Positions 1 to 64,000 of a DNA stretch of 64,000 nucleotides are shown one piece after another. Made by a program: the position numbers and the translations under genes. How positions within the stretch are numbered: position 1 is the stretch's first letter; every line of letters begins with the position of its first letter. The DNA lies in NCBI GenBank assembly GCA_013177995.1, contig JABLXN010000016.1:1-64000 (forward strand), written 5' to 3'. The stretch is from Brevinematales bacterium (GTDB lineage Bacteria > Spirochaetota > Brevinematia > Brevinematales > Thermospiraceae). The notes under the pieces were generated by a model, which was given only the letters and a program-made list of their open reading frames with translations, was not told where the DNA came from and searched no databases.

Positions 1-222
1 CCTGAAGCTTTTTCTGATATCTTTCAGCAACTTGTTAACCGACTTGAAAACCTTTATCACCATGGCTGTCGAAAACACCCTCAGCGCTACATTGATGAGT
101 TTTGTCTTTTTTCATTGTATCAGGACTTTGACCTTCGAATGAAAAAGCTTTTGTCGATGATAAATAGGGAAGATCTTCTGCTTCCTTACAAGACGCTTAT
201 TCAGGAATCCATCGTCCTGTAG
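1..222 (+). CDS. IS1595/ISXO2-like transposase, C-terminal part (cut by window edge)
   Basis: Frame 1 is open from the first base to a TAG at 220-222, giving 73 residues without a start. It contains KHPQRYIDEF, which resembles the C-terminal end of ISXO2/IS1595-type DDE transposases (HLQRYLDEF-type motif), followed by a leucine-rich tail. The rest of the gene, including the catalytic residues, lies upstream of the window. I cannot tell whether the complete gene is intact. No clear terminal inverted repeat was recognised downstream. Confidence 0.6.
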   Translation, partial: PEAFSDIFQQLVNRLENLYHHGCRKHPQRYIDEFCLFSLYQDFDLRMKKLLSMINREDLLLPYKTLIQESIVL

Positions 223-648
223 GACAGGCGTACCGACGACTGGGATTTTTCCTGAGGTGTTCCAACTTCTTGTCCTGAAAAGTATTCGAAAAGTAGGAAA
301 ACTTTTCAGTTGGAAATAGGTTTCTTGTCTAGATATTCGTTCGCAAAAAGAGTGATGGTTGAAGAGAGTTTATTCTTCGTTCAGGGGAAAGGGATCTTGG
401 AAGGGATTAAAAAGAAGGGGAGAAGAAAGGGAAAAGGCTGGCTCCAGACTTTGGTTATTACTTTGTTTCAGCAAAACCTACCGCTTTTTCTCTGGACACG
501 CACCGAGTTTGCACTTTAGCTATTACCATGTTTCAGCAAAAGGGAGCTTTTAGCTGAGACAAAGTAATAACTAAGCATTTTTTAATCTTCTAGGCTTCTT
601 CTCCAAAACCTTTCCAAGAAGAAAAAAACTGGAAACCCATACATAGGT
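223..648. other. Gene-poor interval with repeat remnants
   Basis: No convincing gene is seen. Short open frames overlap one another, lack a Shine-Dalgarno sequence and run through repeat fragments. From about 451 there is a half copy of the GTTTCAGC hairpin repeat, and a complete copy lies at 517-573. A full MITE-like element starts at 649. Confidence 0.6.
517..573. repeat. GTTTCAGC-type hairpin repeat
   Basis: An imperfect hairpin with a left arm around TAGCTATTACCATGTTTCAG and a right arm around GCTGAGACAAAGTAATAACT. It matches the hairpins at 1933-1988, 15447-15502, 20179-20233 and 39633-39687. A half copy lies upstream at about 451-472. Confidence 0.6.
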
Positions 649-850
649 GAGGTCTTTGCACGAATGTGCGAAGGTCTCAAAAAAGGAATAAAAAAACAAA
701 AAAATAGTATAAAAATATTTCTTTTCGTAATGAATAATCCTATTTTTTTGAATAGAAAAGACAAATAAGCCCCTATAAACAGAAAAAACGGGGAAGAGGG
801 GCATAGCCCCTGACCTAAAAAGGGCAAGAAAGCCCCCCTGCAAGGGTCTC
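649..850 (+). repeat. MITE-like element, copy 1 (diverged)
   Basis: About 202 bp. The left end is a 30-bp hairpin (GAGGTCTTTGCAC / GTGCGAAGGTCTC) and the right end is TGCAAGGGTCTC, the inverted complement of the element's start. The AT-rich middle is followed by a small GGGGCATAGCCCC palindrome. The flanks TAGGT and TATGT agree at 4 of 5 positions, consistent with a decayed 5-bp target duplication. It belongs to the same family as 16219-16420, 26963-27160, 43016-43218, 54680-54881 and the truncated copy at 59298-59395. Confidence 0.75.
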
Positions 851-968
851 TATGTATTTAACCCTTCCTGAGGAAAAGTCTTCTCCTGCTTCTTTTTCCA
901 TATTTGACAGAAAACTCTCCCTCTCTTACACTGAAGGGGAAAAAGACCCACACAAGGAGGAAACTATT

Positions 969-1250
969 ATGATACCCTTTGAAAAGGTTGCAGGAAAAGA
1001 CAAAGGAGACATCAAACTCTTTGCCCTCAGCACCTGTATCTGGTGCAGAAAAACCCGTCGCCTTTTAGAAGAACTTGGGGTAGCCTATGAATATGTGTAT
1101 GTTGACCTCCTCGATGTGGACAGCAAAAAAGAAACCCTTGCAGAACTCACCAAATGGAACGCTGATTGTTCCTATCCGACGCTTGTTCTCAACAACAAAA
1201 CCTGTATCATTGGCTTTGAAGAAGAGGATATCCGAAAAAATCTTTCATAA
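969..1250 (+). CDS. Glutaredoxin-like thiol-disulfide protein
   Basis: A 93-residue cytoplasmic thioredoxin-fold protein with CIWC (Cys-x-x-Cys) near the start of the first helix, a YPT cis-proline motif (SYPTLVL) and a GFEEEDI ending typical of glutaredoxin-like proteins. The frame is open from 852, but ATG 969 has AAGGAGG at the right distance, giving the usual family length. It lies 16 bp upstream of the ferredoxin:disulfide reductase gene and is probably co-transcribed with it, so it is the likely disulfide partner of that enzyme. The substrate proteins are unknown. Confidence 0.85.
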
Positions 1251-1266
1251 AAACAAGGGGGAAACT

Positions 1267-1749
1267 ATGAACAAAGAACGTATTGATGCACTTTACCAGA
1301 AACTCAAAAAAGAAGCCGAAGCTAGTGGATACCACTTGAATCCCGATGAAGCCTTCACCAAAGAACTTGTCGAAAGCCTCCTCATTAACGAAGAGAGATA
1401 CGGTTATCCAAGCTGTCCCTGTCGTCTCTCTACAGGCATCAAAGAAGAAGACCTGGACATCATCTGTCCCTGTGATTACCGTGATCCGGATCTCATCGAC
1501 TACGGCACCTGCTATTGTGGTCTCTATGTCTCTCAGGAGGTAATCGACGGGAAGAAAAAACTCTCCTCCATCCCCGATAGACGGAAAAAAGAAAAAAAGA
1601 AAAAAACAGAAACTACCCCTCTCACAGAAAAACTTGCTTACCCCATCTGGCGATGCAAGGTATGTGGCTATCTCTGTGCGAGAGAAAATCCCCCCGAAGT
1701 GTGTCCGATATGCAAAGCCTCAAAGGAGAGATTTGAAAGGTTTTTGTAA
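1267..1749 (+). CDS. Ferredoxin:thioredoxin (disulfide) reductase catalytic subunit fused to rubredoxin-like domain
   Basis: 160 residues. The N-terminal ~95 residues show the FTR catalytic signature: CPC, then CPCDYRDPD, then CYCGLY. These supply the [4Fe-4S] ligands and the redox-active disulfide. A lysine-rich linker (~95-125) leads to a C-terminal CKVCGY ... CPICKA rubredoxin-type Fe(Cys)4 knuckle. The start is ATG 1267 with GGGGGAAAC upstream; a longer open frame overlapping the glutaredoxin gene is rejected. FTR-rubredoxin fusions are known as ferredoxin:disulfide reductases in methanogens and some bacteria, where they pass electrons from ferredoxin to thiols. The adjacent glutaredoxin is the probable acceptor (inference). 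Confidence 0.9.
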
Positions 1750-1802
1750 GGTCTTTTTTCTACAATTTTCAAACAATCTTTTCCTCTTTCTACATAAGTA
1801 GC

Positions 1803-1988
1803 TGTCGTTCCACATATCAGACTGAATACCTCTTTTCACATTTCCTATGAACAGGGAAAGAACACAAAGTTCTTTGTCCTGGTGGATGGGGGGGGATGAG
1901 ATAGCCGCTTTTGAACCCATGTCTGTGAGATAGGCTATGATCATGTTTCAGCTAAACAAAGGGTATTTGCTGAAACAAAGTAATAGCC
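1803..1988 (+). repeat. Truncated left end of the IS1202-derived non-autonomous element
   Basis: Begins TGTCGTTCCACATATCAGAC and matches the left 180 bp or so of the elements at 15323, 20052 and 39508, including the internal GTTTCAGC hairpin (1933-1988). It lacks the GC-rich core and any right end, so it is a remnant. The 1750-2146 interval contains no gene. Confidence 0.7.
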
Positions 1989-2048
1989 ACCGCCAAAAAG
2001 ACAAGCCCACCGGCTGCTGAGAAAAAACCTCTCCTTCACCCCAAAATC

Positions 2049-2078
2049 GAGACCTTCGCACAAATGTACAAGGGTCTC
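2049..2078. repeat. Solo MITE-type hairpin
   Basis: GAGACCTTCGCAC and ACAAGGGTCTC form the same end-hairpin as the MITE-like family, but the ~170-bp body is missing. It lies about 70 bp upstream of the lytic transglycosylase start, where it may act as a transcript hairpin or be a deletion derivative. Confidence 0.6.
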
Positions 2079-2146
2079 AAATCTGGTATTTTTACCACTT
2101 TTCCTGTATACTAATAGCCATTCAAACACTTTTTTGAGGAGTCAAC

Positions 2147-4291
2147 ATGATTGGTTTTCTTCTTTTTGCCATGACCATATTGCCATCAGAACAACCCCGT
2201 GAACCACTTTCCCTCTATCACAGAGGGAGTTATCGACAGGTGGTCTCCGCTCTTCTCACAAAAACCAATCGTACTTTTGAGGAAAACTATATTCTCGCTC
2301 AATCTCTTCTCATGGTAGAAAACCATGAAAAAGCCTGGAGTGTTGCCAGTCAGCTTTCCTTCGAACACAAAGACGTCCTTTCTCAGTTTCTGCTCTCGTT
2401 TCTTGTCCAGAAACTTCTAGAGAAGCCTCTCTCCACCAATACCAATCTTGTCCTTTCTCTGACAACTAACTGGCTACTCTTAGCAAAACATAATCCCTTT
2501 TTCTCCACAAATCTCATTGAAAACCTTTTCTGGCAAAGCTGGATGCTGGATCCCTCTCTTTCGCCACCAAAAGAGTATCCCTTTCTTACCACTTCCTACC
2601 AGGCATGGAAACAGTTTTTAGAAAAAGAACCGTCTTCTCTTCCCCTTCTTCTTTCCAATCGCATTCTTCTTATCATTACCTGGCCTGTATTTACCAACCG
2701 GCTGGAGATTCTCTCTAACCTCCCCCCCTCAAGCCTTCCTCTTCTCTGGTCTTACCTCAGCAGGCTTCCTTCCACCACCAGAACCCGTTTGGCTGAAAGT
2801 TATCTTCCTTCTCTTCCCCACTCCCGCAAATGGATAGCTGAAGTCGAATATGCCGTTGCCAGCAAAGAACTATCAAAGGCAATCTCCATCATTGAAAAAG
2901 CCCTTTCCTCCTCCCTCGTTTCTCTCGAAGATTATCAGAAAGCTCTGAGTTGGGCCAATCAGCTCAAGGCTTATTCCTTAGCTGAAAAGATTGCCGGAAG
3001 TGGCATCCAGAAGTTTGGGTCTGTCTTCCATTTCGAATATGCGAGGAGTCTTTTCAGACAAGGAAAGAATGAAATGCTCCTCTCATGGTACGAAGCCAAT
3101 GAAAGCTCTATCATCAACCGAGATGTGGCTCTTTTTGCCTTTCGTCTTCTTGTTGAAAAAAAAGATCCACGACTTCTCTCCTGGCTTGTCAGAAGAGAAG
3201 AAAAAACCCCTCATCAAACCTTTTTGCTTGCTCGGGCTCTTCTCCTTCTCGAAAACCTGCAAACCGCAGAGGCTTATCCCCTTTTTCTCCGTATCCTTTC
3301 TGACTACCCTTATACCTACGAATGGTGGGTGGCACAGGAATATGCCACACCTCTTCATCACCTCTACCCCCATGTCTTCAGCAACTGGTACAAAGAAGCC
3401 ACCAATGCCTTACCTTCTCTTTCTCTTCAACCAAGACTTCTACGAAGTTTAGCGTTAGCCGATATCACAGGGGAGATGCCCTCTGCCGCAACCTTTACCA
3501 ACGATCTGAAACAATACCAGCAAGGCTTTTTCTCCACTCACTTTTTCCTGACTCCAGAACAGCGCCTTCTCTTTGACAGGCTCCTCTCCCTGTCGAATAC
3601 TCCCTGGACAAATTACCCAAGAGAACTCTGTGCCTATCTGGATAGAGAGTTATCTACTCCCGAGAATCGCTATCGTTTCGCCTGGTACGGCTATGAACTC
3701 TATGAAAAGGCTGATGCTATAGGCATTGCCCTTTCTCGTCTTGACTTTGCCGTTCGGCGCTACACCGGAAGGGACGGTATTGTCCTTCTCCCTTCTGAAT
3801 GGCAGAGACGACTTTTCCCCCTTTCCCCCCTTGTGGATATTCGCCCCTCATTCTCCAACACCAACCACGCACTTTGGGTCCTCTCAGCCTACAGACAGGA
3901 AAGCCACTTCAGAAAAGATGTGGTCTCTCTTGCAGGTGCTTATGGATACGCTCAGCTCATGCCAAAAACCGCCCACCAACTTGCCAAGAACCTCAAAAAA
4001 CCAGAACTCAGCCCCTACGACTATGATGACAACCTCCTTTTAGGCAATAGCTTTTATACCTATCTTTTCCGACGCTATAACTGGATTCCCTTTGCTCTAG
4101 CGGCCTACAATGCTGGAGAAGGGGCTGTGAATACCTGGAGAAAACGTTACAGTTTTCGCTCCCCTCTGTGGATCGAATGTATCCCCTATGAAGAAACACG
4201 GAACTATGTCAAGGTCATCTGGCAAAACGTTGCCTTCTACCGCCGCATCTATCCTGAGTACTTTGCCTCTATCCCTTTTTCCCTTGACTAA
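2147..4291 (+). CDS. Soluble-lytic-transglycosylase-like protein (Slt70 type)
   Basis: 714 residues. A short hydrophobic N-terminus suggests export. A long helical region follows (TPR/U-shaped superhelix type, ~20-540). The C-terminal SLT domain (~565-690) has the catalytic glutamate in RQESHF (Glu585), then GAYGYAQLMPKTA and ALAAYNAGEGAV, the hallmark motifs of family 23 transglycosylases, which cleave the MurNAc-GlcNAc bond with 1,6-anhydro ring formation. The length fits Slt70-like enzymes. ATG 2147 is preceded by TGAGGAG. The gene converges on the following minus-strand gene with a 4-bp overlap at the stop codons. Confidence 0.9.
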   Translation: MIGFLLFAMTILPSEQPREPLSLYHRGSYRQVVSALLTKTNRTFEENYILAQSLLMVENHEKAWSVASQLSFEHKDVLSQFLLSFLVQKLLEKPLSTNTNLVLSLTTNWLLLAKHNPFFSTNLIENLFWQSWMLDPSLSPPKEYPFLTTSYQAWKQFLEKEPSSLPLLLSNRILLIITWPVFTNRLEILSNLPPSSLPLLWSYLSRLPSTTRTRLAESYLPSLPHSRKWIAEVEYAVASKELSKAISIIEKALSSSLVSLEDYQKALSWANQLKAYSLAEKIAGSGIQKFGSVFHFEYARSLFRQGKNEMLLSWYEANESSIINRDVALFAFRLLVEKKDPRLLSWLVRREEKTPHQTFLLARALLLLENLQTAEAYPLFLRILSDYPYTYEWWVAQEYATPLHHLYPHVFSNWYKEATNALPSLSLQPRLLRSLALADITGEMPSAATFTNDLKQYQQGFFSTHFFLTPEQRLLFDRLLSLSNTPWTNYPRELCAYLDRELSTPENRYRFAWYGYELYEKADAIGIALSRLDFAVRRYTGRDGIVLLPSEWQRRLFPLSPLVDIRPSFSNTNHALWVLSAYRQESHFRKDVVSLAGAYGYAQLMPKTAHQLAKNLKKPELSPYDYDDNLLLGNSFYTYLFRRYNWIPFALAAYNAGEGAVNTWRKRYSFRSPLWIECIPYEETRNYVKVIWQNVAFYRRIYPEYFASIPFSLD

Positions 4292-6837
4292 AGTCCCTCG
4301 TTATCGGTTGAATCCAGTGTAGCCCTCGTTTTCAGGGGATTATTGAAATCAGGCATATTGGTAAACCAGATGATATTTGTCGAGGCAGGGAGCAATTCCG
4401 CCCACAGAACAAGAAAAGCGTTGGTGTACACTCGATTTCCCCGGAGTTGATAACCAGCCCAACTACCTTCTTTTACCATCAGATATTTGATATTGCCCAC
4501 AAAGGTATTGGAAAGAATACTTGTTTGCTGCATATTCCCCGAAAGCCAGAGATGAGCGGCATTGGTAGAAACCAGAATGCTTGAAAAGATAGAATTGTGA
4601 AGAAGAAACGTCCCCATATCCCTTGCATAGACATCGATAAGTACTTTGTTCTCCTGCCCCGCTAGTCCTTCATAGAGATAAAACATATGATTGCTGATAA
4701 TCGCCCCTCCACCCACGAGAAGAAGCTGGGCATCCCAGTTGGAGAAAGCCTGAGTCTTGTTGTTGATATACTTGTTCTCCACCCCAAAATAGAGTGATCC
4801 CACACCACAGAAAACCCCAAAGTCCCTCGTCAGGTTGTTGGTGAAAAGATTACTTACCACCCCTACCTGAGAGGCCTGGGCGCAAATTGCTGACCCCCTT
4901 CTCCCCTGATTGTTGGAGAAGATAGCATTCATCACATACACTGTTCCGTTACTCACCCAGAGAGGACCATCTTCTGTGAGTTGTCCACTTCCTGCAATAA
5001 CAAACTTCAAAAGACCCACCCCTGAGACGTTTTTCACCTCAATAACTCTCCCCCCTGACCGTTTCAGAAGAGTCGCTCCTCCCATCGAAGAGGTAAAATC
5101 CGACGTAAACCCTCCGGCAAGTATCATATTGTTAGCAGGAACAAGCGAAGATGAGAGCGTATGCAACCCTTCTGAAAATACCACCGTCCTCACCCCAAGG
5201 CTCTTTGCTCTCTCCACTCCAGCATAAGCCTGAAGAGGATCAGAGGCAATTCCATAGGTTCCACCTCCCGCCGGGGTGACAAAGAGAGCGGGATAGACCT
5301 CCAGCGTACGGGAATAACTGCTACTGTTCCCCGCCTCATCCACCAGGACAATATCATTGGTTATCACCGCTCCAAAAGGAAAATCCCTTGTCCCATCGTC
5401 CTCATAGAAATTGCCAAGCCATTCGTTGGTTCTGTTCTCCACCAGGTATCCCATCCCACCATATCCCCACTTCCCTTTGAGGGTGTCATAGAAGTAGCGA
5501 ATACCTGAAAGATTGTCCTCTACACGAAGCCTTCGGCGAACAGTAGAACGATTCACAATAAGACTTCCTCCTGTATCGTACAACGTCAACTGGGGAGGAA
5601 GAGTATCAATGAGGAAACGATAAAGAGGAGAAACATTGGTGTGAGGACCATCAGTGGCTCTCAGGCGAAGGGTGTTCTCTGCATTGGCCACGTAGGGGGT
5701 TATATTGGTCCATTGACCCATTCCAAACTGACTCACATTCTGCCATGGACCACCATTGAGAGAGTATTGAATCGTCGTCGCATTGGCATATTGCCCAAAG
5801 AGAGGAAAAGACACCTCATTGGTACACCACCAGCCATCAGGTCCGGTAATATATACAAAAGGAAACATGCCGTCCACGGTAAAGGTGATGATATTGGTCA
5901 CCGACGGATTGCCAAGAAAATCCTCAAAGTAATAATGAAGGGTATAAGAAGCAGGCCCCATCCATTCTTCAAAGCTGAATTCAAGAATATCTCTTCTCCC
6001 CCACCAGCCACCAAGGTTGCGTGAAGAGGAAGTAAGCCAGTTATTTGTCGTCCAGACAATCCTGTCCACTCCCACCTTGTCATCCTGGGCTCTTCCTTCA
6101 AATACCGCCATCATCCCTTCGGTGGCACCATTCGTGGGACGAAGTAACTCTACTAGTTGAGGCCCACGGCTATCCTGATAGACGGTGATAGGTTTGGCTT
6201 CCGCTCTCACGCCCGCCTTGTCCACGACACAGGCAATTACTTCCACATCCTGATTGGCCACAAGAGGAACACTCACCTCCCACCCATCGGGTCCTACTAA
6301 CGTCGCCATATATTCGTCAATTTGCGATGGCCTCTCCACCCTCACATACACCCTGTCCAGATTGGTAAGACCATTGGATACCACTCCTCTCAAGGTGAGA
6401 GAAAGGGCAGACGTATAGGTCTCACCCCACTGGGCAAAGTCATTGGTCACCCAGATACGGGGACCTATGACATTCACATCCACAAAAACCGTCCTTTTCA
6501 CCCCCACACGATTATAGGCTCGAAGTTCTATCGTTTTCCAGCCACCAGAAGAGAATCCTACCTCATGATCAAGATGATAAAAACTCAACCCTCCTGTGCT
6601 GATATTATCTATTTTTCCATCATAGACCACCTCAATACCCCCCAATCCCTCCTGTTCCGTCACATCGGCTACTACCCGTATTCTTCCAGGATAGGCATTC
6701 CCACTCATTGGAGAGATGATCATTACCATTGGCCCATCATACACATCCTTCAGCACAGGTTGATTCATATAATCTCTCAGCGCACAGGAAACAAAGAAAA
6801 TACTCAAAAGAAAAAGAAAAAAAGACGATCTTGGCAT
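4288..6837 (-). CDS. Large lipoprotein with Ig-like repeats and a C-terminal beta-helix-like region
   Basis: 849 residues from ATG 6837, chosen because GGGAGG lies 7 nt upstream; an in-frame start six codons earlier has no ribosome site. MPRSS plus a hydrophobic stretch end in FFVSC (lipobox, Cys18). Residues ~40-500 are repetitive beta-rich segments of Ig/Big type (for example DTLPPQLTLYD, TVDGMFPFVYITGPDGW). From ~510, phrases such as GGGTYGIASDP and many Asn-rich short strands suggest a right-handed parallel beta-helix (DUF1565/pectate-lyase-like). It is likely an exposed surface lipoprotein. Its function and ligand are unknown. Confidence 0.8.
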   Translation of the reverse strand: MPRSSFFLFLLSIFFVSCALRDYMNQPVLKDVYDGPMVMIISPMSGNAYPGRIRVVADVTEQEGLGGIEVVYDGKIDNISTGGLSFYHLDHEVGFSSGGWKTIELRAYNRVGVKRTVFVDVNVIGPRIWVTNDFAQWGETYTSALSLTLRGVVSNGLTNLDRVYVRVERPSQIDEYMATLVGPDGWEVSVPLVANQDVEVIACVVDKAGVRAEAKPITVYQDSRGPQLVELLRPTNGATEGMMAVFEGRAQDDKVGVDRIVWTTNNWLTSSSRNLGGWWGRRDILEFSFEEWMGPASYTLHYYFEDFLGNPSVTNIITFTVDGMFPFVYITGPDGWWCTNEVSFPLFGQYANATTIQYSLNGGPWQNVSQFGMGQWTNITPYVANAENTLRLRATDGPHTNVSPLYRFLIDTLPPQLTLYDTGGSLIVNRSTVRRRLRVEDNLSGIRYFYDTLKGKWGYGGMGYLVENRTNEWLGNFYEDDGTRDFPFGAVITNDIVLVDEAGNSSSYSRTLEVYPALFVTPAGGGTYGIASDPLQAYAGVERAKSLGVRTVVFSEGLHTLSSSLVPANNMILAGGFTSDFTSSMGGATLLKRSGGRVIEVKNVSGVGLLKFVIAGSGQLTEDGPLWVSNGTVYVMNAIFSNNQGRRGSAICAQASQVGVVSNLFTNNLTRDFGVFCGVGSLYFGVENKYINNKTQAFSNWDAQLLLVGGGAIISNHMFYLYEGLAGQENKVLIDVYARDMGTFLLHNSIFSSILVSTNAAHLWLSGNMQQTSILSNTFVGNIKYLMVKEGSWAGYQLRGNRVYTNAFLVLWAELLPASTNIIWFTNMPDFNNPLKTRATLDSTDNEGL

Positions 6838-6913
6838 ATCAACCTCCCACCACATACCTCACTATATTATACGACAGGGCAGAGAAAAAAGTGAAGAAAA
6901 AAGAAGAATTTTC

Positions 6914-8296
6914 CTATGCCTTTGAGAGAAATCTGTCTATAGCCTTTGCCGCCTGTTTCCCATGGCCGGCCGCAAGAATCACCGTGGCGGCTCCAAGAAC
7001 CACATCTCCTCCAGCAAACACCCCGGGAAGAGACGTCTGGAGATCCTCATCGACAACCACGTGCCCCTTAGCATCGAGAGAAAGCCCCTTGATACTCTCA
7101 AGAAGGATTCGATTGGTATCAAGTCCAATAGCATTGATTACCATATTAGCCGGCAGGGTGAAGTAGTCCCCCTCGACCGGCAGAAAACACCTTCTCCCCC
7201 GTTCATCAGGTTCTCCTAAAACCATGCGCTGGCAGGTGAGAGAAACCACATTCCCCTCTTCATTCCCTTCTATCTTCACCGGAGCCGCTAAAAAGTGGAA
7301 TCGAACCCCTTCTTCCTCCGCATGAGCAATCTCTTCCACACGGGCCGGCATCTCTTCTCTACCGCGACGATAGACCACTGTCACCGAACGAGCCCCCATC
7401 CGCAGAGCACTTCTGGCCGCATCCATAGCCACGTTTCCCCCACCAATCACCACCACATCTCCTTTCACCTCTAATGGCGTATCATACAATCCAAAATGGT
7501 AGGCTTTCATCAAATTGATACGGGTAAGAAACTCATTGGCCGAAAAGACATCTCGAAGATTCTCCCCGGGAATATGAAGGTATTTGGGAAGCCCTGCTCC
7601 TGTCCCCAAAAATATGGCATGAAAATCCCTCTGAAGCTCCTCAAAGGTGATCGTTCTTCCTACAAGCACATTGGTCTGAAACTCAACCCCGAGCTCTTCC
7701 AAGTAAGCTATCTCTCTTTGCAATACCTCTTTGGGCAAGCGAAACTCCGGGATACCGTAGAGAAGAACTCCTCCCAAGCCGTGGAGGGCCTCAAACACCA
7801 CCACCTCATGGCCAAGCCGTGCAAGCTCTCCCGCACAGGTGAGGGAAGCAGGACCAGAACCAATCACAGCCACCCGTTTCCCCGTCCTGTTTGCTTTCAC
7901 CACCCTTTTTTGTGTGGTATCCCCCACAAACCGCTCTAACTTTCCTATTTGAACAGGGTCCCCCACACGACCCATGGTACAGCGCTTCTGACACTGAATC
8001 TCCTGAGGACAAACCCGCCCACACACCGAAGGAAGGGGGTTATCCTCAAGGATAATAGCAATAGCCTCATCGACTCGTTCATCGACAATCTTTTGAATAA
8101 ACTGGGGGATCTTGATATGCACAGGACAATCTTCCACACAAGGGGGATTCTTGCACTGAAGACAACGGAGAGCCTCTTTCTTCGCCTCATCAGGAGAGTA
8201 CAGAAGTTCTACCTCCCCAAAGTCATGAATTCTCTCTTCCGCTGGTCTCTGCCTCACCGGTACTTTTGTTTTTTGTAGTGTCTTTTTCTCACTCAC
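6914..8296 (-). CDS. NADPH-dependent glutamate synthase small-subunit-like oxidoreductase
   Basis: 460 residues. The N-terminal domain has CLQCKNPPCVEDCP and CGRVCPQEIQCQKRC (two Fe-S clusters). It is followed by FAD-binding VAVIGSGPASL (~145) and NAD(P)H-binding VVVIGGGNVAMDAAR (~285), and ends with a FAD-contact GDVVLGAATV. This is the GltD/GltA family. No large glutamate synthase subunit or NfnA partner is nearby, so it may act alone, as the standalone spirochaete/thermophile proteins do, or pair with a distant subunit. It starts at GTG 8296, 3 nt after the gpmA stop, with AAGGAG inside the end of gpmA, so translation is probably coupled. Confidence 0.85.
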   Translation of the reverse strand: MSEKKTLQKTKVPVRQRPAEERIHDFGEVELLYSPDEAKKEALRCLQCKNPPCVEDCPVHIKIPQFIQKIVDERVDEAIAIILEDNPLPSVCGRVCPQEIQCQKRCTMGRVGDPVQIGKLERFVGDTTQKRVVKANRTGKRVAVIGSGPASLTCAGELARLGHEVVVFEALHGLGGVLLYGIPEFRLPKEVLQREIAYLEELGVEFQTNVLVGRTITFEELQRDFHAIFLGTGAGLPKYLHIPGENLRDVFSANEFLTRINLMKAYHFGLYDTPLEVKGDVVVIGGGNVAMDAARSALRMGARSVTVVYRRGREEMPARVEEIAHAEEEGVRFHFLAAPVKIEGNEEGNVVSLTCQRMVLGEPDERGRRCFLPVEGDYFTLPANMVINAIGLDTNRILLESIKGLSLDAKGHVVVDEDLQTSLPGVFAGGDVVLGAATVILAAGHGKQAAKAIDRFLSKA

Positions 8297-8299
8297 AGG

Positions 8300-8962
8300 T
8301 TACTCCTTTTTCCAGCCATTGTCCCAGTGATAGACAAGAGGCGTGGCATGAGGTATCTCAAGATGAACCACCTCTTCTGGAGAGAGATGATCAAGAAGCA
8401 TCACAATAGACCGCAAACTATTCCCATGGGCACTCACAATCACTTTCTTGCCTGCCTGTACTGCCGGTACAATCACCCGTTTGAAGAAAGGAATAGTGCG
8501 TTTGGCTGTCATCTCAAGCGACTCCCCACCAGGTGGTGGCACATCATAACTCCGTCTCCAGAGGGTAAATTGCTCTTCACCGTAGCGCTTTTTTGTTTCC
8601 TCTTTGTTCAATCCCTGAAGTCTCCCATAATAGCGCTCATTGAGACGGCTGTCCGTGTAGATGGGGAGAACCGCCTGTTTGGCTTCCTCACTATAGATAC
8701 GTCCCCACCGTTTTTCCTTTCCCCTGTGAGACATCACCACAGGGGTTTTCTTCTGAAAGGCAAGTACAAGAAGAAGAGTCTCCATCGCCCGTACTAAGGT
8801 GGATGTATAGGCCACATCAAAGTCCACATCGGCAAGGCTTCGCCCACAGGCAAGGGCTTCTTCAATACCCCGTGGAGTGAGAGACACATCCACCCACCCG
8901 GTAAACCAGTTGCGATTATTCCAGGTCGATTCCCCGTGTCGAACAAGATAGAGACTCCCCAT
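8300..8962 (-). CDS. gpmA: 2,3-bisphosphoglycerate-dependent phosphoglycerate mutase
   Basis: 220 residues. LVRHGESTWN carries the phosphohistidine (His9), GWVDVSLTPRG follows, and PPPGGESLEMTAKR and VSAHGNSLRS complete the dPGM signature. It interconverts 3- and 2-phosphoglycerate in glycolysis, cofactor-dependent. It lies second in a three-gene minus-strand operon directly after the unrelated cofactor-independent mutase gpmI (8-bp gap) and before the gltD-like gene. Two analogous enzymes in one transcript is unusual. Confidence 0.95.
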   Translation of the reverse strand: MGSLYLVRHGESTWNNRNWFTGWVDVSLTPRGIEEALACGRSLADVDFDVAYTSTLVRAMETLLLVLAFQKKTPVVMSHRGKEKRWGRIYSEEAKQAVLPIYTDSRLNERYYGRLQGLNKEETKKRYGEEQFTLWRRSYDVPPPGGESLEMTAKRTIPFFKRVIVPAVQAGKKVIVSAHGNSLRSIVMLLDHLSPEEVVHLEIPHATPLVYHWDNGWKKE

Positions 8963-8970
8963 ATCTTCTC

Positions 8971-10596
8971 CTAAAACTCAATCAGAGAAGGATCATACTC
9001 TTCAGGCTTTTCATAGCCAAGCAGATTCAAAAGAGTAGCCGCCACGTTAGAGAGCCCTGCTTTGGGAAGCTGTCGCATATGGTATTCGTTTTGATAGCCA
9101 TAATCCACAATAATAAAAGGAACTTTGTTCAGGGTATGAGCCGTCTTCACCTCTCGTTTGCCATTTTTCTCGGTAAACATTTCGTCCGCATTCCCGTGAT
9201 CCGCTGTCACGACCACAATACCACCTAACTTTTCCACCTCTTCAAGAAGTCTGCCCACACACCTGTCCACCGTTTCCACGGCCTCAATGGCTGCCTCCAT
9301 AACACCGGTATGTCCGACCATGTCTCCATTGGCAAAATTAAGACGGCCAAACTTGTACTGCCCGCTTCTGAGAAGTTCAATCGTTTTTTCTGTGATTTCG
9401 TTCGCCTTCATAGCGGGGGCTTTGTCAAACTGGATCTTATCCGAAGGAATTTCAATATAGGTTTCCAGTTTCTCATCAATGTATCCTGAGCGGTTTCCAT
9501 TCCAGAAATAGGTCACATGCCCGAACTTCTGGGTCTCGGAAATAGCAAAGCTTCGAATACCTGCGGCACACATGTACTCACTCACCGTTTTCGTAATCAC
9601 AGGGGGCTGAACAAGAAATCTCGAAGGAAGCTTGAGATCCCCATCATACTGCATCATTCCGGCGAAGACCACCTTGGGATAGCGTTCCCGATCAAATTTG
9701 TCAAAATCAGGATATTCAAAAGCCATGGAAATCTCAATGGCCCTATCTCCACGGAAGTTAAAGAGCACCACACTATCTCCATCTTCGATGGTTCCTACAG
9801 GCTTGCCGTTTTCTCCAATCACAAAAGCAGGAAGATACTGATCGGTAATCTTGGGATCCTCAGCGTACATCGTTTCTACAGCCTCACGGGCAGAAGAAAA
9901 CATCCTGCCCTTTCCAAGCACATGGGCATCCCATCCCCGCTTCACAATATTCCAATCAGCAAAGTAACGATCCATGGTGGTCACCATTCTCCCACCACCT
10001 GAAGCAATTCGATAATCCACACCATACTTGGTGGAAATCTCTTTCAGCACGGCTTCTATTTTGTCAATATATATCAGGGCTGACTTTTCTGGCACATCCC
10101 GACCATCCAGAAGGGCATGCACACGGGCTTTTTTTATTCCTTCTTTTGCCGTTTGCCAGAGAAGGGCAATGAGATGATCGATGTGGGAATGCACATTCCC
10201 ATCGGAGAGAAGACCGATAAAATGAAAGGTACCACCAGAAGACTTCACCTGCCCCACCAGTTCTCTCCAAACCTCTGTCTGGAAGATACTTCCATCCCCG
10301 ATAGCTTCATTCACTCGTTTAGCCCCCTGAGAAAACACACGTCCAGCTCCAAGGGCATTGTGCCCTACCTCGCTATTGCCCATATCCTCATCACTCGGAA
10401 GACCAACCGCCGTCCCATGAGCCTGCAATTCCGTATAAAGGGGCATCTTGAAGAGCCTGTCCAAGGTTGGGGTATGGGCTTTGTACACCGCATTGCCCTC
10501 GGTTGGCTTGCCAAGGCCTATCCCATCCATGATAATAAGAAGAAGTGGTCCCGGACGACCACGAAAATTCTGAAGTGGTTTAAGTGACAGTGACAT
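8971..10596 (-). CDS. gpmI: 2,3-bisphosphoglycerate-independent phosphoglycerate mutase
   Basis: 541 residues, alkaline-phosphatase superfamily. LLIIMDGIGLG carries the first metal-binding Asp. EDMGNSEVGHNALGAG contains the catalytic serine. LLDGRDVPEKSAL and VVTADHGNADEM supply substrate and Mn ligands. It is slightly longer than the typical ~510 residues. First gene of the gpmI-gpmA-gltD-like operon. ATG 10596 is preceded by AAGGAGG, and a promoter lies at 10623-10651. Confidence 0.95.
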   Translation of the reverse strand: MSLSLKPLQNFRGRPGPLLLIIMDGIGLGKPTEGNAVYKAHTPTLDRLFKMPLYTELQAHGTAVGLPSDEDMGNSEVGHNALGAGRVFSQGAKRVNEAIGDGSIFQTEVWRELVGQVKSSGGTFHFIGLLSDGNVHSHIDHLIALLWQTAKEGIKKARVHALLDGRDVPEKSALIYIDKIEAVLKEISTKYGVDYRIASGGGRMVTTMDRYFADWNIVKRGWDAHVLGKGRMFSSAREAVETMYAEDPKITDQYLPAFVIGENGKPVGTIEDGDSVVLFNFRGDRAIEISMAFEYPDFDKFDRERYPKVVFAGMMQYDGDLKLPSRFLVQPPVITKTVSEYMCAAGIRSFAISETQKFGHVTYFWNGNRSGYIDEKLETYIEIPSDKIQFDKAPAMKANEITEKTIELLRSGQYKFGRLNFANGDMVGHTGVMEAAIEAVETVDRCVGRLLEEVEKLGGIVVVTADHGNADEMFTEKNGKREVKTAHTLNKVPFIIVDYGYQNEYHMRQLPKAGLSNVAATLLNLLGYEKPEEYDPSLIEF

Positions 10597-10622
10597 AAAT
10601 CCTCCTTCTCAAAAAGCCCTAT

Positions 10623-10651
10623 ATTATGGAGAAAAGCGTGATTTTTTGCAA
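10623..10651 (-). promoter_or_regulatory. Promoter of gpmI operon
   Basis: On the minus strand, TTGCAA (10646-10651), a 17-bp spacer, then CATAAT (10623-10628). The IS1202-like element is inserted 22-23 bp upstream of the -35 and leaves the core promoter intact. Confidence 0.6.
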
Positions 10652-10691
10652 GTTTTCTAAAATTCTCCTCTGACATCTTTCTTTTCGTACC

Positions 10692-12058
10692 TGTCGTTCC
10701 ACATAGGAAACTGAATACCTATTTTCACATTTGACAAAGAAGGGGCAACGAAGGGATAATAAGGAGGAACTATGAAGAGGAGGAAGAAGTATATGGTTAA
10801 ATCGAAGGTAAAGAGATTACAAGGATTCTTTGTTCAAGTTCAGAAAAGGGAAATTTCTTTAGGTTGGGTGGCAAGAAAACTTGATATAAGCCGATCCTGG
10901 GTTACCGTTTTGTATCAAAGATTCTGTCGAGGAGAAAATCTTGTTCGGCAAAGAACATCCAGAAAGTCAAAGCTTGAGCAAAAGCATATAGCCCTTATTC
11001 TTGAAACATACGAAGAACTGGCCATTGAAAAAGAGAATAAACAGAAAGAGTACCCTTCGGTAAGGATTCTTTCCAGCACCTTATATGAGCTTTACAAGGA
11101 TTTTCCTAAGGTTTCAGATGAAACTATTCGGAGAGTGCTAAAAAAATTCTTTGTCCATTATCCTGAGCGAGCAAGGCATCACTACCGCAAAAGGTGGCAG
11201 GCAGAAGCCATAGGCGAGATTGTGCAGGCAGACGTTTCCATTCACCCATGGCTTGAAAAGAAACCCGCTTTTCCGCTCCTTTTGATTATGGACGACCATT
11301 CTCGTTATGTTCTTGCTGCTAAGTTTTTATCCCAGGACACAATAGAAAACCATATGCCAGTTTGGCAGGAGGTTTTCTCTGAGTATGGTTTACCCTACAA
11401 GGTGTACTATGACAATGACCCAAAGTACTCTAAAAAGAATAATGGCCTCATAGCCACTGCGTTTGAGGAACTGGATATTTGTGTCGTTAATTCCAGACCT
11501 TATCAACCCCAGGGCAAGGGGAAAATTGAGCGTAAAATCCAGACATTCCAGAAACAACTCACTTTTTACCTCAAGAAAACCTTGAAAAAGCAACGCATTG
11601 AAACCCTGGAACAACTGAACTGGATTTTGAGAGAATATGTCATAGAGCACAATAAGACGCCTTCTCGAGCCCTTGATGGACGAACTCCCGAAGAAGTATT
11701 CTCAGAGGCTCGTAGAAAGCCTCAGAAAGACCTTTTTAAGCCCTTTACAGCCACCCCTGAACAGTTTGAAAAGGCTTTTGCGTTTCGAGCTTTTCGCAGG
11801 CTGGATAAAACTTATGAGGTTTCGTATAACGGCCATAAATATCGGGTTCCAAAAGAGAATGCTTTTCGGGTATTGCCTGGCGTCAACATCGAAGTAAGAG
11901 AATTCCCAGGGAAATGGGTGAAACTGTTTTACAAAGGTGAGGAGATAGCCCGTTATCCATGGAAAGAAAAAGTTGAAAATTCCACCAGGTAGAGGTACAC
12001 TTATGAGGTATTCAGTTTCTATGTGGAAATACCCCTTCTGTTAATGTGTGGAACGACA
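10692..12058 (+). mobile_element. Complete IS1202-like (ISTde1-type) insertion sequence
   Basis: 1367 bp. The termini are TGTCGTTCCACA at the left and TGTGGAACGACA at the right (perfect 12-bp inverted repeats). A second subterminal inverted match follows (AAACTGAATACCT inside each end). The flanks are an exact 18-bp direct repeat, CATCTTTCTTTTCGTACC, at 10674-10691 and 12059-12076, the target duplication. Long duplications of this size are, to my knowledge, typical of the IS1202/ISTde1 group and not of IS481. It contains a single intact transposase. The perfect duplication implies a recent insertion. Confidence 0.9.
10772..11992 (+). CDS. DDE transposase of the IS1202-like element
   Basis: 406 residues. 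An N-terminal helix-turn-helix (~25-55, SLGWVARKLDISRSWVTVLY) is followed by an rve-type catalytic core. Acidic residues are visible as VQADVSIHPW (Asp154), YYDNDPKYS (Asp214) and GKIERKIQTF (Glu253), with ILREYVIEHN-KTPSRALDGRTPEEVF after them as in IS481/IS1202-like enzymes. The C-terminal ~70 residues form a beta-rich tail. ATG 10772 follows AAGGAGG. The gene is complete and could mobilise the related non-autonomous elements in this window. Confidence 0.9.
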   Translation: MKRRKKYMVKSKVKRLQGFFVQVQKREISLGWVARKLDISRSWVTVLYQRFCRGENLVRQRTSRKSKLEQKHIALILETYEELAIEKENKQKEYPSVRILSSTLYELYKDFPKVSDETIRRVLKKFFVHYPERARHHYRKRWQAEAIGEIVQADVSIHPWLEKKPAFPLLLIMDDHSRYVLAAKFLSQDTIENHMPVWQEVFSEYGLPYKVYYDNDPKYSKKNNGLIATAFEELDICVVNSRPYQPQGKGKIERKIQTFQKQLTFYLKKTLKKQRIETLEQLNWILREYVIEHNKTPSRALDGRTPEEVFSEARRKPQKDLFKPFTATPEQFEKAFAFRAFRRLDKTYEVSYNGHKYRVPKENAFRVLPGVNIEVREFPGKWVKLFYKGEEIARYPWKEKVENSTR

Positions 12059-12161
12059 CATCTTTCTTTTCGTACCATGTGGGATTCCTTATGTGGCTTC
12101 CAGCGACTACACCATAGGAGAAAAAATCACCATGATATGGTATATGACAAACCGATAGTAG

Positions 12162-12203
12162 ACATACACCCACGCTAAACAGGCATGGGTGTATGTTTTA
12201 TTA
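12162..12203. terminator. Hairpin terminator between IS and M16 gene
   Basis: ACATACACCCA (12162-12172) pairs with TGGGTGTATGT (12186-12196) across a 13-nt loop, followed by TTTATTA on the plus strand. It can end plus-strand readthrough from the IS. On the minus strand it lies just downstream of the M16 stop, where the T-run is weak. Confidence 0.65.
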
Positions 12204-12240
12204 TTGAAATATATCACTTATAATATATTAGAATATTAAA

Positions 12241-14838
12241 CTATTTACCAATAACAATCGTTTCTTTCCCTATAGGAAAGGCTACAGGGACAAGTTTTCG
12301 CAACTCCTCTCTGTCTGTCTCATACACGTACTTCAAAAACACAAGGGTATAATCATAACGCCCACGACAGGCTTCGTTATAAGCCAACCGAGAAGCTATC
12401 GTTTCAAAAGAACGAAATCCAAAGACCTCTTCTGCATACGTCCTCATCTTGTGCTGAAGCAGTTCCTCTTCCCTGGGCCCAACCTGCTGAAAGGCTTTGA
12501 GTTTTCTCTGGTACATCGCCAGAATATCCTCTACTTTCTCCTTGAAGGTGGTAAACTCACAAACAAAAAGCGCTTCTCCCACGCGAAAAGAGGGAAGAGA
12601 GAGATCACTTTCAATATGGTAGGTGAGCCCCTGATTTTCCCGAATATCGTCCATAAGCCACGAAGAAAATCCAGCTCCTGCAAAAATAGTATTCAAAAGA
12701 AGCCCCTGAACCCATTGTCTCTCATTTGTATAACTAATTCCCCACTTTCCGGCAATAATACCTATTCCCTGTTCTCCAGGAACCGCAATCTCAAAAATTT
12801 TCTGTTTCTGCTCCTTTTTGAAAACAGTGGTTTGAGGTTTGAGAAAAGATGAGGGCGGATTCCATGAAGAAAAGGTTTTTTCCATGGTGGAGATGAGTTC
12901 CTTTTCATCAATATCTCCAACCACGGAGATCACCATGTTTTCTGGTCGAACAAGGGCATAATAGATTTCTTCAATATCCTTAATCTGCAGAGAAAGAATA
13001 TCAGCAGGGGTGGCCACCCTATCCTGATACACAAATTCCTGGAAAAGCTGTTTATTTACCAGATTCCCAACATGATACGAAGGACTGGGATTATTTTTCT
13101 CCTCTTTATATCGAAGAATATACTGCTCCTTCATCTCTTCCAGCACAAGAGGAGAAAATCTACGGTTGGTATACATCCGTGCGATATACTCTACCGCCTT
13201 TTTCCAGTCCTCGGCATACACATTCACACTGTATTCCGATCCCCATGCTCCCTTTGCTTCTAACTGTTTTCTGATAGTATATTGGGGACCACCTTCTCTC
13301 AGATACCACTGCATAAACGTAAGTTGATAGGTTTTTTTCTGCCGGGGGGCATCATCCCGAAACTCCCAGGCAAAAGAGACCATCCCCTGCCCAGGAACTG
13401 GTTTCACAAGAATCACCATCCCATTGGAAAGCTGATAACGCCTCACATCCCCAAAAAACTCCCGCTGGTAATGAAGAATATCCTTATAGAGTTCCTCGTG
13501 TCGCGCTTGTAATGTCTTTTGATCTATCTCAGAAAAACTTCCGCTTCTGCTCCCGGCTTCAAAATTCTCCACCGTCTGAAAACTTACGGACAACACTTTT
13601 TTCCTCTGGTCAAATTGTGTGGCGGTAAAATACCCCGAAAGGGCATTGGTGGAAACAAGAACCCTTCGCATGAAATCGTACACCTCATCCGCCGTCACGG
13701 TATCAAAAAGGCCCATCCAGCGTTTGATATCGGATACCTCTCCATACCGCAAGAACGAACTCAAGAGCATTCCCCTCTCTTCGATATCATTTTTTTGAAG
13801 CCTGTATCGATGATAGAGGGTCTCACGGGCTTTTTTGAGTTCACTCTCCACATACTTTTTGTCAATATCCCTGCCGGGGAAAAAAGGTGATCGCTCATAT
13901 GTGAGGGAAAGAAGGGTGGCATCAAGGCCAAAATCTGCCTTCATCCCTCGGACAAGACCCCCATCCACCACAAGATAGGCAAGAAGAATATCCCGATTGG
14001 TATAAGAAAACCCCGGTAACCCAAAGAAAAGCCTCCCAAAGCTATCCTCCGAAGGTCCACTCAGGGACACCACCTGTCCCGGTTGAAAAGAGACCGAAGC
14101 GACCATCTCTTTTGGAAGATGAGGATTTGCAGGAATAGAAGAAAAATACTTTTCCATCAAGCGTACAAGTCTTTCCTTTTCCACGTTTCCAATCACCACC
14201 ATAAAGGCATTGTTAGGCACATAGTATGTGCGGTAGAGTTTCACCACCTCATCATAGGAAGCATTCAAAATATCCTTCGCTCTCCCCGGTCCCCACCGAA
14301 AAGCATCCTGGGGAAGAAATTTCTCCATCATCGCCATCTCAAGTTGAAATGAGGGACTGGCCTCATACCCGCTCAGTTCATCGGCTACTACCTTTTTCTC
14401 TCGCTCAAACTCCTGTCTATCAAAGAGAAGATCTCTCATCCTATCCGCCTCTACCGCCAAAATAACCTCAAGGCTTGCTACCGAGCCAAAACCGTAGTAC
14501 AGGGTCATATCATGGCCCGTATAGGCATTGTACCGAATTCCCTCCTGGCCATAGATCTGATGAAGAAAACCCTTCGGATAACGAGGACTCCCCTTGAACA
14601 TCATATGTTCTAAAAGATGCGTATATCCTCGCTGATTGGTCATTTCATTATGAAAACCCACCTTGTATACCACAGAAACAAAAACAAGCGGGGTAGAAAC
14701 GTCCCTCTGAAAATACACTACAAGCCCATTGGAAAGACGAATGCTCTCAATATTCTGAAGAAAGGGAAGATTTTCCCATTCAAGGGCCCATAACCTGACA
14801 AAAACAAAAACGAAACAAACAAGAAGGTATTTACGCAT
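12241..14838 (-). CDS. M16 family zinc metallopeptidase (two-domain, exported)
   Basis: 865 residues with an N-terminal signal peptide (MRKYLLVCFVFVFVRLWA). The first M16 domain has the inverted zinc motif HLLEH followed by MMFKGSPRYPKG, with a downstream glutamate in AVEADRM. A second M16-like half starts near residue 460 (YQLSNGMVILVKPVPG). The length matches two-domain, pitrilysin/PqqL-like peptidases. It acts outside the cytoplasm, probably in the periplasm, on unknown peptides. It follows the CBM48 lipoprotein with 1 nt between stop and ATG and its own GGAG inside that gene, so the two are coupled. Confidence 0.9.
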   Translation of the reverse strand: MRKYLLVCFVFVFVRLWALEWENLPFLQNIESIRLSNGLVVYFQRDVSTPLVFVSVVYKVGFHNEMTNQRGYTHLLEHMMFKGSPRYPKGFLHQIYGQEGIRYNAYTGHDMTLYYGFGSVASLEVILAVEADRMRDLLFDRQEFEREKKVVADELSGYEASPSFQLEMAMMEKFLPQDAFRWGPGRAKDILNASYDEVVKLYRTYYVPNNAFMVVIGNVEKERLVRLMEKYFSSIPANPHLPKEMVASVSFQPGQVVSLSGPSEDSFGRLFFGLPGFSYTNRDILLAYLVVDGGLVRGMKADFGLDATLLSLTYERSPFFPGRDIDKKYVESELKKARETLYHRYRLQKNDIEERGMLLSSFLRYGEVSDIKRWMGLFDTVTADEVYDFMRRVLVSTNALSGYFTATQFDQRKKVLSVSFQTVENFEAGSRSGSFSEIDQKTLQARHEELYKDILHYQREFFGDVRRYQLSNGMVILVKPVPGQGMVSFAWEFRDDAPRQKKTYQLTFMQWYLREGGPQYTIRKQLEAKGAWGSEYSVNVYAEDWKKAVEYIARMYTNRRFSPLVLEEMKEQYILRYKEEKNNPSPSYHVGNLVNKQLFQEFVYQDRVATPADILSLQIKDIEEIYYALVRPENMVISVVGDIDEKELISTMEKTFSSWNPPSSFLKPQTTVFKKEQKQKIFEIAVPGEQGIGIIAGKWGISYTNERQWVQGLLLNTIFAGAGFSSWLMDDIRENQGLTYHIESDLSLPSFRVGEALFVCEFTTFKEKVEDILAMYQRKLKAFQQVGPREEELLQHKMRTYAEEVFGFRSFETIASRLAYNEACRGRYDYTLVFLKYVYETDREELRKLVPVAFPIGKETIVIGK

Positions 14839-14839
14839 A

Positions 14840-15223
14840 CTATTTCTCCTGACCTACTACGACAATAACAGAATTATACCCACCAAAACCATCTATCTCC
14901 ACATCCGGATTTTCTGGATCGGCAATCCAGAAACCATCCATGACAAATTTGTAGGCATACTTTCTTCCTCGAACCAGAGAAAGGCTCACCCTCCAGACTC
15001 CATCATCTCCTTTGACAAGAGGGGTACTCTCTGGATTCCAGCCATTAAAGGTACCGGCAATCGTCACCGATTCAGCTTCAGGAGCGTAGAGAGAAAAGAT
15101 GACCATATTCCCGCTGACCACAGGGGCATAAGGACCTCGAATCCCTTTTGCCCGGGGAAGATTCACCGTCTGATTTCCACACGCGAAAAACACAAGACAT
15201 ACACCAAGAAGCCACTTTTTCAT
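14840..15223 (-). CDS. Small lipoprotein with CBM48/AMPK-type glycan-binding domain
   Basis: 127 residues. The signal ends in VFFAC (Cys15). The rest is one E-set domain: VIFSLYAPEAESVTIAGTFN, GWNPESTPLVKGDDGVW and YAYKFVMDGFW-ADPENP are the classic isoamylase-N/CBM48 strands with the tryptophans used for alpha-glucan contact. It is likely tethered to a membrane and may bind carbohydrate or be structural. ATG 15223 follows AAGGAGG. The promoter is at 15255-15283. First gene of a two-gene unit with the M16 protease; the functional link is unknown. Confidence 0.85.
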   Translation of the reverse strand: MKKWLLGVCLVFFACGNQTVNLPRAKGIRGPYAPVVSGNMVIFSLYAPEAESVTIAGTFNGWNPESTPLVKGDDGVWRVSLSLVRGRKYAYKFVMDGFWIADPENPDVEIDGFGGYNSVIVVVGQEK

Positions 15224-15254
15224 TCTGTCCTCCTTGCAAATTCTTCATGACATC

Positions 15255-15283
15255 AGTATAGCCAAAACTCACATTTTTTTCAA
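15255..15283 (-). promoter_or_regulatory. Promoter of the CBM48-M16 unit
   Basis: On the minus strand, TTGAAA (15278-15283), 17-bp spacer, TATACT (15255-15260), about 30 bp upstream of the lipoprotein start. Confidence 0.65.
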
Positions 15284-15322
15284 AAATAAGAGTACTGTAC
15301 GAAGGGGAAAAAGTCTCAAAAC

Positions 15323-16198
15323 TGTCGTTCCACATATGAAACTGAATACCTATTTTCGCATTTCCTGTGAAGGGACATAACATAAAAGCTTTCTGTTCTG
15401 GTGCCTATTCAAAAAAGTTGCGCTTAAAAGCATTACGGCAAGATAGGGCTATTACCCTGTTTCAGCTAAACCATGGTTCTTTGCTGAAACAAGGTCATAG
15501 CCCCCGGGCCCTGGTGTCTTGGAAAGTCTCCTTCTTGCTGAAACATCGCCATAGCCCTCGCCCCTGCCGCGGTGCGCCCTCAGAGAAACCCCGTGGGAAC
15601 AGAAGCCCTGTGGGCTGGTGGGAGAGGGCCATGTTTTTTGCTCCCCTTTTTTTCTGTAACCCCACTTCGACTTCGCTCAGTATCCGCCTGGGCGCTTTTG
15701 CGGTTATGAAAAGGGCCCTTTGGTTTCCGACGGGAAAGTCCTTCCGACGGGAGGGCACAGGAGGTGCCCGGGGCGACCTCTTCTGTTGCTCTGCCCGAAA
15801 AGCCCACCGAAGCGTAGCCGCGGGGCCCCGCTTTGGCGGGGAATCGGCAGAGCGAGGTGGGCGCTATGCTTCCGAAGTCAGGAGGACAAGTTGAGGTCAC
15901 CCACGGAGGAAGGACTTGCCCTGGGGAGTGGGATTTCTCACTACCCCCAAAAGCGGCCCATGTTCCGTCCTCGTCGCATGCGTAGCATGCGACGAGGACA
16001 AAACCCTTCTGGAGCCGCTGCAGGGGCGGGGTGGGGCTTTCAAAAGGGACGAAGCCCCTTTTGCCCCGCGCGGGAGCGCTTCGTGAAAGTAAGGAAGATG
16101 AATAACAAAAAGAACCCAAAACTGAAAGAGAAAAGATGGTCGAACAAGTATTCAGTTTTTGTGTGAAGATAACCATTCTGTATGAATGTAGAACGAAA
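15323..16198. mobile_element. Non-autonomous IS1202-derived element, copy A
   Basis: 876 bp bounded by TGTCGTTCCACA and TGTAGAACGAAA, matching the ends of the intact IS at 10692-12058, including the subterminal AAACTGAATACCT / AAGTATTCAGTTT. A 15-bp direct repeat AAAAAGTCTCAAAAC flanks it (15308-15322 and 16198-16212), as expected for this IS group. It has no transposase. It contains a GTTTCAGC hairpin (15447-15502), a GC-rich foldback core (15690-15959) and a perfect 15-bp-arm hairpin around GCATGCGTAGCATGC (near 15975-16000). The large overlapping open frames are not conserved in frame between copies. Confidence 0.85.
15690..15959. repeat. Nested inverted-repeat core of copy A
   Basis: Left arms in order: GGCGCTTTTGCGG, AAGTCCTTCC, GGGCGACCTC (15771-15780), GCCCACC. 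Centre: CCCCGCTTTGGCGGGG. Right arms in mirrored order: GGTGGGC, GAGGTCACCC (15893-15902), GGAAGGACTT, AAAAGCGGCCC. All pairs are concentric. Copy A has a C-G pair where copies B and C have A-T in the third stem. Confidence 0.8.
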
Positions 16199-16218
16199 AA
16201 AAGTCTCAAAACCATTTT

Positions 16219-16420
16219 GAGACCTTTGCACATTCGTGCAAAGGTCTCAAAAAAGTAATAAAGAAACAAAAATTAGTATCAAAATGTCCCTTGCCGTAAT
16301 AAATAAACCGATTTTTTTGAATAAAAAAGACAAAGCAGCCCTTGTGAACAGAAAAATCGGGGTTTCAGGGGCGCAGCCCCTGACCCAAACAGGGGAAGAA
16401 AACACCCATGCAAGGGTCTC
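16219..16420 (+). repeat. MITE-like element, copy 2
   Basis: 202 bp. The left hairpin is GAGACCTTTGCAC / GTGCAAAGGTCTC and the right end is TGCAAGGGTCTC. ATTTT flanks it exactly (16214-16218 and 16421-16425), a 5-bp target duplication. The middle carries GGGGCGCAGCCCC. It lies 20 bp right of element A and 25 bp upstream of the ankyrin-gene promoter. Confidence 0.9.
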
Positions 16421-16444
16421 ATTTTCTAAAAAACATTTCAAATA

Positions 16445-16473
16445 TTGCAAAAAATTCTCATTCCCATTATCCT
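16445..16473 (+). promoter_or_regulatory. Promoter of the ankyrin lipoprotein gene
   Basis: TTGCAA (16445-16450), 17-bp spacer, TATCCT (16468-16473), 45 bp upstream of the ATG. Confidence 0.5.
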
Positions 16474-16517
16474 ACTGCTATACAAATCCTCCCTGAGGAA
16501 AAAAATGGAGGTGTTTT

Positions 16518-17666
16518 ATGAAACACACAGTAAAAATCTTTCTCGCCGTGCTGGTCGGAACCTTGGTTCTGGGGTGTAACTCGATGAGACCAGAAGAAAG
16601 ACAGGCTCTTCTTCTCAAGGCAAGCTATAATGGGGACCTCGCCACGGTAGAAAAACTCCTCACTGATGGGGTAGATGTCAATGCTCGTATGGGGGAAGAG
16701 GGATACTTTGCTCTCCAGGCAGCCGCCAACAACAACCAGCTCGCCGTGGTCAAAAAACTTCTTGCCGCCGGTGCTGATCCTCATCTTCTCTCCTATACCC
16801 TGTGGAGTGCGTTAGGCGAAGCCTGTTATGAAGGTCATATCAATATCGTGTATGCCTTGGTAGAACATGGGGTAAATATCGAACAAAAGATTACTTCCAA
16901 TCAAGCCACCGTTCTCTCCATTGCAGCCAGCCGGGGACATAGTGATATTGTGAGCTACCTTTTACAGAAAAAAGCCAACACTGAAGCCAGGGATAGTGAA
17001 GGTTGGACCGCTTTGTTTTTTGCCATCAGAAACAACCAGAAAGAAATCGTACAACTCCTTGTAGAAAACAAGGCCAATGTGAATGCCACAGCGGATGATG
17101 GTTATACCCCTCTCATGTGTGCCGCCCGCTGGTCAGATGTAGAAACCATCCAGTACCTCCAGTCCAAAAATGCTCAGGTGAAAGCCAAAGACAAAGATGG
17201 CTGGACAGCCCTTTTCTATGCAGCCATGGGTGGAAGTCTTGAAAATGTACAATATCTTGTCGAACAAGGTCTGAACATCAACGACAAAGAATCTGACCTC
17301 TGGACTCCTCTCTTTCTTGCCGCCAAACACGGTCATCTCTCCATCGTCAAATATCTCGTTGAAAAAGGGGCTGAAGTAGATGCCGTAAACAACAAAGGGT
17401 GGACTCCTTTCTTCCATGCCTGCAGGGAGGGTCACTATGAAATAGCCAAATACCTCCTTGAGAAAGGTGCCAGTATCAACAGAAGATCCAAAGAACAGGT
17501 GACTCCTCTGATGCTTGCCGCCTATGGGGGCAATCTCCAGATTGTCAAACTCCTTGTGGAAAATGGTGCCAATGTCCATGCCAAAGATGAAGACGGAGAA
17601 GAGGCTATTGACTGGGCAAGAGAAGCCAAAAACACCCAGATTGTGAATTATCTGAAGCAATTTTAG
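16518..17666 (+). CDS. Ankyrin-repeat lipoprotein
   Basis: 382 residues. The signal peptide ends in LVLGC (Cys20). About ten ankyrin repeats of 33 residues follow (for example DGYTPLMCAARWSDVETIQY, SDLWTPLFLAAKHGHLSIVK, VTPLMLAAYGGNLQIVKLLV). There is no other domain. It is likely a membrane-anchored protein-binding scaffold in the periplasm or at the surface; its partner is unknown. ATG 16518 has GGAGG upstream. Its own promoter (16445) and a strong terminator (17687) make it monocistronic. Confidence 0.9.
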   Translation: MKHTVKIFLAVLVGTLVLGCNSMRPEERQALLLKASYNGDLATVEKLLTDGVDVNARMGEEGYFALQAAANNNQLAVVKKLLAAGADPHLLSYTLWSALGEACYEGHINIVYALVEHGVNIEQKITSNQATVLSIAASRGHSDIVSYLLQKKANTEARDSEGWTALFFAIRNNQKEIVQLLVENKANVNATADDGYTPLMCAARWSDVETIQYLQSKNAQVKAKDKDGWTALFYAAMGGSLENVQYLVEQGLNINDKESDLWTPLFLAAKHGHLSIVKYLVEKGAEVDAVNNKGWTPFFHACREGHYEIAKYLLEKGASINRRSKEQVTPLMLAAYGGNLQIVKLLVENGANVHAKDEDGEEAIDWAREAKNTQIVNYLKQF

Positions 17667-17686
17667 ACATAACAAAAAAGCTATAT

Positions 17687-17724
17687 GGGGACTGTGGCAA
17701 AAAACACCACAGTCCCCTTTTTTT
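17687..17724 (+). terminator. Rho-independent terminator
   Basis: GGGGACTGTGG pairs with CCACAGTCCCC across a 9-nt A-rich loop, followed by seven T. It ends the ankyrin gene transcript. Confidence 0.95.
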
Positions 17725-17773
17725 GAGTATCCGCTCTCTGAACGCAAAAGCTCTTGCCATATTCTCTCAATTC

Positions 17774-17802
17774 TTGCCAAAAAAAGCTTTTTTGCCTACA
17801 AT
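17774..17802 (+). promoter_or_regulatory. Promoter of tmk
   Basis: TTGCCA (17774-17779), 17-bp spacer, TACAAT (17797-17802), 26 bp upstream of the tmk ATG. Confidence 0.6.
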
Positions 17803-17828
17803 AAGAAGAAAGAAAAAAGGAAAAAACC

Positions 17829-18440
17829 ATGTTTATCACCTTTGAAGGCATTGAAGGATGTGGTAAATCCACACAGGCACGGTTGCTTTTTGAAAGAATA
17901 CAAAAAGAAGGCTTTCCGGTTCTTCTCACCTACGAACCAGGAGATACACAGGTTGGGAAAAAACTGAGAGAAATCCTTCTCTCCGAAAAGATGGATTCCC
18001 TCACTGAACTTCTTCTCTTCCTTGCTGATAGAAGGGAGCACGTGATTTCTCTCATCAAACCAGCCCTTCTCAATCAAACCATTGTTATTTCAGATAGATA
18101 TATCTATTCTACCTTAGCCTATCAGGTCTATGGAAGGGGACTCAAAAAACACTTCGTTGACACTCTTCATAGAGAGATTTTGGACAATACCTTTCCTGAC
18201 AGGATTTATGTCCTTGATCTTGAGGTGGAGAAAGCCTTTGAGAGAAAGAAATCCCATACCTTTGATCGAATCGAACAGGAGTCTATTTCCTTCCACCAGC
18301 GAGTGAGAAAGGGCTTTTTAGAACTGGCTCAGGAAAATCCCAATGCCCGTATTCTTGATGCCACTCTCCCCGTTACCCATCTTCATGACATCATCTGGAA
18401 AGACATTCACACACTCCTCACCGCACGGAGGAAGAACTGA
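17829..18440 (+). CDS. tmk: Thymidylate kinase
   Basis: 203 residues, phosphorylating dTMP to dTDP. The P-loop EGIEGCGKST (residues ~6-15), DRYIYSTLAYQ (DR-Y/F motif) and a lid region are present. The TYEPGDT segment replaces the usual REPGGT, a modest deviation in the dTMP-binding loop. The TGA overlaps the ATG of the next gene by one base (TGATG), so the two are translationally coupled. Confidence 0.9.
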   Translation: MFITFEGIEGCGKSTQARLLFERIQKEGFPVLLTYEPGDTQVGKKLREILLSEKMDSLTELLLFLADRREHVISLIKPALLNQTIVISDRYIYSTLAYQVYGRGLKKHFVDTLHREILDNTFPDRIYVLDLEVEKAFERKKSHTFDRIEQESISFHQRVRKGFLELAQENPNARILDATLPVTHLHDIIWKDIHTLLTARRKN

Positions 18441-20014
18441 TGGAAAATAGTGTATGGAAACTTTTCCTTGATGCCTATACCAAAATCCAGTGGAAAACCA
18501 ATCTCCTTGAAAATCAGTGGCCTTCTATAGAATTAGCCCGCCTGAGTCGTCAGATTGAAAACGAGTTTTACTACAAACGCTTTCTCAGGCGTTTTCATCT
18601 CCCCTGGGGGAAAATGTTTTTTTACCAGCGGGCAAGAAAAAAACACCCTGAGGATTTTCCCCCTCTCATGAGATGGGAAAATCTCCGTATAGAAACAGCC
18701 GGGGCTTACCCGACAGGTAACCTTCTTTCGCAAACAGAACTGATAGGATATTTCCACGATATTTCCTCTCAGTTCTCCCCTGACATGGGCAATCCCCCTT
18801 CACCCCTTCCCCCTCTGTGGAAGGTGATAAACGAAACACTGAAAAGTATTCTCTCTGCCTTTCAACAGTCCCCACGTCAACCCTCATGGTTCACCGATCT
18901 TAGTCATCTCTCTTCTGACCTCTTTGCCTGCTATGATCTTGCCCTCTATATAGCTCAGCTCTGGCAGTATGCCTCTCAGAACAAAATCTCCTTCCTCAGG
19001 TCTGGACAAATCCTCTGGTGGTGCGAAAAGAGTTATACCCTCGGTACCAATATTCATAGTATTCTCTCGAAAGAAGGGCTTTTGGCCATCACCATCTCCT
19101 CTGAAAAAACCCTCTATACCGCCTTCCACGTATGGCTTGAGAAAATGCGAGAGCTAAGACTTCGTCTTCTTCTTGATATGTATCAACCTCTTTTTTCTGA
19201 TGAGCACCTTTCTCTTCAGGTGATTAACGATGAGATTGTCATTGAGGATCTCTCCCCTCTCCCACCGACATGGCTTTCTCGTCTCTTTGATAGACTCTTT
19301 CCACCCCCCCAAGTGCCTCGTATCGCCACCTTTCGCCATCCCCCCTCTCGACCAGAACCCGCCTCTCGACCTCTCCCTGAGATGGTCCAGGAAGTTATCA
19401 GCAGGCCATCCCCTGAAGAACTCGATTGGGAGAGTGTTATCTTTGAAGCAAAAGATTTTCTGAGACTCAGGCAACTGCTGAAGGATTTTCTTTCTATGAT
19501 GGTAAGTGACCTCTCACCAAAATACAATAGTCAAGGACAACTCATCGAAAGTAAGCACCTCTTTGATCAGTTTGATGTCCCTCCTCTCATGCGTCGTCTC
19601 GAAAGGGGGCGTTTCCTGCTGAAAGGGAAAATCAAAGGGCTCTCTCCCCTTGAACTCCAGGAAAAAGACGACCTTGTCATCAAATCCACTCACTGGCTTT
19701 ATGATAGAATCCATGATCTCTTAGAACGCTATAGTTTCTCCCCCACGGGAGTACGTGGAGAGCAGGGAAGACATTTTGCTGAAGAGGTTCAATCCCTTTT
19801 CACCACCTCAAGTGAAGAGTACAATGAAGTAAGAAAATATGGAACATTTACTCAATTCAGGTTCAATGTAAAAAGGATTTTCTCGTCCTTGAGCATCCAG
19901 AGCCGTTATCTCACCCACATCTCCCAGATTGAGAATCTTCTTTCTAAGCTCAAGGAGACCATAGCCACAGAAGAAATACGCCTTCTCAAAGCACGACCCT
20001 CCTCTCAATCGTAA
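18440..20014 (+). CDS. Unknown protein coupled to tmk
   Basis: 524 residues, not recognised. It has no signal peptide or clear membrane segment. It is rich in aromatic and charged residues, with a proline-rich segment around 275-320 (DRLFPPPQVPRIATFRHPPS). The flanks are predicted helical, with a C-terminal coiled-coil-like stretch (HISQIENLLSKLKETIATEE). It begins at the A of the tmk stop codon, so it depends on tmk translation. A cytoplasmic scaffolding or accessory role is possible, but nothing in the sequence identifies one. Confidence 0.75.
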   Translation: MENSVWKLFLDAYTKIQWKTNLLENQWPSIELARLSRQIENEFYYKRFLRRFHLPWGKMFFYQRARKKHPEDFPPLMRWENLRIETAGAYPTGNLLSQTELIGYFHDISSQFSPDMGNPPSPLPPLWKVINETLKSILSAFQQSPRQPSWFTDLSHLSSDLFACYDLALYIAQLWQYASQNKISFLRSGQILWWCEKSYTLGTNIHSILSKEGLLAITISSEKTLYTAFHVWLEKMRELRLRLLLDMYQPLFSDEHLSLQVINDEIVIEDLSPLPPTWLSRLFDRLFPPPQVPRIATFRHPPSRPEPASRPLPEMVQEVISRPSPEELDWESVIFEAKDFLRLRQLLKDFLSMMVSDLSPKYNSQGQLIESKHLFDQFDVPPLMRRLERGRFLLKGKIKGLSPLELQEKDDLVIKSTHWLYDRIHDLLERYSFSPTGVRGEQGRHFAEEVQSLFTTSSEEYNEVRKYGTFTQFRFNVKRIFSSLSIQSRYLTHISQIENLLSKLKETIATEEIRLLKARPSSQS

Positions 20015-20051
20015 GGATGATGCCCTTTTGAGCCATTTCTCAAGACCGACG

Positions 20052-20823
20052 TGTCATTCCACATATGAAACTGAATAGCTATTTCCACATTTCTTATGAG
20101 CAGGGAAACAACACAAAAGTTTTCTGTTCTGATGCCTATTGAAAAAAGTTGAGTTTGAAAGCATTACAGCAAGAGAGAGCTATTACCCTGTTTCAGCTAA
20201 ACCATTGTTCTTTGCTGAAACAAAGTCATAGCCATCGCCCCTGCCGCGGTGCCATATCCAAAAAGCCTCTTCTGAAAAAGAAGCCCTGCGGGCTGGTGAA
20301 AGAATGCCTGGTTCTTTTATCACCCCTTTTTTTCTGTACCCCACTTCGACTTCGCTCAGTATCCACCGGGCCGCTTTTGCGGTCGTGTGCTCTTTGTTGT
20401 AAGGTGGAAGTCCTTCCGGAGTGAGGGTGCAGGAGGCACCCGGGGCGACATCTTTTGTTGCTTTTTCTCAAAAGCCCACCGAAGTGGAGCCGCGGGGACC
20501 CCGCTTTAGCGGGGAATCGGCAAAGCGAGGTGGGCGTTATGCTTCCGAAGTCAGGAGGACGAGTTGATGTCGCCCACGGAGGAAGGACTTCCCCGGAAAG
20601 AGATGAGGTCTTTCTACTTGCCCGCAAAAGCGGCCCATTTTCCGTCCGAGGCGCATGCGTAGCATGCGACGAGGACAACGCCCCTTTTGCCCCGCGCGGG
20701 AGCGCTTCGTGGAAAAAAGGAAGATGGGTAACAAAAGAGCCTAAAACTGAAAGAGAAAAGATGGTTAAACAAGTATTCAGTTTTTGTGTGAAGATAACCA
20801 TTCTGTATGAGTGTGGAACGACA
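20052..20823. mobile_element. Non-autonomous IS1202-derived element, copy B
   Basis: 772 bp, termini TGTCATTCCACA and TGTGGAACGACA. A 17-bp exact direct repeat ATTTCTCAAGACCGACG flanks it (20035-20051 and 20826-20842), extendable to 19 bp with one mismatch. It contains a GTTTCAGC hairpin (20179-20233), the foldback core (20368-20636) and a GCATGCGTAGCATGC hairpin. Compared with A and C it lacks about 60 bp after the GTTTCAGC hairpin. No transposase and no frame-conserved gene is present. Confidence 0.85.
20368..20636. repeat. Nested inverted-repeat core of copy B
   Basis: Concentric pairs: GGGCCGCTTTTGCGG (20368-20382) with CCGCAAAAGCGGCCC (20622-20636). GGAAGTCCTTCC (20406-20417) with GGAAGGACTTCC (20581-20592). 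GGGCGACATC (20443-20452) with GATGTCGCCC (20566-20575). GCCCACC (20474-20480) with GGTGGGC (20529-20535). Central hairpin CCCCGCTTTAGCGGGG (20499-20514). Every pair is perfect in this copy. Confidence 0.85.
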
Positions 20824-20863
20824 CAATTTCTCAAGACCGACGATATAAATTTTCCTCTCCCCA

Positions 20864-20892
20864 TTGCTTTTTTTCCGCTTTTTCCTTATACT
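20864..20892 (+). promoter_or_regulatory. Promoter of the flippase gene
   Basis: TTGCTT (20864-20869), 17-bp spacer, TATACT (20887-20892), starting 22 bp after the right target duplication of element B. An open frame upstream of ATG 20924 starts inside this promoter, which argues for the later start. Confidence 0.6.
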
Positions 20893-20923
20893 CAATGGGA
20901 GAAACACTTCCAAAGCAGGAATC

Positions 20924-22138
20924 ATGAGAGCAAAAAACTTTATAGGAAATACGCTTCTTTCCTTGGCTGGTTTTGGTATCCTGACGTTAGCGAATTTTGT
21001 CTATAGTATTTTCACCGTTCGTCTTTTGTCTCCCGAAGCCTTTTCCGCTTACAACACCTTTTTTTACTTTCTGTTAGCTCTTCCGCTTCCTTCTTTTCAG
21101 CTCGCGGTTGCCAAGGCTACAGGAAAACATTCCCTCCCTCTCCGTTCTGAGGTGGCTTTTCTTTTCCCCTCTCTTCTTCGATTAGCCCTCTGGTCTGCCT
21201 TAGGATACATCGTGCTTTCTCCTCTTTTGTGGTTTCTCTACGGACAACAATATCCCCTGCTTCTTCCCCTGGGCCTCCTGGTATTAGAAGGCTGGGTGTG
21301 GCTCTCCGGTCTCAGGGGAATCTATCAGGGAATGCTTCGTTTTGATATGTTCAGCCTCAATATGGGGATAGAGGGGATATCAAGACTTCTTGCGGGCACA
21401 GGGGCTATGCTCTTGGGTCTCAGTGCCTATGGGGCTCTCGGGGCTTCTGTGGTGAGTGGTCTTGTTGGGATAGGGATACTTCTTCTTCCTCTTCTCTTTT
21501 CTCAAAAGGATGAGAAGGTGGCTTTCCCGGAGAAAGAACTTCCTCTTCTTCGTCCCTTTCTCCAGGCCCTTCTGGTCCTTTTTCCCTTCGGGATTTTAGT
21601 TGTCCTGGATCAGACGATGATCAATCGTTTTCTCCCAGAGTATGGAAAAATAGTAAACCTTTCCAGTCTCTTTGGCAAGAATTTGATAGCCCTTTCTCTC
21701 ACTATTGCCCATGTGGTTTTTGCCTATGTGGTCAAAGAGGGTGAAGATAGCTTCTTTCTGCGGGGAATGGGCATCATTGTGCTTCTTTTTGGTATGGCGT
21801 ATCTTTTTGTGCTTATCACCGGCAAATGGCTCTTTGGTTTTCTTTTTGGTTCTCCCTTTGGGTATGAATTTCTCCCTCTTTACATTGGCTATTGTCTTCC
21901 TCTTGGTCTTTTGCAACTCATTGTCAACTATAGTGTGGCTGAAGAAAACCACTGGATTATCCCTTCTCTCTGGATCTACAGTGGAGGCATGGCAATACTC
22001 ATGATACTTTTTCTTCGTGTGTTTCCCCTCTCTCTTGTTCAGTGGTATCTCTTTTTTGGAGGTATTCACCTGCTTTTTGTTCTTGTTCTCACTATTCTCT
22101 TTCTTTTTATGAGAAAACCTTCACGGCTTACCCCTTGA
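20924..22138 (+). CDS. Polysaccharide-type flippase (MOP/Wzx-like membrane protein)
   Basis: 404 residues with about 12 hydrophobic segments distributed over the whole length. The N-terminus (NFIGNTLLSLAGFGILTLAN followed by VYSIFTVRLLSPEAF) is typical of the Wzx/RfbX/MurJ-like MOP exporter superfamily, which moves lipid-linked glycans across the inner membrane. ATG 20924 has AGGA upstream and lies about 25 nt after the promoter. No glycosyltransferase neighbours are present, so the substrate is unknown. Confidence 0.8.
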   Translation: MRAKNFIGNTLLSLAGFGILTLANFVYSIFTVRLLSPEAFSAYNTFFYFLLALPLPSFQLAVAKATGKHSLPLRSEVAFLFPSLLRLALWSALGYIVLSPLLWFLYGQQYPLLLPLGLLVLEGWVWLSGLRGIYQGMLRFDMFSLNMGIEGISRLLAGTGAMLLGLSAYGALGASVVSGLVGIGILLLPLLFSQKDEKVAFPEKELPLLRPFLQALLVLFPFGILVVLDQTMINRFLPEYGKIVNLSSLFGKNLIALSLTIAHVVFAYVVKEGEDSFFLRGMGIIVLLFGMAYLFVLITGKWLFGFLFGSPFGYEFLPLYIGYCLPLGLLQLIVNYSVAEENHWIIPSLWIYSGGMAILMILFLRVFPLSLVQWYLFFGGIHLLFVLVLTILFLFMRKPSRLTP

Positions 22139-22162
22139 CAAATAAAAATCTTGCCTTAAAAT
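22135..22162 (+). promoter_or_regulatory. Promoter of the his-ispG operon
   Basis: TTGACA (22135-22140), 16-bp spacer, TAAAAT (22157-22162). The -35 overlaps the flippase stop codon. Confidence 0.6.
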
Positions 22163-22191
22163 AAAAGAGGGGAAAAAAGAAGGAGAGCCAT

Positions 22192-22782
22192 ATGAGACAG
22201 GGGACATTTTCCCGCAAGACACGGGAAACACACCTTGACCTCTCACTGGACCTTGATGGCAACGGCACCTATGAGATCAATACGGGGGTAGGCTTTTTCA
22301 ACCACATGGTGGAGACCATATCCCGTCACAGTCTCATCAATATCTCTCTCAGTGGAAGTGGCGACATCCATGTGGACTATCACCACTTGGTTGAGGATTG
22401 CGGTATTCTTCTTGGTCGTTCGGTGATGCACCTCTTGGGAGACAAGCGGGGAATCAGTCGTTTCGGATGGGCCATTATCCCCCTGGATGAGGCTTTAGTA
22501 GAGGTGGCCATTGACATCAGTGGACGACCCTTTTATGTGTCAAATCTTCGAAATTTTCCCGGCCTCATAGGAACATTTGATATGGAATTAGGCGATGTGT
22601 TTTTTCAGGGCTTTGCCTCAATGGGCTATACCCTGCATGTACTTGTCCAGCGGGGAGAAAACCGTCACCATATTCTTGAAGCGACTTGCAAAGCCTTTGC
22701 CCATGCCCTGAAACAGGCTATCCACATCGACAACGAACACCCTTCTCATCTCCCCACTACCAAAGACTACTTCGAAGCGTAG
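22192..22782 (+). CDS. hisB: Imidazoleglycerol-phosphate dehydratase
   Basis: 196 residues, single-domain HisB. GVGFFNHMVETISRHS and DYHHLVEDCGILLG carry the Mn-binding histidines and glutamates of the duplicated half-domains; RHHILEATCKAFAHAL is the second motif. It dehydrates imidazoleglycerol phosphate to imidazole acetol phosphate in histidine synthesis. ATG 22192 has GGAGAGCC upstream. First gene of hisB-hisH-hisA-ispG. Confidence 0.95.
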   Translation: MRQGTFSRKTRETHLDLSLDLDGNGTYEINTGVGFFNHMVETISRHSLINISLSGSGDIHVDYHHLVEDCGILLGRSVMHLLGDKRGISRFGWAIIPLDEALVEVAIDISGRPFYVSNLRNFPGLIGTFDMELGDVFFQGFASMGYTLHVLVQRGENRHHILEATCKAFAHALKQAIHIDNEHPSHLPTTKDYFEA

Positions 22783-22790
22783 GAAAAGCC

Positions 22791-23420
22791 ATGATTGGGA
22801 TTGTTGACTACGACATGGGAAATATCGCCAGTGTATATAATGCCTTTCGTCGTATTGGGGTTCCAGAAGAAAAACTCTCCGTGATGAGAACCGCCAGGGA
22901 AGTAGCCTCAGCTGAGGCTCTCATTCTTCCCGGTGTTGGGGCCTTTGGAGATGCCATGAAACACCTTCGAAACCAGCACCTGATTGAAACCCTCGAAAAC
23001 CACGTAGCAAACAAAAAGCCTCTTTTAGGAATTTGCCTTGGGTATCAGCTCCTCTTTGAAGAGGGGGAAGAAGGAGAAAAAACCACAGGACTTGGTTTTG
23101 TTAAAGGGCGCGTCGTAAGATTTGAGATAGATCTCCCCGTCCCCCATATAGGATGGAGTACTACTATCATCAAACAGGAAAAAGAAATATTTGACTCTAT
23201 CCCTCAGAATGTGTATTTTTATTATGATCATGCTTACTATCCCGAAGTTGAGGAAAAAGAAGTGATTGCCTGCGAAACGGAGTATGGGATCCGATATACC
23301 TCCGGCATCCAGAAGGATTTCATCTTTGGTTTTCAATTTCATCCAGAAAAAAGCCATAAATTTGGTCTTCGTCTTCTTTCGAACTTTCTTTCTATTCTAT
23401 CAGAGAGAGGCATTGTATGA
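22791..23420 (+). CDS. hisH: Imidazole glycerol phosphate synthase, glutaminase subunit
   Basis: 209 residues, class I glutamine amidotransferase. Nucleophile Cys82 lies in GICLGYQLLF, and the His-Glu pair in FQFHPEKS. It supplies ammonia to HisF, whose gene is not in this window. The start is ATG 22791 with AGGAAAAGCC upstream, 8 bp after hisB. A longer frame inside hisB is a shadow. The 3' end overlaps hisA by 4 bp (ATGA). Confidence 0.95.
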   Translation: MIGIVDYDMGNIASVYNAFRRIGVPEEKLSVMRTAREVASAEALILPGVGAFGDAMKHLRNQHLIETLENHVANKKPLLGICLGYQLLFEEGEEGEKTTGLGFVKGRVVRFEIDLPVPHIGWSTTIIKQEKEIFDSIPQNVYFYYDHAYYPEVEEKEVIACETEYGIRYTSGIQKDFIFGFQFHPEKSHKFGLRLLSNFLSILSERGIV

Positions 23421-24136
23421 TTATCATACCAGCAATTGATATCAAGAACAAAAAGTGTGTCCGTCTCGTTCAAGGGAACCCTGAATTTGAGACGGTGTAT
23501 TCGGATGATCCTATCTTTCAGGCTCAATTCTGGGAAAGAGAGGGTGCAAAACGTCTCCACATTGTGGACTTAGATGGGGCTTTCAACGGAAAACCTCAAA
23601 ACCTTGACCTGATTGAAAGGATTGTCCAGGAGGTCAATATTGAGATTGATGTCGGGGGAGGTATTCGCGACAACAGGGTGATTCGCGCTCTGCGAAGTCG
23701 TGGGGTCCACAAGGTGGTTATCGGAACCGCTGTGATAGATAACCGTAAATTTGTTCGAAACCTCTGCAAGAGTGACCCTGATGGGGTGGTGATTGCTATT
23801 GATGCCTCCGATGGGTTTGTCGTCAAAAATGGATGGAAGGAAGTTACCTCCACCCGCGCGGTAGATCTCTTGAAGGAGATTGAAGACTTTGGGGTATCGG
23901 AGGTCATCTATACCGACATCAGTCGTGACGGAACCCTTGAAGGTCCCAACTACGATGCCCTTGAGACCATGCTTACGGTTTCTGATATCCCGATTATCAT
24001 GTCCGGTGGTATTTCTTCCCTTGAGGACATCAAAAAGCTCAAAGAATATGAACCTATGGGACTCAAAGGGGTTATCATCGGCAAGGCTCTCTACGAAGGT
24101 CGCTTCACCCTCCGTGAAGCTCTCGAATACGCATGA
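23417..24136 (+). CDS. hisA: ProFAR isomerase (HisA)
   Basis: 239 residues, (beta-alpha)8 barrel. IIPAIDIKNKKCVRLVQGN with the catalytic Asp8, IDVGGGIRD phosphate-binding loop, YTDISRDGT with the second Asp, and IIMSGGISSLED. It isomerises ProFAR to PRFAR. ATGA overlaps at both its start (hisH) and end (ispG) indicate tight coupling. hisF, hisI, hisG, hisD and hisC are absent here. Confidence 0.93.
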   Translation: MIIIPAIDIKNKKCVRLVQGNPEFETVYSDDPIFQAQFWEREGAKRLHIVDLDGAFNGKPQNLDLIERIVQEVNIEIDVGGGIRDNRVIRALRSRGVHKVVIGTAVIDNRKFVRNLCKSDPDGVVIAIDASDGFVVKNGWKEVTSTRAVDLLKEIEDFGVSEVIYTDISRDGTLEGPNYDALETMLTVSDIPIIMSGGISSLEDIKKLKEYEPMGLKGVIIGKALYEGRFTLREALEYA

Positions 24137-25200
24137 TCACACGCCGGAAAACCCGCAAGATCTATGTAGGCCCTGTGGCTGTTGGAGGAGATGCCCCTAT
24201 TTCCATCCAGTCTATGACCAGTGTTCCCACCGTTGATGTCAAAGCGGTTTTGAACCAGCTTCATCGACTGGAAGAGGTGGGGTGCGATATCGTCCGATTA
24301 GGTATCCCGGATGAAGCAAGTGCTTACGCTGTTGGGGAAATCAAAAAACATACCTCCCTTCCCTTAGTGGCCGATATTCACTTTGACTATCGTCTTGCCC
24401 TCATATGTATCCAGCAGGGGATTGACGGACTCCGTCTCAATCCCGGCAATATTCGCCAAAGAGAACATGTCGAAACAGTGGTCAAAGCCTGCAAAGAGCG
24501 TCGTATCCCTATCCGCATCGGAGTAAACTCAGGGTCCATTGATAGATCTCGTTACCCCCACCCCACAGCTGAAGCGTTGGTGGATTCAGCCCTGAGGCAT
24601 ATCCAGATTCTTGAGGAGCTTGATTTTTTTGATATCAAGGTTTCTCTCAAATCCTCTGATGTTCCCACGATGGTAGAAGCCTACCGCCTTTTTGCCACAC
24701 AAAGAGACTATCCCCTTCATCTTGGTGTCACCGAGGCCGGTCCTCTCAGTCAGGCCCTCATCAAAAGCGGCATCGGTATTGGAAGCCTTCTTTTAGATGG
24801 CATAGGGGATACTCTCCGGGTTTCCATCACGGGGGATAACCTCGAAGATGAGATTGAAGCCGCCAGGATCATCCTTCGAAGCCTCGGTTTACGCAAGGAA
24901 GGGATAGAAATCATTTCATGTCCTACCTGTGCTCGCAAGGAATTTGATGTAGCCAGAACTGTGGAACTTTTCCAGCAAAAGACAAGACATATCAGAGAGT
25001 ACCTCAGGGTGGCCATCATGGGATGTGTGGTCAACGGCCCGGGAGAAGCCCTTGAGTCAGATATTGGGATAGCTATCGGTAAATCTTCCGCCATTGTCAT
25101 CGAAAATGGCCAGAAAACCTCCCTCAAAATCCCCAATCCCACCCCAGAAGCCATTGCCACCGTTTTGGTAAAAGAGATAGAAAAACGCCTTCATCACTAA
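24133..25200 (+). CDS. ispG: 4-hydroxy-3-methylbut-2-enyl diphosphate synthase (IspG/GcpE)
   Basis: 355 residues. VAVGGDAPISIQSMTS at the N-terminus, a TIM barrel, RLNPGNI, and CPTCARKEFD plus CVVNGPGEALESDIGIA, which carry the three cysteines of the [4Fe-4S] cluster. It converts MEcPP to HMBPP in the MEP pathway and so supplies precursors for isoprenoids, including the carotenoid genes at 31-34.7 kb. It overlaps hisA by 4 bp, an unusual his-isoprenoid coupling. Confidence 0.95.
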   Translation: MITRRKTRKIYVGPVAVGGDAPISIQSMTSVPTVDVKAVLNQLHRLEEVGCDIVRLGIPDEASAYAVGEIKKHTSLPLVADIHFDYRLALICIQQGIDGLRLNPGNIRQREHVETVVKACKERRIPIRIGVNSGSIDRSRYPHPTAEALVDSALRHIQILEELDFFDIKVSLKSSDVPTMVEAYRLFATQRDYPLHLGVTEAGPLSQALIKSGIGIGSLLLDGIGDTLRVSITGDNLEDEIEAARIILRSLGLRKEGIEIISCPTCARKEFDVARTVELFQQKTRHIREYLRVAIMGCVVNGPGEALESDIGIAIGKSSAIVIENGQKTSLKIPNPTPEAIATVLVKEIEKRLHH

Positions 25201-25213
25201 AAGGAGGAAAAAT

Positions 25214-26548
25214 ATGCCTCGCTTCACATCTTTTCTTCTTCTCATCACTACGCTTTTTTTTACCAGTGGATTCTCTCAAGCAGCTCAGTATATCGTTCAC
25301 CGAAATTTTCCATCACAATTTGTGAGTCCCAGAACTATTGTGATATATCTTCCCCCAGAGTATTCCACCTCCACCAACCGCTACCCTGTTCTCTATATGC
25401 ACGATGGTCAAAACCTCTTCGATAGTCAGAAAACAGGTCTGCGTGGAGCAGGAAGCCCCATCAAGTGGGACGTAGACAAAGCCCTCGAAAGGCTGATATC
25501 AGAAAAAAAAGCCTCCCCCTGTATTATCGTAGGTATCTTCAATACCGCCAAACGCATTGAGGAATATTCTCCCCCTACGAATGCCTCCGGTCGTGGTCTT
25601 CTTGGAAACTATGCCCGATTTATTGTAGAAGAACTCAAACCCTGGGTGGATAGCTCCTATCGTACGGACCCTTCTGCAAAAACCACCGGCATCATGGGAT
25701 CATCCATGGGAGGACTAGCTTCATTCTACCTTCAGATGTGGTACCCGGAAGTTTTTGGATTTGCCGGTGTCATTTCCCCCTCCTTCTGGTGGGGAAATGA
25801 GCAGGTGCTTTCCCACATCGGGAGTTTTGACTTCAAGAAAATTGGCCTTCTCTATATTGATGCCGGCTGGAGAGAATCCGACGAAATGATGATTCCCGCA
25901 AGGCATGTGTATCAAGCCCTCTCTCCCCACCTTGGAGAAAGACTCTGGTACTATGAAGATAAAAATGGAACCCACTCGGAATCATCCTGGCAAAATCGTG
26001 TCTTTATCCCCCTGCTTTTATTCCTTGGAAAGACAAAACCGTCCCTTCTCAGCTGGCAGGTCCTCATTGAACCAACCACGATAGGCATCAATGACACCAG
26101 CAGCGTCACCATCGAAGCCCTCTATACAGACAATATCAAAAGAACCTCGCTTCCCACTCTTTCGTCAAAAGCCTTCCTCATTTCGAATCATCAGATAACA
26201 GCCCTCACCGCAGGCAGTATGTCCCTCACGATTCAAAGCCCTTATGGAATGTTAACCACCAACATCTCCGTTCAATCGAAAAGCCGGGATGTAATCAGTA
26301 TCAGATTTCTTTCCTCCCGACCAGTGATCCTTGAGGTTTTCCGCTATGTGAGCAATAACCTCACCATACCCACAAACTTTACTATCAATCTTCTTCTCAC
26401 CAATGAAACCACACTCACTCAGGTAAGGGGAACACGTTTTCACTTCCGGCTTCTTGACAAGGACCAGAAGCCCATTGAGACAAACGGAAAACCCATCGAA
26501 CTCTCTGTGACGTTCACCCGTGATAGGGACTATGTGGTCGAATTCTGA
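25214..26548 (+). CDS. Exported esterase family protein with C-terminal beta domains
   Basis: 444 residues. The signal peptide is FTSFLLLITTLFFTSGFSQA. An alpha/beta-hydrolase 'putative esterase' domain spans ~25-275: YPVLYMHDGQNLFD, the nucleophile elbow GSSMGGLASFY, SPSFWWG, and a likely His in NGTHSESSW. Residues ~280-360 look like an Ig/Big-type domain, and the last ~80 resemble a BsuPI-like beta domain (FTINLLLTNET). The substrate is unknown, possibly acyl esters of surface glycans. AAAAGGAGG precedes ATG 25214, 13 bp after ispG. The 3' end overlaps the convergent thioesterase gene. Confidence 0.8.
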   Translation: MPRFTSFLLLITTLFFTSGFSQAAQYIVHRNFPSQFVSPRTIVIYLPPEYSTSTNRYPVLYMHDGQNLFDSQKTGLRGAGSPIKWDVDKALERLISEKKASPCIIVGIFNTAKRIEEYSPPTNASGRGLLGNYARFIVEELKPWVDSSYRTDPSAKTTGIMGSSMGGLASFYLQMWYPEVFGFAGVISPSFWWGNEQVLSHIGSFDFKKIGLLYIDAGWRESDEMMIPARHVYQALSPHLGERLWYYEDKNGTHSESSWQNRVFIPLLLFLGKTKPSLLSWQVLIEPTTIGINDTSSVTIEALYTDNIKRTSLPTLSSKAFLISNHQITALTAGSMSLTIQSPYGMLTTNISVQSKSRDVISIRFLSSRPVILEVFRYVSNNLTIPTNFTINLLLTNETTLTQVRGTRFHFRLLDKDQKPIETNGKPIELSVTFTRDRDYVVEF

Positions 26549-26949
26549 GAGAGAAAGCGGCAAAAAGCCTCCTCTACCTTCGGAGAAACAGCCAGCCTTC
26601 CATTAACGGTTGTGGTGGCGGTGACTTTTCCCTGCGCAATCAAACGTTCGTCCGGAAGCCTATAAATATCCTGATAGAAGATATACTTGAGTCTTCCCTC
26701 CTTTTCAAGCCGAAGCCTGCACACAAACTCGTCTCCACTTCGAAGAGGGTGTTTATAGGCAATCTCTATTCTGGCCACAAAGGCGTCCACCCCCTCTTCA
26801 TGAAGTTTGGCAAAATCAAGTCCTATAGACTTCATAAACTCATGGCGGGTATGCTCCATATAATTCTGATACACCGCATTATTCACCACCCCCTGAAGAT
26901 CACACTCATAGTCTCTCACCTTAAACACAAGTTCATAAATGTAATCCAT
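26530..26949 (-). CDS. Acyl-CoA thioesterase, YbgC/4HBT hotdog family
   Basis: 139 residues, single hotdog fold. The motif DYECDLQGVVNNAVYQNYME corresponds to the D-x-D-x-x-G-V-V-x-x-x-x-Y signature of 4-hydroxybenzoyl-CoA thioesterase/YbgC enzymes. It probably hydrolyses short acyl-CoA or acyl-ACP. Its Shine-Dalgarno AAGGAG is formed partly by the target duplication of MITE copy 3, inserted between this gene and DUF4416 upstream. The two genes were probably adjacent operon members before the insertion. Confidence 0.85.
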   Translation of the reverse strand: MDYIYELVFKVRDYECDLQGVVNNAVYQNYMEHTRHEFMKSIGLDFAKLHEEGVDAFVARIEIAYKHPLRSGDEFVCRLRLEKEGRLKYIFYQDIYRLPDERLIAQGKVTATTTVNGRLAVSPKVEEAFCRFLSQNSTT

Positions 26950-26962
26950 ACACTCTCCTTAT

Positions 26963-27160
26963 GAGACCCTTGCACGGGCATTTTCTCCTGTCTTGGTCAG
27001 GGGTTACACCCCTGAAACCCCACTTTTTCTGTTTAGAGAGGCTTATCTGTCTTTTTTGTTCAAAAAGAAAAAATTATTTATTATGAAGAAGGATATTTTT
27101 ATACTATTTTTTCGTTTTTTATTACTTTTTGAGAACTTTGCACATTCGTGCAAAGTTCTC
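26963..27160 (-). repeat. MITE-like element, copy 3, at an operon junction
   Basis: 198 bp, reversed orientation: GAGACCCTTGCACG at the left and hairpin GAGAACTTTGCAC / GTGCAAAGTTCTC at the right. CTTAT flanks it exactly (26958-26962 and 27161-27165). On the minus strand this 5-mer, ATAAG, carries the DUF4416 stop TAA on one side and the AAG of the thioesterase Shine-Dalgarno on the other, so both neighbours remain functional. Confidence 0.9.
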
Positions 27161-27161
27161 C

Positions 27162-27737
27162 TTATGAAGGTTTTTTTTGACTCACTGTGGCTCTATGAGG
27201 AATATTTCCCCCTATGGCTTTTAACTGGGCATAATAGAGTTCCCGAATATGGAGAAGAATCTTCTTGTACATCTCACTGGCATAATCCGGATAGGTCCAC
27301 GGCCAGGATTGCCAGCTTTTCTTTTGATAATGCAAGGTCACCTCGGCGTAGATCCCCCTGGCTAAATAGATCCTGTGCATCTGGTCCTTGGTGGTAGCCA
27401 GAATAAACTTGCCCATCTGCATATAACCAGGATCTAAGTTGACAAGTCGCCTTCCCTCAAACGCCAATTCCTCTTCAAGGGCATTGGTGGTAAGTTTGAT
27501 ATCCACCAATGCCTCTGGCTGAATGAGACGCTCAAAAGAAAGAAACGTCCGAAAAATAGGAAGCCCCATCTCCTCATCATAATAATGGGTAAAGGTGAAA
27601 ACAAAAGGCTCACACTCATAATCTACAGGGCCATACAAATTCAATAGTCGCTTTCTTGCTTCCGTATAACGACGCTCATCAGAGAAGAGAATCCCTATCA
27701 CCAGTTTCACTGGCTCATGCTCAATGGCTTTTCCCAT
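27162..27737 (-). CDS. DUF4416 family protein
   Basis: 191 residues resembling DUF4416, a family I associate with spirochaetes and other anaerobes and sometimes labelled GTP-binding protein without proof. EPVKLVIGILFSDERRY begins the domain; LVNLDPGYMQMGKFILATTKD and RIYLARGIYAEVTLHYQ are conserved-looking cores. There is no signal peptide. It starts 13 bp after the beta-barrel gene, and its stop lies in the target duplication of MITE copy 3. The function is unknown. Confidence 0.8.
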   Translation of the reverse strand: MGKAIEHEPVKLVIGILFSDERRYTEARKRLLNLYGPVDYECEPFVFTFTHYYDEEMGLPIFRTFLSFERLIQPEALVDIKLTTNALEEELAFEGRRLVNLDPGYMQMGKFILATTKDQMHRIYLARGIYAEVTLHYQKKSWQSWPWTYPDYASEMYKKILLHIRELYYAQLKAIGGNIPHRATVSQKKPS

Positions 27738-27750
27738 TCGTTATCCTACC

Positions 27751-29319
27751 CTACAGAAGAATACGAAGTCCCCCAACCAGCTGAAATCCTCCTTCAGGAA
27801 CAGAGGGCCTGCGAAAATGATTCTGGTTGAAAAGATTCTCAAGAGACACCTCTAAGTAGAAGTCTTTCCCCAGTTGCTGGGAAAATCCAGTACTGACAAC
27901 AAGGGCATCAGGAAGCTCTACACCACTCGCCACCTTTATCCTTGGATAGTACATCCCCTTCACCGTCGTTGTAAGCCCAATCTCCTGCCACTTCCACTCT
28001 AAAAGTGAAGAAAGCCCAAGGCCTCCCACCTCATACATCTCGGGAGAAAGAGGCAAGGTGTAGGAAGCCATGGTTTTCACAAGAAGCGTCTTGAGAGGAT
28101 TCCAGTCAAGGGACACCTCGGTGGTGAGAACAGAAAGATTTGTGCGAATCTCATGGGTAAACATATCCATCTCGGATATATAGACAGGAAGCGCATAGGC
28201 GCTATAGAAATGATAGAGAAGCGCTCCCTTTAGCGAAAACCCTTCCACCGGGATATACTGAAGGCCAACCTGAGGAGTCCAGCGATCATACCTCACCGCT
28301 TTTGTGAAAAAGTATTGATTCTCTTCTACAAAGTCCCCACCGACAAATCTCTTCCGTTCTCCATCCATACCAACACTAAACACAAACACATCGGTATAGC
28401 GATAACGAATCATCGCTAACGGATACCAGAAAAAGGAATCACGTGAAGAAAAATACACCCTTGCCCCCACATCAAGCGAAAGAGAAGTGAGAACATTGAG
28501 CCTATCTAAAAGTCCTATCTCTCCTTCGTGGAAAAGGGTGTCCTGGAAAAGATAGAGGTAGCGTCCATCTATCCTGAGAAAATTATCCTTGGCCCAATTG
28601 GCTTCATAAGAAAGAATGGGAGAAAAATGATAGAAAAGTTGATTGGTGTACGCTGTAGTGAGAAGTTTATTGTTTCTTTCAAGATAATTCCCCTCTACCA
28701 CTACGGTAAAAAGGCTATAAGTATCAGGGATGAAAGAAAGCCCTACCCTCGCCGGAAAATACCTCATCTGTTCCGAGAGAGCCTTTGCATTGGTATAGAG
28801 CCCCAGTTCTCTTGCATAATAGCCAACCTCTGTTTGCAATTCCCACTGAGGAGAGAGGGTGGCAATCACATCCACATTGATATCATCAAGCTTCAATTCG
28901 GTATTATAGAGCCTTTCATTGGAAAGGACAAGGCTTCCCCGAGAACTCCTCACATAAGACACAAGGTAATTCAATTTATCCACTCGCTTCCCGATGGTAA
29001 TATCAGAAAAGAGATGCTCACTTGTCCCGTAAAAAAGCCGAAAACTGGAAAGTGAAAAGGAGGGCAAACGTCGCTGGTTGGTCAGTTCTACCTTGTAGTA
29101 TTCACTCTTGCGTAGTCTGGAAAGCTCAGCAAGGTCCACCCTGCCAAAATCTATCTCCTGCCCGGAAAGAGTCAAATTCGTTTGATCCTGAAGCGGGATA
29201 GAGGTATCACCTTCTATTACAATCTTCACATCAGGAAGAACAATAGTCGAAGAGACCGTTTCCTGCGCAAAGCCAGTAGCGGCAAAAAAAACTATTGGTA
29301 TCACGATGAACTTTTTCAT
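27751..29319 (-). CDS. Outer-membrane beta-barrel protein, TonB-receptor-like
   Basis: 522 residues from ATG 29319, which has GGAGGG upstream and begins a proper signal peptide (MKKFIVIPIVFFAATGFAQ). The body is almost entirely alternating aromatic/polar beta strands. The ending DFYLEVSLENLFNQNHF plus a C-terminal GGLRILL resembles the last strands of TonB-dependent receptors, but no plug domain is present and the protein is shorter than real receptors. It is a likely outer-membrane pore or structural barrel. First gene of a unit with DUF4416 and originally the thioesterase. Confidence 0.8.
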   Translation of the reverse strand: MKKFIVIPIVFFAATGFAQETVSSTIVLPDVKIVIEGDTSIPLQDQTNLTLSGQEIDFGRVDLAELSRLRKSEYYKVELTNQRRLPSFSLSSFRLFYGTSEHLFSDITIGKRVDKLNYLVSYVRSSRGSLVLSNERLYNTELKLDDINVDVIATLSPQWELQTEVGYYARELGLYTNAKALSEQMRYFPARVGLSFIPDTYSLFTVVVEGNYLERNNKLLTTAYTNQLFYHFSPILSYEANWAKDNFLRIDGRYLYLFQDTLFHEGEIGLLDRLNVLTSLSLDVGARVYFSSRDSFFWYPLAMIRYRYTDVFVFSVGMDGERKRFVGGDFVEENQYFFTKAVRYDRWTPQVGLQYIPVEGFSLKGALLYHFYSAYALPVYISEMDMFTHEIRTNLSVLTTEVSLDWNPLKTLLVKTMASYTLPLSPEMYEVGGLGLSSLLEWKWQEIGLTTTVKGMYYPRIKVASGVELPDALVVSTGFSQQLGKDFYLEVSLENLFNQNHFRRPSVPEGGFQLVGGLRILL

Positions 29320-29346
29320 ACTCCCTCCACAAAGCCTATATGTTTT

Positions 29347-29375
29347 ATTATAACGACAAGGGGAAAAAGTGTCAA
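29347..29375 (-). promoter_or_regulatory. Promoter of the beta-barrel operon
   Basis: Consensus sites on the minus strand: TTGACA (29370-29375), 17-bp spacer, TATAAT (29347-29352), 27 bp upstream of the ATG. Confidence 0.85.
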
Positions 29376-29470
29376 TCACACTCCCTTGAGAAAGATATCT
29401 CATAGACCATTATACCACTTTGGTGGTATAAAATACCCTTGAGTAGAAAAACTTTTACCCTGTGGTGGTA

Positions 29471-29499
29471 TTGTCAAACTCGCCTTTCGTTCCTATAAT
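29471..29499 (+). promoter_or_regulatory. Strong promoter of a candidate small RNA
   Basis: TTGTCA (29471-29476), 17-bp spacer, TATAAT (29494-29499). It drives a region with no open frame that ends in a terminator at 29592-29627. Confidence 0.8.
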
Positions 29500-29505
29500 A
29501 AAAGC

Positions 29506-29627
29506 GTAAATCAAAAAGAATTAAACGACCTCTGAAAGGAGAAAAGGTCCCCACCGCCTTTTCTCCTTGCCTTAAATACATTGCCCCCCGACCCGACAGG
29601 ACTCTTCTTCCTGTCGGGTTTTTTTAT
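29506..29627 (+). ncRNA. Candidate small RNA (~120 nt) upstream of purH
   Basis: The region between a near-consensus promoter and a strong terminator holds no convincing ORF. It contains the hairpin AAGGAGAAAAGG / CCTTTTCTCCTT (about 29536-29571) with a CCCCACCG loop, then the CCCGACAGG / CCTGTCGGG terminator. A Shine-Dalgarno-like GAAAGGAG is sequestered in the first stem. It could be an independent sRNA or a terminated leader of purH, since the downstream promoter near 29692-29723 is weaker. No known riboswitch consensus was recognised. Confidence 0.55.
29592..29627 (+). terminator. Terminator of the candidate small RNA
   Basis: CCCGACAGG (29592-29600) pairs with CCTGTCGGG (29610-29618) over a 9-nt loop, followed by seven T. 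Confidence 0.95.
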
Positions 29628-29749
29628 TTTACAAGGAACAAATGTACATCCTGATAAAAGACCCTCGGCAGGAAAGAGATGTGAGGGCATTTTGTGGCAA
29701 AATTTTTTTTTCTTTCTTATAATAAAAACACCTTAAACAGGAGAAAACG

Positions 29750-31297
29750 GTGAAACGAGCACTTTTTAGTCTCTATTACAAAGAAGGATGCGATACGCTG
29801 GCCAAGTTTTTGGTAGAACAGGGATATGAGATTCTTTCCACTGGAGGTACCTACCGCTACCTCAAAGAAAAAAACATCCCTGTGACAGAGGTTTCTTCCA
29901 TCACAGGATTTCCAGAGATTTTGGATGGTCGTGTGAAAACCCTCCATCCCATCATCCATGGTGGTATCTTAGCCATGAGGGACAATCCTTCCCACCAAGC
30001 GCAACTCCAAAGCCATCATATCCTTCCTATTGATTTTGTTGTTGTCAATCTCTATCCTTTTGAGGAAACTATTCAAAAAGAGGGTGTTTCTCTTCAAGAG
30101 ATTATCGAACAAATTGACATTGGTGGTGTGGCTCTTATTCGGGCTGCCGCGAAAAACTACCATGATGTGTGTATTATCGTAGATAATGAGGATATCCCTT
30201 CTCTCATTGAGGAGATACAAAAAACTGGCTCTCTTTCCCTTGAGACCAGGTCTATCCTGGCAGCCAAAGCCTTTTCTCATACCGCCTACTATGATAGTAT
30301 GATCTCTACCTATTTTCAGCGTATGGTGGGCATGAAATTCCCCAAAGAAATGGGAATTCCTCTCTATAAAGTCTCCTCTCTTCGCTATGGAGAAAATCCT
30401 CATCAGGAAGCCGCCCTTTATCGAAGTTATAGAGACACCTCCATCTCTACCCTGAATGCGGATATCCTCTGGGGCAAGGAAATGTCCTACAACAACTACC
30501 TTGATGCCGATGGCTGTCTCGATATTGTCAGAGAATTTGCAAGCGATGAACCCTTTGCCGTCATTATCAAACACACCAATCCCTGTGGGGCTTCGTATGG
30601 GCGCACTCTTCGTGAAGCCTTTGAAAAGGCAAGGGCTACCGATCCAGTCTCGGCGTTTGGTGGTATTATTGGGGTGAACAAAACGATGGATGAAGAAACA
30701 GCACAGGCGATTGTAGAAACCTTTTTTGAGATTGTGATTGCTCCAGACTACACAGAAAAGGCTCTTGCCATCCTGCAGAGCAAGAAAAACCTCCGCATTC
30801 TGAAACTCAAAGGTACCACCTGGGAAAAACAGGGCCTGAGCTACCGGCGCATCGAAGGGGGTATGCTTGTGCAGGAATGGGATCAGATTGGCATGTCAAA
30901 GGAAAAGTGGGAGGTGGTAACCCTCAAAAAACCAACCAGCGAACAGGAGAAAGACCTCCGTTTTGCCTGGAAGATTGCCAAACATGTGAAATCAAACGCC
31001 ATTGTCTATGTGAAAGATGGTCAGGTAATTGGAGTCGGTGCCGGGCAAATGTCCCGTGTAGATTCAGCCCGTATTGCCCTTGAAAAAGCCAGTGCGGTAG
31101 GTCTTGATGTTCGGGGTTCTGTCATGGCTTCTGATGCCTTTTTCCCCTTCCGTGATACCGTTGATACCGCAGCCCGAGATGGTATCGTGGCTATTGTCCA
31201 GCCAGGTGGCTCTGTTCGTGATCAGGAATCTATCGACGCCGCCAATGAACACGGCATAGCCATGGTGTTTACAGGCGTGCGGCACTTCAAACATTAA
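29750..31297 (+). CDS. purH: Bifunctional AICAR formyltransferase / IMP cyclohydrolase
   Basis: 515 residues. The N-terminal MGS-like IMP cyclohydrolase domain has STGGTYRYL and [18 protein letters not shown]. The C-terminal AICAR transformylase has [23 protein letters not shown] and a terminal FTGVRHFKH. It performs the last two steps of IMP synthesis. It starts with GTG 29750, with ACAGGAG upstream. A possible promoter TTGTGG-N20-TATAAT ends at 29723. Carotenoid genes follow 22 bp downstream. Confidence 0.95.
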
Positions 31298-31319
31298 AAT
31301 ATCATATTCAGGAGGTTAT

Positions 31320-32792
31320 ATGGCCAAAAAAATTGTGGTGATCGGGGGAGGATACGCAGGACTTTCTGTAGCTGCCCTGTTAGCCAAAGAGGGACATGAG
31401 GTCACTCTTCTTGAAAAGAATACTGAGCTTGGTGGCCGCGCTCGTGTATGGAAAACCAAGGGCTATGTCTTTGACATGGGCCCCTCGTGGTACCTCATGC
31501 CAGAGGTTTTTGAACGGTATTTTGGCCTCTTCGGAAAAAAGGTGAGTGATTTTTATGAACTGAAACCTCTTGATCCTCTTTATCGCATCTTCTTTCACAA
31601 AAAAGAGATCGTTGATATTCCAGCCAACAAAGAAGGCATTCTCAAAGCCTTTGCCTCCCTTGAAAAAGAAGGAGACAGAAAACTTGTTGCCTACCTCAAA
31701 CAGGCCAAGTACAAATATGATATTGCCATGAACGAATTTCTCTACAAGGAATACAAAAATATCTTCAGTTTCCTGAACTGGAAAATGATCACGCAGGGAA
31801 CCCAGCTTCATGTTTTTGCTACGCTAGATCGCTTTGTTCGAAAATATTTCCACGACCATCGGGCAAGAAAGATCTTAGAGTATGCCATGGTATTTTTAGG
31901 CAATAGTCCCAAAAACTCTCCCGCTCTCTACTCCATCATGTCCCATGTTGATCTCAACCTTGGTGTATGGTATCCCATGGGGGGAATGGGGATGCTCGTG
32001 GAAGCCATGGAAAAACTCTGCCGCCAATACGGGGTTACCATTCACACAGGCGAAGAGGTAACCGGCTTTGAATACACAGGGAGCCGCATCACTTCTGTGA
32101 GGACACACAAAGGCTCATACCCGGCAGAGATCGTGGTATCTTCTGCTGACTATGCCCACACAGAACGAGAACTCTTAGACTCTTCCCATCAGACCTATTC
32201 AGAGAGCTACTGGCAAAGTCGTGTGATGGCACCGTCTATGTTTATCATGTACTTAGGACTTGGTAAACGGTTGAAAAATCTCACGCATCACAATCTCTAC
32301 TTTTCTCTCGATTGGGACAAACACTTTGATACCATTTTCAAAACCCCTTCCTGGCCACAGGACCCCTGTTTCTATTTGAGCTGTCCGTCAAAAACAGATC
32401 CTTCCGTGGCCCCAGAAGGAAAGGAAAACCTCTTTTTGCTTGTTCCTATTGCTCCGGGCCTCATGGATAATGACGAGATGCGTCACCAGTATGCTGATTA
32501 TGCTCTCAAGCATGTAGAACACGTGATTGGCGAATCAATCACCGATGCCATTGAGGTCAAACGTATCTTCACCGTCAGTGATTACGCCAACGATTACCAC
32601 GCCTTCAAAGGAACAGCTCTCGGCATGGCTCATACCCTGAACCAGACTGCCGTGTTCCGCCCTGCCCATCACTCAAAGCGTGTTCCTAACCTTTATTATA
32701 CGGGGCACTATACCCATCCCGGGGTGGGCGTTCCTATGGTGCTCATTGCAGCAGAGATTGTCTCAGGTCTCATCAAGGAGGAAGAGAAATAA
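31320..32792 (+). CDS. crtI: Phytoene desaturase-family FAD oxidoreductase (CrtI-like)
   Basis: 490 residues. The N-terminal dinucleotide-binding motif is KIVVIGGGYAGLSVAALLAK with EKNTELGGRA. FDMGPSWYLMPEVF is the CrtI-type core, and the C-terminal segment YTGHYTHPGVGVPMVLIAAE matches the bacterial-type phytoene desaturase signature. It introduces double bonds into phytoene or diapophytoene; the number of steps cannot be read from sequence. GGAGG precedes ATG 31320. It is followed 2 bp later by crtB. Confidence 0.9.
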   Translation: MAKKIVVIGGGYAGLSVAALLAKEGHEVTLLEKNTELGGRARVWKTKGYVFDMGPSWYLMPEVFERYFGLFGKKVSDFYELKPLDPLYRIFFHKKEIVDIPANKEGILKAFASLEKEGDRKLVAYLKQAKYKYDIAMNEFLYKEYKNIFSFLNWKMITQGTQLHVFATLDRFVRKYFHDHRARKILEYAMVFLGNSPKNSPALYSIMSHVDLNLGVWYPMGGMGMLVEAMEKLCRQYGVTIHTGEEVTGFEYTGSRITSVRTHKGSYPAEIVVSSADYAHTERELLDSSHQTYSESYWQSRVMAPSMFIMYLGLGKRLKNLTHHNLYFSLDWDKHFDTIFKTPSWPQDPCFYLSCPSKTDPSVAPEGKENLFLLVPIAPGLMDNDEMRHQYADYALKHVEHVIGESITDAIEVKRIFTVSDYANDYHAFKGTALGMAHTLNQTAVFRPAHHSKRVPNLYYTGHYTHPGVGVPMVLIAAEIVSGLIKEEEK

Positions 32793-32794
32793 CG

Positions 32795-33640
32795 ATGACT
32801 CCATCAGAAAAAAATCTCTTCACCTCCATTTTCAAAAAAGGGAGCAAGACCTATTTTAACTCAAGTCTGTTCTTTCCAAAAACGATGAGAGAGAAGGTCT
32901 TTCGTCTCTATGCCTTTGTGAGAGTGGCCGACAATTATGTGGACAGTGTCCCTCAGCAAAGGGACGATTTTTATGCCTTCAAACAGGCATACCTTAAAGC
33001 CATAAAAGGAAAACCATCAGGAAATCCTGTCATTGACAGTTTTGTTTCTCTCTCTCAAGAGCTTCATTTTCCAGAAGAATGGGCTCTTGCCTTTCTTGAG
33101 GCCATGGAAGCTGATCTCTCAAAAACCACCTACCTTTCCCTTGAGGAAACCTGTAAGTATATGTACGGATCCGCTGAGGTCATAGGCTACTTTATGGCCA
33201 AAATTATGGGACTTCCAGATGAAGCCTTCCCCTATGCAGCCCTTCTTGGAAGAGCTATGCAGTACATCAACTTCATTCGTGATATAGCTGAAGATCTCTC
33301 GGTTGGTCGCACCTACTTACCCCTGAACGAAAGCCCCTTTCCCAACCTGAAAGAAGAAACCTGTCGCGCCAATCCCAAAGCCTTTGAAGAGTATATCCAC
33401 AAGCAAATCAGCCGTTACCTTGAATGGCAAAAAGAAGCCGAAAAAGGCTATCGCTACATCCCCTACCGTATGCTCATCCCTATCAAAACAGCCGCTGACA
33501 TGTATGCCTGGACAGCCAAAAAAATTGCCCAAAATCCGTGGATTGTGTACAAAAAGAAAGTCAAACCACCAAAATGGCGTATTTTGATGCAGATATTCAT
33601 AAATACCCTTTCTATTCCTTTTCATAAGAGGTGTGTATGA
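32795..33640 (+). CDS. crtB: Phytoene/squalene synthase family (CrtB-like)
   Basis: 281 residues. The first Asp-rich motif is VADNYVDSV and the second is INFIRDIAEDLSVGRTYLP, the diagnostic head-to-head condensation signature. With a prenyl-diphosphate synthase immediately downstream, the likely reaction is 2 GGPP to phytoene, though C30 chemistry is not excluded. The ATGA overlap with the next gene indicates coupling. Confidence 0.9.
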   Translation: MTPSEKNLFTSIFKKGSKTYFNSSLFFPKTMREKVFRLYAFVRVADNYVDSVPQQRDDFYAFKQAYLKAIKGKPSGNPVIDSFVSLSQELHFPEEWALAFLEAMEADLSKTTYLSLEETCKYMYGSAEVIGYFMAKIMGLPDEAFPYAALLGRAMQYINFIRDIAEDLSVGRTYLPLNESPFPNLKEETCRANPKAFEEYIHKQISRYLEWQKEAEKGYRYIPYRMLIPIKTAADMYAWTAKKIAQNPWIVYKKKVKPPKWRILMQIFINTLSIPFHKRCV

Positions 33641-34692
33641 AATTCCTCGAGACCTACCGTCCAAAAATCAAAGAGGCTTTAGCCGAATTCTTTGACACTC
33701 AACTCCCTCACCTCTATCCTGTGAACCGCTGGGGCAAAGACGTCATTGAAAGACTCAAAGATTTTTCCCTGTCGGGAAAAATGATTCGTGGCGCTCTCAT
33801 ACTCTTTGCCGAGGAAATGTGTAATGGCTCATATTCTCCCAATGCTCTGAAAGCCGCGGTCAGTATGGAGCTTTTTCAAACCGGGCTTCTCATTCACGAT
33901 GACATCATGGATCAGGACACCACCAGAAGGGGGAAAACGACCATTTTCTACCAGTACGCTGAACTTGCCAAAACCATGAATATCCAGCAATTCTATCACT
34001 TTGGCGAATCCATGGGCATCTGTGTAGGAGATATTGCTTTCTTCCTTGGATTTGAAAACCTTGCCAATCTTGATGCTTCCCCCACAATTCAGAACAAGAT
34101 TTATCAAACCTTTTCCCGGGAGATGTGTTTTGTGGGGTTAGGACAGATGCAGGATGTGTTTTATTCCATCACAGACGAGAACCTTTCTGAAAACACCATT
34201 CTCTCTATCTACCTCTACAAGACCTCTCGATATACCTTTTCTCTTCCCCTTATGATAGGGGCCATCCTCGGCAAAGCAAAGAAGCACACCATTGCCTGTC
34301 TTGAAACCATTGGAGAAAACCTGGGTATCATCTTTCAGATAAAGGATGACGAATTAGGGCTTTTTGGAGAGGAAAGTATCACCGGAAAACCCGTCGGTTC
34401 AGATATCCAGGAAAACAAAAAAACCCTCTACTACTGGTATCTTCTCAAATACGCTACCCCAGAAGAAAAGAAACAACTCAATACCCTTTTCGGTTCCTCA
34501 TCCCTCAGCAAAGAACATCTTTCGTATATTCATTCTCTCATTGAAAAGTATGGTATACAGGAGAACATCTCTCAAAAGCAACAGGCCCTGGCCCAGATAG
34601 TGAGAGAAGAAATAGCCTCTCTCCCTGTGGAAGAAAGCTACAAAAAATCCCTTGAGGAACTCTTAGCATACAACCTCACACGAAAATTCTAA
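33637..34692 (+). CDS. Geranylgeranyl/farnesyl diphosphate synthase family (CrtE-like)
   Basis: 351 residues, all-helical trans-prenyltransferase. The first DDxxD is HDDIMDQDTTRRG. The second is changed to QIKDDELGLFG, as in many GGPP synthases. It supplies the prenyl diphosphate for CrtB. The chain length (C20 expected) is inferred from context. The start is ATG 33637, overlapping the crtB stop by 4 bp; an earlier GTG two codons upstream has no advantage. Last gene of purH-crtI-crtB-crtE, ended by the hairpin at 34781. Confidence 0.85.
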   Translation: MKFLETYRPKIKEALAEFFDTQLPHLYPVNRWGKDVIERLKDFSLSGKMIRGALILFAEEMCNGSYSPNALKAAVSMELFQTGLLIHDDIMDQDTTRRGKTTIFYQYAELAKTMNIQQFYHFGESMGICVGDIAFFLGFENLANLDASPTIQNKIYQTFSREMCFVGLGQMQDVFYSITDENLSENTILSIYLYKTSRYTFSLPLMIGAILGKAKKHTIACLETIGENLGIIFQIKDDELGLFGEESITGKPVGSDIQENKKTLYYWYLLKYATPEEKKQLNTLFGSSSLSKEHLSYIHSLIEKYGIQENISQKQQALAQIVREEIASLPVEESYKKSLEELLAYNLTRKF

Positions 34693-34780
34693 AGCCCCTC
34701 TCATTCGCTGCCATGAGAGAAAATTCCTTTCAATTCGGGCTAACCCCAAACCAACAACACCTTCTTTCGCTAAAAAAAAC

Positions 34781-34806
34781 AAAGGCGCTGCATACGCAGC
34801 GCCTTT
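34781..34806. terminator. Bidirectional terminator
   Basis: AAAGGCGCTGC and GCAGCGCCTTT with a 4-nt loop, an A-run on the left and T-rich sequence on the right. It lies between the convergent crt operon and the sugar transporter operon. Confidence 0.85.
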
Positions 34807-34843
34807 TCATCTACCTCTCTCCTTTTGCACAAAAGAGAGAAAA

Positions 34844-35734
34844 TTAGTCCTTCAGAGATCCCAACGTGAGGTTACCGACGATTTGCTTTGAAAGCATGGT
34901 AAAGATAATAAGTACCGGGATCGTCGTTACCAGAGCCACAGCTGAATACTGCCCCCACTTGGTATTGTGTTCCCCACGGAAAAGCATGAGCCCTAACGGA
35001 AGCGTATAAAACTTTTCACTCATAATCACCACACGGGCAACAATATACTCAGACCAGAAACCAAGGAAGGTGAAAATAGCACTCACCGCAATGGCCGGTT
35101 GCACCAGTGGCATCACCACCCGAAAAAAGGTGGTGAGCACCCCCGCCCCATCAATATAGGCCGACTCCTCCAGTGAGCGCGGAATGGTATCAAAAAACCC
35201 TTTCACAAGCCAGGTGGTAAAGGGAATAGAGGTGGCCACATACGGAACCGTAAGAGCCATCAGATGATTCATCAGTCCGAGCTTCCCCATCAAAATATAG
35301 AGGGGCAAAAGAATCATCGGTGCAGGAAACATCTGCGTCACTAACAGAAGAATCATCAGCGGCCAGCGCATGGGAAACCGATATCTGGAAAGCCCATAAC
35401 CCGCGAGAAGAGCACAGATCACTGCCACTAACGTTGAAATAAGAGACACAATCAACGAATTGAACATCCAGAGAAGAATAGGCTTGGTTCTGAATGCCTC
35501 AATATAATTCTGGATTGTGGCATTTTCCGGCCAGAGACTAAAAGGATCTGGCATAATCTTATCCCCAGGTGTGATAGAAGAAAGGAAAATATAGTATATG
35601 GGGTATGCCGAAATAATAGACATAATGATGAGACTGATATACACATAAATAAGCGTGGCTGTAGAATCCTTCCTGTCAAAAAAGAAGGAGCGATCGATGA
35701 GTTTCTTTTCTTTTTTTCCCTTCGCCGTAGCCAT
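34844..35734 (-). CDS. Sugar ABC transporter permease, MalG type
   Basis: 296 residues, six predicted membrane helices after a charged N-terminus. The EAA loop ESAYIDGAGVLTTFFRVVMP that contacts the ATPase is present. The ending GNLTLGSLKD is typical of MalG. It belongs to the CUT1 carbohydrate importers. It lies 1 bp after the MalF-type gene. No MsmX/MalK-type ATPase gene is adjacent, so a shared ATPase encoded elsewhere is expected. Confidence 0.92.
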   Translation of the reverse strand: MATAKGKKEKKLIDRSFFFDRKDSTATLIYVYISLIIMSIISAYPIYYIFLSSITPGDKIMPDPFSLWPENATIQNYIEAFRTKPILLWMFNSLIVSLISTLVAVICALLAGYGLSRYRFPMRWPLMILLLVTQMFPAPMILLPLYILMGKLGLMNHLMALTVPYVATSIPFTTWLVKGFFDTIPRSLEESAYIDGAGVLTTFFRVVMPLVQPAIAVSAIFTFLGFWSEYIVARVVIMSEKFYTLPLGLMLFRGEHNTKWGQYSAVALVTTIPVLIIFTMLSKQIVGNLTLGSLKD

Positions 35735-35735
35735 A

Positions 35736-36752
35736 CTAATCCTCCTTCACGGTTGCCTTCATATAGAGAACCGCAAAAAGCGTCAGAATAATAAAGATAA
35801 ACACCCCAATAGCCGACGCATAACTGTACCTAAAATACTGAAGACCATCGACATACATTTTGGTTACCAGAATATGGGCTTCTTCTGAAACACGCCCCGC
35901 ATCGGCAAAGATATAGATAATATTCACCATATTGAATGTCCAGACCGTTCCTAAAATGATAGCCGGCACCATAATAGGCATGAGAAGAGGAAGCGTAATA
36001 TAGTTGAACTTCTGCCAGCCTGAAGCCCCATCAATCTCTGCCGCTTCATAATAGTCTGACGAAATCGTTTGAAGTCCACCAAGAGCAATCATCATCATAA
36101 AGGGAAAACCAAGCCATATATTGACGAGAATACACGCCGCAAAGTTGAGATAGGGATTGGCAATACATGAAATATCCTGAAGCCCAAAGGCAAAACGAAG
36201 GGTATCATGTACCCCAATGGCTTCAAAAATAGCCGGCACAATCCCGAATTGAGCGTTAAACATTCCTTTCCAGGTGGTAGCCGCAATATACTGGGGAATA
36301 GCCCAGGGGAGAATGAGAAGCACATAGAAAATCGACTTGCCTAGAAGCTTTCTATTCAAAAGAGTAGCGAGCCAGATCCCAATTGAGACATGGAAAAACA
36401 CATTCACCCCTGTCCAGATGATGGAACGAATAAAGGTACCGATGAAATCCTTATCCTGAATAAGCTTCAAATAGTTATCCAACCCTTTGAACAGATCAGG
36501 AAAAGCAAACGGAAGAGCAAAAATATTGATACCAATCCTATTCAGAATCATCCGAATGTTGGAATTACGAACATCATAAACCGAAAGCATAAAACTAAAT
36601 AAAATTGGCAAAAGAATCACTAGCAGAATCGCTAAATAGGCCAAGGAAAGAAACCCCACTGGCTCATACCACCGAGCAGAAGGCACAATCCCTTTGACCA
36701 GTTTATATTTTTGTGTGGTAGATTTCTTGACAGTTGTTGCCACCGTTGCCAT
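35736..36752 (-). CDS. Sugar ABC transporter permease, MalF type
   Basis: 338 residues, about six to seven membrane helices. The EAA loop YEAAEIDGASGWQKFNYITL is present. It pairs with the MalG-type permease to form the inner-membrane channel. It has no large periplasmic P2 loop of E. coli MalF size. ATG 36752 follows GGGAGGAG. A stable hairpin (36779-36800) separates it from the binding-protein gene. Confidence 0.92.
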   Translation of the reverse strand: MATVATTVKKSTTQKYKLVKGIVPSARWYEPVGFLSLAYLAILLVILLPILFSFMLSVYDVRNSNIRMILNRIGINIFALPFAFPDLFKGLDNYLKLIQDKDFIGTFIRSIIWTGVNVFFHVSIGIWLATLLNRKLLGKSIFYVLLILPWAIPQYIAATTWKGMFNAQFGIVPAIFEAIGVHDTLRFAFGLQDISCIANPYLNFAACILVNIWLGFPFMMMIALGGLQTISSDYYEAAEIDGASGWQKFNYITLPLLMPIMVPAIILGTVWTFNMVNIIYIFADAGRVSEEAHILVTKMYVDGLQYFRYSYASAIGVFIFIILTLFAVLYMKATVKED

Positions 36753-36778
36753 CTCTCTCCTCCCTCAAAATAAAGACA

Positions 36779-36800
36779 CGCCACCGGTCTCCCGGTGGCG
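36779..36800 (-). promoter_or_regulatory. Intercistronic hairpin between malE-like and malF-like genes
   Basis: CGCCACCGG pairs with CCGGTGGCG across a 4-nt loop, 9 bp GC-rich, just after the binding-protein stop and before the permease ribosome site, without a T-run. By analogy with malE-malF intercistronic structures it probably protects the upstream mRNA and sets a high binding-protein:permease ratio. Confidence 0.6.
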
Positions 36801-36807
36801 GTAGATA

Positions 36808-38040
36808 TTACATCTCTTTGATCTTCTGTTCAGCAATCTTCTGCATCTCTTCAGCAGCAGCATCGGGTGTCAGAGCACCAGTCATTACCTTTTTCAGAGT
36901 AGGCCCAATAGCATCCCATACAGCACGCATTTCAGCGTTGATGGGCATAGGAATACTCTGCTTCACCTGGTTGGCGGTAGCCGCAATGAAAGGATCTGCC
37001 TTGATGCGAGCATCATCCATAGCCTCAAGGTTAGCAGGGCTTTCTTTAGCCACGAGAGCGTACTTCACCTGGAATTCCTTGGAAGCCATGAATTCAAGGA
37101 ATTTCTTCACAGCATCAAGAACAGCCTTGTCCTTGATGTTAGCATTCACAGAAACGGTCTTGGCAGCGTTCCATGCGAGGATAGGAAGACCGGTTTCATC
37201 CACAACAGGGAGAACAGCAATACCAAGCTTATCCTTGAGAGCATCAGCATAGCCCTGGAAGGACCAAGGACCATTGATGAGATAAGCAGCCTTGCCTTCT
37301 TTGAACATCTTGTCAGAAACGTCACGATCAGATTCGCGAGGAATAACGCCTTTCTGCTTGAGACCATAGTAGTAAGCAAGAGCCTTCTTCATTTCAGGAG
37401 TATTAAGAGTAGGTGTCTTGCCATCAGCAGCAAATACACGGCCACCAAAAGCGCCAAGGAAGGTCACAAACCAGAATGCCTCTGTCTGGTTGAATACCAT
37501 CGGATAGGTCTTGCCATCTTTGTACTTGGCAGTGAGAGCGATGATCTCACTCATCTTAGCAGCAGGCTTGTCAACCATGCTCTTGTTGTAGAGCAGCGTG
37601 AGGGTGTTTCCAACAAGGATAGGCAACCCATACACCTTGCCCTCAAGAGAGGATGCCTCAACGGCTGCAGGAGAAAGCTTCTTCAATACACCGGCAAGCA
37701 TGTTGTCAAGAGGCATCAGAATACCGGTCTGAACCATGGTACCGATGTTGTCATTGGGCCCAAAGATCATCTCAGGACCACCACCACCGAGAGCAGCCGT
37801 TCTGAACTGCTCGCGCAGATCCTCTGTCCCATAGTGGGTGCGGACGACTTTGATGCCGGGGTTCGCAGCCATGAACTCGGCAATCATCTCGTCAAACACC
37901 TTGTCAATCGTGTCATCATGCTGTTCCCAGATGTTGATGGTTACCTCTTTCTTGGCACCACCACAGGACACCAGCACGAGACCCAACAGAGCCACCACGC
38001 TTGCCAGAGCGACAAGCTTCTTTGAGAAACTCCTTCTCAT
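36808..38040 (-). CDS. Sugar-binding lipoprotein of ABC transporter, MalE type
   Basis: 410 residues. The lipoprotein signal ends in VLVSC (Cys26). SBP family 1: VTINIWEQHDDTIDKVFDEM, ALGGGGPEMIFGPNDNIG, AYLINGPWSFQGYADALKD and EFMASKEFQVKYA are typical of maltose/maltodextrin-type receptors. The exact sugar is unknown. First gene of the transporter operon; ATG 38040 is preceded by AAAGGAGGAG with a near-consensus promoter. Confidence 0.92.
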   Translation of the reverse strand: MRRSFSKKLVALASVVALLGLVLVSCGGAKKEVTINIWEQHDDTIDKVFDEMIAEFMAANPGIKVVRTHYGTEDLREQFRTAALGGGGPEMIFGPNDNIGTMVQTGILMPLDNMLAGVLKKLSPAAVEASSLEGKVYGLPILVGNTLTLLYNKSMVDKPAAKMSEIIALTAKYKDGKTYPMVFNQTEAFWFVTFLGAFGGRVFAADGKTPTLNTPEMKKALAYYYGLKQKGVIPRESDRDVSDKMFKEGKAAYLINGPWSFQGYADALKDKLGIAVLPVVDETGLPILAWNAAKTVSVNANIKDKAVLDAVKKFLEFMASKEFQVKYALVAKESPANLEAMDDARIKADPFIAATANQVKQSIPMPINAEMRAVWDAIGPTLKKVMTGALTPDAAAEEMQKIAEQKIKEM

Positions 38041-38081
38041 AGTCTCCTCCTTTCCAGTGTTTAGGATTTTTATTTTTTATC

Positions 38082-38109
38082 ATTATACCACGAATGACAA
38101 AAAAGTCAA
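38082..38109 (-). promoter_or_regulatory. Promoter of the sugar transporter operon
   Basis: On the minus strand, TTGACT (38104-38109), 16-bp spacer, TATAAT (38082-38087). No operator palindrome is obvious around it. Confidence 0.75.
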
Positions 38110-38137
38110 TAGTTTCCCCTCTTTTCTTCAAAAAAAA

Positions 38138-39412
38138 TCATCTCATCGCAAGACCCTTTTTCCCGATGTCCTTCCGATACTGCATACCGTCAAAATGAAT
38201 CTTCTCGACCTTCTCATATGCCCTGGCAATAGCCCGCGAAAGAGTGGAAGAAATCGCTGTCACGCAGAGTACCCGTCCCCCACTGGTTATCCATTGACCG
38301 GGGCCAACCAATTTCGTTCCTGCATGAAACACAAAACAATCCACCTCCTGAGAGAGATCCCCCGTAATGGGAACCCCTTTTTTGTAGGTGCCAGGATAAC
38401 CCTCAGAAGCTAAAACGACGGTGACACAGTACCCTGGATAAAACTCTATCTGAAAATTCTCCAGTTTCTCCTCTACGGTTGCCCAGGCAAGATCCAGAAC
38501 ACTTGTCTTCATCAACGGAACCACCACCTGGGCCTCTGGATCACCAAAACGCACATTGTATTCAAGAACAGCGGGTCCCCAGTTGGTGAGCATAAGCCCA
38601 AAGTAGAGAATCCCTGTATAGGGATAGCCCTCCTTTTTGAGACCATGAAGGGTAGGCTCAATAATATTTTTGAGAATCAATTCTTCTGTTTTCTTGTCCA
38701 AAAAGGGCACCGGTGCATAGGCCCCCATGCCACCTGTATTTGGCCCTTCATCATTGTCAAGAAGACGTTTGTGGTCCTGAGCGGAAGCCAGCCATTTATA
38801 ATGCTTCCCATCACTTACCACAAAGACACTCACCTCCACCCCATCTAACCTATCTTCCAGAATAATACGATTCCCGGCCTCACCAAACTCCTTGTCCACC
38901 ATCATGCGCCGGATAGCCTCAATCGTTTCTTCCTTCGTTTTGGCCACCACGACTCCCTTTCCAGCCGCAAGCCCATCCGTTTTCACCACAAAAGGACGGT
39001 TCTGTTTTTCTACATAGCGATAGGCCTCTTCTGCTTTAGAAAATACCTGAAAAAAAGCGGTAGGAATCCCGTGCCTTGCCAGAAACTCCTTCATGAAAAC
39101 CTTGCTCCCCTCAAGACGGGCCGCCGCTTTTGAAGGACCAAAGACCTTGATTTTATGTTTACGGAGTTCATCTACCACACCAGCGACTAACGGAGCTTCA
39201 GGCCCGACAATCACCATCTCTATCCCTTCCTGCTGGATAAACTTGAGTAGCCTATCAAAAGGAGGAGTAAGCGGGATATCCACATTGGTACCAAACTGAT
39301 GGGTTCCCCCATTGCCGGGGCAGATGTAGAGTTTTGAAAGTCTTGAACTTCGAGAAATCGACCAGGCAAGAGCCGCCTCTCTCCCCCCACTTCCCAAGAG
39401 TAATACTCTCAT
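38138..39412 (-). CDS. purD: Phosphoribosylamine-glycine ligase
   Basis: 424 residues. LLLGSGGREAALAW N-terminal domain, ATP-grasp core with FVVKTDGLAAGKGVVVAKT, GPNTGGMGAY and NVRFGDPEAQVV. It ligates glycine to phosphoribosylamine (purine synthesis step 2). Full length. Monocistronic, with its own promoter at 39440; element C lies about 40 bp upstream of that promoter. Confidence 0.95.
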   Translation of the reverse strand: MRVLLLGSGGREAALAWSISRSSRLSKLYICPGNGGTHQFGTNVDIPLTPPFDRLLKFIQQEGIEMVIVGPEAPLVAGVVDELRKHKIKVFGPSKAAARLEGSKVFMKEFLARHGIPTAFFQVFSKAEEAYRYVEKQNRPFVVKTDGLAAGKGVVVAKTKEETIEAIRRMMVDKEFGEAGNRIILEDRLDGVEVSVFVVSDGKHYKWLASAQDHKRLLDNDEGPNTGGMGAYAPVPFLDKKTEELILKNIIEPTLHGLKKEGYPYTGILYFGLMLTNWGPAVLEYNVRFGDPEAQVVVPLMKTSVLDLAWATVEEKLENFQIEFYPGYCVTVVLASEGYPGTYKKGVPITGDLSQEVDCFVFHAGTKLVGPGQWITSGGRVLCVTAISSTLSRAIARAYEKVEKIHFDGMQYRKDIGKKGLAMR

Positions 39413-39439
39413 AGAATCTCCTCAAGAATATTTTCCTAT

Positions 39440-39468
39440 AGTATAGGAAAAAGTGAGAAAAAGTGCAA
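39440..39468 (-). promoter_or_regulatory. Promoter of purD
   Basis: On the minus strand, TTGCAC (39463-39468), 17-bp spacer, TATACT (39440-39445). Confidence 0.7.
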
Positions 39469-39507
39469 GGAGCCCACCCTTTCCCCATGGCCAATAAACC
39501 GGAGAAT

Positions 39508-40332
39508 TGTCGTTCCACATATGAAACTGAATAACTATTTCCACATTTCTTATGAACGAGGAAACAACACAAAAGCTTTCTGTTATGATGCCTATTAAAG
39601 AAAGTTGAGTTTGAAAGCATTACAGCAAGAGAGGCTATTACCCTGTTTCAGCTAAACCATTGTTCTTTGCTGAAACAAAGTCATAGTCTTCAGGCCTTGG
39701 TGTCCTGGAAAGTCTCTTTCTTGCTAAAACATCGCCATAGCTCCCGCCCCTGCCTGCGGTTCGCCGTCATAGAAGCCCCGTAGGAACAGAAGCCATGTGG
39801 GCTGGTGGGAGAGGGACGTGTTCTTTTACCCCTTTTTTTTCTGTACCCCACTTCGACTTCGCTCAGTATCCACCGGGCCGCTTTTGCGGTTGTGTCTCCT
39901 TTGCCGTGGAGTGGGGAAGTCCTTCCGAAGTGAGGGCACAGGAGGTGCCCGGGCGACATCTTCTGTTGCTTTTGCCCGCAAGCCCACCGAAGTGTAGCCG
40001 CGGGGACCCCGCTTTAGCGGGGAATCGGCGAAGCGAGGTAGGCGTTCTTCTTCCGAAGTCAGGAGGACAAGTTGATGTCGCCCACGGAGGAAGGACTTCC
40101 CCTGGAAAAAGGAAAAAGTTTTTTTCTGCCCGCAAAAGCGGCCCATTATCCGTCCGAGGCGCATGCGTAGCATGCGACGAGGACAATAACCCCCTTTTGC
40201 CCCGCGGGGAGCGCTTCGTGGAAGAAGGAAGATGGGTAACAAAAGTAGCCCAAAATTGAAAGAGGAAAGATGGTTGAACAAGTATTCAGTTTTTGTGTGA
40301 AGATAACCGTTCTGTATGAATGTGGAACAACA
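39508..40332. mobile_element. Non-autonomous IS1202-derived element, copy C
   Basis: 825 bp, termini TGTCGTTCCACA and TGTGGAACAACA, with subterminal AAACTGAATAACT and AAGTATTCAGTTT. It contains a GTTTCAGC hairpin (39633-39687), the foldback core and the GCATGCGTAGCATGC hairpin. Unlike A and B, no flanking direct repeat is visible. The right flank instead begins with part of a MITE hairpin (CCTTTGCACGAATG), so this locus was rearranged or is old. Confidence 0.8.
39875..40144. repeat. Nested inverted-repeat core of copy C
   Basis: GGGCCGCTTTTGCGG (39875-39889) pairs with CCGCAAAAGCGGCCC (40130-40144). Inside are GGGGAAGTCCTTCC with GGAAGGACTTCCCC, GGGCGACATC with GATGTCGCCC, GCCCACC with GGTAGGC (one mismatch) and the central CCCCGCTTTAGCGGGG. 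The 270-bp length matches copies A and B. Confidence 0.85.
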
Positions 40333-40365
40333 TACCTTTGCACGAATGGGCAATACTCTCATAAC

Positions 40366-40394
40366 TTGAAAAAAATCATTTTCTATGGCATACT
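40366..40394 (+). promoter_or_regulatory. Promoter of der
   Basis: TTGAAA (40366-40371), 17-bp spacer, CATACT (40389-40394), 18 bp upstream of the der ATG and just beyond element C. Confidence 0.55.
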
Positions 40395-40412
40395 TAAAGG
40401 GGAGGAAAAGTC

Positions 40413-41750
40413 ATGCGAAATAACCTACCAGTGGTGGCTATTATAGGACGTCCAAACGTCGGCAAATCCTCTCTTTTCAATCTCCTTGTAGGAACACGCA
40501 AGTCCATTGTCGATGAAATGGAAGGCGTCACCCGTGATATCAATATGGAACTCATTCAGACTGAGTACGGGGCCTTTTATCTTTATGATACGGCGGGTTT
40601 TTTGAAAGAAGGAGATAGTTTCAATGCCTTAGTGCAGAAAAAGGTCCGCGAAGCCATTGAAAAAACCGACATCGTGCTTTTCATGGTCGATGGTCGAAAT
40701 CTGCACCCAATGGACGAAGAGATTGCCGCCTTTCTCCACGAACAGGAAAAAGAGGTGTGGGTTATCGCCAACAAACTGGACAATGCCGAGATGGAACTTC
40801 AGGCGTATGAATTTTATACCCTTGGTTTTCAGGAAATCATCCCCTTCTCCGTTGTGCACAAGAGAGGTTTTGCTACGCTCAAGGAAAAAATCGAAGAGTG
40901 GGCCCAGAAACACGGCAAACCTGCCCCCAAAATCTCAGACGAAATCCGGGTGGCTATTGTCGGCAAACCAAACGTAGGAAAATCTCAGTTAGTAAACACC
41001 ATTCTTGGATATGAAAGGAGTATCGTCTCTGAGGTAGCGGGTACCACCAGAGACGCTCTTGATGACATCCTCCAGTGGAAAGACAAAACCATCCGCCTCA
41101 TTGATACCGCCGGTATCAAAAGAAAATCCCGCCTCCAGGACGATGTGGACTACTACACCCAGGTGAGAACTATTCAGGCTATAGAACGATCTGAAGTAGT
41201 TGTTCTCCTTGTGGATGCGGTTGAGGGACTTGCCCATGGCGACAAGGTTATCATCGATATGGTAGCAGAAAAACGACGGGGACTGGTGATTGCCTTCAAC
41301 AAATGGGATCTCAAAACGACAGAGAACACCGACAACTATACCCTGATGAAGGGGTATGAGGCCTATTTCAAACAGGAACTCCCTGAATTTACCTATGTCC
41401 CCATTCATTTTATCTCCGCCAAAACAGGGTACAAAGTTCCTGCGTTGCTTGATAGGGTACTGGAAATCCATGAGTGGTTCCACAAAAGGATTGAAACCTC
41501 TGATCTCAATGATTGGCTTCAGACCATCAAAGAAGCCAACCCCTACAAACAGGCCTCAAACCTCAGGGTTTATTATGCTACCCAGATTTATGAGGCCCCT
41601 CCAGGATTTCTCTTTTTCATCAACAAAAAAGAACACCTGCGAAAGGATTACCCCCGTTTCCTTGAAAAGAGACTGCGAGAGGCCTTTGGGTTTCCCGGTA
41701 TTCCATTGAAACTCATTTTCAAAGAAAAAACACGGGACGAGGAGTCCTGA
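40413..41750 (+). CDS. der: Ribosome-assembly GTPase Der (EngA)
   Basis: 445 residues with two tandem G domains: GRPNVGKSSLFN (~10) and DTAG, ANKLD; then GKPNVGKSQLVN (~178), DTAGIKRKSR, FNKWD. A C-terminal KH-like domain follows (ETSDLNDWLQ to the end). It acts in 50S subunit maturation. GGGGAGG precedes ATG 40413. A small DUF2934 gene and an SPFH gene follow. Confidence 0.97.
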   Translation: MRNNLPVVAIIGRPNVGKSSLFNLLVGTRKSIVDEMEGVTRDINMELIQTEYGAFYLYDTAGFLKEGDSFNALVQKKVREAIEKTDIVLFMVDGRNLHPMDEEIAAFLHEQEKEVWVIANKLDNAEMELQAYEFYTLGFQEIIPFSVVHKRGFATLKEKIEEWAQKHGKPAPKISDEIRVAIVGKPNVGKSQLVNTILGYERSIVSEVAGTTRDALDDILQWKDKTIRLIDTAGIKRKSRLQDDVDYYTQVRTIQAIERSEVVVLLVDAVEGLAHGDKVIIDMVAEKRRGLVIAFNKWDLKTTENTDNYTLMKGYEAYFKQELPEFTYVPIHFISAKTGYKVPALLDRVLEIHEWFHKRIETSDLNDWLQTIKEANPYKQASNLRVYYATQIYEAPPGFLFFINKKEHLRKDYPRFLEKRLREAFGFPGIPLKLIFKEKTRDEES

Positions 41751-41766
41751 AACAAAGGAGGTTACC

Positions 41767-41982
41767 ATGCCTGTGAAAAAATCCACCACCGCGGCTTCCA
41801 CAGAAAAGAAAACCACCACCCGTGGAAGCAAGAAAAAACCCACCCTGCAGGAACTTCAGCAGGAGATCGAAAAAAGGGCCTACGAAATTTCCATCGAGAG
41901 ACGTGCCCAGGGAAAACACGGTGACGAACTCTCCGACTGGCTTCAGGCTGAGGCTGAAGTCAAAGCCAAGTACGGACTGTAA
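41767..41982 (+). CDS. DUF2934-type small basic protein
   Basis: 71 residues. A Lys/Thr/Ser-rich N-terminal tail (VKKSTTAASTEKKTTTRGSK) is followed by a helical segment, EIEKRAYEISIERR then GDELSDWLQAEAEVKAKYG, which matches the DUF2934 pattern (RAYE-W-xx-G ... WLQAE-E). The function is unknown; the basic tail could bind nucleic acid. AAAGGAGG precedes the ATG, 16 bp after der. An attenuator-like hairpin follows. Confidence 0.8.
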   Translation: MPVKKSTTAASTEKKTTTRGSKKKPTLQELQQEIEKRAYEISIERRAQGKHGDELSDWLQAEAEVKAKYGL

Positions 41983-42005
41983 AAAGCGGGGATAATCCCC
42001 GCTTT
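41983..42005 (+). terminator. Intercistronic hairpin (possible weak terminator)
   Basis: AAAGCGGGG and CCCCGCTTT with a 5-nt loop, starting right at the DUF2934 stop. Only three T are in the 3' arm and no further T-run follows, so it probably attenuates or processes the transcript before the SPFH gene. Confidence 0.55.
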
Positions 42006-42024
42006 ACCCAAACAGGAGGTTTGT

Positions 42025-43014
42025 ATGGAAACCTTTACTCTTCTCATCACTATTGTGGTGGTGATGGTGGCGGTTATCTTTGTGCTTTCCAAGATGATTG
42101 TCATCGTTCGACAGGCGGAAGTGATGATCATCGAACGCCTCGGTCGATACAATCGTACCATGAAAGCCGGGGTCAATATTATCATCCCCTTCCTTGAAAA
42201 ACCACGCAAGGTCAAGTGGAAGGTCCAGCGTCAATATGGAGATAAGACCTATTTCTATATTACCGAACTGGACAGAATAGACCTCAGAGAAACCCTCTAT
42301 GATTTTCCCCGCCAGAATGTGATTACCAAAGACAATGTCACCATTGAAATCAACGCGCTTCTCTACTTTCAGGTGATCGACCCCTACAAGGCCGTCTATG
42401 AGATTGAAAACTTCCCCGAGGCTATTGAAAAACTCACCCAGACCACCCTCCGGAATGTGATTGGGGAACTTGAACTTGATGAAACCCTTTCCTCTCGTGA
42501 AGTCATCAATGCCAAACTCCGCAGTATCCTTGACGAGGCCACAGACAAATGGGGTATCAAGATCAATCGGGTAGAGCTTCAGGATATTCTCCCTCCACGA
42601 GAGATCAAAGAAGCCATGGAAAAACAGATGCGTGCGGAAAGAGAAAAGCGAGAGATGATCCTCAAAGCCGAAGGAGAAAAACAATCCAAGATCCTTGTTG
42701 CCCAGGGAGACAAGGAGGCCTATATCACCCGCGCTGAAGGTGAAAAACAAAACGCTATCCTCCGTGCCGAAGGAGAAGCCACAGCCAAAATCCGGATCGC
42801 CGAAGCAGAAGCCGAAGCCATCCGAAAGATCAAAGAGGCTCTTGAAACCAAAACCACTGATCCTGCTCAATACCTCGTGGCTCTCAAGTATATCGAGGCT
42901 CTCCGGGAAATCGCTCAGGGAAGTGGAGGAAAAGTAGTCTTTATGCCGTATGAAGCCACCTCCCTTCTCTCTTCTCTTGGAAGCATCAAGGAACTTTTGA
43001 AAGAATTGAAATAA
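42025..43014 (+). CDS. SPFH/stomatin-family membrane protein (QmcA-like)
   Basis: 329 residues. One N-terminal membrane helix (LLITIVVVMVAVIFVLSKMI), a Band-7 domain (VRQAEVMIIERLGRYNRTMK, NVTIEINALLYFQV, DPYKAVYEIENF, TTLRNVIGELELDETLSSRE), and a long charged coiled coil with repeated AEGEKQ / AEGEAxAK motifs. It forms membrane microdomain oligomers. No NfeD partner gene is adjacent. AGGAGG precedes the ATG. The stop codon lies inside the target duplication of MITE copy 4. Confidence 0.93.
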   Translation: METFTLLITIVVVMVAVIFVLSKMIVIVRQAEVMIIERLGRYNRTMKAGVNIIIPFLEKPRKVKWKVQRQYGDKTYFYITELDRIDLRETLYDFPRQNVITKDNVTIEINALLYFQVIDPYKAVYEIENFPEAIEKLTQTTLRNVIGELELDETLSSREVINAKLRSILDEATDKWGIKINRVELQDILPPREIKEAMEKQMRAEREKREMILKAEGEKQSKILVAQGDKEAYITRAEGEKQNAILRAEGEATAKIRIAEAEAEAIRKIKEALETKTTDPAQYLVALKYIEALREIAQGSGGKVVFMPYEATSLLSSLGSIKELLKELK

Positions 43015-43015
43015 T

Positions 43016-43218
43016 GAGACCTTTGCACGAATGTGCAAAGGTCTCAATAAAGTAATAAAGAAACAAAAATTAGTATCAAAATGTTCCTTGTCGTAATAAA
43101 TAAACCGATTTTTTTGAATAAAAAAAGACAAATAAGCCCTTGTAAACAGAAAAAGCGGGGTTTCAGGGGCGCAGCCCCTGACCCAAACAGGGGAAGAAAA
43201 CACCCGTGCAAGGGTCTC
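43016..43218 (+). repeat. MITE-like element, copy 4
   Basis: 203 bp. Hairpin left end GAGACCTTTGCACGAATGTG, right end TGCAAGGGTCTC. ATAAT flanks it exactly (43011-43015, which includes the SPFH stop TAA, and 43219-43223). It separates the SPFH gene from its own terminator at 43249. Confidence 0.92.
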
Positions 43219-43248
43219 ATAATGGAAGAGTTTTCTGATATCTCTTTA

Positions 43249-43288
43249 CCCCTGGGTTATCTCAAAGAAAATAACCCAGGGGGCTTTT
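43249..43288 (+). terminator. Terminator of the der-SPFH unit
   Basis: CCCCTGGGTTAT (43249-43260) pairs with ATAACCCAGGGG (43271-43282) over a 10-nt loop, followed by GCTTTTC. Confidence 0.8.
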
Positions 43289-43344
43289 CATAAAAAGGTA
43301 TAGTCTCACCCAAAACAAGCACGCCTGTCCATACTTTTTCTTGC

Positions 43345-43373
43345 TTGCAATATTTCCCCTTTTGCTTCATAAT
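43345..43373 (+). promoter_or_regulatory. Promoter of lgt-mutL-ygiQ
   Basis: TTGCAA (43345-43350), 17-bp spacer, CATAAT (43368-43373), 28 bp upstream of the lgt ATG. Confidence 0.65.
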
Positions 43374-43401
43374 CATAAGAGTTTTGCACAAGGAGTATCG
43401 C

Positions 43402-44370
43402 ATGTTTGGGTATATTATCCACACCCTCCAGAATGAGATCTTTTCCATCTACGGGCCAATTGCTATCCGCTGGTATGGACTTATGTATCTCGTAGGATTT
43501 GGTGTCAACTACTGGCTTCTCTCTCGCTGGATAAAACAAAAAAAGATCCTCATTCAGAAGGAGTTTTTAGCGGACTTTGCGGTAACGCTGATGATTTTCA
43601 TTGTCGTGGGGGCAAGACTCGGGTACGTGCTTTTCTACAACTTTCCTGCTTTTCTTGCCAATCCTCTAACCCTTTTTGCCGTATGGGAAGGGGGTATGTC
43701 CTTTCATGGCGGCGTCCTTTTTGGGTTTCTTTTCAGCTGGATATACCTCACCTGGAAAAAGAAAAACTTCTGGGAACTGGCCGATGTTTTTATTCTTCCT
43801 CTCCCACTTGCCCTCTTTTTTGGCCGTATTGGCAATTTTATCAACGCCGAACTCTGGGGTTCTATTACCAGTGTCCCCTGGGGGGTTATTTTTCCGACGG
43901 TTCCTGTCTCTCGCTGGTATCCCCTCTCTGATCCTTCTGTCCAGAAGATAGTCGAAAAAATCAATCTCCCCATCGATGGCACTCAACCATACATTACTAT
44001 CGTCACAGAAAACATCAAATCCCATTTTCAGCTTCCCTATGAGGTTGGGGAAATTCTTGTCAATCTTCCCAGACACCCCTCTCAGTTGTATGAAGCCTTT
44101 GGAGAGGGCATCGTCCTCTTTTTGATCCTCTATACCCTCTTCCGAAAAGGGGTAAAAACCCAGGGTATTTACCTTTGGAGTTTCTTCCTCGGCTATGGCA
44201 TCATACGTTTTCTCGTTGAATTTATCCGACAACCTGATGCCCACATCGGCTATCTCTACGGCGGATGGCTCACCATGGGGATGGTACTTTCCCTTCCCCT
44301 TCTTGTGGTAGGACTGGCAGGACTTGTTCTCAGTCTCAAAAGGAGAAAAGTCAACACCCTATGGGGATAA
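43402..44370 (+). CDS. lgt: Prolipoprotein diacylglyceryl transferase
   Basis: 322 residues, seven membrane segments. IRWYGLMYLVGF, GGMSFHGGVLFGF, the Lgt signature GRIGNFINAELWG and RHPSQLYEAFGEG are all present, including the essential arginines and histidine. It attaches diacylglycerol to lipobox cysteines, acting on the several lipoproteins in this window. Start ATG 43402 with AAGGAG; an open frame from 43345 starts inside the promoter. An internal loop of ~50 residues near 185-240 is longer than in E. coli Lgt. Confidence 0.95.
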   Translation: MFGYIIHTLQNEIFSIYGPIAIRWYGLMYLVGFGVNYWLLSRWIKQKKILIQKEFLADFAVTLMIFIVVGARLGYVLFYNFPAFLANPLTLFAVWEGGMSFHGGVLFGFLFSWIYLTWKKKNFWELADVFILPLPLALFFGRIGNFINAELWGSITSVPWGVIFPTVPVSRWYPLSDPSVQKIVEKINLPIDGTQPYITIVTENIKSHFQLPYEVGEILVNLPRHPSQLYEAFGEGIVLFLILYTLFRKGVKTQGIYLWSFFLGYGIIRFLVEFIRQPDAHIGYLYGGWLTMGMVLSLPLLVVGLAGLVLSLKRRKVNTLWG

Positions 44371-46130
44371 TTCGTCCGTTAGACCACCAGACTGTCCTGA
44401 AAATCGCTGCGGGTGAGGTTATCGATAGGCCGGCTTCGGTTGTCCGTGAACTTATCGACAATGCCCTTGACGCCCAGGCCACAGAGATTGAGGTTTCTCT
44501 TGTGGACGGGGGTATCACCTCCATAGAGGTTACGGATAATGGAAAGGGTATGGAAGCAGACGATCTTGCCATCTGTTATCATAACCATACCACAAGCAAG
44601 ATCTCAAGCTTTGATGATTTAGAAAGCCTTTCCACGCTCGGATTTCGGGGAGAGGCTCTTGCCAGTATTGCCAGTGTTGCCACGCTAGATATCATGTCCC
44701 GCCCAAAGCAAAGCCTTTCAGGCTATCGGCTTGTGGTCTCCTATGGAGAAGCCCGTCCCTTGCAGGAGGTCGGCATGGGATATGGGACTATTGTCCGGGT
44801 CACCGACCTTTTTGAACATATTCCCGCACGAAAGAAATTTCTCCAATCCCCCACTCAAGAAAGCAAACTTGTCTTCAGAGAACTCATCAAAAAGATGCTT
44901 GTCTTTCCCGAATGCGGGTTTTCCTACCGGAGTGATGGAAAAGAAAAATTCCGCACCCCACCACGACATACCCATCTTGAACGTATCATTGATCTTTTTG
45001 GAGATATCTCAAACGATATTCTCCCTTTTTCGTTTGAAATAGGCTATGCAAAGATTCACGGATTTTTAGGAAAACCAACCCTTCTCAAACCCCAGAGAAA
45101 TATGCAGTTTTTTGCTGTCAATCGTCGTATGGTAGAGTGGAAATCCTTTCCCTTTGTTCTTTCCCAGGTCTATGGGAACCTCATCCCGGCTCAGAAACAC
45201 CCTGTCGCTTTTGTTTTTGTGGATATGGATCCCTCAGAGGTGGATGTCAACGTTCATCCCATGAAAAAAGAGGTACGATTCAGACAGGAAAGAAAATTCC
45301 AGGAGGCTCTCTGGCAAAACATGGAGCAAGCCCTCCAAAAAGCCCTGAAAAGTACCACCTCTTCCACGTTCTCTTCTTCCTCTTCAGATAGCACTTCTCA
45401 GAACGTTTCATTTCCCCTCGTATGGACTATGAAAGAATCCTCTCTCTACGAAGAAGCCTCTCACCTTCCAGAACCTGATTTTTTTCGAGAATCATCTTCT
45501 TCCCCCTCTTTTTCACCAGAACTCTTTTCGTCTGAGACCCCCTCCTTTTCTTTCGATGACTATCGCTACGTGGGAAGTCTTTTTGCTACCTATCTCCTTC
45601 TTGAAAAAGACGAGGAGGTAGTGGTTATTGACCAGCACGCCGCCCATGAAAGAATACGCTACGAAGAGATAAAACGCACCCTCACAGAAAAAAGAACCTC
45701 GCAAGAACTGCTCTATCCGCTCTCTCTTGTTTTGACCAGTGACCAGTACGATGATGTCTTTGCCCATCAGGATTTTTTCCATTCCTTGGGGTTTGAAATA
45801 GAACCCTTTGGGGGTACGACCATTCTGATCCGCTCTATTCCTGCCATGCTCTCGCCAGAGGCCACCCAGCAGGCCTTTGAAGCCTGCCTTGAAACCTTAG
45901 AAACCGGGAAAAACGTTTCTCTCTCAGATCTCATCGATGAAGCCATCAAACAATTAGCCTGCAAAACAGCGGTAAAGGCACACGAAAGGCTCTCGGAAAC
46001 AGAAGTTCGGGGACTTCTTCACACTCTTTCCCATACCCCCAATGCCACCAGCTGTCCTCATGGTCGCCCTACCTTCCTTCGCCTGAACAAAAAAGAGCTG
46101 GAAAAACTCTTCAAACGCACAGGGTTTTAG
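44361..46130 (+). CDS. mutL: DNA mismatch repair protein MutL
   Basis: 589 residues. GHKL ATPase N-terminus: IAAGEVIDRPASVVRELIDN, DNGKGM, TLGFRGEALASI. A Ser-rich linker spans ~330-400. The C-terminal dimer/endonuclease domain has DQHAAHERIRYEE (from Asp424) and CPHGRP, so this is the endonuclease-active type used by bacteria lacking MutH. ATG 44361 overlaps the end of lgt by 10 bp. Confidence 0.95.
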   Translation: MGIIRPLDHQTVLKIAAGEVIDRPASVVRELIDNALDAQATEIEVSLVDGGITSIEVTDNGKGMEADDLAICYHNHTTSKISSFDDLESLSTLGFRGEALASIASVATLDIMSRPKQSLSGYRLVVSYGEARPLQEVGMGYGTIVRVTDLFEHIPARKKFLQSPTQESKLVFRELIKKMLVFPECGFSYRSDGKEKFRTPPRHTHLERIIDLFGDISNDILPFSFEIGYAKIHGFLGKPTLLKPQRNMQFFAVNRRMVEWKSFPFVLSQVYGNLIPAQKHPVAFVFVDMDPSEVDVNVHPMKKEVRFRQERKFQEALWQNMEQALQKALKSTTSSTFSSSSSDSTSQNVSFPLVWTMKESSLYEEASHLPEPDFFRESSSSPSFSPELFSSETPSFSFDDYRYVGSLFATYLLLEKDEEVVVIDQHAAHERIRYEEIKRTLTEKRTSQELLYPLSLVLTSDQYDDVFAHQDFFHSLGFEIEPFGGTTILIRSIPAMLSPEATQQAFEACLETLETGKNVSLSDLIDEAIKQLACKTAVKAHERLSETEVRGLLHTLSHTPNATSCPHGRPTFLRLNKKELEKLFKRTGF

Positions 46131-46131
46131 T

Positions 46132-47871
46132 ATGTTTCTGCCCATGACAAAATCAGAAATGGAAGCACGTGGCTGGAAAGAGCTTGATATCATTCTCATC
46201 ACCGGGGATGCTTATATCGATTCTCCTTTCAGTGGGGTAGCTGTCATCGGTCGTGTTCTCGAAGATGCTGGCTATCGAGTGGGGATTATCGCCTGTCCCG
46301 ATCCCAAAAATGACCATGATTTTCAACGGTTAGGAGAACCCCGCCTCTTCTGGGGTATTACAGCGGGGGCTATGGATTCCATGGTGGCCAACTATACACC
46401 GCTAAAAAAACCCCGAAAACAGGATGATATGCTTCCTGCCGGGAAAAATACAAGACCGGACAGAGCCACCATTGTCTATACCAACACCATACGCCGGATT
46501 TTTGGCAAAACCGCTCCGATTGTCTTAGGAGGGATAGAAGCCAGTCTCAGACGGATCATTCACTACGACTACTGGGACGACGATCTTCGACGGTCTCTCC
46601 TGATGGATAGCAAGGCAGATTTCCTCATCTATGGGATGGGAGAGAAATCTGTCCTTGAACTGGCCGAAAAACTCAAAAAAGGTGAAGACCCTCGTACCAT
46701 AAGAGGACTGTGTTATCTTTCCTCTCAACCGCCTTCAGACGGTGTAGAACTCCCCGGCTGGGATGAAGTGAAAAGCGATAAACTCCTTTTTATCCAGATG
46801 TTTCATGAGTTCTATCGAGAACAGGACCCGATAAGGGGAAGAAGACTCTTCCAGCGTCAAACCCCTCATAACGATCCCCCTCGCTATCTTGTCCACAACC
46901 CACCGGCTTTTCCCCTTACCCAGCCAGAACTTGATCATATCTATGAACTTCCCTACGAGTACGATGCCCACCCCATTCATCATAAACAAGGTCCCATCCG
47001 CGCCCTTGAGACCATTCGATTTTCCATCACCACTCACAGGGGATGCTACGGAGAATGCCGTTTCTGTGCTATTGCGGTGCATCAAGGGCGCCAGATCCTC
47101 TCCCGCTCTTTTGAATCCATTGTCAGAGAAGCAAGACGCCTCACCGCTCACCCCCTCTTTCGTGGCTATATTCACGATGTAGGAGGCCCCACCGCCAATA
47201 TGTGGCAGATGGACTGTGAGAAAAAAACAAAAACTGGAGCCTGTCCTACCCGCTCATGTCTTTTTCCCTCCCCCTGTGAACAACTCTCCCCCTCTCACAA
47301 CTCCCAGAGAAAACTTCTCGAAACCCTTCGACACCTTCCTAGGGTGAAAGCTGTTTTTGTTTCTTCTGGTATCAGACCAGACCTCGTGTACGCTGATCCT
47401 GCTGGAGAATCGTATATCAAGCAGATAGTCTTTTTCCACACCTCCGGACAACTCAAACTTGCCCCAGAACATACAGAAAAACCCATTCTTGCCCTCATGG
47501 GCAAACCCGATCTCTCTTCTCTGCTTCAGTTCCGAAGAGACTTCCTCCGTTTCTCAAAACAAGCGGGCAAGAAACAATTTCTCACCTACTATTTCATAGC
47601 CGCTCATCCTGGATGTACCCTTCAGGATATGCAAAGAGCCAAAGACTTCATCCAGAAACATCTTCATCTCACCCCTGAACAGGTCCAGATCTTCACCCCT
47701 ACCCCTCTTACCTACGCCTCCGTGATGTACTATACCGAACGGGATCCCTTTCATCCCGAAAAAACCATCTTTGTAGAGAAAAGCCCCGCAGGAAAACAAA
47801 AACAGAAAGATATCCTGCAAGAAGAAAAAAAGTCCCCCTCTCGTCTCCACAAAAGACCTCCAAAAAGTTGA
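46132..47871 (+). CDS. YgiQ family radical SAM protein (UPF0313)
   Basis: 579 residues. The N-terminal B12-binding-like region contains DAYIDSPFSGVAVIGRVLED and LGGIEASLRRI. The radical SAM cluster is HRGCYGECRFC (Cys305, Cys309, Cys312). GGPTANMWQMDC and APEHTE are family motifs, and the tail is Lys-rich. The substrate and reaction are unknown. It starts 1 bp after the mutL stop. Confidence 0.92.
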   Translation: MFLPMTKSEMEARGWKELDIILITGDAYIDSPFSGVAVIGRVLEDAGYRVGIIACPDPKNDHDFQRLGEPRLFWGITAGAMDSMVANYTPLKKPRKQDDMLPAGKNTRPDRATIVYTNTIRRIFGKTAPIVLGGIEASLRRIIHYDYWDDDLRRSLLMDSKADFLIYGMGEKSVLELAEKLKKGEDPRTIRGLCYLSSQPPSDGVELPGWDEVKSDKLLFIQMFHEFYREQDPIRGRRLFQRQTPHNDPPRYLVHNPPAFPLTQPELDHIYELPYEYDAHPIHHKQGPIRALETIRFSITTHRGCYGECRFCAIAVHQGRQILSRSFESIVREARRLTAHPLFRGYIHDVGGPTANMWQMDCEKKTKTGACPTRSCLFPSPCEQLSPSHNSQRKLLETLRHLPRVKAVFVSSGIRPDLVYADPAGESYIKQIVFFHTSGQLKLAPEHTEKPILALMGKPDLSSLLQFRRDFLRFSKQAGKKQFLTYYFIAAHPGCTLQDMQRAKDFIQKHLHLTPEQVQIFTPTPLTYASVMYYTERDPFHPEKTIFVEKSPAGKQKQKDILQEEKKSPSRLHKRPPKS

Positions 47872-47896
47872 CAAACCTCTCTTTTCCCGATACAAT
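47868..47896 (+). promoter_or_regulatory. Promoter of the XPB operon
   Basis: TTGACA (47868-47873, overlapping the ygiQ stop codon), 17-bp spacer, TACAAT (47891-47896). Confidence 0.75.
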
Positions 47897-47949
47897 AATA
47901 AACTTTTTGAAAGCAAGTAGCGAGAAGACGATACGAGAAGTGAGGAAGC

Positions 47950-49626
47950 ATGACACGACAGGGTGCACTAACCATACAGACCAACAGGACCATCCTTGTG
48001 GACACCCATCATGAGGCATTTGAAGAGGTCCAGAAACATCTTTTTACCTTTGCTGAACTCACCAAGACCCTTGAACATGTTCATTTTTATCGTATCACTC
48101 CCATCTCCCTCTGGAATGCCGCGGCCAATGGAATCCCCTTCGAGCATATCGTGGAGATCCTCGAGAAGTTTTCTCGCTATCCTGTTCCCAAACCTGTTCT
48201 TGATTTCATTGATGAGCATTATCACCGCTATGGTCAGGTTATCTTCTACAACCAGAACGGAAACCTGTCCATTGTGATCCAGGACGAAACCTTGCGTCAA
48301 AATATTGGAACCTACCTCAAGTCCTTTGAGTTGCAACCAACAGAAAATGGCTATCTTACTTCCATGGACAACCGTGGAAGTATCAAAGCCACCCTCATCA
48401 AACACCTCATCCCCGTCAAAGATTTAGCCGGCTATGAAAAAGGAGAGAAACTCCGCTTCTCCCTGCGCAAAACCACCCTGAGTGGCACTGAGTTCTCTCT
48501 TCGGTTCTATCAGGCTGAAGCCGCCTACCTCTTCTCCCAATGGAAAGAAGGAAGCGGGGTGATTGTCCTCCCCTGTGGAGCGGGCAAAACGATTGTAGGC
48601 ATCGCTATCATGAATGACATTCAGGAAAACACCCTGATCATCGCTACAAACTTAGAAGCCCTCCATCAGTGGAAAAGAGAACTTCTTGACAAAACCACCC
48701 TTTCTGAAGATCAAATAGGGGAGTACACCTCTCAAGAGAAATCCATTCGTCCTGTGACTCTCACCACCTACCCCATGCTTGTCCACCGCAAATCAAGTTC
48801 AGAGGAACGGCACCTCAATATACTCACCCAGCACCAGTGGGGACTGATTATCTACGATGAAGTGCATATTCTCCCCGCCCCCATCTTTCGTATGACCACC
48901 GCCATCCAGAGCAAACGCCGTCTTGGCCTCACCGCTACCCTTGTCCGTGAAGACAACCAGGAAGGAGAGGTGTTTTCTCTCATTGGTCCCAAGATCTATG
49001 AACACGGCTGGAAAAGCCTTGAACAACAGGGATGGATTGCCACCGCTCGCTGCTACGAAATCCGGGTACCCCTTTCCGGAGAGGATTTTGACACCTATCT
49101 CAGGGCATCACAGAGGCAGCGTTTCCGGATAGCTTCAGAGAATATCAATAAACTCTTGGTTGTCGAGTATCTTCTCGATCGATTTCGGGATCAAAATATT
49201 CTCATCATTGGACATTTTTTAGAACAGCTTGAGGAGATCTCTCGTGCCTTTGGTATTCCCCTGGTGACAGGACAAACCCCCACCGAAGAAAGAGAAAAAC
49301 TCTATGATGCCTTCCGAAAAAAAGAGATCACCACTCTCATTGTCTCACGGGTGGGTAACTTCTCTATCGACTTACCCGGGGCAAATGTCGCCATCCAGGT
49401 ATCGGGGATTTTTGGTTCCCGACAGGAAGAAGCCCAGCGTCTCGGAAGAATTCTCCGGCCTCAAGCCCAGGACGCCCATTTTTTCACCATTGTTTCCCAG
49501 AACACGATAGAAGAAGAATTCGCCAAACGGCGTCAGATGTTTCTCATCGAAAAGGGATATACCTATGAGGTTCTCTACTTCACCCCAAAATCCAGAACCA
49601 TGGTCCAAGAGGTAAATGTTCCATGA
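47950..49626 (+). CDS. XPB/ERCC3-type DNA helicase
   Basis: 558 residues, superfamily 2. An N-terminal accessory domain (~5-95, LTIQTNRTILVDTHHEAF to DFIDEHYHRYG) is followed by RFYQAEAAYLF (Q-motif-like), Walker A PCGAGKT (208-214), DEVH (303-306), GLTATLVRED, and a C-terminal helicase lobe with the QRLGRILRP arginine finger. Bacterial XPB proteins unwind or remodel DNA in repair or transcription-linked contexts. It overlaps the partner gene by 4 bp (ATGA). Confidence 0.95.
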   Translation: MTRQGALTIQTNRTILVDTHHEAFEEVQKHLFTFAELTKTLEHVHFYRITPISLWNAAANGIPFEHIVEILEKFSRYPVPKPVLDFIDEHYHRYGQVIFYNQNGNLSIVIQDETLRQNIGTYLKSFELQPTENGYLTSMDNRGSIKATLIKHLIPVKDLAGYEKGEKLRFSLRKTTLSGTEFSLRFYQAEAAYLFSQWKEGSGVIVLPCGAGKTIVGIAIMNDIQENTLIIATNLEALHQWKRELLDKTTLSEDQIGEYTSQEKSIRPVTLTTYPMLVHRKSSSEERHLNILTQHQWGLIIYDEVHILPAPIFRMTTAIQSKRRLGLTATLVREDNQEGEVFSLIGPKIYEHGWKSLEQQGWIATARCYEIRVPLSGEDFDTYLRASQRQRFRIASENINKLLVVEYLLDRFRDQNILIIGHFLEQLEEISRAFGIPLVTGQTPTEEREKLYDAFRKKEITTLIVSRVGNFSIDLPGANVAIQVSGIFGSRQEEAQRLGRILRPQAQDAHFFTIVSQNTIEEEFAKRRQMFLIEKGYTYEVLYFTPKSRTMVQEVNVP

Positions 49627-51335
49627 GACATACCATTTCAAGAAATTTTGCCCTCAAATGGTTTGAAAAAGAGCCAGAACTCATCGCCACCCTCTACAGG
49701 GAAATCACAGGGGAAGAGGTCACCCCCTCCTTTGATACCCCTACAAACCAGCAGCGTCTTGCCAGGATTCAAGCCTGGTGGGATGAACACCTCAGCGAAC
49801 TTTTAGACAGCCTTTCGGATAGAGAACGTGTCGTTCTCGATATTATCATCAAAAACTTTGGCTGGTTGGTGTATGATTCTCTTGAGAATCTTCTCCGTTT
49901 CCTGAGTTCCGTCTTTTTTATTGACAAAAACGATCTCAAAAAGGGGCTTGAAGATCTCAATACCAGACGGTTCATCTACATCTATGAACCCCTAACGCAT
50001 TATTCTTTTTTGTTTCTTTCTCCTTTTATCCCCCTCCAGACCCTCGAGGAACCCATTGATGAAAACCTTGCCCAACACTTCTACGACCTCCTTCCCCCGA
50101 TTATTGGCCTGCTCGCCTATCTCATTGCCTTTACCCCACGAAGCTCAGAGGCTAACGAAATCCATCGTATTGATTTTCAAAAACTTCAGAGCTTTTTTGA
50201 GCACTCAACCGCATCCAAGCATATAGACACCTACCTCAAAAACCTTGCCCGTATTGGACTCATCCAGAAATACAACAACCGAATTGTTATCCAGAAAACC
50301 ATGGTGGACCAGATGAGACAACTCCCTCTTTCTTCCCTTTTTACCTTGGCTTTTTTTTACGAAACCTTGGAAAAACTCGAATTTCAAAAAAGCGCCTTTC
50401 TCACCCTTCAGTGGCTTGCTTATAGCCGAAACGAGGCTCTCCCCTTACGGGAGGTTTTCTTCTACTATTGTCAGCATGTCCTCACCACGCTTCCCCGCCA
50501 GAGCCTCAAGTCCATGAAGGTTTTTCTTCAAAAAGAGGAACAAAACTTCCTCCTTTTCATCAAAAACCTCGAAAAAAACCACATCATCACCATCCAGCGC
50601 CACAATCCCCTTCAGATTTCACGTCAGGACAGTCTCATCCTCAACCCCTTCTATCGTGCCCTTCTCCGTCATGAGGATATCTCCGCCTTTTTCAGCAATA
50701 CCTCCTTCATTGTCGAAGCCAATGGAGAGATTATTGTCGAACCAGACCTTCACCCATCCATTCATCTCGAACTCATTTTCTTAGCAGAACCCAAGGAGAT
50801 CCATACCCTTTCCATCTATCAGATAACCAAAAGATCTATCTACAAAGCCCTTGCCTACGGATATACCATTAACACCATGATAGAGTTTCTTGAAAAACAT
50901 TCCCGCCATTCTCTCCCTCCCCAGCTCATCCAGACTATTCGCGACTACGGGGAACATTACCGCCATCCTACACCGGAGAGTTTTCGTATCCTCCAGTTTC
51001 CATCCACGAGTTCTTCTCTCATCGCCGACCATTTCTCTCAGGAAAGTATTGAAATAGAACCCCATACCTTTTTGTTCTTCGATGAAGCCGTCTATCAACA
51101 GGTCAAAAACTTCTGTACCCAGCATAGCATCCCCTTCAAGGAAAATATCAACTTTCTCCACCAGAGTATTGTGACCTACCCTGAATCTCTTGAACACCAT
51201 ATCAAACATCTCAAACGATTCATCGATAACCTTGAAAGTCAGAGTATGTTTTTTCCTCAACAGGATATTCTCAAGGTTCGCCTTCTCTCTCAAAAAGATT
51301 TTGAGCTTCTCTCAGAAAAAACCCCCGAGCATTGA
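49623..51335 (+). CDS. XPB partner with helicase-associated (XPB N-terminal-like) domain
   Basis: 570 residues. The N-terminal half is helical, winged-helix-like. At ~360-445, FIVEANGEIIVEPDLHPSIH, LIFLAEPKEIHTLSIYQITK and SRHSLPPQLIQTIRDYGEHY match the pattern of the N-terminal domain of the adjacent XPB helicase, so the two genes share a paralogous domain. This resembles the helicase-associated protein (Helicase_C_3 type) next to XPB in actinobacteria. It is a likely physical partner of XPB (inference). Stop-start overlap ATGA. Confidence 0.85.
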   Translation: MRHTISRNFALKWFEKEPELIATLYREITGEEVTPSFDTPTNQQRLARIQAWWDEHLSELLDSLSDRERVVLDIIIKNFGWLVYDSLENLLRFLSSVFFIDKNDLKKGLEDLNTRRFIYIYEPLTHYSFLFLSPFIPLQTLEEPIDENLAQHFYDLLPPIIGLLAYLIAFTPRSSEANEIHRIDFQKLQSFFEHSTASKHIDTYLKNLARIGLIQKYNNRIVIQKTMVDQMRQLPLSSLFTLAFFYETLEKLEFQKSAFLTLQWLAYSRNEALPLREVFFYYCQHVLTTLPRQSLKSMKVFLQKEEQNFLLFIKNLEKNHIITIQRHNPLQISRQDSLILNPFYRALLRHEDISAFFSNTSFIVEANGEIIVEPDLHPSIHLELIFLAEPKEIHTLSIYQITKRSIYKALAYGYTINTMIEFLEKHSRHSLPPQLIQTIRDYGEHYRHPTPESFRILQFPSTSSSLIADHFSQESIEIEPHTFLFFDEAVYQQVKNFCTQHSIPFKENINFLHQSIVTYPESLEHHIKHLKRFIDNLESQSMFFPQQDILKVRLLSQKDFELLSEKTPEH

Positions 51336-51360
51336 CTTTTTTTCTCTTTTGCCTTATAAT
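51332..51360 (+). promoter_or_regulatory. Promoter of tRNA-Ser
   Basis: TTGACT (51332-51337), 17-bp spacer, TATAAT (51355-51360), 17 bp before the mature tRNA 5' end. The -35 overlaps the end of the preceding gene. Confidence 0.85.
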
Positions 51361-51377
51361 ACTTCATCTTGACAGAT

Positions 51378-51470
51378 GGAGAGGTGGCCGAGTAGGTCGA
51401 AGGCGGCTCCCTGCTAAGGAGTTGTACGGGACTAAATCCCGTACCGCGGGTTCGAATCCCGCCCTCTCCG
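51378..51470 (+). tRNA. tRNA-Ser (anticodon GCU)
   Basis: 93 nt. Acceptor GGAGAGG / CCTCTCC with discriminator G. The anticodon arm CTCCC-TGCTAAG-GAG has GCU in the loop. A long class II variable arm (TACGGGACTAAATCCCGTA) and a T-arm GCGGGTTCGAATCCCGC are present. It reads AGC/AGU. CCA is not encoded. Confidence 0.97.
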
Positions 51471-51540
51471 TTTTACTCAACTTTTTTCAAAAATTTCCGT
51501 TATACCTATCACACCATCTATCAAAATTCTGGAGTTTCTC

Positions 51541-52461
51541 ATGCGTATAGAAAAGCTTTTTCTTTTTGCTTTGCTCAGCACCAATGCCCTCTTTTCTGAG
51601 GGAGAAGAAACAAATACCCCCTCTTTTCCTCGAGACTTTCGAGACGAAGTGATTAACCCTTTTGAAGAGACTTTTCGCCCCTCGGTGATGGAATGGGATA
51701 TCACCAATACCCATATTGTTGCTTTCTACGGCCATCCAAAATCACGTATTATGGGTATCGTGGGTCGTCTCTCCAAGGATGAACTTGCTAAAGAACTCCG
51801 ACGCTATGCCCTTGACTACGAAAAAGCGAGTGGAAAACCAGCCATTCCCGCGGTGTATCTCATCTACGGCACCTGTCAACCAGGGGGTGAGATTGGTATC
51901 ATGTCTTCCAATCTTGTTCAGGAGTATATCACCTTCACAGAGACCAATGGGTTTCTCTTGTTTCTCGACCATCAGATTGGCAAGTATACCGTGGAACATG
52001 CCATTTCGAGGCTTTTGCCCTTCATGAAATATCCTCATGTCCATCCAGCCCTCGATCCTGAATGGCGAACGCTGAGGCCCATGAAAGAGATAGGGAGTGT
52101 CACCGCCGAAGAGGTTAATAACGCCCAGAAAATCCTCAGTGATTATCTTGTGAAAAACAATATCCATCTTCCCAAGATTCTTGTGATCCACCAGTTTAAC
52201 TGGAAGATGATTCGTCAACGTCATCTCGTCAAAACCGGGTATCCCTATGTGTATCTCATTCACACCGCTGACGGCTTTGGTTCCCCAAAGCTCAAAAAAA
52301 GCACCTATGCCTACAACGCGCTGGCTACTAACATGCCCTACAAGGGATTCAAACTCTTCTTCTACTCTGGATTCAAGGGTGCTGGCTATGATGACCCTCT
52401 CATGAAACCCGAAGAAGTCATCACGTTGAAACCTGTACCGTTTCTTATTATCTATCAGTGA
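51541..52461 (+). CDS. Exported protein of unknown function
   Basis: 306 residues, not recognised. The signal-like N-terminus is FLFALLSTNALFSEG. The body alternates strands and helices (THIVAFYGHPKSRIMGIVG, PAVYLIYGTCQPGGEIGI, FLLFLDHQIGKYTVEHAISR, ILVIHQFNWKMIRQRH, YVYLIHTADGFGSPK), which suggests a TIM-barrel-like fold with acidic and aromatic residues at strand ends. A hydrolase is possible but unproven. A poor ribosome site precedes ATG 51541. It leads a cluster with marC-like and M15 peptidase genes. Confidence 0.7.
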   Translation: MRIEKLFLFALLSTNALFSEGEETNTPSFPRDFRDEVINPFEETFRPSVMEWDITNTHIVAFYGHPKSRIMGIVGRLSKDELAKELRRYALDYEKASGKPAIPAVYLIYGTCQPGGEIGIMSSNLVQEYITFTETNGFLLFLDHQIGKYTVEHAISRLLPFMKYPHVHPALDPEWRTLRPMKEIGSVTAEEVNNAQKILSDYLVKNNIHLPKILVIHQFNWKMIRQRHLVKTGYPYVYLIHTADGFGSPKLKKSTYAYNALATNMPYKGFKLFFYSGFKGAGYDDPLMKPEEVITLKPVPFLIIYQ

Positions 52462-52469
52462 GGAAAAGT

Positions 52470-53057
52470 ATGGAAAATTTCTGGTTTTGTTTCATTCCCA
52501 TTTTTGTGGCCATCGATCCCATCGGGATCCTGCCGTTTTATCAAAGTTTTACCCACCCTTTCTCCACCACAAAAAAACGGGCTATCGCCTGGCAATCGGT
52601 ATTCACCGCCTTTGTGGTTACCGTGGTGTTTCTTTTCCTCGGCAAACCCCTCCTCCGCTACCTTGGGGTAAGTGTAGGAGACTTCATGATTGCCGGTGGA
52701 AGTGTCCTTTTTGTCATCTCACTCAAAGACCTTCTCTCCTCTTCCACCCAGGGGCAAATCCTGGATGAAGAAAGCCTCGGTGCCTTTCCCATCGGAGTTC
52801 CCCTTGTCGCAGGACCAGCCCTTCTCACCACTGTCCTTCTGACAAGAGAAAAATATGGCGCCCCTATGACCATTGGTGCCCTTTTTCTTGCCCTTTTTCT
52901 CACCTGGCTTTTCTTCTTCTTTTCCCAGCATATCTTCGATCGTATTGGAAAAAACGGCGCCCACATTATCTCCAAGATTGCCAATCTGCTTTTGGCCGCC
53001 ATTGCTGTCATGCTCATGAGAGAGGGGCTGCTTCTTCTTTTAGGAAAAACCTCGTGA
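52470..53057 (+). CDS. MarC family (UPF0056) membrane protein
   Basis: 195 residues, six hydrophobic segments. PIFVAIDPIGILPFY and FPIGVPLVAGPALLTTVLLT are MarC-family signatures. The function is unresolved, since the original multidrug-resistance link was withdrawn for E. coli MarC. ATG 52470 is chosen for GAGGAAAAGT upstream, though a GTG at 52458 is possible. It overlaps the next gene as GTGA. Confidence 0.88.
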   Translation: MENFWFCFIPIFVAIDPIGILPFYQSFTHPFSTTKKRAIAWQSVFTAFVVTVVFLFLGKPLLRYLGVSVGDFMIAGGSVLFVISLKDLLSSSTQGQILDEESLGAFPIGVPLVAGPALLTTVLLTREKYGAPMTIGALFLALFLTWLFFFFSQHIFDRIGKNGAHIISKIANLLLAAIAVMLMREGLLLLLGKTS

Positions 53058-53746
53058 AAAGGACACTCTTTTTCTCTCTTGCAGGGTCTCTTCTTGTGTT
53101 CATCAATTTCTCTTTTGCTCTCTCCAAAGACGAACTCATGGGAAAAATCTCTGCACACCAGCATCCAGATTTTGTGCGTTTTGTTTCGGGGGGAAGAGTC
53201 TTCTCCCTCCGTCGGGAGGCTTACGCAGCCTTAGCTGCCATGACAGAAGCCGCGAAAAAAGATGGTATTTCTCTTGTGGTTGTCTCCGCCTTCCGGAGCT
53301 TTGACGACCAGAAGCGTATCTGGGAAACCAAATGGAAACGTTTTGCCTCTTCCTATCCTGATCCCGTGAAACGCTGCAAGGCCATTCTCCGCTACTCCTC
53401 GGCTCCGGGAACGTCCCGTCACCACTGGGGAACCGATGTGGACCTTGTTTCTGTTGATCCGGCCTTTTTCAAAACAAAAGAAGGTCAAAGGATCCTTGCA
53501 TGGTTAGAAACACATGCCCCTTCCTACGGTTTTGAAAGACCCTATACCCCCCTCTCCCAGCGAAACGGCGGCTATGAAGAAGAACCATGGCACTGGTCAT
53601 ATCGCCCCCTGGCAACAAACTATCTCTCTCTCTACACCAATACTATCACTCAGGAAGACATCACCGGATTTTCCGGGGATAACGCTTTGAAAGAAGTGGA
53701 TATCCTTTCGTATATTCTCGGGATTTCTCCTACTCTTCTCCCCTAA
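53054..53746 (+). CDS. M15 (VanY/D-Ala-D-Ala carboxypeptidase-like) peptidase, exported
   Basis: 230 residues. The signal peptide is LFFSLAGSLLVFINFSFA. The M15B zinc site is visible: SAFRSFDDQKRIW, then SRHHWGTDVDLV (His and Asp ligands) and EEEPWHWSY (third His). It cleaves D-Ala-D-Ala or related cell-wall peptides in the periplasm. It starts with GTG 53054 overlapping the MarC stop, and its 3' end overlaps the convergent STAS gene by 4 bp. Confidence 0.9.
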   Translation: MKRTLFFSLAGSLLVFINFSFALSKDELMGKISAHQHPDFVRFVSGGRVFSLRREAYAALAAMTEAAKKDGISLVVVSAFRSFDDQKRIWETKWKRFASSYPDPVKRCKAILRYSSAPGTSRHHWGTDVDLVSVDPAFFKTKEGQRILAWLETHAPSYGFERPYTPLSQRNGGYEEEPWHWSYRPLATNYLSLYTNTITQEDITGFSGDNALKEVDILSYILGISPTLLP

Positions 53747-54108
53747 GCAGAACGCAGAAAAGCATAGGCCTCGTCAACAGAAGACACCACATGGACGATC
53801 TTGTCAATATTAGAAACATAGAGAAGTTTCTCCACCTGCGGACCATCGTAAAGTAAACATACCTTTGAATTCTGTTTGAACGCATGTGTGGCCAAACGAA
53901 TAATAATTCCTAATCCAGAAGAATCTAAATAGGTAACACCCCTGAGATCCACAATAAACTTGTACAGTCCCATCTTGATATACGCGGCAATTTCCTTGTG
54001 AAGCATCTCATATTCTTCAGTAAAGATGGTGAGTTCTCCTTCTACCTTGATGAGAACAATATCGTCCTCAGAGATACTCACCTTGACTCGCAGCGCTCCT
54101 GAAGCCAC
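53743..54108 (-). CDS. STAS-domain anti-sigma factor antagonist
   Basis: 121 residues, single STAS domain of SpoIIAA/RsbV type. The phosphorylatable serine is in YLDSSGLG (Ser63/Ser64). It starts at GTG 54108 with GAGGTG upstream. The gene lies 30 bp downstream of an RsbW-like kinase, its probable partner. Phosphorylation would switch partner binding. No sigma factor or PP2C phosphatase gene is adjacent. Confidence 0.9.
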   Translation of the reverse strand: MASGALRVKVSISEDDIVLIKVEGELTIFTEEYEMLHKEIAAYIKMGLYKFIVDLRGVTYLDSSGLGIIIRLATHAFKQNSKVCLLYDGPQVEKLLYVSNIDKIVHVVSSVDEAYAFLRSA

Positions 54109-54138
54109 AACGCACCTCTCTTTTTTCTCTTTTTTGAC

Positions 54139-54588
54139 TTAGTGTGATGAACCACTCCCCCCTCCATCATAAAAAATTTTTTTAAGATAGGTTACATTGC
54201 CATCTGATTGGGGAGTAAGAGAGAATTCATCCAAAATCTTACTCATCATATAGAGTCCACGTTTGCGCATCTGAAAACGATCAACCGAATCCGGTGGCAC
54301 AAGTTTCTTGGGTACCGGTGGGCCAAAATCACGGATAGTGACCTCACAGATACGCTTTTCCCCCTCTTCTGTAATCTGAAGCCGAATCTCCAGTTTCTGG
54401 AACATATCCCATTTGTAGGTGTGCTGAAGAATATTGAGAATAGACTCATGAATGCAAAAATGAAACTCATGAATACGCATCAGGGCATCAGAAGAACTTC
54501 CCAGTACGCGAGAGAGAATATCCATCACCTCTTTTTCAAAAGCAAGAATTTCACTTTCTGTGCACTGAACGGTAAACTGGAAAATCAT
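54139..54588 (-). CDS. RsbW-like serine-protein kinase / anti-sigma ATPase
   Basis: 149 residues, GHKL ATPase fold. N-box HESILNILQHTYK, G1 box VTIRDFGPPVP, and RKRGLYMMSKILDEF (G2-like). It is the likely kinase for the STAS protein encoded next. The output could be a sigma factor or another target encoded elsewhere. ATG 54588 has AGGAG upstream, promoter at 54616. Confidence 0.88.
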   Translation of the reverse strand: MIFQFTVQCTESEILAFEKEVMDILSRVLGSSSDALMRIHEFHFCIHESILNILQHTYKWDMFQKLEIRLQITEEGEKRICEVTIRDFGPPVPKKLVPPDSVDRFQMRKRGLYMMSKILDEFSLTPQSDGNVTYLKKIFYDGGGSGSSH

Positions 54589-54615
54589 GCCTTTCTCCTG
54601 TTTCTCTATTGTAAT

Positions 54616-54643
54616 ATTATAACATAACCAAGGAAAAAAGCAA
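54616..54643 (-). promoter_or_regulatory. Promoter of rsbW-like/STAS pair
   Basis: On the minus strand, TTGCTT (54638-54643), 16-bp spacer, TATAAT (54616-54621). Confidence 0.65.
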
Positions 54644-54679
54644 GTTTTGGAGAGAAGAAAATTTTCAGGTCTCCAAAAC

Positions 54680-54881
54680 GAGACCCTTACACGGGTGCTT
54701 TCTTGACCTTTCTGGGTCAGGGGCTACGCCCCTGAAACCCCGCTTTTTCTATTTTCAAGGGCGTGTTTGTCTTTTTTATTCAAAAAAAATAGGGCATTTA
54801 TTACTGCAAAGAATATTTTTATACCACATTTTGTTTTTTCACTACTTTTTTGAGACCTTTGCACATTCGTGCAAAGGTCTC
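54680..54881 (-). repeat. MITE-like element, copy 5
   Basis: 202 bp, reversed: GAGACCCTTACACG at the left; hairpin GAGACCTTTGCAC / GTGCAAAGGTCTC at the right. Exact 5-bp target duplication AAAAC at 54675-54679 and 54882-54886. It ends 12 bp before the -35 of the following promoter. Confidence 0.92.
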
Positions 54882-54893
54882 AAAACGTGTTCC

Positions 54894-54922
54894 TTGCGAG
54901 TTTTCCTCCTGTTCATTATAAT
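54894..54922 (+). promoter_or_regulatory. Promoter of outer-membrane protein operon
   Basis: TTGCGA (54894-54899), 17-bp spacer, TATAAT (54917-54922), immediately after MITE copy 5. Confidence 0.7.
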
Positions 54923-54953
54923 ATACTTCTCTATTACCTATAAGGAGAAACCC

Positions 54954-56048
54954 ATGCGTTTTTTCTGGCTCATTGCCATTCCTTCCGTGATATTTGCTCG
55001 TGTGGAAATAGGGCTATACAACCAGGCATATGCTTATAACGGTGAAAGTGGCACCGCCTGGGAAGAGACAAGAACCACTCTCACCTATTTTGAAAACCAC
55101 ACTGAACCTTACCTTGTGATTGAACCAGACGAAAGAATACGGGTTACTTTAGGGATAGGATTTGTTGTTCCCTTTCAGCAGGAGTATCCCATTTCCGATG
55201 TCTTTGTACGGGCTCAAACCAGACTCACCCTTGCTCCGTTTCTCTGGCTCTACTTAGGGTCACTTGAGAAAAATCATGGCTTCATAGAGCCTATTCTTGA
55301 TCCCCTCACAGAGTTTATTCCTCGGATCAGGCTCATCTCTCTCTCTCAGGTACCCATCGACTATGAGCATTTTCCCAAAGGACGCTTCTCCCATGGCTTC
55401 TATGAGTATGGGGCTCAGCTCAGATGGATGGACAGATGGACAAAAGGCGAACTCTACATGAACTGGCAACTTGCTGATACCACAAACCATCGGGAGCGCT
55501 TTGATGTTGGCCTTGTCCAGGAAGGCATAGGAGAAGTTCCTCTTTACATGGCTCTCCACTACTGGCATAACGGGGGGCATGAACATGAACATATCATTGG
55601 GATCACAGAAAATTATGTCGGGGCTATAGGGTGGGAATTCCCCATAGTTGGAAAACGAAGTGGTGTGTATTACTTAGTTTCCTATTATCTCCCTGATAGA
55701 GACAGTCGTCCAGAACTCAACCAGTTTGGCCAGGCTCTCTATACCCGCTGGGAACTCTCTCTTGGCAACTGGCGTTTTATCCCCAACCTTTTCCTCACCA
55801 GTACATGGATAGACGAAAACCAGTGGTTTATCTCCATAGAAGGAGATCCCTTCTATCGTGTCCCTCTCTATGCCGGGCTGAATATCCGATATGAAAAGGA
55901 AATCGCTCCTGGAACACTCTTTCAGGTTGGTTTCGTGAATGGGGCTTTTCTCCCCAATACCCATACCCCCTACGACTGGAAAATGATTCGTTACGACCAG
56001 CTCATACGGGTAGAGTTGAGATATACCTTTTATTCCACCAAAGAATAA
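54954..56048 (+). CDS. Probable outer-membrane beta-barrel protein
   Basis: 364 residues, not assigned to a family. The signal peptide is MRFFWLIAIPSVIFARVEIG or nearby. The body has alternating amphipathic strands rich in Trp/Tyr and ends in RVELRYTFYSTKE. A HEHEH cluster near the middle (NGGHEHEHIIG) may bind metal. Start ATG 54954 with AAGGAG; an open frame from 54831 runs through the MITE and is rejected. It heads a cluster with another barrel-like protein and a DUF3108 protein. Confidence 0.75.
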   Translation: MRFFWLIAIPSVIFARVEIGLYNQAYAYNGESGTAWEETRTTLTYFENHTEPYLVIEPDERIRVTLGIGFVVPFQQEYPISDVFVRAQTRLTLAPFLWLYLGSLEKNHGFIEPILDPLTEFIPRIRLISLSQVPIDYEHFPKGRFSHGFYEYGAQLRWMDRWTKGELYMNWQLADTTNHRERFDVGLVQEGIGEVPLYMALHYWHNGGHEHEHIIGITENYVGAIGWEFPIVGKRSGVYYLVSYYLPDRDSRPELNQFGQALYTRWELSLGNWRFIPNLFLTSTWIDENQWFISIEGDPFYRVPLYAGLNIRYEKEIAPGTLFQVGFVNGAFLPNTHTPYDWKMIRYDQLIRVELRYTFYSTKE

Positions 56049-56057
56049 GGAGTTTCT

Positions 56058-56969
56058 ATGTTTTTTCTTTGGCTCTCTCTTCTCACCACATCCTTTCTTC
56101 CGCAAGACAACATCCACGACGTTTTAGAAACGACAAACACCACACCTGTTCTCCATTCGTCTGGCCTTTTCACCTACGGAGCCCATACCAATACCTTCCA
56201 CCTTCGCTATGCGTATGTCAAACTCTCTCAAAACCTCTCCCCATGGCAATGGTGGATATCCCTGCGGGGATATGCTGATACCCATATTCCAGAAACCAAC
56301 TATGGCTACAACCTCAATAACCTCTCCCTCTACGACTACGGGATTGAAATCTCAAGGTGGGGATTTTTTGTGAGTTTCCGTGGGGCGGCTATTCCACGAT
56401 GGAATACCCAGAGTTTTCTTCTCGTCCCCTTCTCGGTGAGAAGAGATAATCCCGGTGAGTTCGATGCCTCTCTGTGGTATCTCCCTGAACCTGTCAATGC
56501 CGCTGGTATCAGATTCGGCTGGAAGTCTTCCTGGGGCTACTTTTCCTACTCACAGGGAGACTATCGTCATCTCATCCCCATGGGAATAACAGCCCATCTC
56601 TTTTTCCCTCAGTTTCAGTGGCGAAACACCATGATTCTCTACAACGGCGAACCTGAAACCTACTCCCTTGATGACTACCATTTTCAAGCCCAGAGCAGCC
56701 TTTCCTCCGTCCTCTCTTTCAGCTCTTTTCAGTGGCTTTTCCTCGCCGAAGGCACCTATCAACAAAAAGAAAACCGTATCGGTAGCCGTTTTGAACAGGC
56801 TATCCGATGTGGACAATTCCAGGGGGGTATAAGGGCTCTCTGGTGGAATGATCTTGGTTGGAACATAGAAACAGGGATTCTGTTTTTCTTTGGTAAAGAT
56901 ACCCTGGCCATTGGTATCCAGGCCTCAACAGAGAAAAAAATCTACATCGGAGCAAAAGTTGATTTTTAA
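56058..56969 (+). CDS. Probable outer-membrane beta-barrel protein
   Basis: 303 residues. A short signal-like start (FFLWLSLLTTSF), then many aromatic amphipathic strands (FHLRYAYVKLSQNL, WWISLRGYADTHI, WGFFVSFRGAA) and a C-terminal strand ending in phenylalanine (IYIGAKVDF), as recognised by the BAM machinery. No family was recognised. AAGGAG precedes ATG, 9 bp after the preceding barrel gene, so the two are co-expressed. Confidence 0.75.
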   Translation: MFFLWLSLLTTSFLPQDNIHDVLETTNTTPVLHSSGLFTYGAHTNTFHLRYAYVKLSQNLSPWQWWISLRGYADTHIPETNYGYNLNNLSLYDYGIEISRWGFFVSFRGAAIPRWNTQSFLLVPFSVRRDNPGEFDASLWYLPEPVNAAGIRFGWKSSWGYFSYSQGDYRHLIPMGITAHLFFPQFQWRNTMILYNGEPETYSLDDYHFQAQSSLSSVLSFSSFQWLFLAEGTYQQKENRIGSRFEQAIRCGQFQGGIRALWWNDLGWNIETGILFFFGKDTLAIGIQASTEKKIYIGAKVDF

Positions 56970-57013
56970 TCAAGATGGTGCTATGATATTGCAGTGATAG
57001 ACGGGAGGAGTTT

Positions 57014-57781
57014 ATGAAAACAAAAATGCTTTTCTTTTTTCTTGTGGTAAGTGTGGCTTTTGGTTCTCCTCCCCTTCTTTCCCCTCTTCCTATGAAATAC
57101 GGTGAAAGGCTTTCCTTTCGGATTTATATTTTAGGCCAATATGTGGGAAATCACTTCATGCGTATAACGGGCAAGACCAATATAAACGGAACCAACTACC
57201 CTATCGTCTATGGTCAAACCCTCACACGGGCTGACCTCAAGCACCTCTACGATATGGACGATAGAGACTGGACGATTTTTGACACTCTGACTCTTTTCCC
57301 CCTGTATAACGAACGCTCTGTCAAAGAAGGCAAGTGGGAGGATTTTCTCAAACAGGAATTTGTCGCCTCAGAAAGAGCCTGCTACTACTACCATCGCACC
57401 CGTAACTACGAGAGAAACGAACTCAGGGCCAAATATCCCATCATGGATTACAATACCCTGATGTTGTACTTCCGTAGCCTTGATTATGAGCGTATCAAAG
57501 AAACCGAAGAAATCCCCGTAAGTTATAAGCACCGGGATACCGCCTATGAAAGCACCTTCACCTACCGCCGACTTAATGTTACTTACCAGAAAAAAAAGGT
57601 TCCTGCCATTCAGGTCCGAGAAAAAGGTGGGCTTGGTATCTATTTCACCATGCTCGATGATGAGAACCGCACCCCCTATGAGATCCGTATTGGAGCCTTT
57701 TATATTGTAGGCTTCCGCTTTGTAGATTTGAAAGTCACCATTGAGAACTTCCAGCCGGGTACAAGACAGCTATTTTCTTAA
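57014..57781 (+). CDS. DUF3108-like exported protein
   Basis: 255 residues with a signal peptide (FFFLVVSVAFGSPP). The core resembles DUF3108: YGERLSFRIYILGQYVGNHF, then a long beta-rich domain with DYNTLMLYFRSLDYE and KVPAIQVREKGGLGIYFT. The family is periplasmic with unknown role. GGGAGGAG precedes ATG. It is probably the third gene of the outer-membrane cluster. Confidence 0.75.
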   Translation: MKTKMLFFFLVVSVAFGSPPLLSPLPMKYGERLSFRIYILGQYVGNHFMRITGKTNINGTNYPIVYGQTLTRADLKHLYDMDDRDWTIFDTLTLFPLYNERSVKEGKWEDFLKQEFVASERACYYYHRTRNYERNELRAKYPIMDYNTLMLYFRSLDYERIKETEEIPVSYKHRDTAYESTFTYRRLNVTYQKKKVPAIQVREKGGLGIYFTMLDDENRTPYEIRIGAFYIVGFRFVDLKVTIENFQPGTRQLFS

Positions 57782-57789
57782 AGTCTTGA

Positions 57790-59295
57790 TTACGTTTCCA
57801 ACAGGAGACCTGGAAGAGGGAGAAAAGGATAAGAAGTTAACCCTGGCCCAAAAGATTTTTGTTAGCTATAGTATACAGGGAACGTTTTAGATAAACAAGT
57901 TTTTTCTGAGGAAAAATCCCCCTTTCAGGCCATAAAACAGGGGAATAAGTACGTACTATTCCCATTTTTTTACATCACATCCTGCCAGTAGACACCATCG
58001 ATAGCCTCATCACGGTTATAGTAGTAATGCAAACGTACAGCAAGAACATTGGTTGCCCCTTCTCTTTTCCATACACCTACATCCATTCTCTGGTTTATGG
58101 TTCTCATCACCCGTTCTGCCCTTGAGGTTGTTCCTGGTAAACCTTCTTCACTGTCACAGGCAAACATGTCTTTTTGAGCACGTAGAAGATAATAAAAACA
58201 ATGTTTATGCCTTTTTTCTTGAAATAAAGAGAGAAGATTCTGGATATGCTGCTTTCGCTGACTTTGATAGCCAAGTTTTGTTTGCCAGTCATTTTTATAC
58301 CCCAAGAAACAGGCTTTTCCTGTTTCAGCGACAATATTTGTCCACTCACGAGAACGATATCTCACTCCATCAAGACGAAGAAAATGCTTCAATTGATAAC
58401 TCACATGCCACAAACATCGTTGAAAAACAATACCGGAATATTTGCCCTGGTTAATCCCTCTGTCTCCATCGACAACAAGAAAAAACCGAGAAAAAGAGTG
58501 TTTTTCTCGAATAGGCTTAAGAAGTTTGTCCCAACCTGCATGGTAATTATCCACAAGAAGGCCCGCTATTCTTGTATTTTTTCCTGTCAAAGGGGAGGCT
58601 TGTTGTCTCTCCTGCAAAAGAATTTTGACCTCTTCTCCTTTTTTCTTGCTCTGAACAGGAATACCCGTTCCATCGGCCTCCCCACAGGGTTTTTCTTTTT
58701 CCGATAGGCTGAAATGTATCTTTTTCCCAATATTTTGAAGGTTTTTCCAGAGGGTGCTGAGGCCGATTTTATAGCCTGTGAAGGAAAGAATCCGGGCAGC
58801 TACTCGATAGGTGGTAAGAGCCCCAGCTAAAGCCACTCTGTAGATATCTTTCAGGATTTGTCTTTTTCGCTTTTCTACACCAAGAAGAGATCTCGTAAGA
58901 AAAAGTTTTCTTCCACACTTTTTGCATTGAATCTGGAGTTGAGGAAGAGTGATCTTTCCAAAGGGCATCAGAACAAAAACAGTGTTTTTTCCATGCTTTG
59001 TTTTCCATATGAAGTGATGTTTTTCTCCGCAGGTACAGGTGATATGACCTTTTTTTATTTCTTTTTCTGCCGCTTCTACAGAAATCTGATACACAAATGA
59101 CTCAAACACTCCTTTGATAGCCTGGAGAAAAACCGCTACCAGTGTCTCAAGTTTTGTATCAGGGTAGTCGATAGTCAAAGTGAAGGTAAATTCTTTACGC
59201 ATGGGTTCCTCCTTGTGTCGTATTATCGGCCAGGGAGGAACTTTTTTTTTATCTTTCCTCATCTTCTCGTGGCAGGTCTCCTGAAAAGAACGTTA
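57790..59295 (-). mobile_element. ISLre2/UPF0236-like insertion sequence
   Basis: About 1.5 kb. The ends are similar inverted repeats of ~24 bp sharing ACGTT and CAGGAGACCTG (57790-57813 and about 59272-59295). It contains one transposase on the minus strand and a GGGAATA / TATTCCC hairpin with a T-run (57941-57970) just beyond its stop. There is no evident target duplication. The right flank enters directly into the interior of a MITE-like element whose other half is missing, so a deletion accompanied or followed insertion. Confidence 0.7.
57970..59202 (-). CDS. UPF0236/ISLre2-family transposase
   Basis: 410 residues. An N-terminal zinc-ribbon-like region (CTCGEKHHFIW ... CKKCGRKLF) precedes a helix-rich domain (TYRVAARILSF). 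Catalytic acidic residues are likely in EADGTGIPVQ and FFLVVDGDRGI, with the C-terminal TTSRAERVMRTINQRMDVG and WKREGATNVLAVRLHYYYN motif. It is complete and apparently intact. Start ATG 59202 with AAGGAGG; the frame continues 20 codons upstream without a ribosome site. Confidence 0.85.
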   Translation of the reverse strand: MRKEFTFTLTIDYPDTKLETLVAVFLQAIKGVFESFVYQISVEAAEKEIKKGHITCTCGEKHHFIWKTKHGKNTVFVLMPFGKITLPQLQIQCKKCGRKLFLTRSLLGVEKRKRQILKDIYRVALAGALTTYRVAARILSFTGYKIGLSTLWKNLQNIGKKIHFSLSEKEKPCGEADGTGIPVQSKKKGEEVKILLQERQQASPLTGKNTRIAGLLVDNYHAGWDKLLKPIREKHSFSRFFLVVDGDRGINQGKYSGIVFQRCLWHVSYQLKHFLRLDGVRYRSREWTNIVAETGKACFLGYKNDWQTKLGYQSQRKQHIQNLLSLFQEKRHKHCFYYLLRAQKDMFACDSEEGLPGTTSRAERVMRTINQRMDVGVWKREGATNVLAVRLHYYYNRDEAIDGVYWQDVM

Positions 59296-59297
59296 CC

Positions 59298-59395
59298 AAA
59301 ATAGGATTATTGATTACGAAAAGAAATATTTTTATACTATTTTTGTTTTTTTTTATTACTTTTTTGAGACCTTCGCACATTCGTGCAAAGGTCTC
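59298..59395 (-). repeat. MITE-like element, copy 6 (truncated by IS)
   Basis: Only the hairpin-bearing half remains: an AT-rich stretch from AAAATAGGATTATTG through GAGACCTTCGCAC / GTGCAAAGGTCTC (59366-59395). The other ~105 bp are lost at the border of the ISLre2-like element. Confidence 0.85.
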
Positions 59396-59409
59396 AAACC
59401 AGAGAAAAC

Positions 59410-59438
59410 TTGCACTCTTTCTCCTTTTATTTTATAAT
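59410..59438 (+). promoter_or_regulatory. Promoter of the receiver-domain gene
   Basis: TTGCAC (59410-59415), 17-bp spacer, TATAAT (59433-59438), 14 bp after the MITE hairpin. Confidence 0.75.
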
Positions 59439-59460
59439 AAAAAAGCAGGAGAAATGCCAG

Positions 59461-59820
59461 ATGAAGAAAATCCTTATCATTGACGATCAGAGAGATGTGC
59501 TTCACCTTTTAGAAAAGACCTTGAAGGCCGCTCATTATGACGTCCTTTGTCTCCAGTTTGTGCCAAAGATTCAGGACATTCTCCAGGAAGATCCCGACAT
59601 GGTGATCATTGACCTGCTCATGCCGGGAGTTGCAGGCTATACCTTAGGACAAGAACTCATCAACTCACGAAAAGGAAATAAACCTCGCATCGTCCTTATC
59701 TCCGGAAGAAATGAAGACATTCTCAGACAAAAAGCAGAAGACATCAAGGCTGACGGCTGGCTTGCCAAACCCTTTCGGGCCGATGAGGTTCTCACTCTCG
59801 TTGAACGTCTTCTTTCTTAA
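59461..59820 (+). CDS. Single-domain response regulator
   Basis: 119 residues, CheY-like receiver only. Acidic pocket IIDDQRD, phospho-acceptor Asp51 in VIIDLLMPG, Ser in LISGRNE (in place of the usual Thr/Ser position) and Lys103 in LAKPF. It has no output domain, so it acts through protein contact. ATG 59461 with CAGGAG upstream; the open frame from 59383 starts in the repeat. No histidine kinase is nearby. Confidence 0.9.
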   Translation: MKKILIIDDQRDVLHLLEKTLKAAHYDVLCLQFVPKIQDILQEDPDMVIIDLLMPGVAGYTLGQELINSRKGNKPRIVLISGRNEDILRQKAEDIKADGWLAKPFRADEVLTLVERLLS

Positions 59821-59827
59821 AGACCAC

Positions 59828-59859
59828 AAAAAAGTTTTTCTCTCCAGAGAAAAACTTTT
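59828..59859. terminator. Bidirectional terminator
   Basis: AAAAGTTTTTCTCT and AGAGAAAAACTTTT with a 2-nt loop between the convergent receiver and PilZ genes, T-rich on both strands. Confidence 0.7.
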
Positions 59860-59905
59860 CTCTTCTCAGATTTCTCAAGAAAACCCCTGTATGGGACCAA
59901 CGCCT

Positions 59906-60193
59906 TCACTTGATGTTCTTTTGTTCAGAAAGCCACTGTCTATCCTCATCCGTAGGGTTGACCAGCTTCACACCGGCATGCTCACCCTCGACATAGACAA
60001 CTTTTGTTTCAAAGGTTTTGCCCCGAAACTCTACCTTTATCACTTCCCCCGCGTGAAGCTTCGTCACCCCTTCAAGCCCGATCCCGTCCTCAGAAATATC
60101 ATCAATATGGCACTCCTGCCATTTCCCCTTTGCCTCATACCGCCCTGGGATATCAATAATCTCTCTTTCAAATTGCCGTCTATCGATAAACAT
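59906..60193 (-). CDS. PilZ-domain protein
   Basis: 95 residues from ATG 60193 (GGAGG upstream; an earlier in-frame start lacks a ribosome site). RRQFERE and DISEDGIGLE give the RxxxR and D/NxSxxG c-di-GMP-binding motifs. It is a single-domain effector, probably altering motility or envelope processes. It is convergent with a lone receiver domain. Confidence 0.88.
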   Translation of the reverse strand: MFIDRRQFEREIIDIPGRYEAKGKWQECHIDDISEDGIGLEGVTKLHAGEVIKVEFRGKTFETKVVYVEGEHAGVKLVNPTDEDRQWLSEQKNIK

Positions 60194-60383
60194 ACCAACC
60201 TCCACCATTCTACCTATCGGCTTCTTCTTCCCAGAAATTCAGTTTTTTCTAAAAAAAGAAAAAACTTATCGCCCTTTGTAGTTTCCTTCTCTCAGCATCT
60301 TCTCACAAACAAAACAACTCCTCCTTTCTATAGCCTTCTCTTTTTTTTCCGATAGAGTATAACACAGAAAAAAAGGAGATCCT

Positions 60384-61523
60384 ATGTCCCGTTCTCTTTT
60401 TACCCAGGTTCTCTGGAATGCCCTTCTTCTTCTTTTTATGATTGCCGGCTGTTCGTCCAGCACCCTCCCCTCTTTCTCTCCCGTGAGAGAAGAGACCCCT
60501 CGCCTCAAGGTGCTCCTTTTAGAAAATCTGTCCAGTATTTCCGTGTCTTTTTCAGGAAGTTTTGTCTTCAAGACTGGTTCCTATCAGGAAACAGGCAAAG
60601 GCAAGGTCTTTCTCTCCGCGGAAAGCAACAAACTCTCCGTCAATGGTGTCCCTCTCGAAGAAAGCTGCTGTGAATTTCTTGGGGAGAGTTTCCGTCTCCC
60701 CCAGGGGAATTACAAAGGGAGTCTTTTGGTACTTCTCACCAATAACCGTCTGATGCTCATCAATGTGATTGACATAGAAACGTACCTCTACAGTGTTGTT
60801 CCCTCGGAGATTCCCCCGACCTGGCCCAAAGAGGCCCTCAAAGCCCAGGCCGTGGCTGCACGAACCTACGCCCTCTATGAAATGGTATCCAGTCGACAAA
60901 AAAAACTCCCCTTTGATGTCTATGCCGACACACGTTCCCAGGTTTACAAAGGAGAAAGTGCCGAATACAAAGCCACTTCTCTCGCTGTTGATGAAACACG
61001 GGGAGAGGTTCTTCGCTATCAGGGAAAAATTATCCCCGCCTATTTCCATGCGGCCAGTGGTGGTTTTACGGAAAATAGTGAGGAGGTTTTTGGGATAGCC
61101 TGGCCTTATCTCAGGTCCCTTCCCTCTCCCTATTACAAGGTGTATCCAAACAATGAATGGAAAATCGAAATCCCCCTCTCCGCACTCTCTCAAAAGTTAG
61201 GCACCGCCCCCATCAAAAAGGTGGATGTTTTAGAACGTACCCCATCGCAACGTTTGAAAATTGTCCAGTTCACCGATGAGGCGGGGAGAACCATCAAGAT
61301 CCCGGGTACCAATCTCCGGGCCATGATTGGACCAACCCTCATGAAAAGTACCCGTGCCAACATTCGTGTAGAAGAGGAGAAGCTCGTTATCCATGGGGTG
61401 GGATATGGTCATGGGGTAGGACTTGCCCAGTGGGATGCCTACGGGATGGCTCTTGCTGGAAAATCCTACAAGGATATCCTTCTCTATTTTTATAGTGGAA
61501 CACAGTTAGAAAGACTCTGGTAA
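60384..61523 (+). CDS. SpoIID/LytB-domain lipoprotein
   Basis: 379 residues. The lipobox MIAGC has Cys23. The N-terminal ~110 residues are beta-rich. The SpoIID domain spans ~130-330 with ETYLYSVVPSEIPPTWPKEA, KAQAVAARTYALYEM, VYKGESAEYKATSLAVDETR, YFHAASGGFTENSEEVFG and the C-terminal GYGHGVGLAQWDAYGMA. SpoIID proteins are lytic transglycosylases acting on denuded glycan strands. Non-sporulating diderms use such proteins in wall remodelling. AAAGGAG precedes ATG. Confidence 0.92.
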   Translation: MSRSLFTQVLWNALLLLFMIAGCSSSTLPSFSPVREETPRLKVLLLENLSSISVSFSGSFVFKTGSYQETGKGKVFLSAESNKLSVNGVPLEESCCEFLGESFRLPQGNYKGSLLVLLTNNRLMLINVIDIETYLYSVVPSEIPPTWPKEALKAQAVAARTYALYEMVSSRQKKLPFDVYADTRSQVYKGESAEYKATSLAVDETRGEVLRYQGKIIPAYFHAASGGFTENSEEVFGIAWPYLRSLPSPYYKVYPNNEWKIEIPLSALSQKLGTAPIKKVDVLERTPSQRLKIVQFTDEAGRTIKIPGTNLRAMIGPTLMKSTRANIRVEEEKLVIHGVGYGHGVGLAQWDAYGMALAGKSYKDILLYFYSGTQLERLW

Positions 61524-61549
61524 CTTCCCCCTTTTCTTTGAAAGACTCT

Positions 61550-62155
61550 TCAGGATTTGCCCCTCCAGCCTATCTGAGGAAGCCCCCACAACTCCTCCCG
61601 ATGAGTCCAGGCAAGAAAAAACCAGTTGAGTACAAAAGCTATCAAAAGGTATCCATCCCGCCAAATTCCCAATAGCTGGCCGGCAAAAAGATTTGAAAGA
61701 AAAAGCACCATCACCACCCAGGCATCCGGTCTCAAAAAAAACCTCACGAAAAAGGTGATTATCCCCCCTACAAGGGGTATGATCCCAACGGTCACGGCTC
61801 CCCATACCCCAAGGGTGGCCGCTACTGCCTTTCCCCCTCGAAAACCCAAGAATGGCGAAAAATGATGCCCAAAAACCGGTGAGAGAAGCACCGGGATAAG
61901 TCCCCAACCTCTCATTCCCCACAGATGATAGGCTAGCGTAACCGGCAAAGCCCCCTTGCCAACCTCAAGAAAGACCACGAGAACCCCTATCCATTTCCCA
62001 CCGGCTCGAAACACATTCGTCGCCCCAGGGTTGTGATCCCCGTACTCCCGCACATCTACCCCCAAAACCCATTTCCCCAACCATACGGCAAAGGGAATCG
62101 CCCCCACGAAAAACCCCAGTGCTGTCCCCACCACCACCTGCCAGAAATCCACCAT
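61550..62155 (-). CDS. plsY: Glycerol-3-phosphate acyltransferase PlsY
   Basis: 201 residues, about five to six membrane segments. GDHNPGATNVFRAGGK and the loop VFGHHFSPFLGFRGGKAVAATLG are the PlsY motifs for acyl-phosphate and glycerol-3-phosphate binding; ITFFVRFFLRP-DAW follows. It makes lysophosphatidic acid, the first step in phospholipid synthesis. It lies 16 bp downstream of the ABC-F gene and is probably co-transcribed with it. Confidence 0.93.
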   Translation of the reverse strand: MVDFWQVVVGTALGFFVGAIPFAVWLGKWVLGVDVREYGDHNPGATNVFRAGGKWIGVLVVFLEVGKGALPVTLAYHLWGMRGWGLIPVLLSPVFGHHFSPFLGFRGGKAVAATLGVWGAVTVGIIPLVGGIITFFVRFFLRPDAWVVMVLFLSNLFAGQLLGIWRDGYLLIAFVLNWFFLAWTHREELWGLPQIGWRGKS

Positions 62156-62171
62156 ATCCCCTCCTTTTGTC

Positions 62172-63989
62172 CTATGCCTCTTTCAGACGCCATTCATATT
62201 CCTTTTCTTTTTCTTCCACCTCTGAAGCCAAGGTATAGTATGCCTCATACCTTTCTTCAAGGGTTCTCTCCACCTGTTTCAGAGACACTCCATACACCCT
62301 GATTCGCTCCCCGTCAGAGACCACAGAAGCCTCTAAAAGAAGGGTTGTGAGACGATTTTTTTCCTCTTCCAGTTCAGAGATCTCTTTCTCTAATTGAGTA
62401 AGCCTCTGCTGCAAAGGCTTCAAAACCTTCGATTTTTCCTGGACAATCTCCGCCCTTTTCTGGCGATTTGTTTTCTGACTTGTCCCGGAAGAAAACGCTC
62501 TTTTTTCCTCAGCCTCCCACTCCCAGCCAATCTTTTCAAGAAAATCATCATACGTCCCCTCAAACACCTGCACCCTTCCCTCATTGAAGATAACAAACTT
62601 GGTGGCCAACACACGGAGAAAAGCCTCATTGTGAGTTACCAAAACAATCCCCCCGGGAAACTGGTCTAAAGCCGCAAGCAAGGCATCGGTAGCCTCCATA
62701 TCTAAGTGGTTGGTTGGCTCATCAAGAAGAAGCAGATTCGAAGGCTTTGCCAAAATCTTTCCAAGAAGCACACGATATCTCTCCCCTCCCGACAAAACCC
62801 TGATCGGTTTTTCGGCAAGACTCCCCTCAAAAAGCATAGCCCCTGCAATGGTTCTGGCCTGAGTTCTGTTTCTTTCACCAAGGCTATTCATAATCTCTTC
62901 TTCGATGGTATTCTCCGGATGGAGCCTCTCCACCTCTGTCTGCCCAAAGTACTGCACCCTTGCCTGGGGATGGTAGGTGATTTTTCCCCTCCAGGGAGTC
63001 TTATACCCTTGGATTACCTCAAGAAGCGTCGTTTTTCCCTGGCCATTTCGGCCCACCACGGCCACACACTCGCCCTTTTCCACACGAAAGGACAGGTTCT
63101 CAAAGAGAGGTTTCTCATATCCAAACGAAAGTCCTTCAATCTCAAGCAAAATTTTTGCACTCGTCTCTGCATAAGGAAAATGAAATTCCAATTCTGGAAG
63201 CTTCTCAAGTTTTTCCTTGCGTTCTATTTTGGCTAACATTCGCTGTCTCGACTTCGCCTGACTGGCAAGCCTGGCCTTCGCCCGAAAACGGCTGATAAAG
63301 AGTTCTATCTGCTGTCTTTTTTTCTCCTCGTGAATTCTCGTTTTTTCGTACACCTCTTCCTCAAGGGCAATCTGATTGTACATCTTCTCCGTCTTGCCTT
63401 CCATTTTTCGGATACGCTGACGATGGATATAAAGCGTGTGGGTGATCACCTCATCAAGAAAATCCCTATCATGAGAAATAATCACCAACTCCCCCTTCCA
63501 GCCTAAAAGGAGATTTTTCAAAAAACGAATGGAAAGAATATCCAGATAGTTCGTAGGTTCATCTAAAAGCAAAAGATCCGGCTTTGAAATAAGCACACAG
63601 GCAAGAGCAAGCCGCATCTGATACCCGCTGGAAAGGACCAACGGAGAGAGCCCTACCATCTCATGAGTGAAGCCAAGTCCATGGAGAAGTTTCTCAGCCT
63701 CATAGGCAGGCTTCTCTTCCCCGGGAATATGCTGTCTCACCTCATCAAGAACGGTTTTCTCTCTCCAGACAAGGTGCTGTTTGAGATACCCCACCCTGTA
63801 ATCCCTGGGGAATACAATTCGTCCCTCATCCACCTCTTCCTCTCCTGAAAGAAGACGAAGAAGGGTGGTTTTCCCGCTTCCATTTCTCCCGCAGAGCCCT
63901 ATCCTCTCCCGGGGGTGAATGGTAAAAGACGCCTCTGAAAAAAGCTTTTGTCCTCCATACGATTTGGCAATATTCTCTACCGCAATCAT
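62172..63989 (-). CDS. ABC-F family ATPase (Uup/YdiF-like)
   Basis: 605 residues, two nucleotide-binding domains without membrane segments. NBD1 has GRNGSGKTT, LLLLDEPTNYLD and an altered signature LSSGYQMRLA. NBD2 has GRNGQGKTT, LSGGERYRVLL and LLLLDEPTNHLD. A charged linker (~215-260) and a C-terminal coiled coil (~510-600) match Uup/YdiF-type ribosome-associated ABC-F proteins, which act on translation. ATG 63989 is near the window end; its upstream region is only partly visible. Confidence 0.93.
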   Translation of the reverse strand: MIAVENIAKSYGGQKLFSEASFTIHPRERIGLCGRNGSGKTTLLRLLSGEEEVDEGRIVFPRDYRVGYLKQHLVWREKTVLDEVRQHIPGEEKPAYEAEKLLHGLGFTHEMVGLSPLVLSSGYQMRLALACVLISKPDLLLLDEPTNYLDILSIRFLKNLLLGWKGELVIISHDRDFLDEVITHTLYIHRQRIRKMEGKTEKMYNQIALEEEVYEKTRIHEEKKRQQIELFISRFRAKARLASQAKSRQRMLAKIERKEKLEKLPELEFHFPYAETSAKILLEIEGLSFGYEKPLFENLSFRVEKGECVAVVGRNGQGKTTLLEVIQGYKTPWRGKITYHPQARVQYFGQTEVERLHPENTIEEEIMNSLGERNRTQARTIAGAMLFEGSLAEKPIRVLSGGERYRVLLGKILAKPSNLLLLDEPTNHLDMEATDALLAALDQFPGGIVLVTHNEAFLRVLATKFVIFNEGRVQVFEGTYDDFLEKIGWEWEAEEKRAFSSGTSQKTNRQKRAEIVQEKSKVLKPLQQRLTQLEKEISELEEEKNRLTTLLLEASVVSDGERIRVYGVSLKQVERTLEERYEAYYTLASEVEEKEKEYEWRLKEA

Positions 63990-64000
63990 CCGTTTCTATC

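Follow-up and report, generated by a model that had tools for sequence, protein, structure and literature searches.

The window analyzed here, a 64,000-nt stretch of the genome of a Brevinematales bacterium, carries at positions 20052–20823 a complete nonautonomous element of the IS1202 type, MITE-like in build, that we call copy B and whose RNA sense is the plus strand. Its boundaries, set from 32 aligned elements, give it a length of 772 bp, of which the nested inverted-repeat core reported in the initial annotation is merely the middle part. Copy B begins with TGTC(A)TTCCACAT... and ends with ...GTGTGGAACGACA, both common to an autonomous insertion sequence (IS) in the same window. It is flanked by target site duplications (TSDs) that are identical at 18 of 19 positions, CCATTTCTCAAGACCGACG on the left (20033–20051) and CAATTTCTCAAGACCGACG on the right (20824–20842). 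Two further complete elements lie on the plus strand: copy A at 15323–16198, with the TSD AAAAGTCTCAAAAC, and copy C at 39508–40332, delimited by the alignment of elements and by TSD analysis. A truncated left part of an element occupies 1803–1994 (+). The neighbor of copy A encodes a 382-aa ankyrin-repeat protein (16518–17666).

The autonomous IS (10692–12058, plus strand) is 1367 bp long, has the same ends as the elements, and is bounded by an exact 18-bp TSD, CATCTTTCTTTTCGTACC. Members of the IS1202 family encode a DDE transposase of 394–507 aa with Q seventh after the E, have TGT/ACA ends, produce TSDs of 3–5 bp, of >15 bp, or none, depending on the group, and share 25–60% identity with named members such as ISTde1 and ISAjo2 (PMC10132070). 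By ends, length, TSD class, and Q at E+7, the IS in the window appears to fit this family. Its outer ends, TGTCGTTCCACA...TGTGGAACGACA, read 5′-TGT and ACA-3′, its 406-aa DDE transposase (10772–11992, +) has Q at E+7 in the motif ...KIERKIQTFQ..., and its 18-bp TSD corresponds to the >15-bp group, whose members ISTde1 and ISCARN53/62/63 it resembles in these respects and in the lengths of IS and transposase. The transposase scores 132 bits against NCBIfam ISNCY_2, for which the cut-off is 250. Unlike what is described for the family, MITEs here outnumber the IS in the genome and carry a structured RNA of non-IS origin; the paper that defines the family makes no mention of MITEs (PMC10132070).

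Throughout the 2.38-Mb genome under study (G000), the element ends follow the pattern TGTCGTTCCACA (TGTC(G/A)TTCCACA), with 108 occurrences against 9 for a reversed control pattern. TSDs are 18 or 19 bp, and 18-bp TSDs flank many elements as well as two IS copies. The 32 complete elements extracted comprise 3 IS and 29 nonautonomous elements of 288–2410 bp, the latter with the terminal inverted repeats and TSD of their autonomous partner, as is characteristic of MITEs. Many other copies are decayed, truncated, or chimeric. The ends, TSDs, and copy number show that the element is a nonautonomous transposon, mobilized now or formerly by the IS1202-family transposase at 10692–12058. Since the sequence common to the IS and these elements is limited to the outer ∼41 and ∼51 bp, the interior of the element is cargo.

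A coding role for this interior was considered and rejected: some copies have long ORFs over the core, but these lack a Pfam match, and the indels that separate copies are not divisible by three. The interior is made up of two modular, swappable RNA domains, domain I (the reported core) and domain II, which occur singly, adjacent to one another, or one nested inside the other. The alignment of domain II holds 19 complete copies. In copy B it is incomplete, with a 5′ part at 20172–20330 (+), recognized by homology to full copies, and, at 20640–20710 (+), a conserved hairpin GTCCGAGGCGCATGCGTAGCATGCGACGAGGAC together with a 3′ remnant (GCGCGGGAGCGC, loop GGA). Rfam searches of the window and five loci at the gathering score matched neither domain, the comparison that had been proposed for the core among them, and on the element only chance-level matches appeared at E ≤ 5. 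It is in itself uncommon for an IS1202-type MITE to carry as its cargo a new family of structured RNA that has no relative in Rfam.

Domain I (20368–20636, +) is defined by its stems, by a 17-copy alignment with covariation, and by a homologue in a second species. Its core has 45 matches in the genome, of which 17 are nearly complete. The initial annotation described four perfect inverted-repeat pairs in copy B, and all lie where it placed them: 20368–20382/20622–20636 (15 bp), 20406–20417/20581–20592 (12 bp), 20443–20452/20566–20575 (10 bp), and 20474–20480/20529–20535 (7 bp). They surround a central hairpin, CCCCGC-TTTA-GCGGGG (CCCCGCTTTAGCGGGG; 20499–20514, +), whose stem in the second species is CCAUGCC/GGCAUGG. 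None of 200 dinucleotide shuffles folded as stably as the core (z = −6.6 on the plus strand and −7.7 on the minus strand). We confirmed the reported base change in the third stem, with A-T in copies B and C and C-G in copy A; the exchange is also seen across the genome, where 16 copies comprise 9 with AU, 6 with CG, and 1 unpaired. The reported conservation of core length, by contrast, holds among copies A, B, and C but not across the genome, where some copies contain a 28-nt insert and in others the center is deleted or replaced by domain II. Two hairpins were missing from the original list of stems, and both are candidate CsrA sites. The first, GGGTGC-AGGAG-GCACCC (20425–20441, +), with GGA in its apical loop and three adjacent covarying pairs, is the best-covarying helix. 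Its stem varies among copies (GGGTGC/GCACCC, GGGCAC-AGGAG-GTGCCC, GGACAC-AGGAG-GTGTCC) and differs again in the second species, whereas the loop stays AGGAG across copies (AGGAU in one). The second, GTC-AGGAG-GAC (20550–20560, +; loop GGA), is invariant in 16 copies, although an alternative pairing, CTTC/GGAG, is possible there.

The initial annotation took the nested repeats as a sign of selection on pairing, either as a large noncoding RNA or as a foldback recognized during transposition. Uncompensated stem changes are present in some copies but are outweighed: within the genome, 93% of stem cells pair in domain II and 98% in domain I, and two-sided changes exceed those in shuffles. Such compensation need not be RNA-based, however. 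Complementarity between arms that fold only as DNA could be maintained through template-switch correction or through selection favoring extruded hairpins, and copy A contains what looks like a one-step, DNA-level template-switch correction. At 15962–16004 it has GTCCTCGTCGCATGC where other copies have GTCCGAGGCGCATGC (GAGG → TCGT), which perfects the palindrome in a single step. Thus, within-genome covariation alone is no proof of RNA selection, and we therefore compared the mispairs that the stems tolerate. RNA tolerates G-U on one strand, whereas DNA has no such preference.

For this comparison the structure was derived from both strands with GU pairs forbidden, and mispair states were counted once per pair. 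On the plus strand, domain II stems contained 33 GU against 11 AC mispairs (p = 0.0013), and pairs with few true mismatches contained 28 against 5 (p = 7e-5); matching substitution classes in loops ran in the opposite direction (19 vs. 29; Fisher p = 0.0008 vs. domain II stems), all of these p values being approximate because the copies are related and the cells not independent. An excess of G-U over A-C in the stems, with no such bias in the loops, is something that DNA palindromes cannot explain, and it points to RNA-level selection on the plus strand of domain II. Domain I shows no strand bias within G000 (5 GU vs. 6 to 8 AC), a balance that a purely DNA-level process accommodates. The minus strand had first been suggested as the RNA by the folding of the whole of copy B (z = −8.4, vs. 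−5.3 for plus); the GU asymmetry, the GGA loops, and the stability of domain II favor the plus strand.

Highly diverged homologues of domains I and II are present in a single further species of the genus (G002), where stems are compensated and loops are kept. Across the two species, domain II has 28 pairs with 96.6% of cells paired, and 15 of these pairs are changed on both sides. Shuffles predict 8.2 two-sided pairs, with 0 of 500 reaching 15, and the covariation score is 0.398 vs. 0.144. In stem 6, for example, GCCCGGGG/CCCCGGGC has become GUCACGGC/GCCGUGAC. For domain I, the comparison yields 12 compensated pairs, 4 GU, 1 AC, and 1 mismatch. Both alignments were fitted to models and lean towards structure, and slid controls for domain II are 33–48% paired. 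That the fold and its GGA loops are kept between species while the stems change is a further argument against DNA-only foldbacks, an account already disfavored and, in our judgment, improbable. The claim of selection on pairing as a large noncoding RNA is supported by the within-genome compensation, the diverged homologues, and the strand asymmetry of domain II. The transposition-foldback half of that claim is not supported, because the IS has no more than the outer ∼41 and ∼51 bp in common with the element and because G002 has the RNA but lacks the IS: its only DDE proteins are distant, at about 25% identity, and the two loci tested gave no convincing IS ends.

The domain II homologues of G002 (L147, C1:386000–405500, 1–19501; L148, 2168500–2178500) lie on the gene strand in the spacers of a repeated gene array, which encodes NADase_transloc-domain proteins. 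Their position between the genes of this array would fit domains that predate the IS or move independently of it. The same homologue bears on the simplest view of the family, a plain decaying MITE with functionless GC-rich hairpins that owes its covariation to a few source elements. Truncated and chimeric copies are indeed numerous, and related copies do not give independent cells; a highly diverged homologue that retains both structure and loops in a species without the IS nevertheless makes this view very improbable. Beyond the genus, blastn searches of 59 relatives found nothing, covariance models R1 and R2 matched G002 alone among 41 genomes, and model R3, run on 296 genomes of the phylum, found G000, G002, and two weak matches in G138. 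A 19-mer pattern scan of genome contigs returned one spirochaete contig, apparently in a coding frame, and no RNA match; phage records gave no match.

CsrA is a FliW-controlled RNA-binding protein that represses flagellin, and CsrB and RsmZ are RNA sponges for it. The apical loops of the element RNA resemble CsrA sites. In domain II, 3.42 of 6.26 plus-strand apical loops per copy contain GGA, compared with 0.76 of 6.75 in shuffles and 0 of 7 on the minus strand; the excess in domain I is weak (1.0 vs. 0.54). Among whole elements, 18 of 26 have at least two GGA apical loops on the plus strand, and none do on the minus strand. Among the species compared, loop sequences are AGGAG, ANGGAG, AGGAU, AAGGAU, ACGGAU, and ACGGAG, while the stems around them are replaced. 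The alignments thus show the transposon cargo to be a predicted large, modular, plus-strand RNA whose stems are kept by compensation and whose apical loops keep GGA.

Published CsrA consensus sequences are RUACARGGAUGU in E. coli and mAwGGAs, located in loops, in C. jejuni (PMC6692469). The G002 sequence AUACAAGGAUGU matches the former, and the CANGGAG loops of G000 are close to the latter. Hairpins that retain GGA on replaced stems are CAC-AGGAU-GUG and AUAC-AAGGAU-GUAU in G002, and GGC-ACGGAU-GCC and UAC-ACGGAG-GUA in L149. The G000 genome has one csrA, near position 84022 of C1, which adjoins fliW, and its flagellins are FlaB-like, with one match to a spirochaetal flagellar protein, both pointing to a probable spirochaete host. 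Just upstream of the Shine–Dalgarno (SD) sequence, the G000 flagellin leaders contain CCCAC-AAGGAU-GUGGG, GAAGAC-AAGGAU-GUCUUC, and a weaker ACAC-AAGGAUG-GUGU, and two of the three flagellin leaders of G002 have a hairpin of the AC-AAGGAU-GU type. Together, the GGA loops, the consensus fit, the csrA-fliW pair, and the flagellin-leader hairpins lead us to propose that CsrA binds the transposon RNA, which would probably serve as a decoy. We infer the CsrA step from motif and context, transcription and an effect on the host are likewise inferred steps, and we assign a probability of roughly one half to a transposon-borne structured RNA that binds or titrates CsrA. Any transcription would proceed along the plus strand, in the direction from the left terminal repeat towards the right; the GGA hairpins of the RNA would serve as binding sites for the CsrA of the host, and, once expressed, the RNA would act as a sponge in the manner of CsrB or RsmZ. 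No sigma-70-type promoter was found in copy B. Alternatively, an element lying in a gene leader could place that gene under CsrA control; elements are, however, randomly oriented relative to codirectional neighbor genes (8 vs. 7), which in G000 speaks against so simple a role.

A selected RNA need not act through CsrA. It could bind another protein or the ribosome, or it could stabilize, insulate, or attenuate neighboring transcripts, and covariation and GU asymmetry require only selection on RNA. The element loops of G000 have GGAG where its flagellin leaders have GGAU, which would allow AGGAG to be a motif of the ribosome-binding type instead, AGGAG(G) being SD-like as well. A crude open-frame count around the 29 complete elements found 13 divergent gene pairs and 1 convergent pair. 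This arrangement is in keeping with local action on transcription and suggests that elements prefer, or are retained in, promoter regions. Yet the loops vary around GGA as CsrA sites do (AAGGAU, ACGGAU, ANGGAG) while the SD motif is not kept, and they have matches in the flagellin-leader hairpins of the host itself. We therefore regard a function apart from CsrA as rather unlikely.

It is useful to contrast the proposed CsrA ligand with known systems. Like CsrB, CsrC, and RsmX/Y/Z, it contains multiple stem-loops whose apical loops carry GGA, keeps this motif while the stems vary, and occurs in a host with CsrA. It differs in being larger, nested, and multidomain, with fewer GGA loops (about three per element), and in being spread through a fliW-csrA organism by a transposon. 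Having no Rfam homology to these RNAs, it would work like a CsrB-type ligand without being a member of the family. Its hairpins are nearly identical to the AC-AAGGAU-GU sites of flagellin leaders (hag, flaA, flaB), most clearly in G002, but lie outside such leaders, several to each mobile element. Correia/NEMIS, RUP, and ERIC are short, foldable intergenic repeats bounded by terminal inverted repeats; compared with these, as they are generally described, the present element is larger and modular, and it shows covariation between species as well as conservation of its loop motifs. A literature search pairing "miniature inverted-repeat transposable" with CsrA, covering few subscription journals, returned only the Rfam 12.0 database paper.

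If the GGA hairpins do bind CsrA, the consequences may be several. First, a bacterium of the FliW-CsrA type would possess an antagonist RNA. The FliW-type system of C. jejuni is described as having no antagonist sRNAs (PMC6692469), which counts against a decoy, and in Leptospira such an RNA is only suspected (PMC8668096). Second, a mobile element would be multiplying decoys for a global regulator. Finally, and more tentatively, the transposon family may be spreading a selected CsrA-binding RNA, as dozens of decoys that mimic flagellin leaders and could retune motility and metabolism where FliW is thought to be the sole control on CsrA, with domains that are older than the IS or independent of it.

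Two further sets of repeats were observed. In G138, which belongs to the same phylum but is distant, tandem GACANGGAUGUC and UAUACANGGAUGUAUA hairpins lie between flhA-like and flhF-like genes and near a proS-like gene (L160/L167, L161/L168). They may represent sites for CsrA or a distinct RNA that binds it, and the tandem ACANGGAUGU hairpins of this genome may have arisen as CsrA sites by convergence. In the window, a second dispersed family of GAGACCTTTGCAC...GTGCAAAGGTCTC palindromes, ∼100–220 bp long, occurs at 648–793, 16215–16425, 27018–27165, 43011–43226, 54672–54885, and 59298–59396, and is also inserted within some elements (C11, C18, and C7a).
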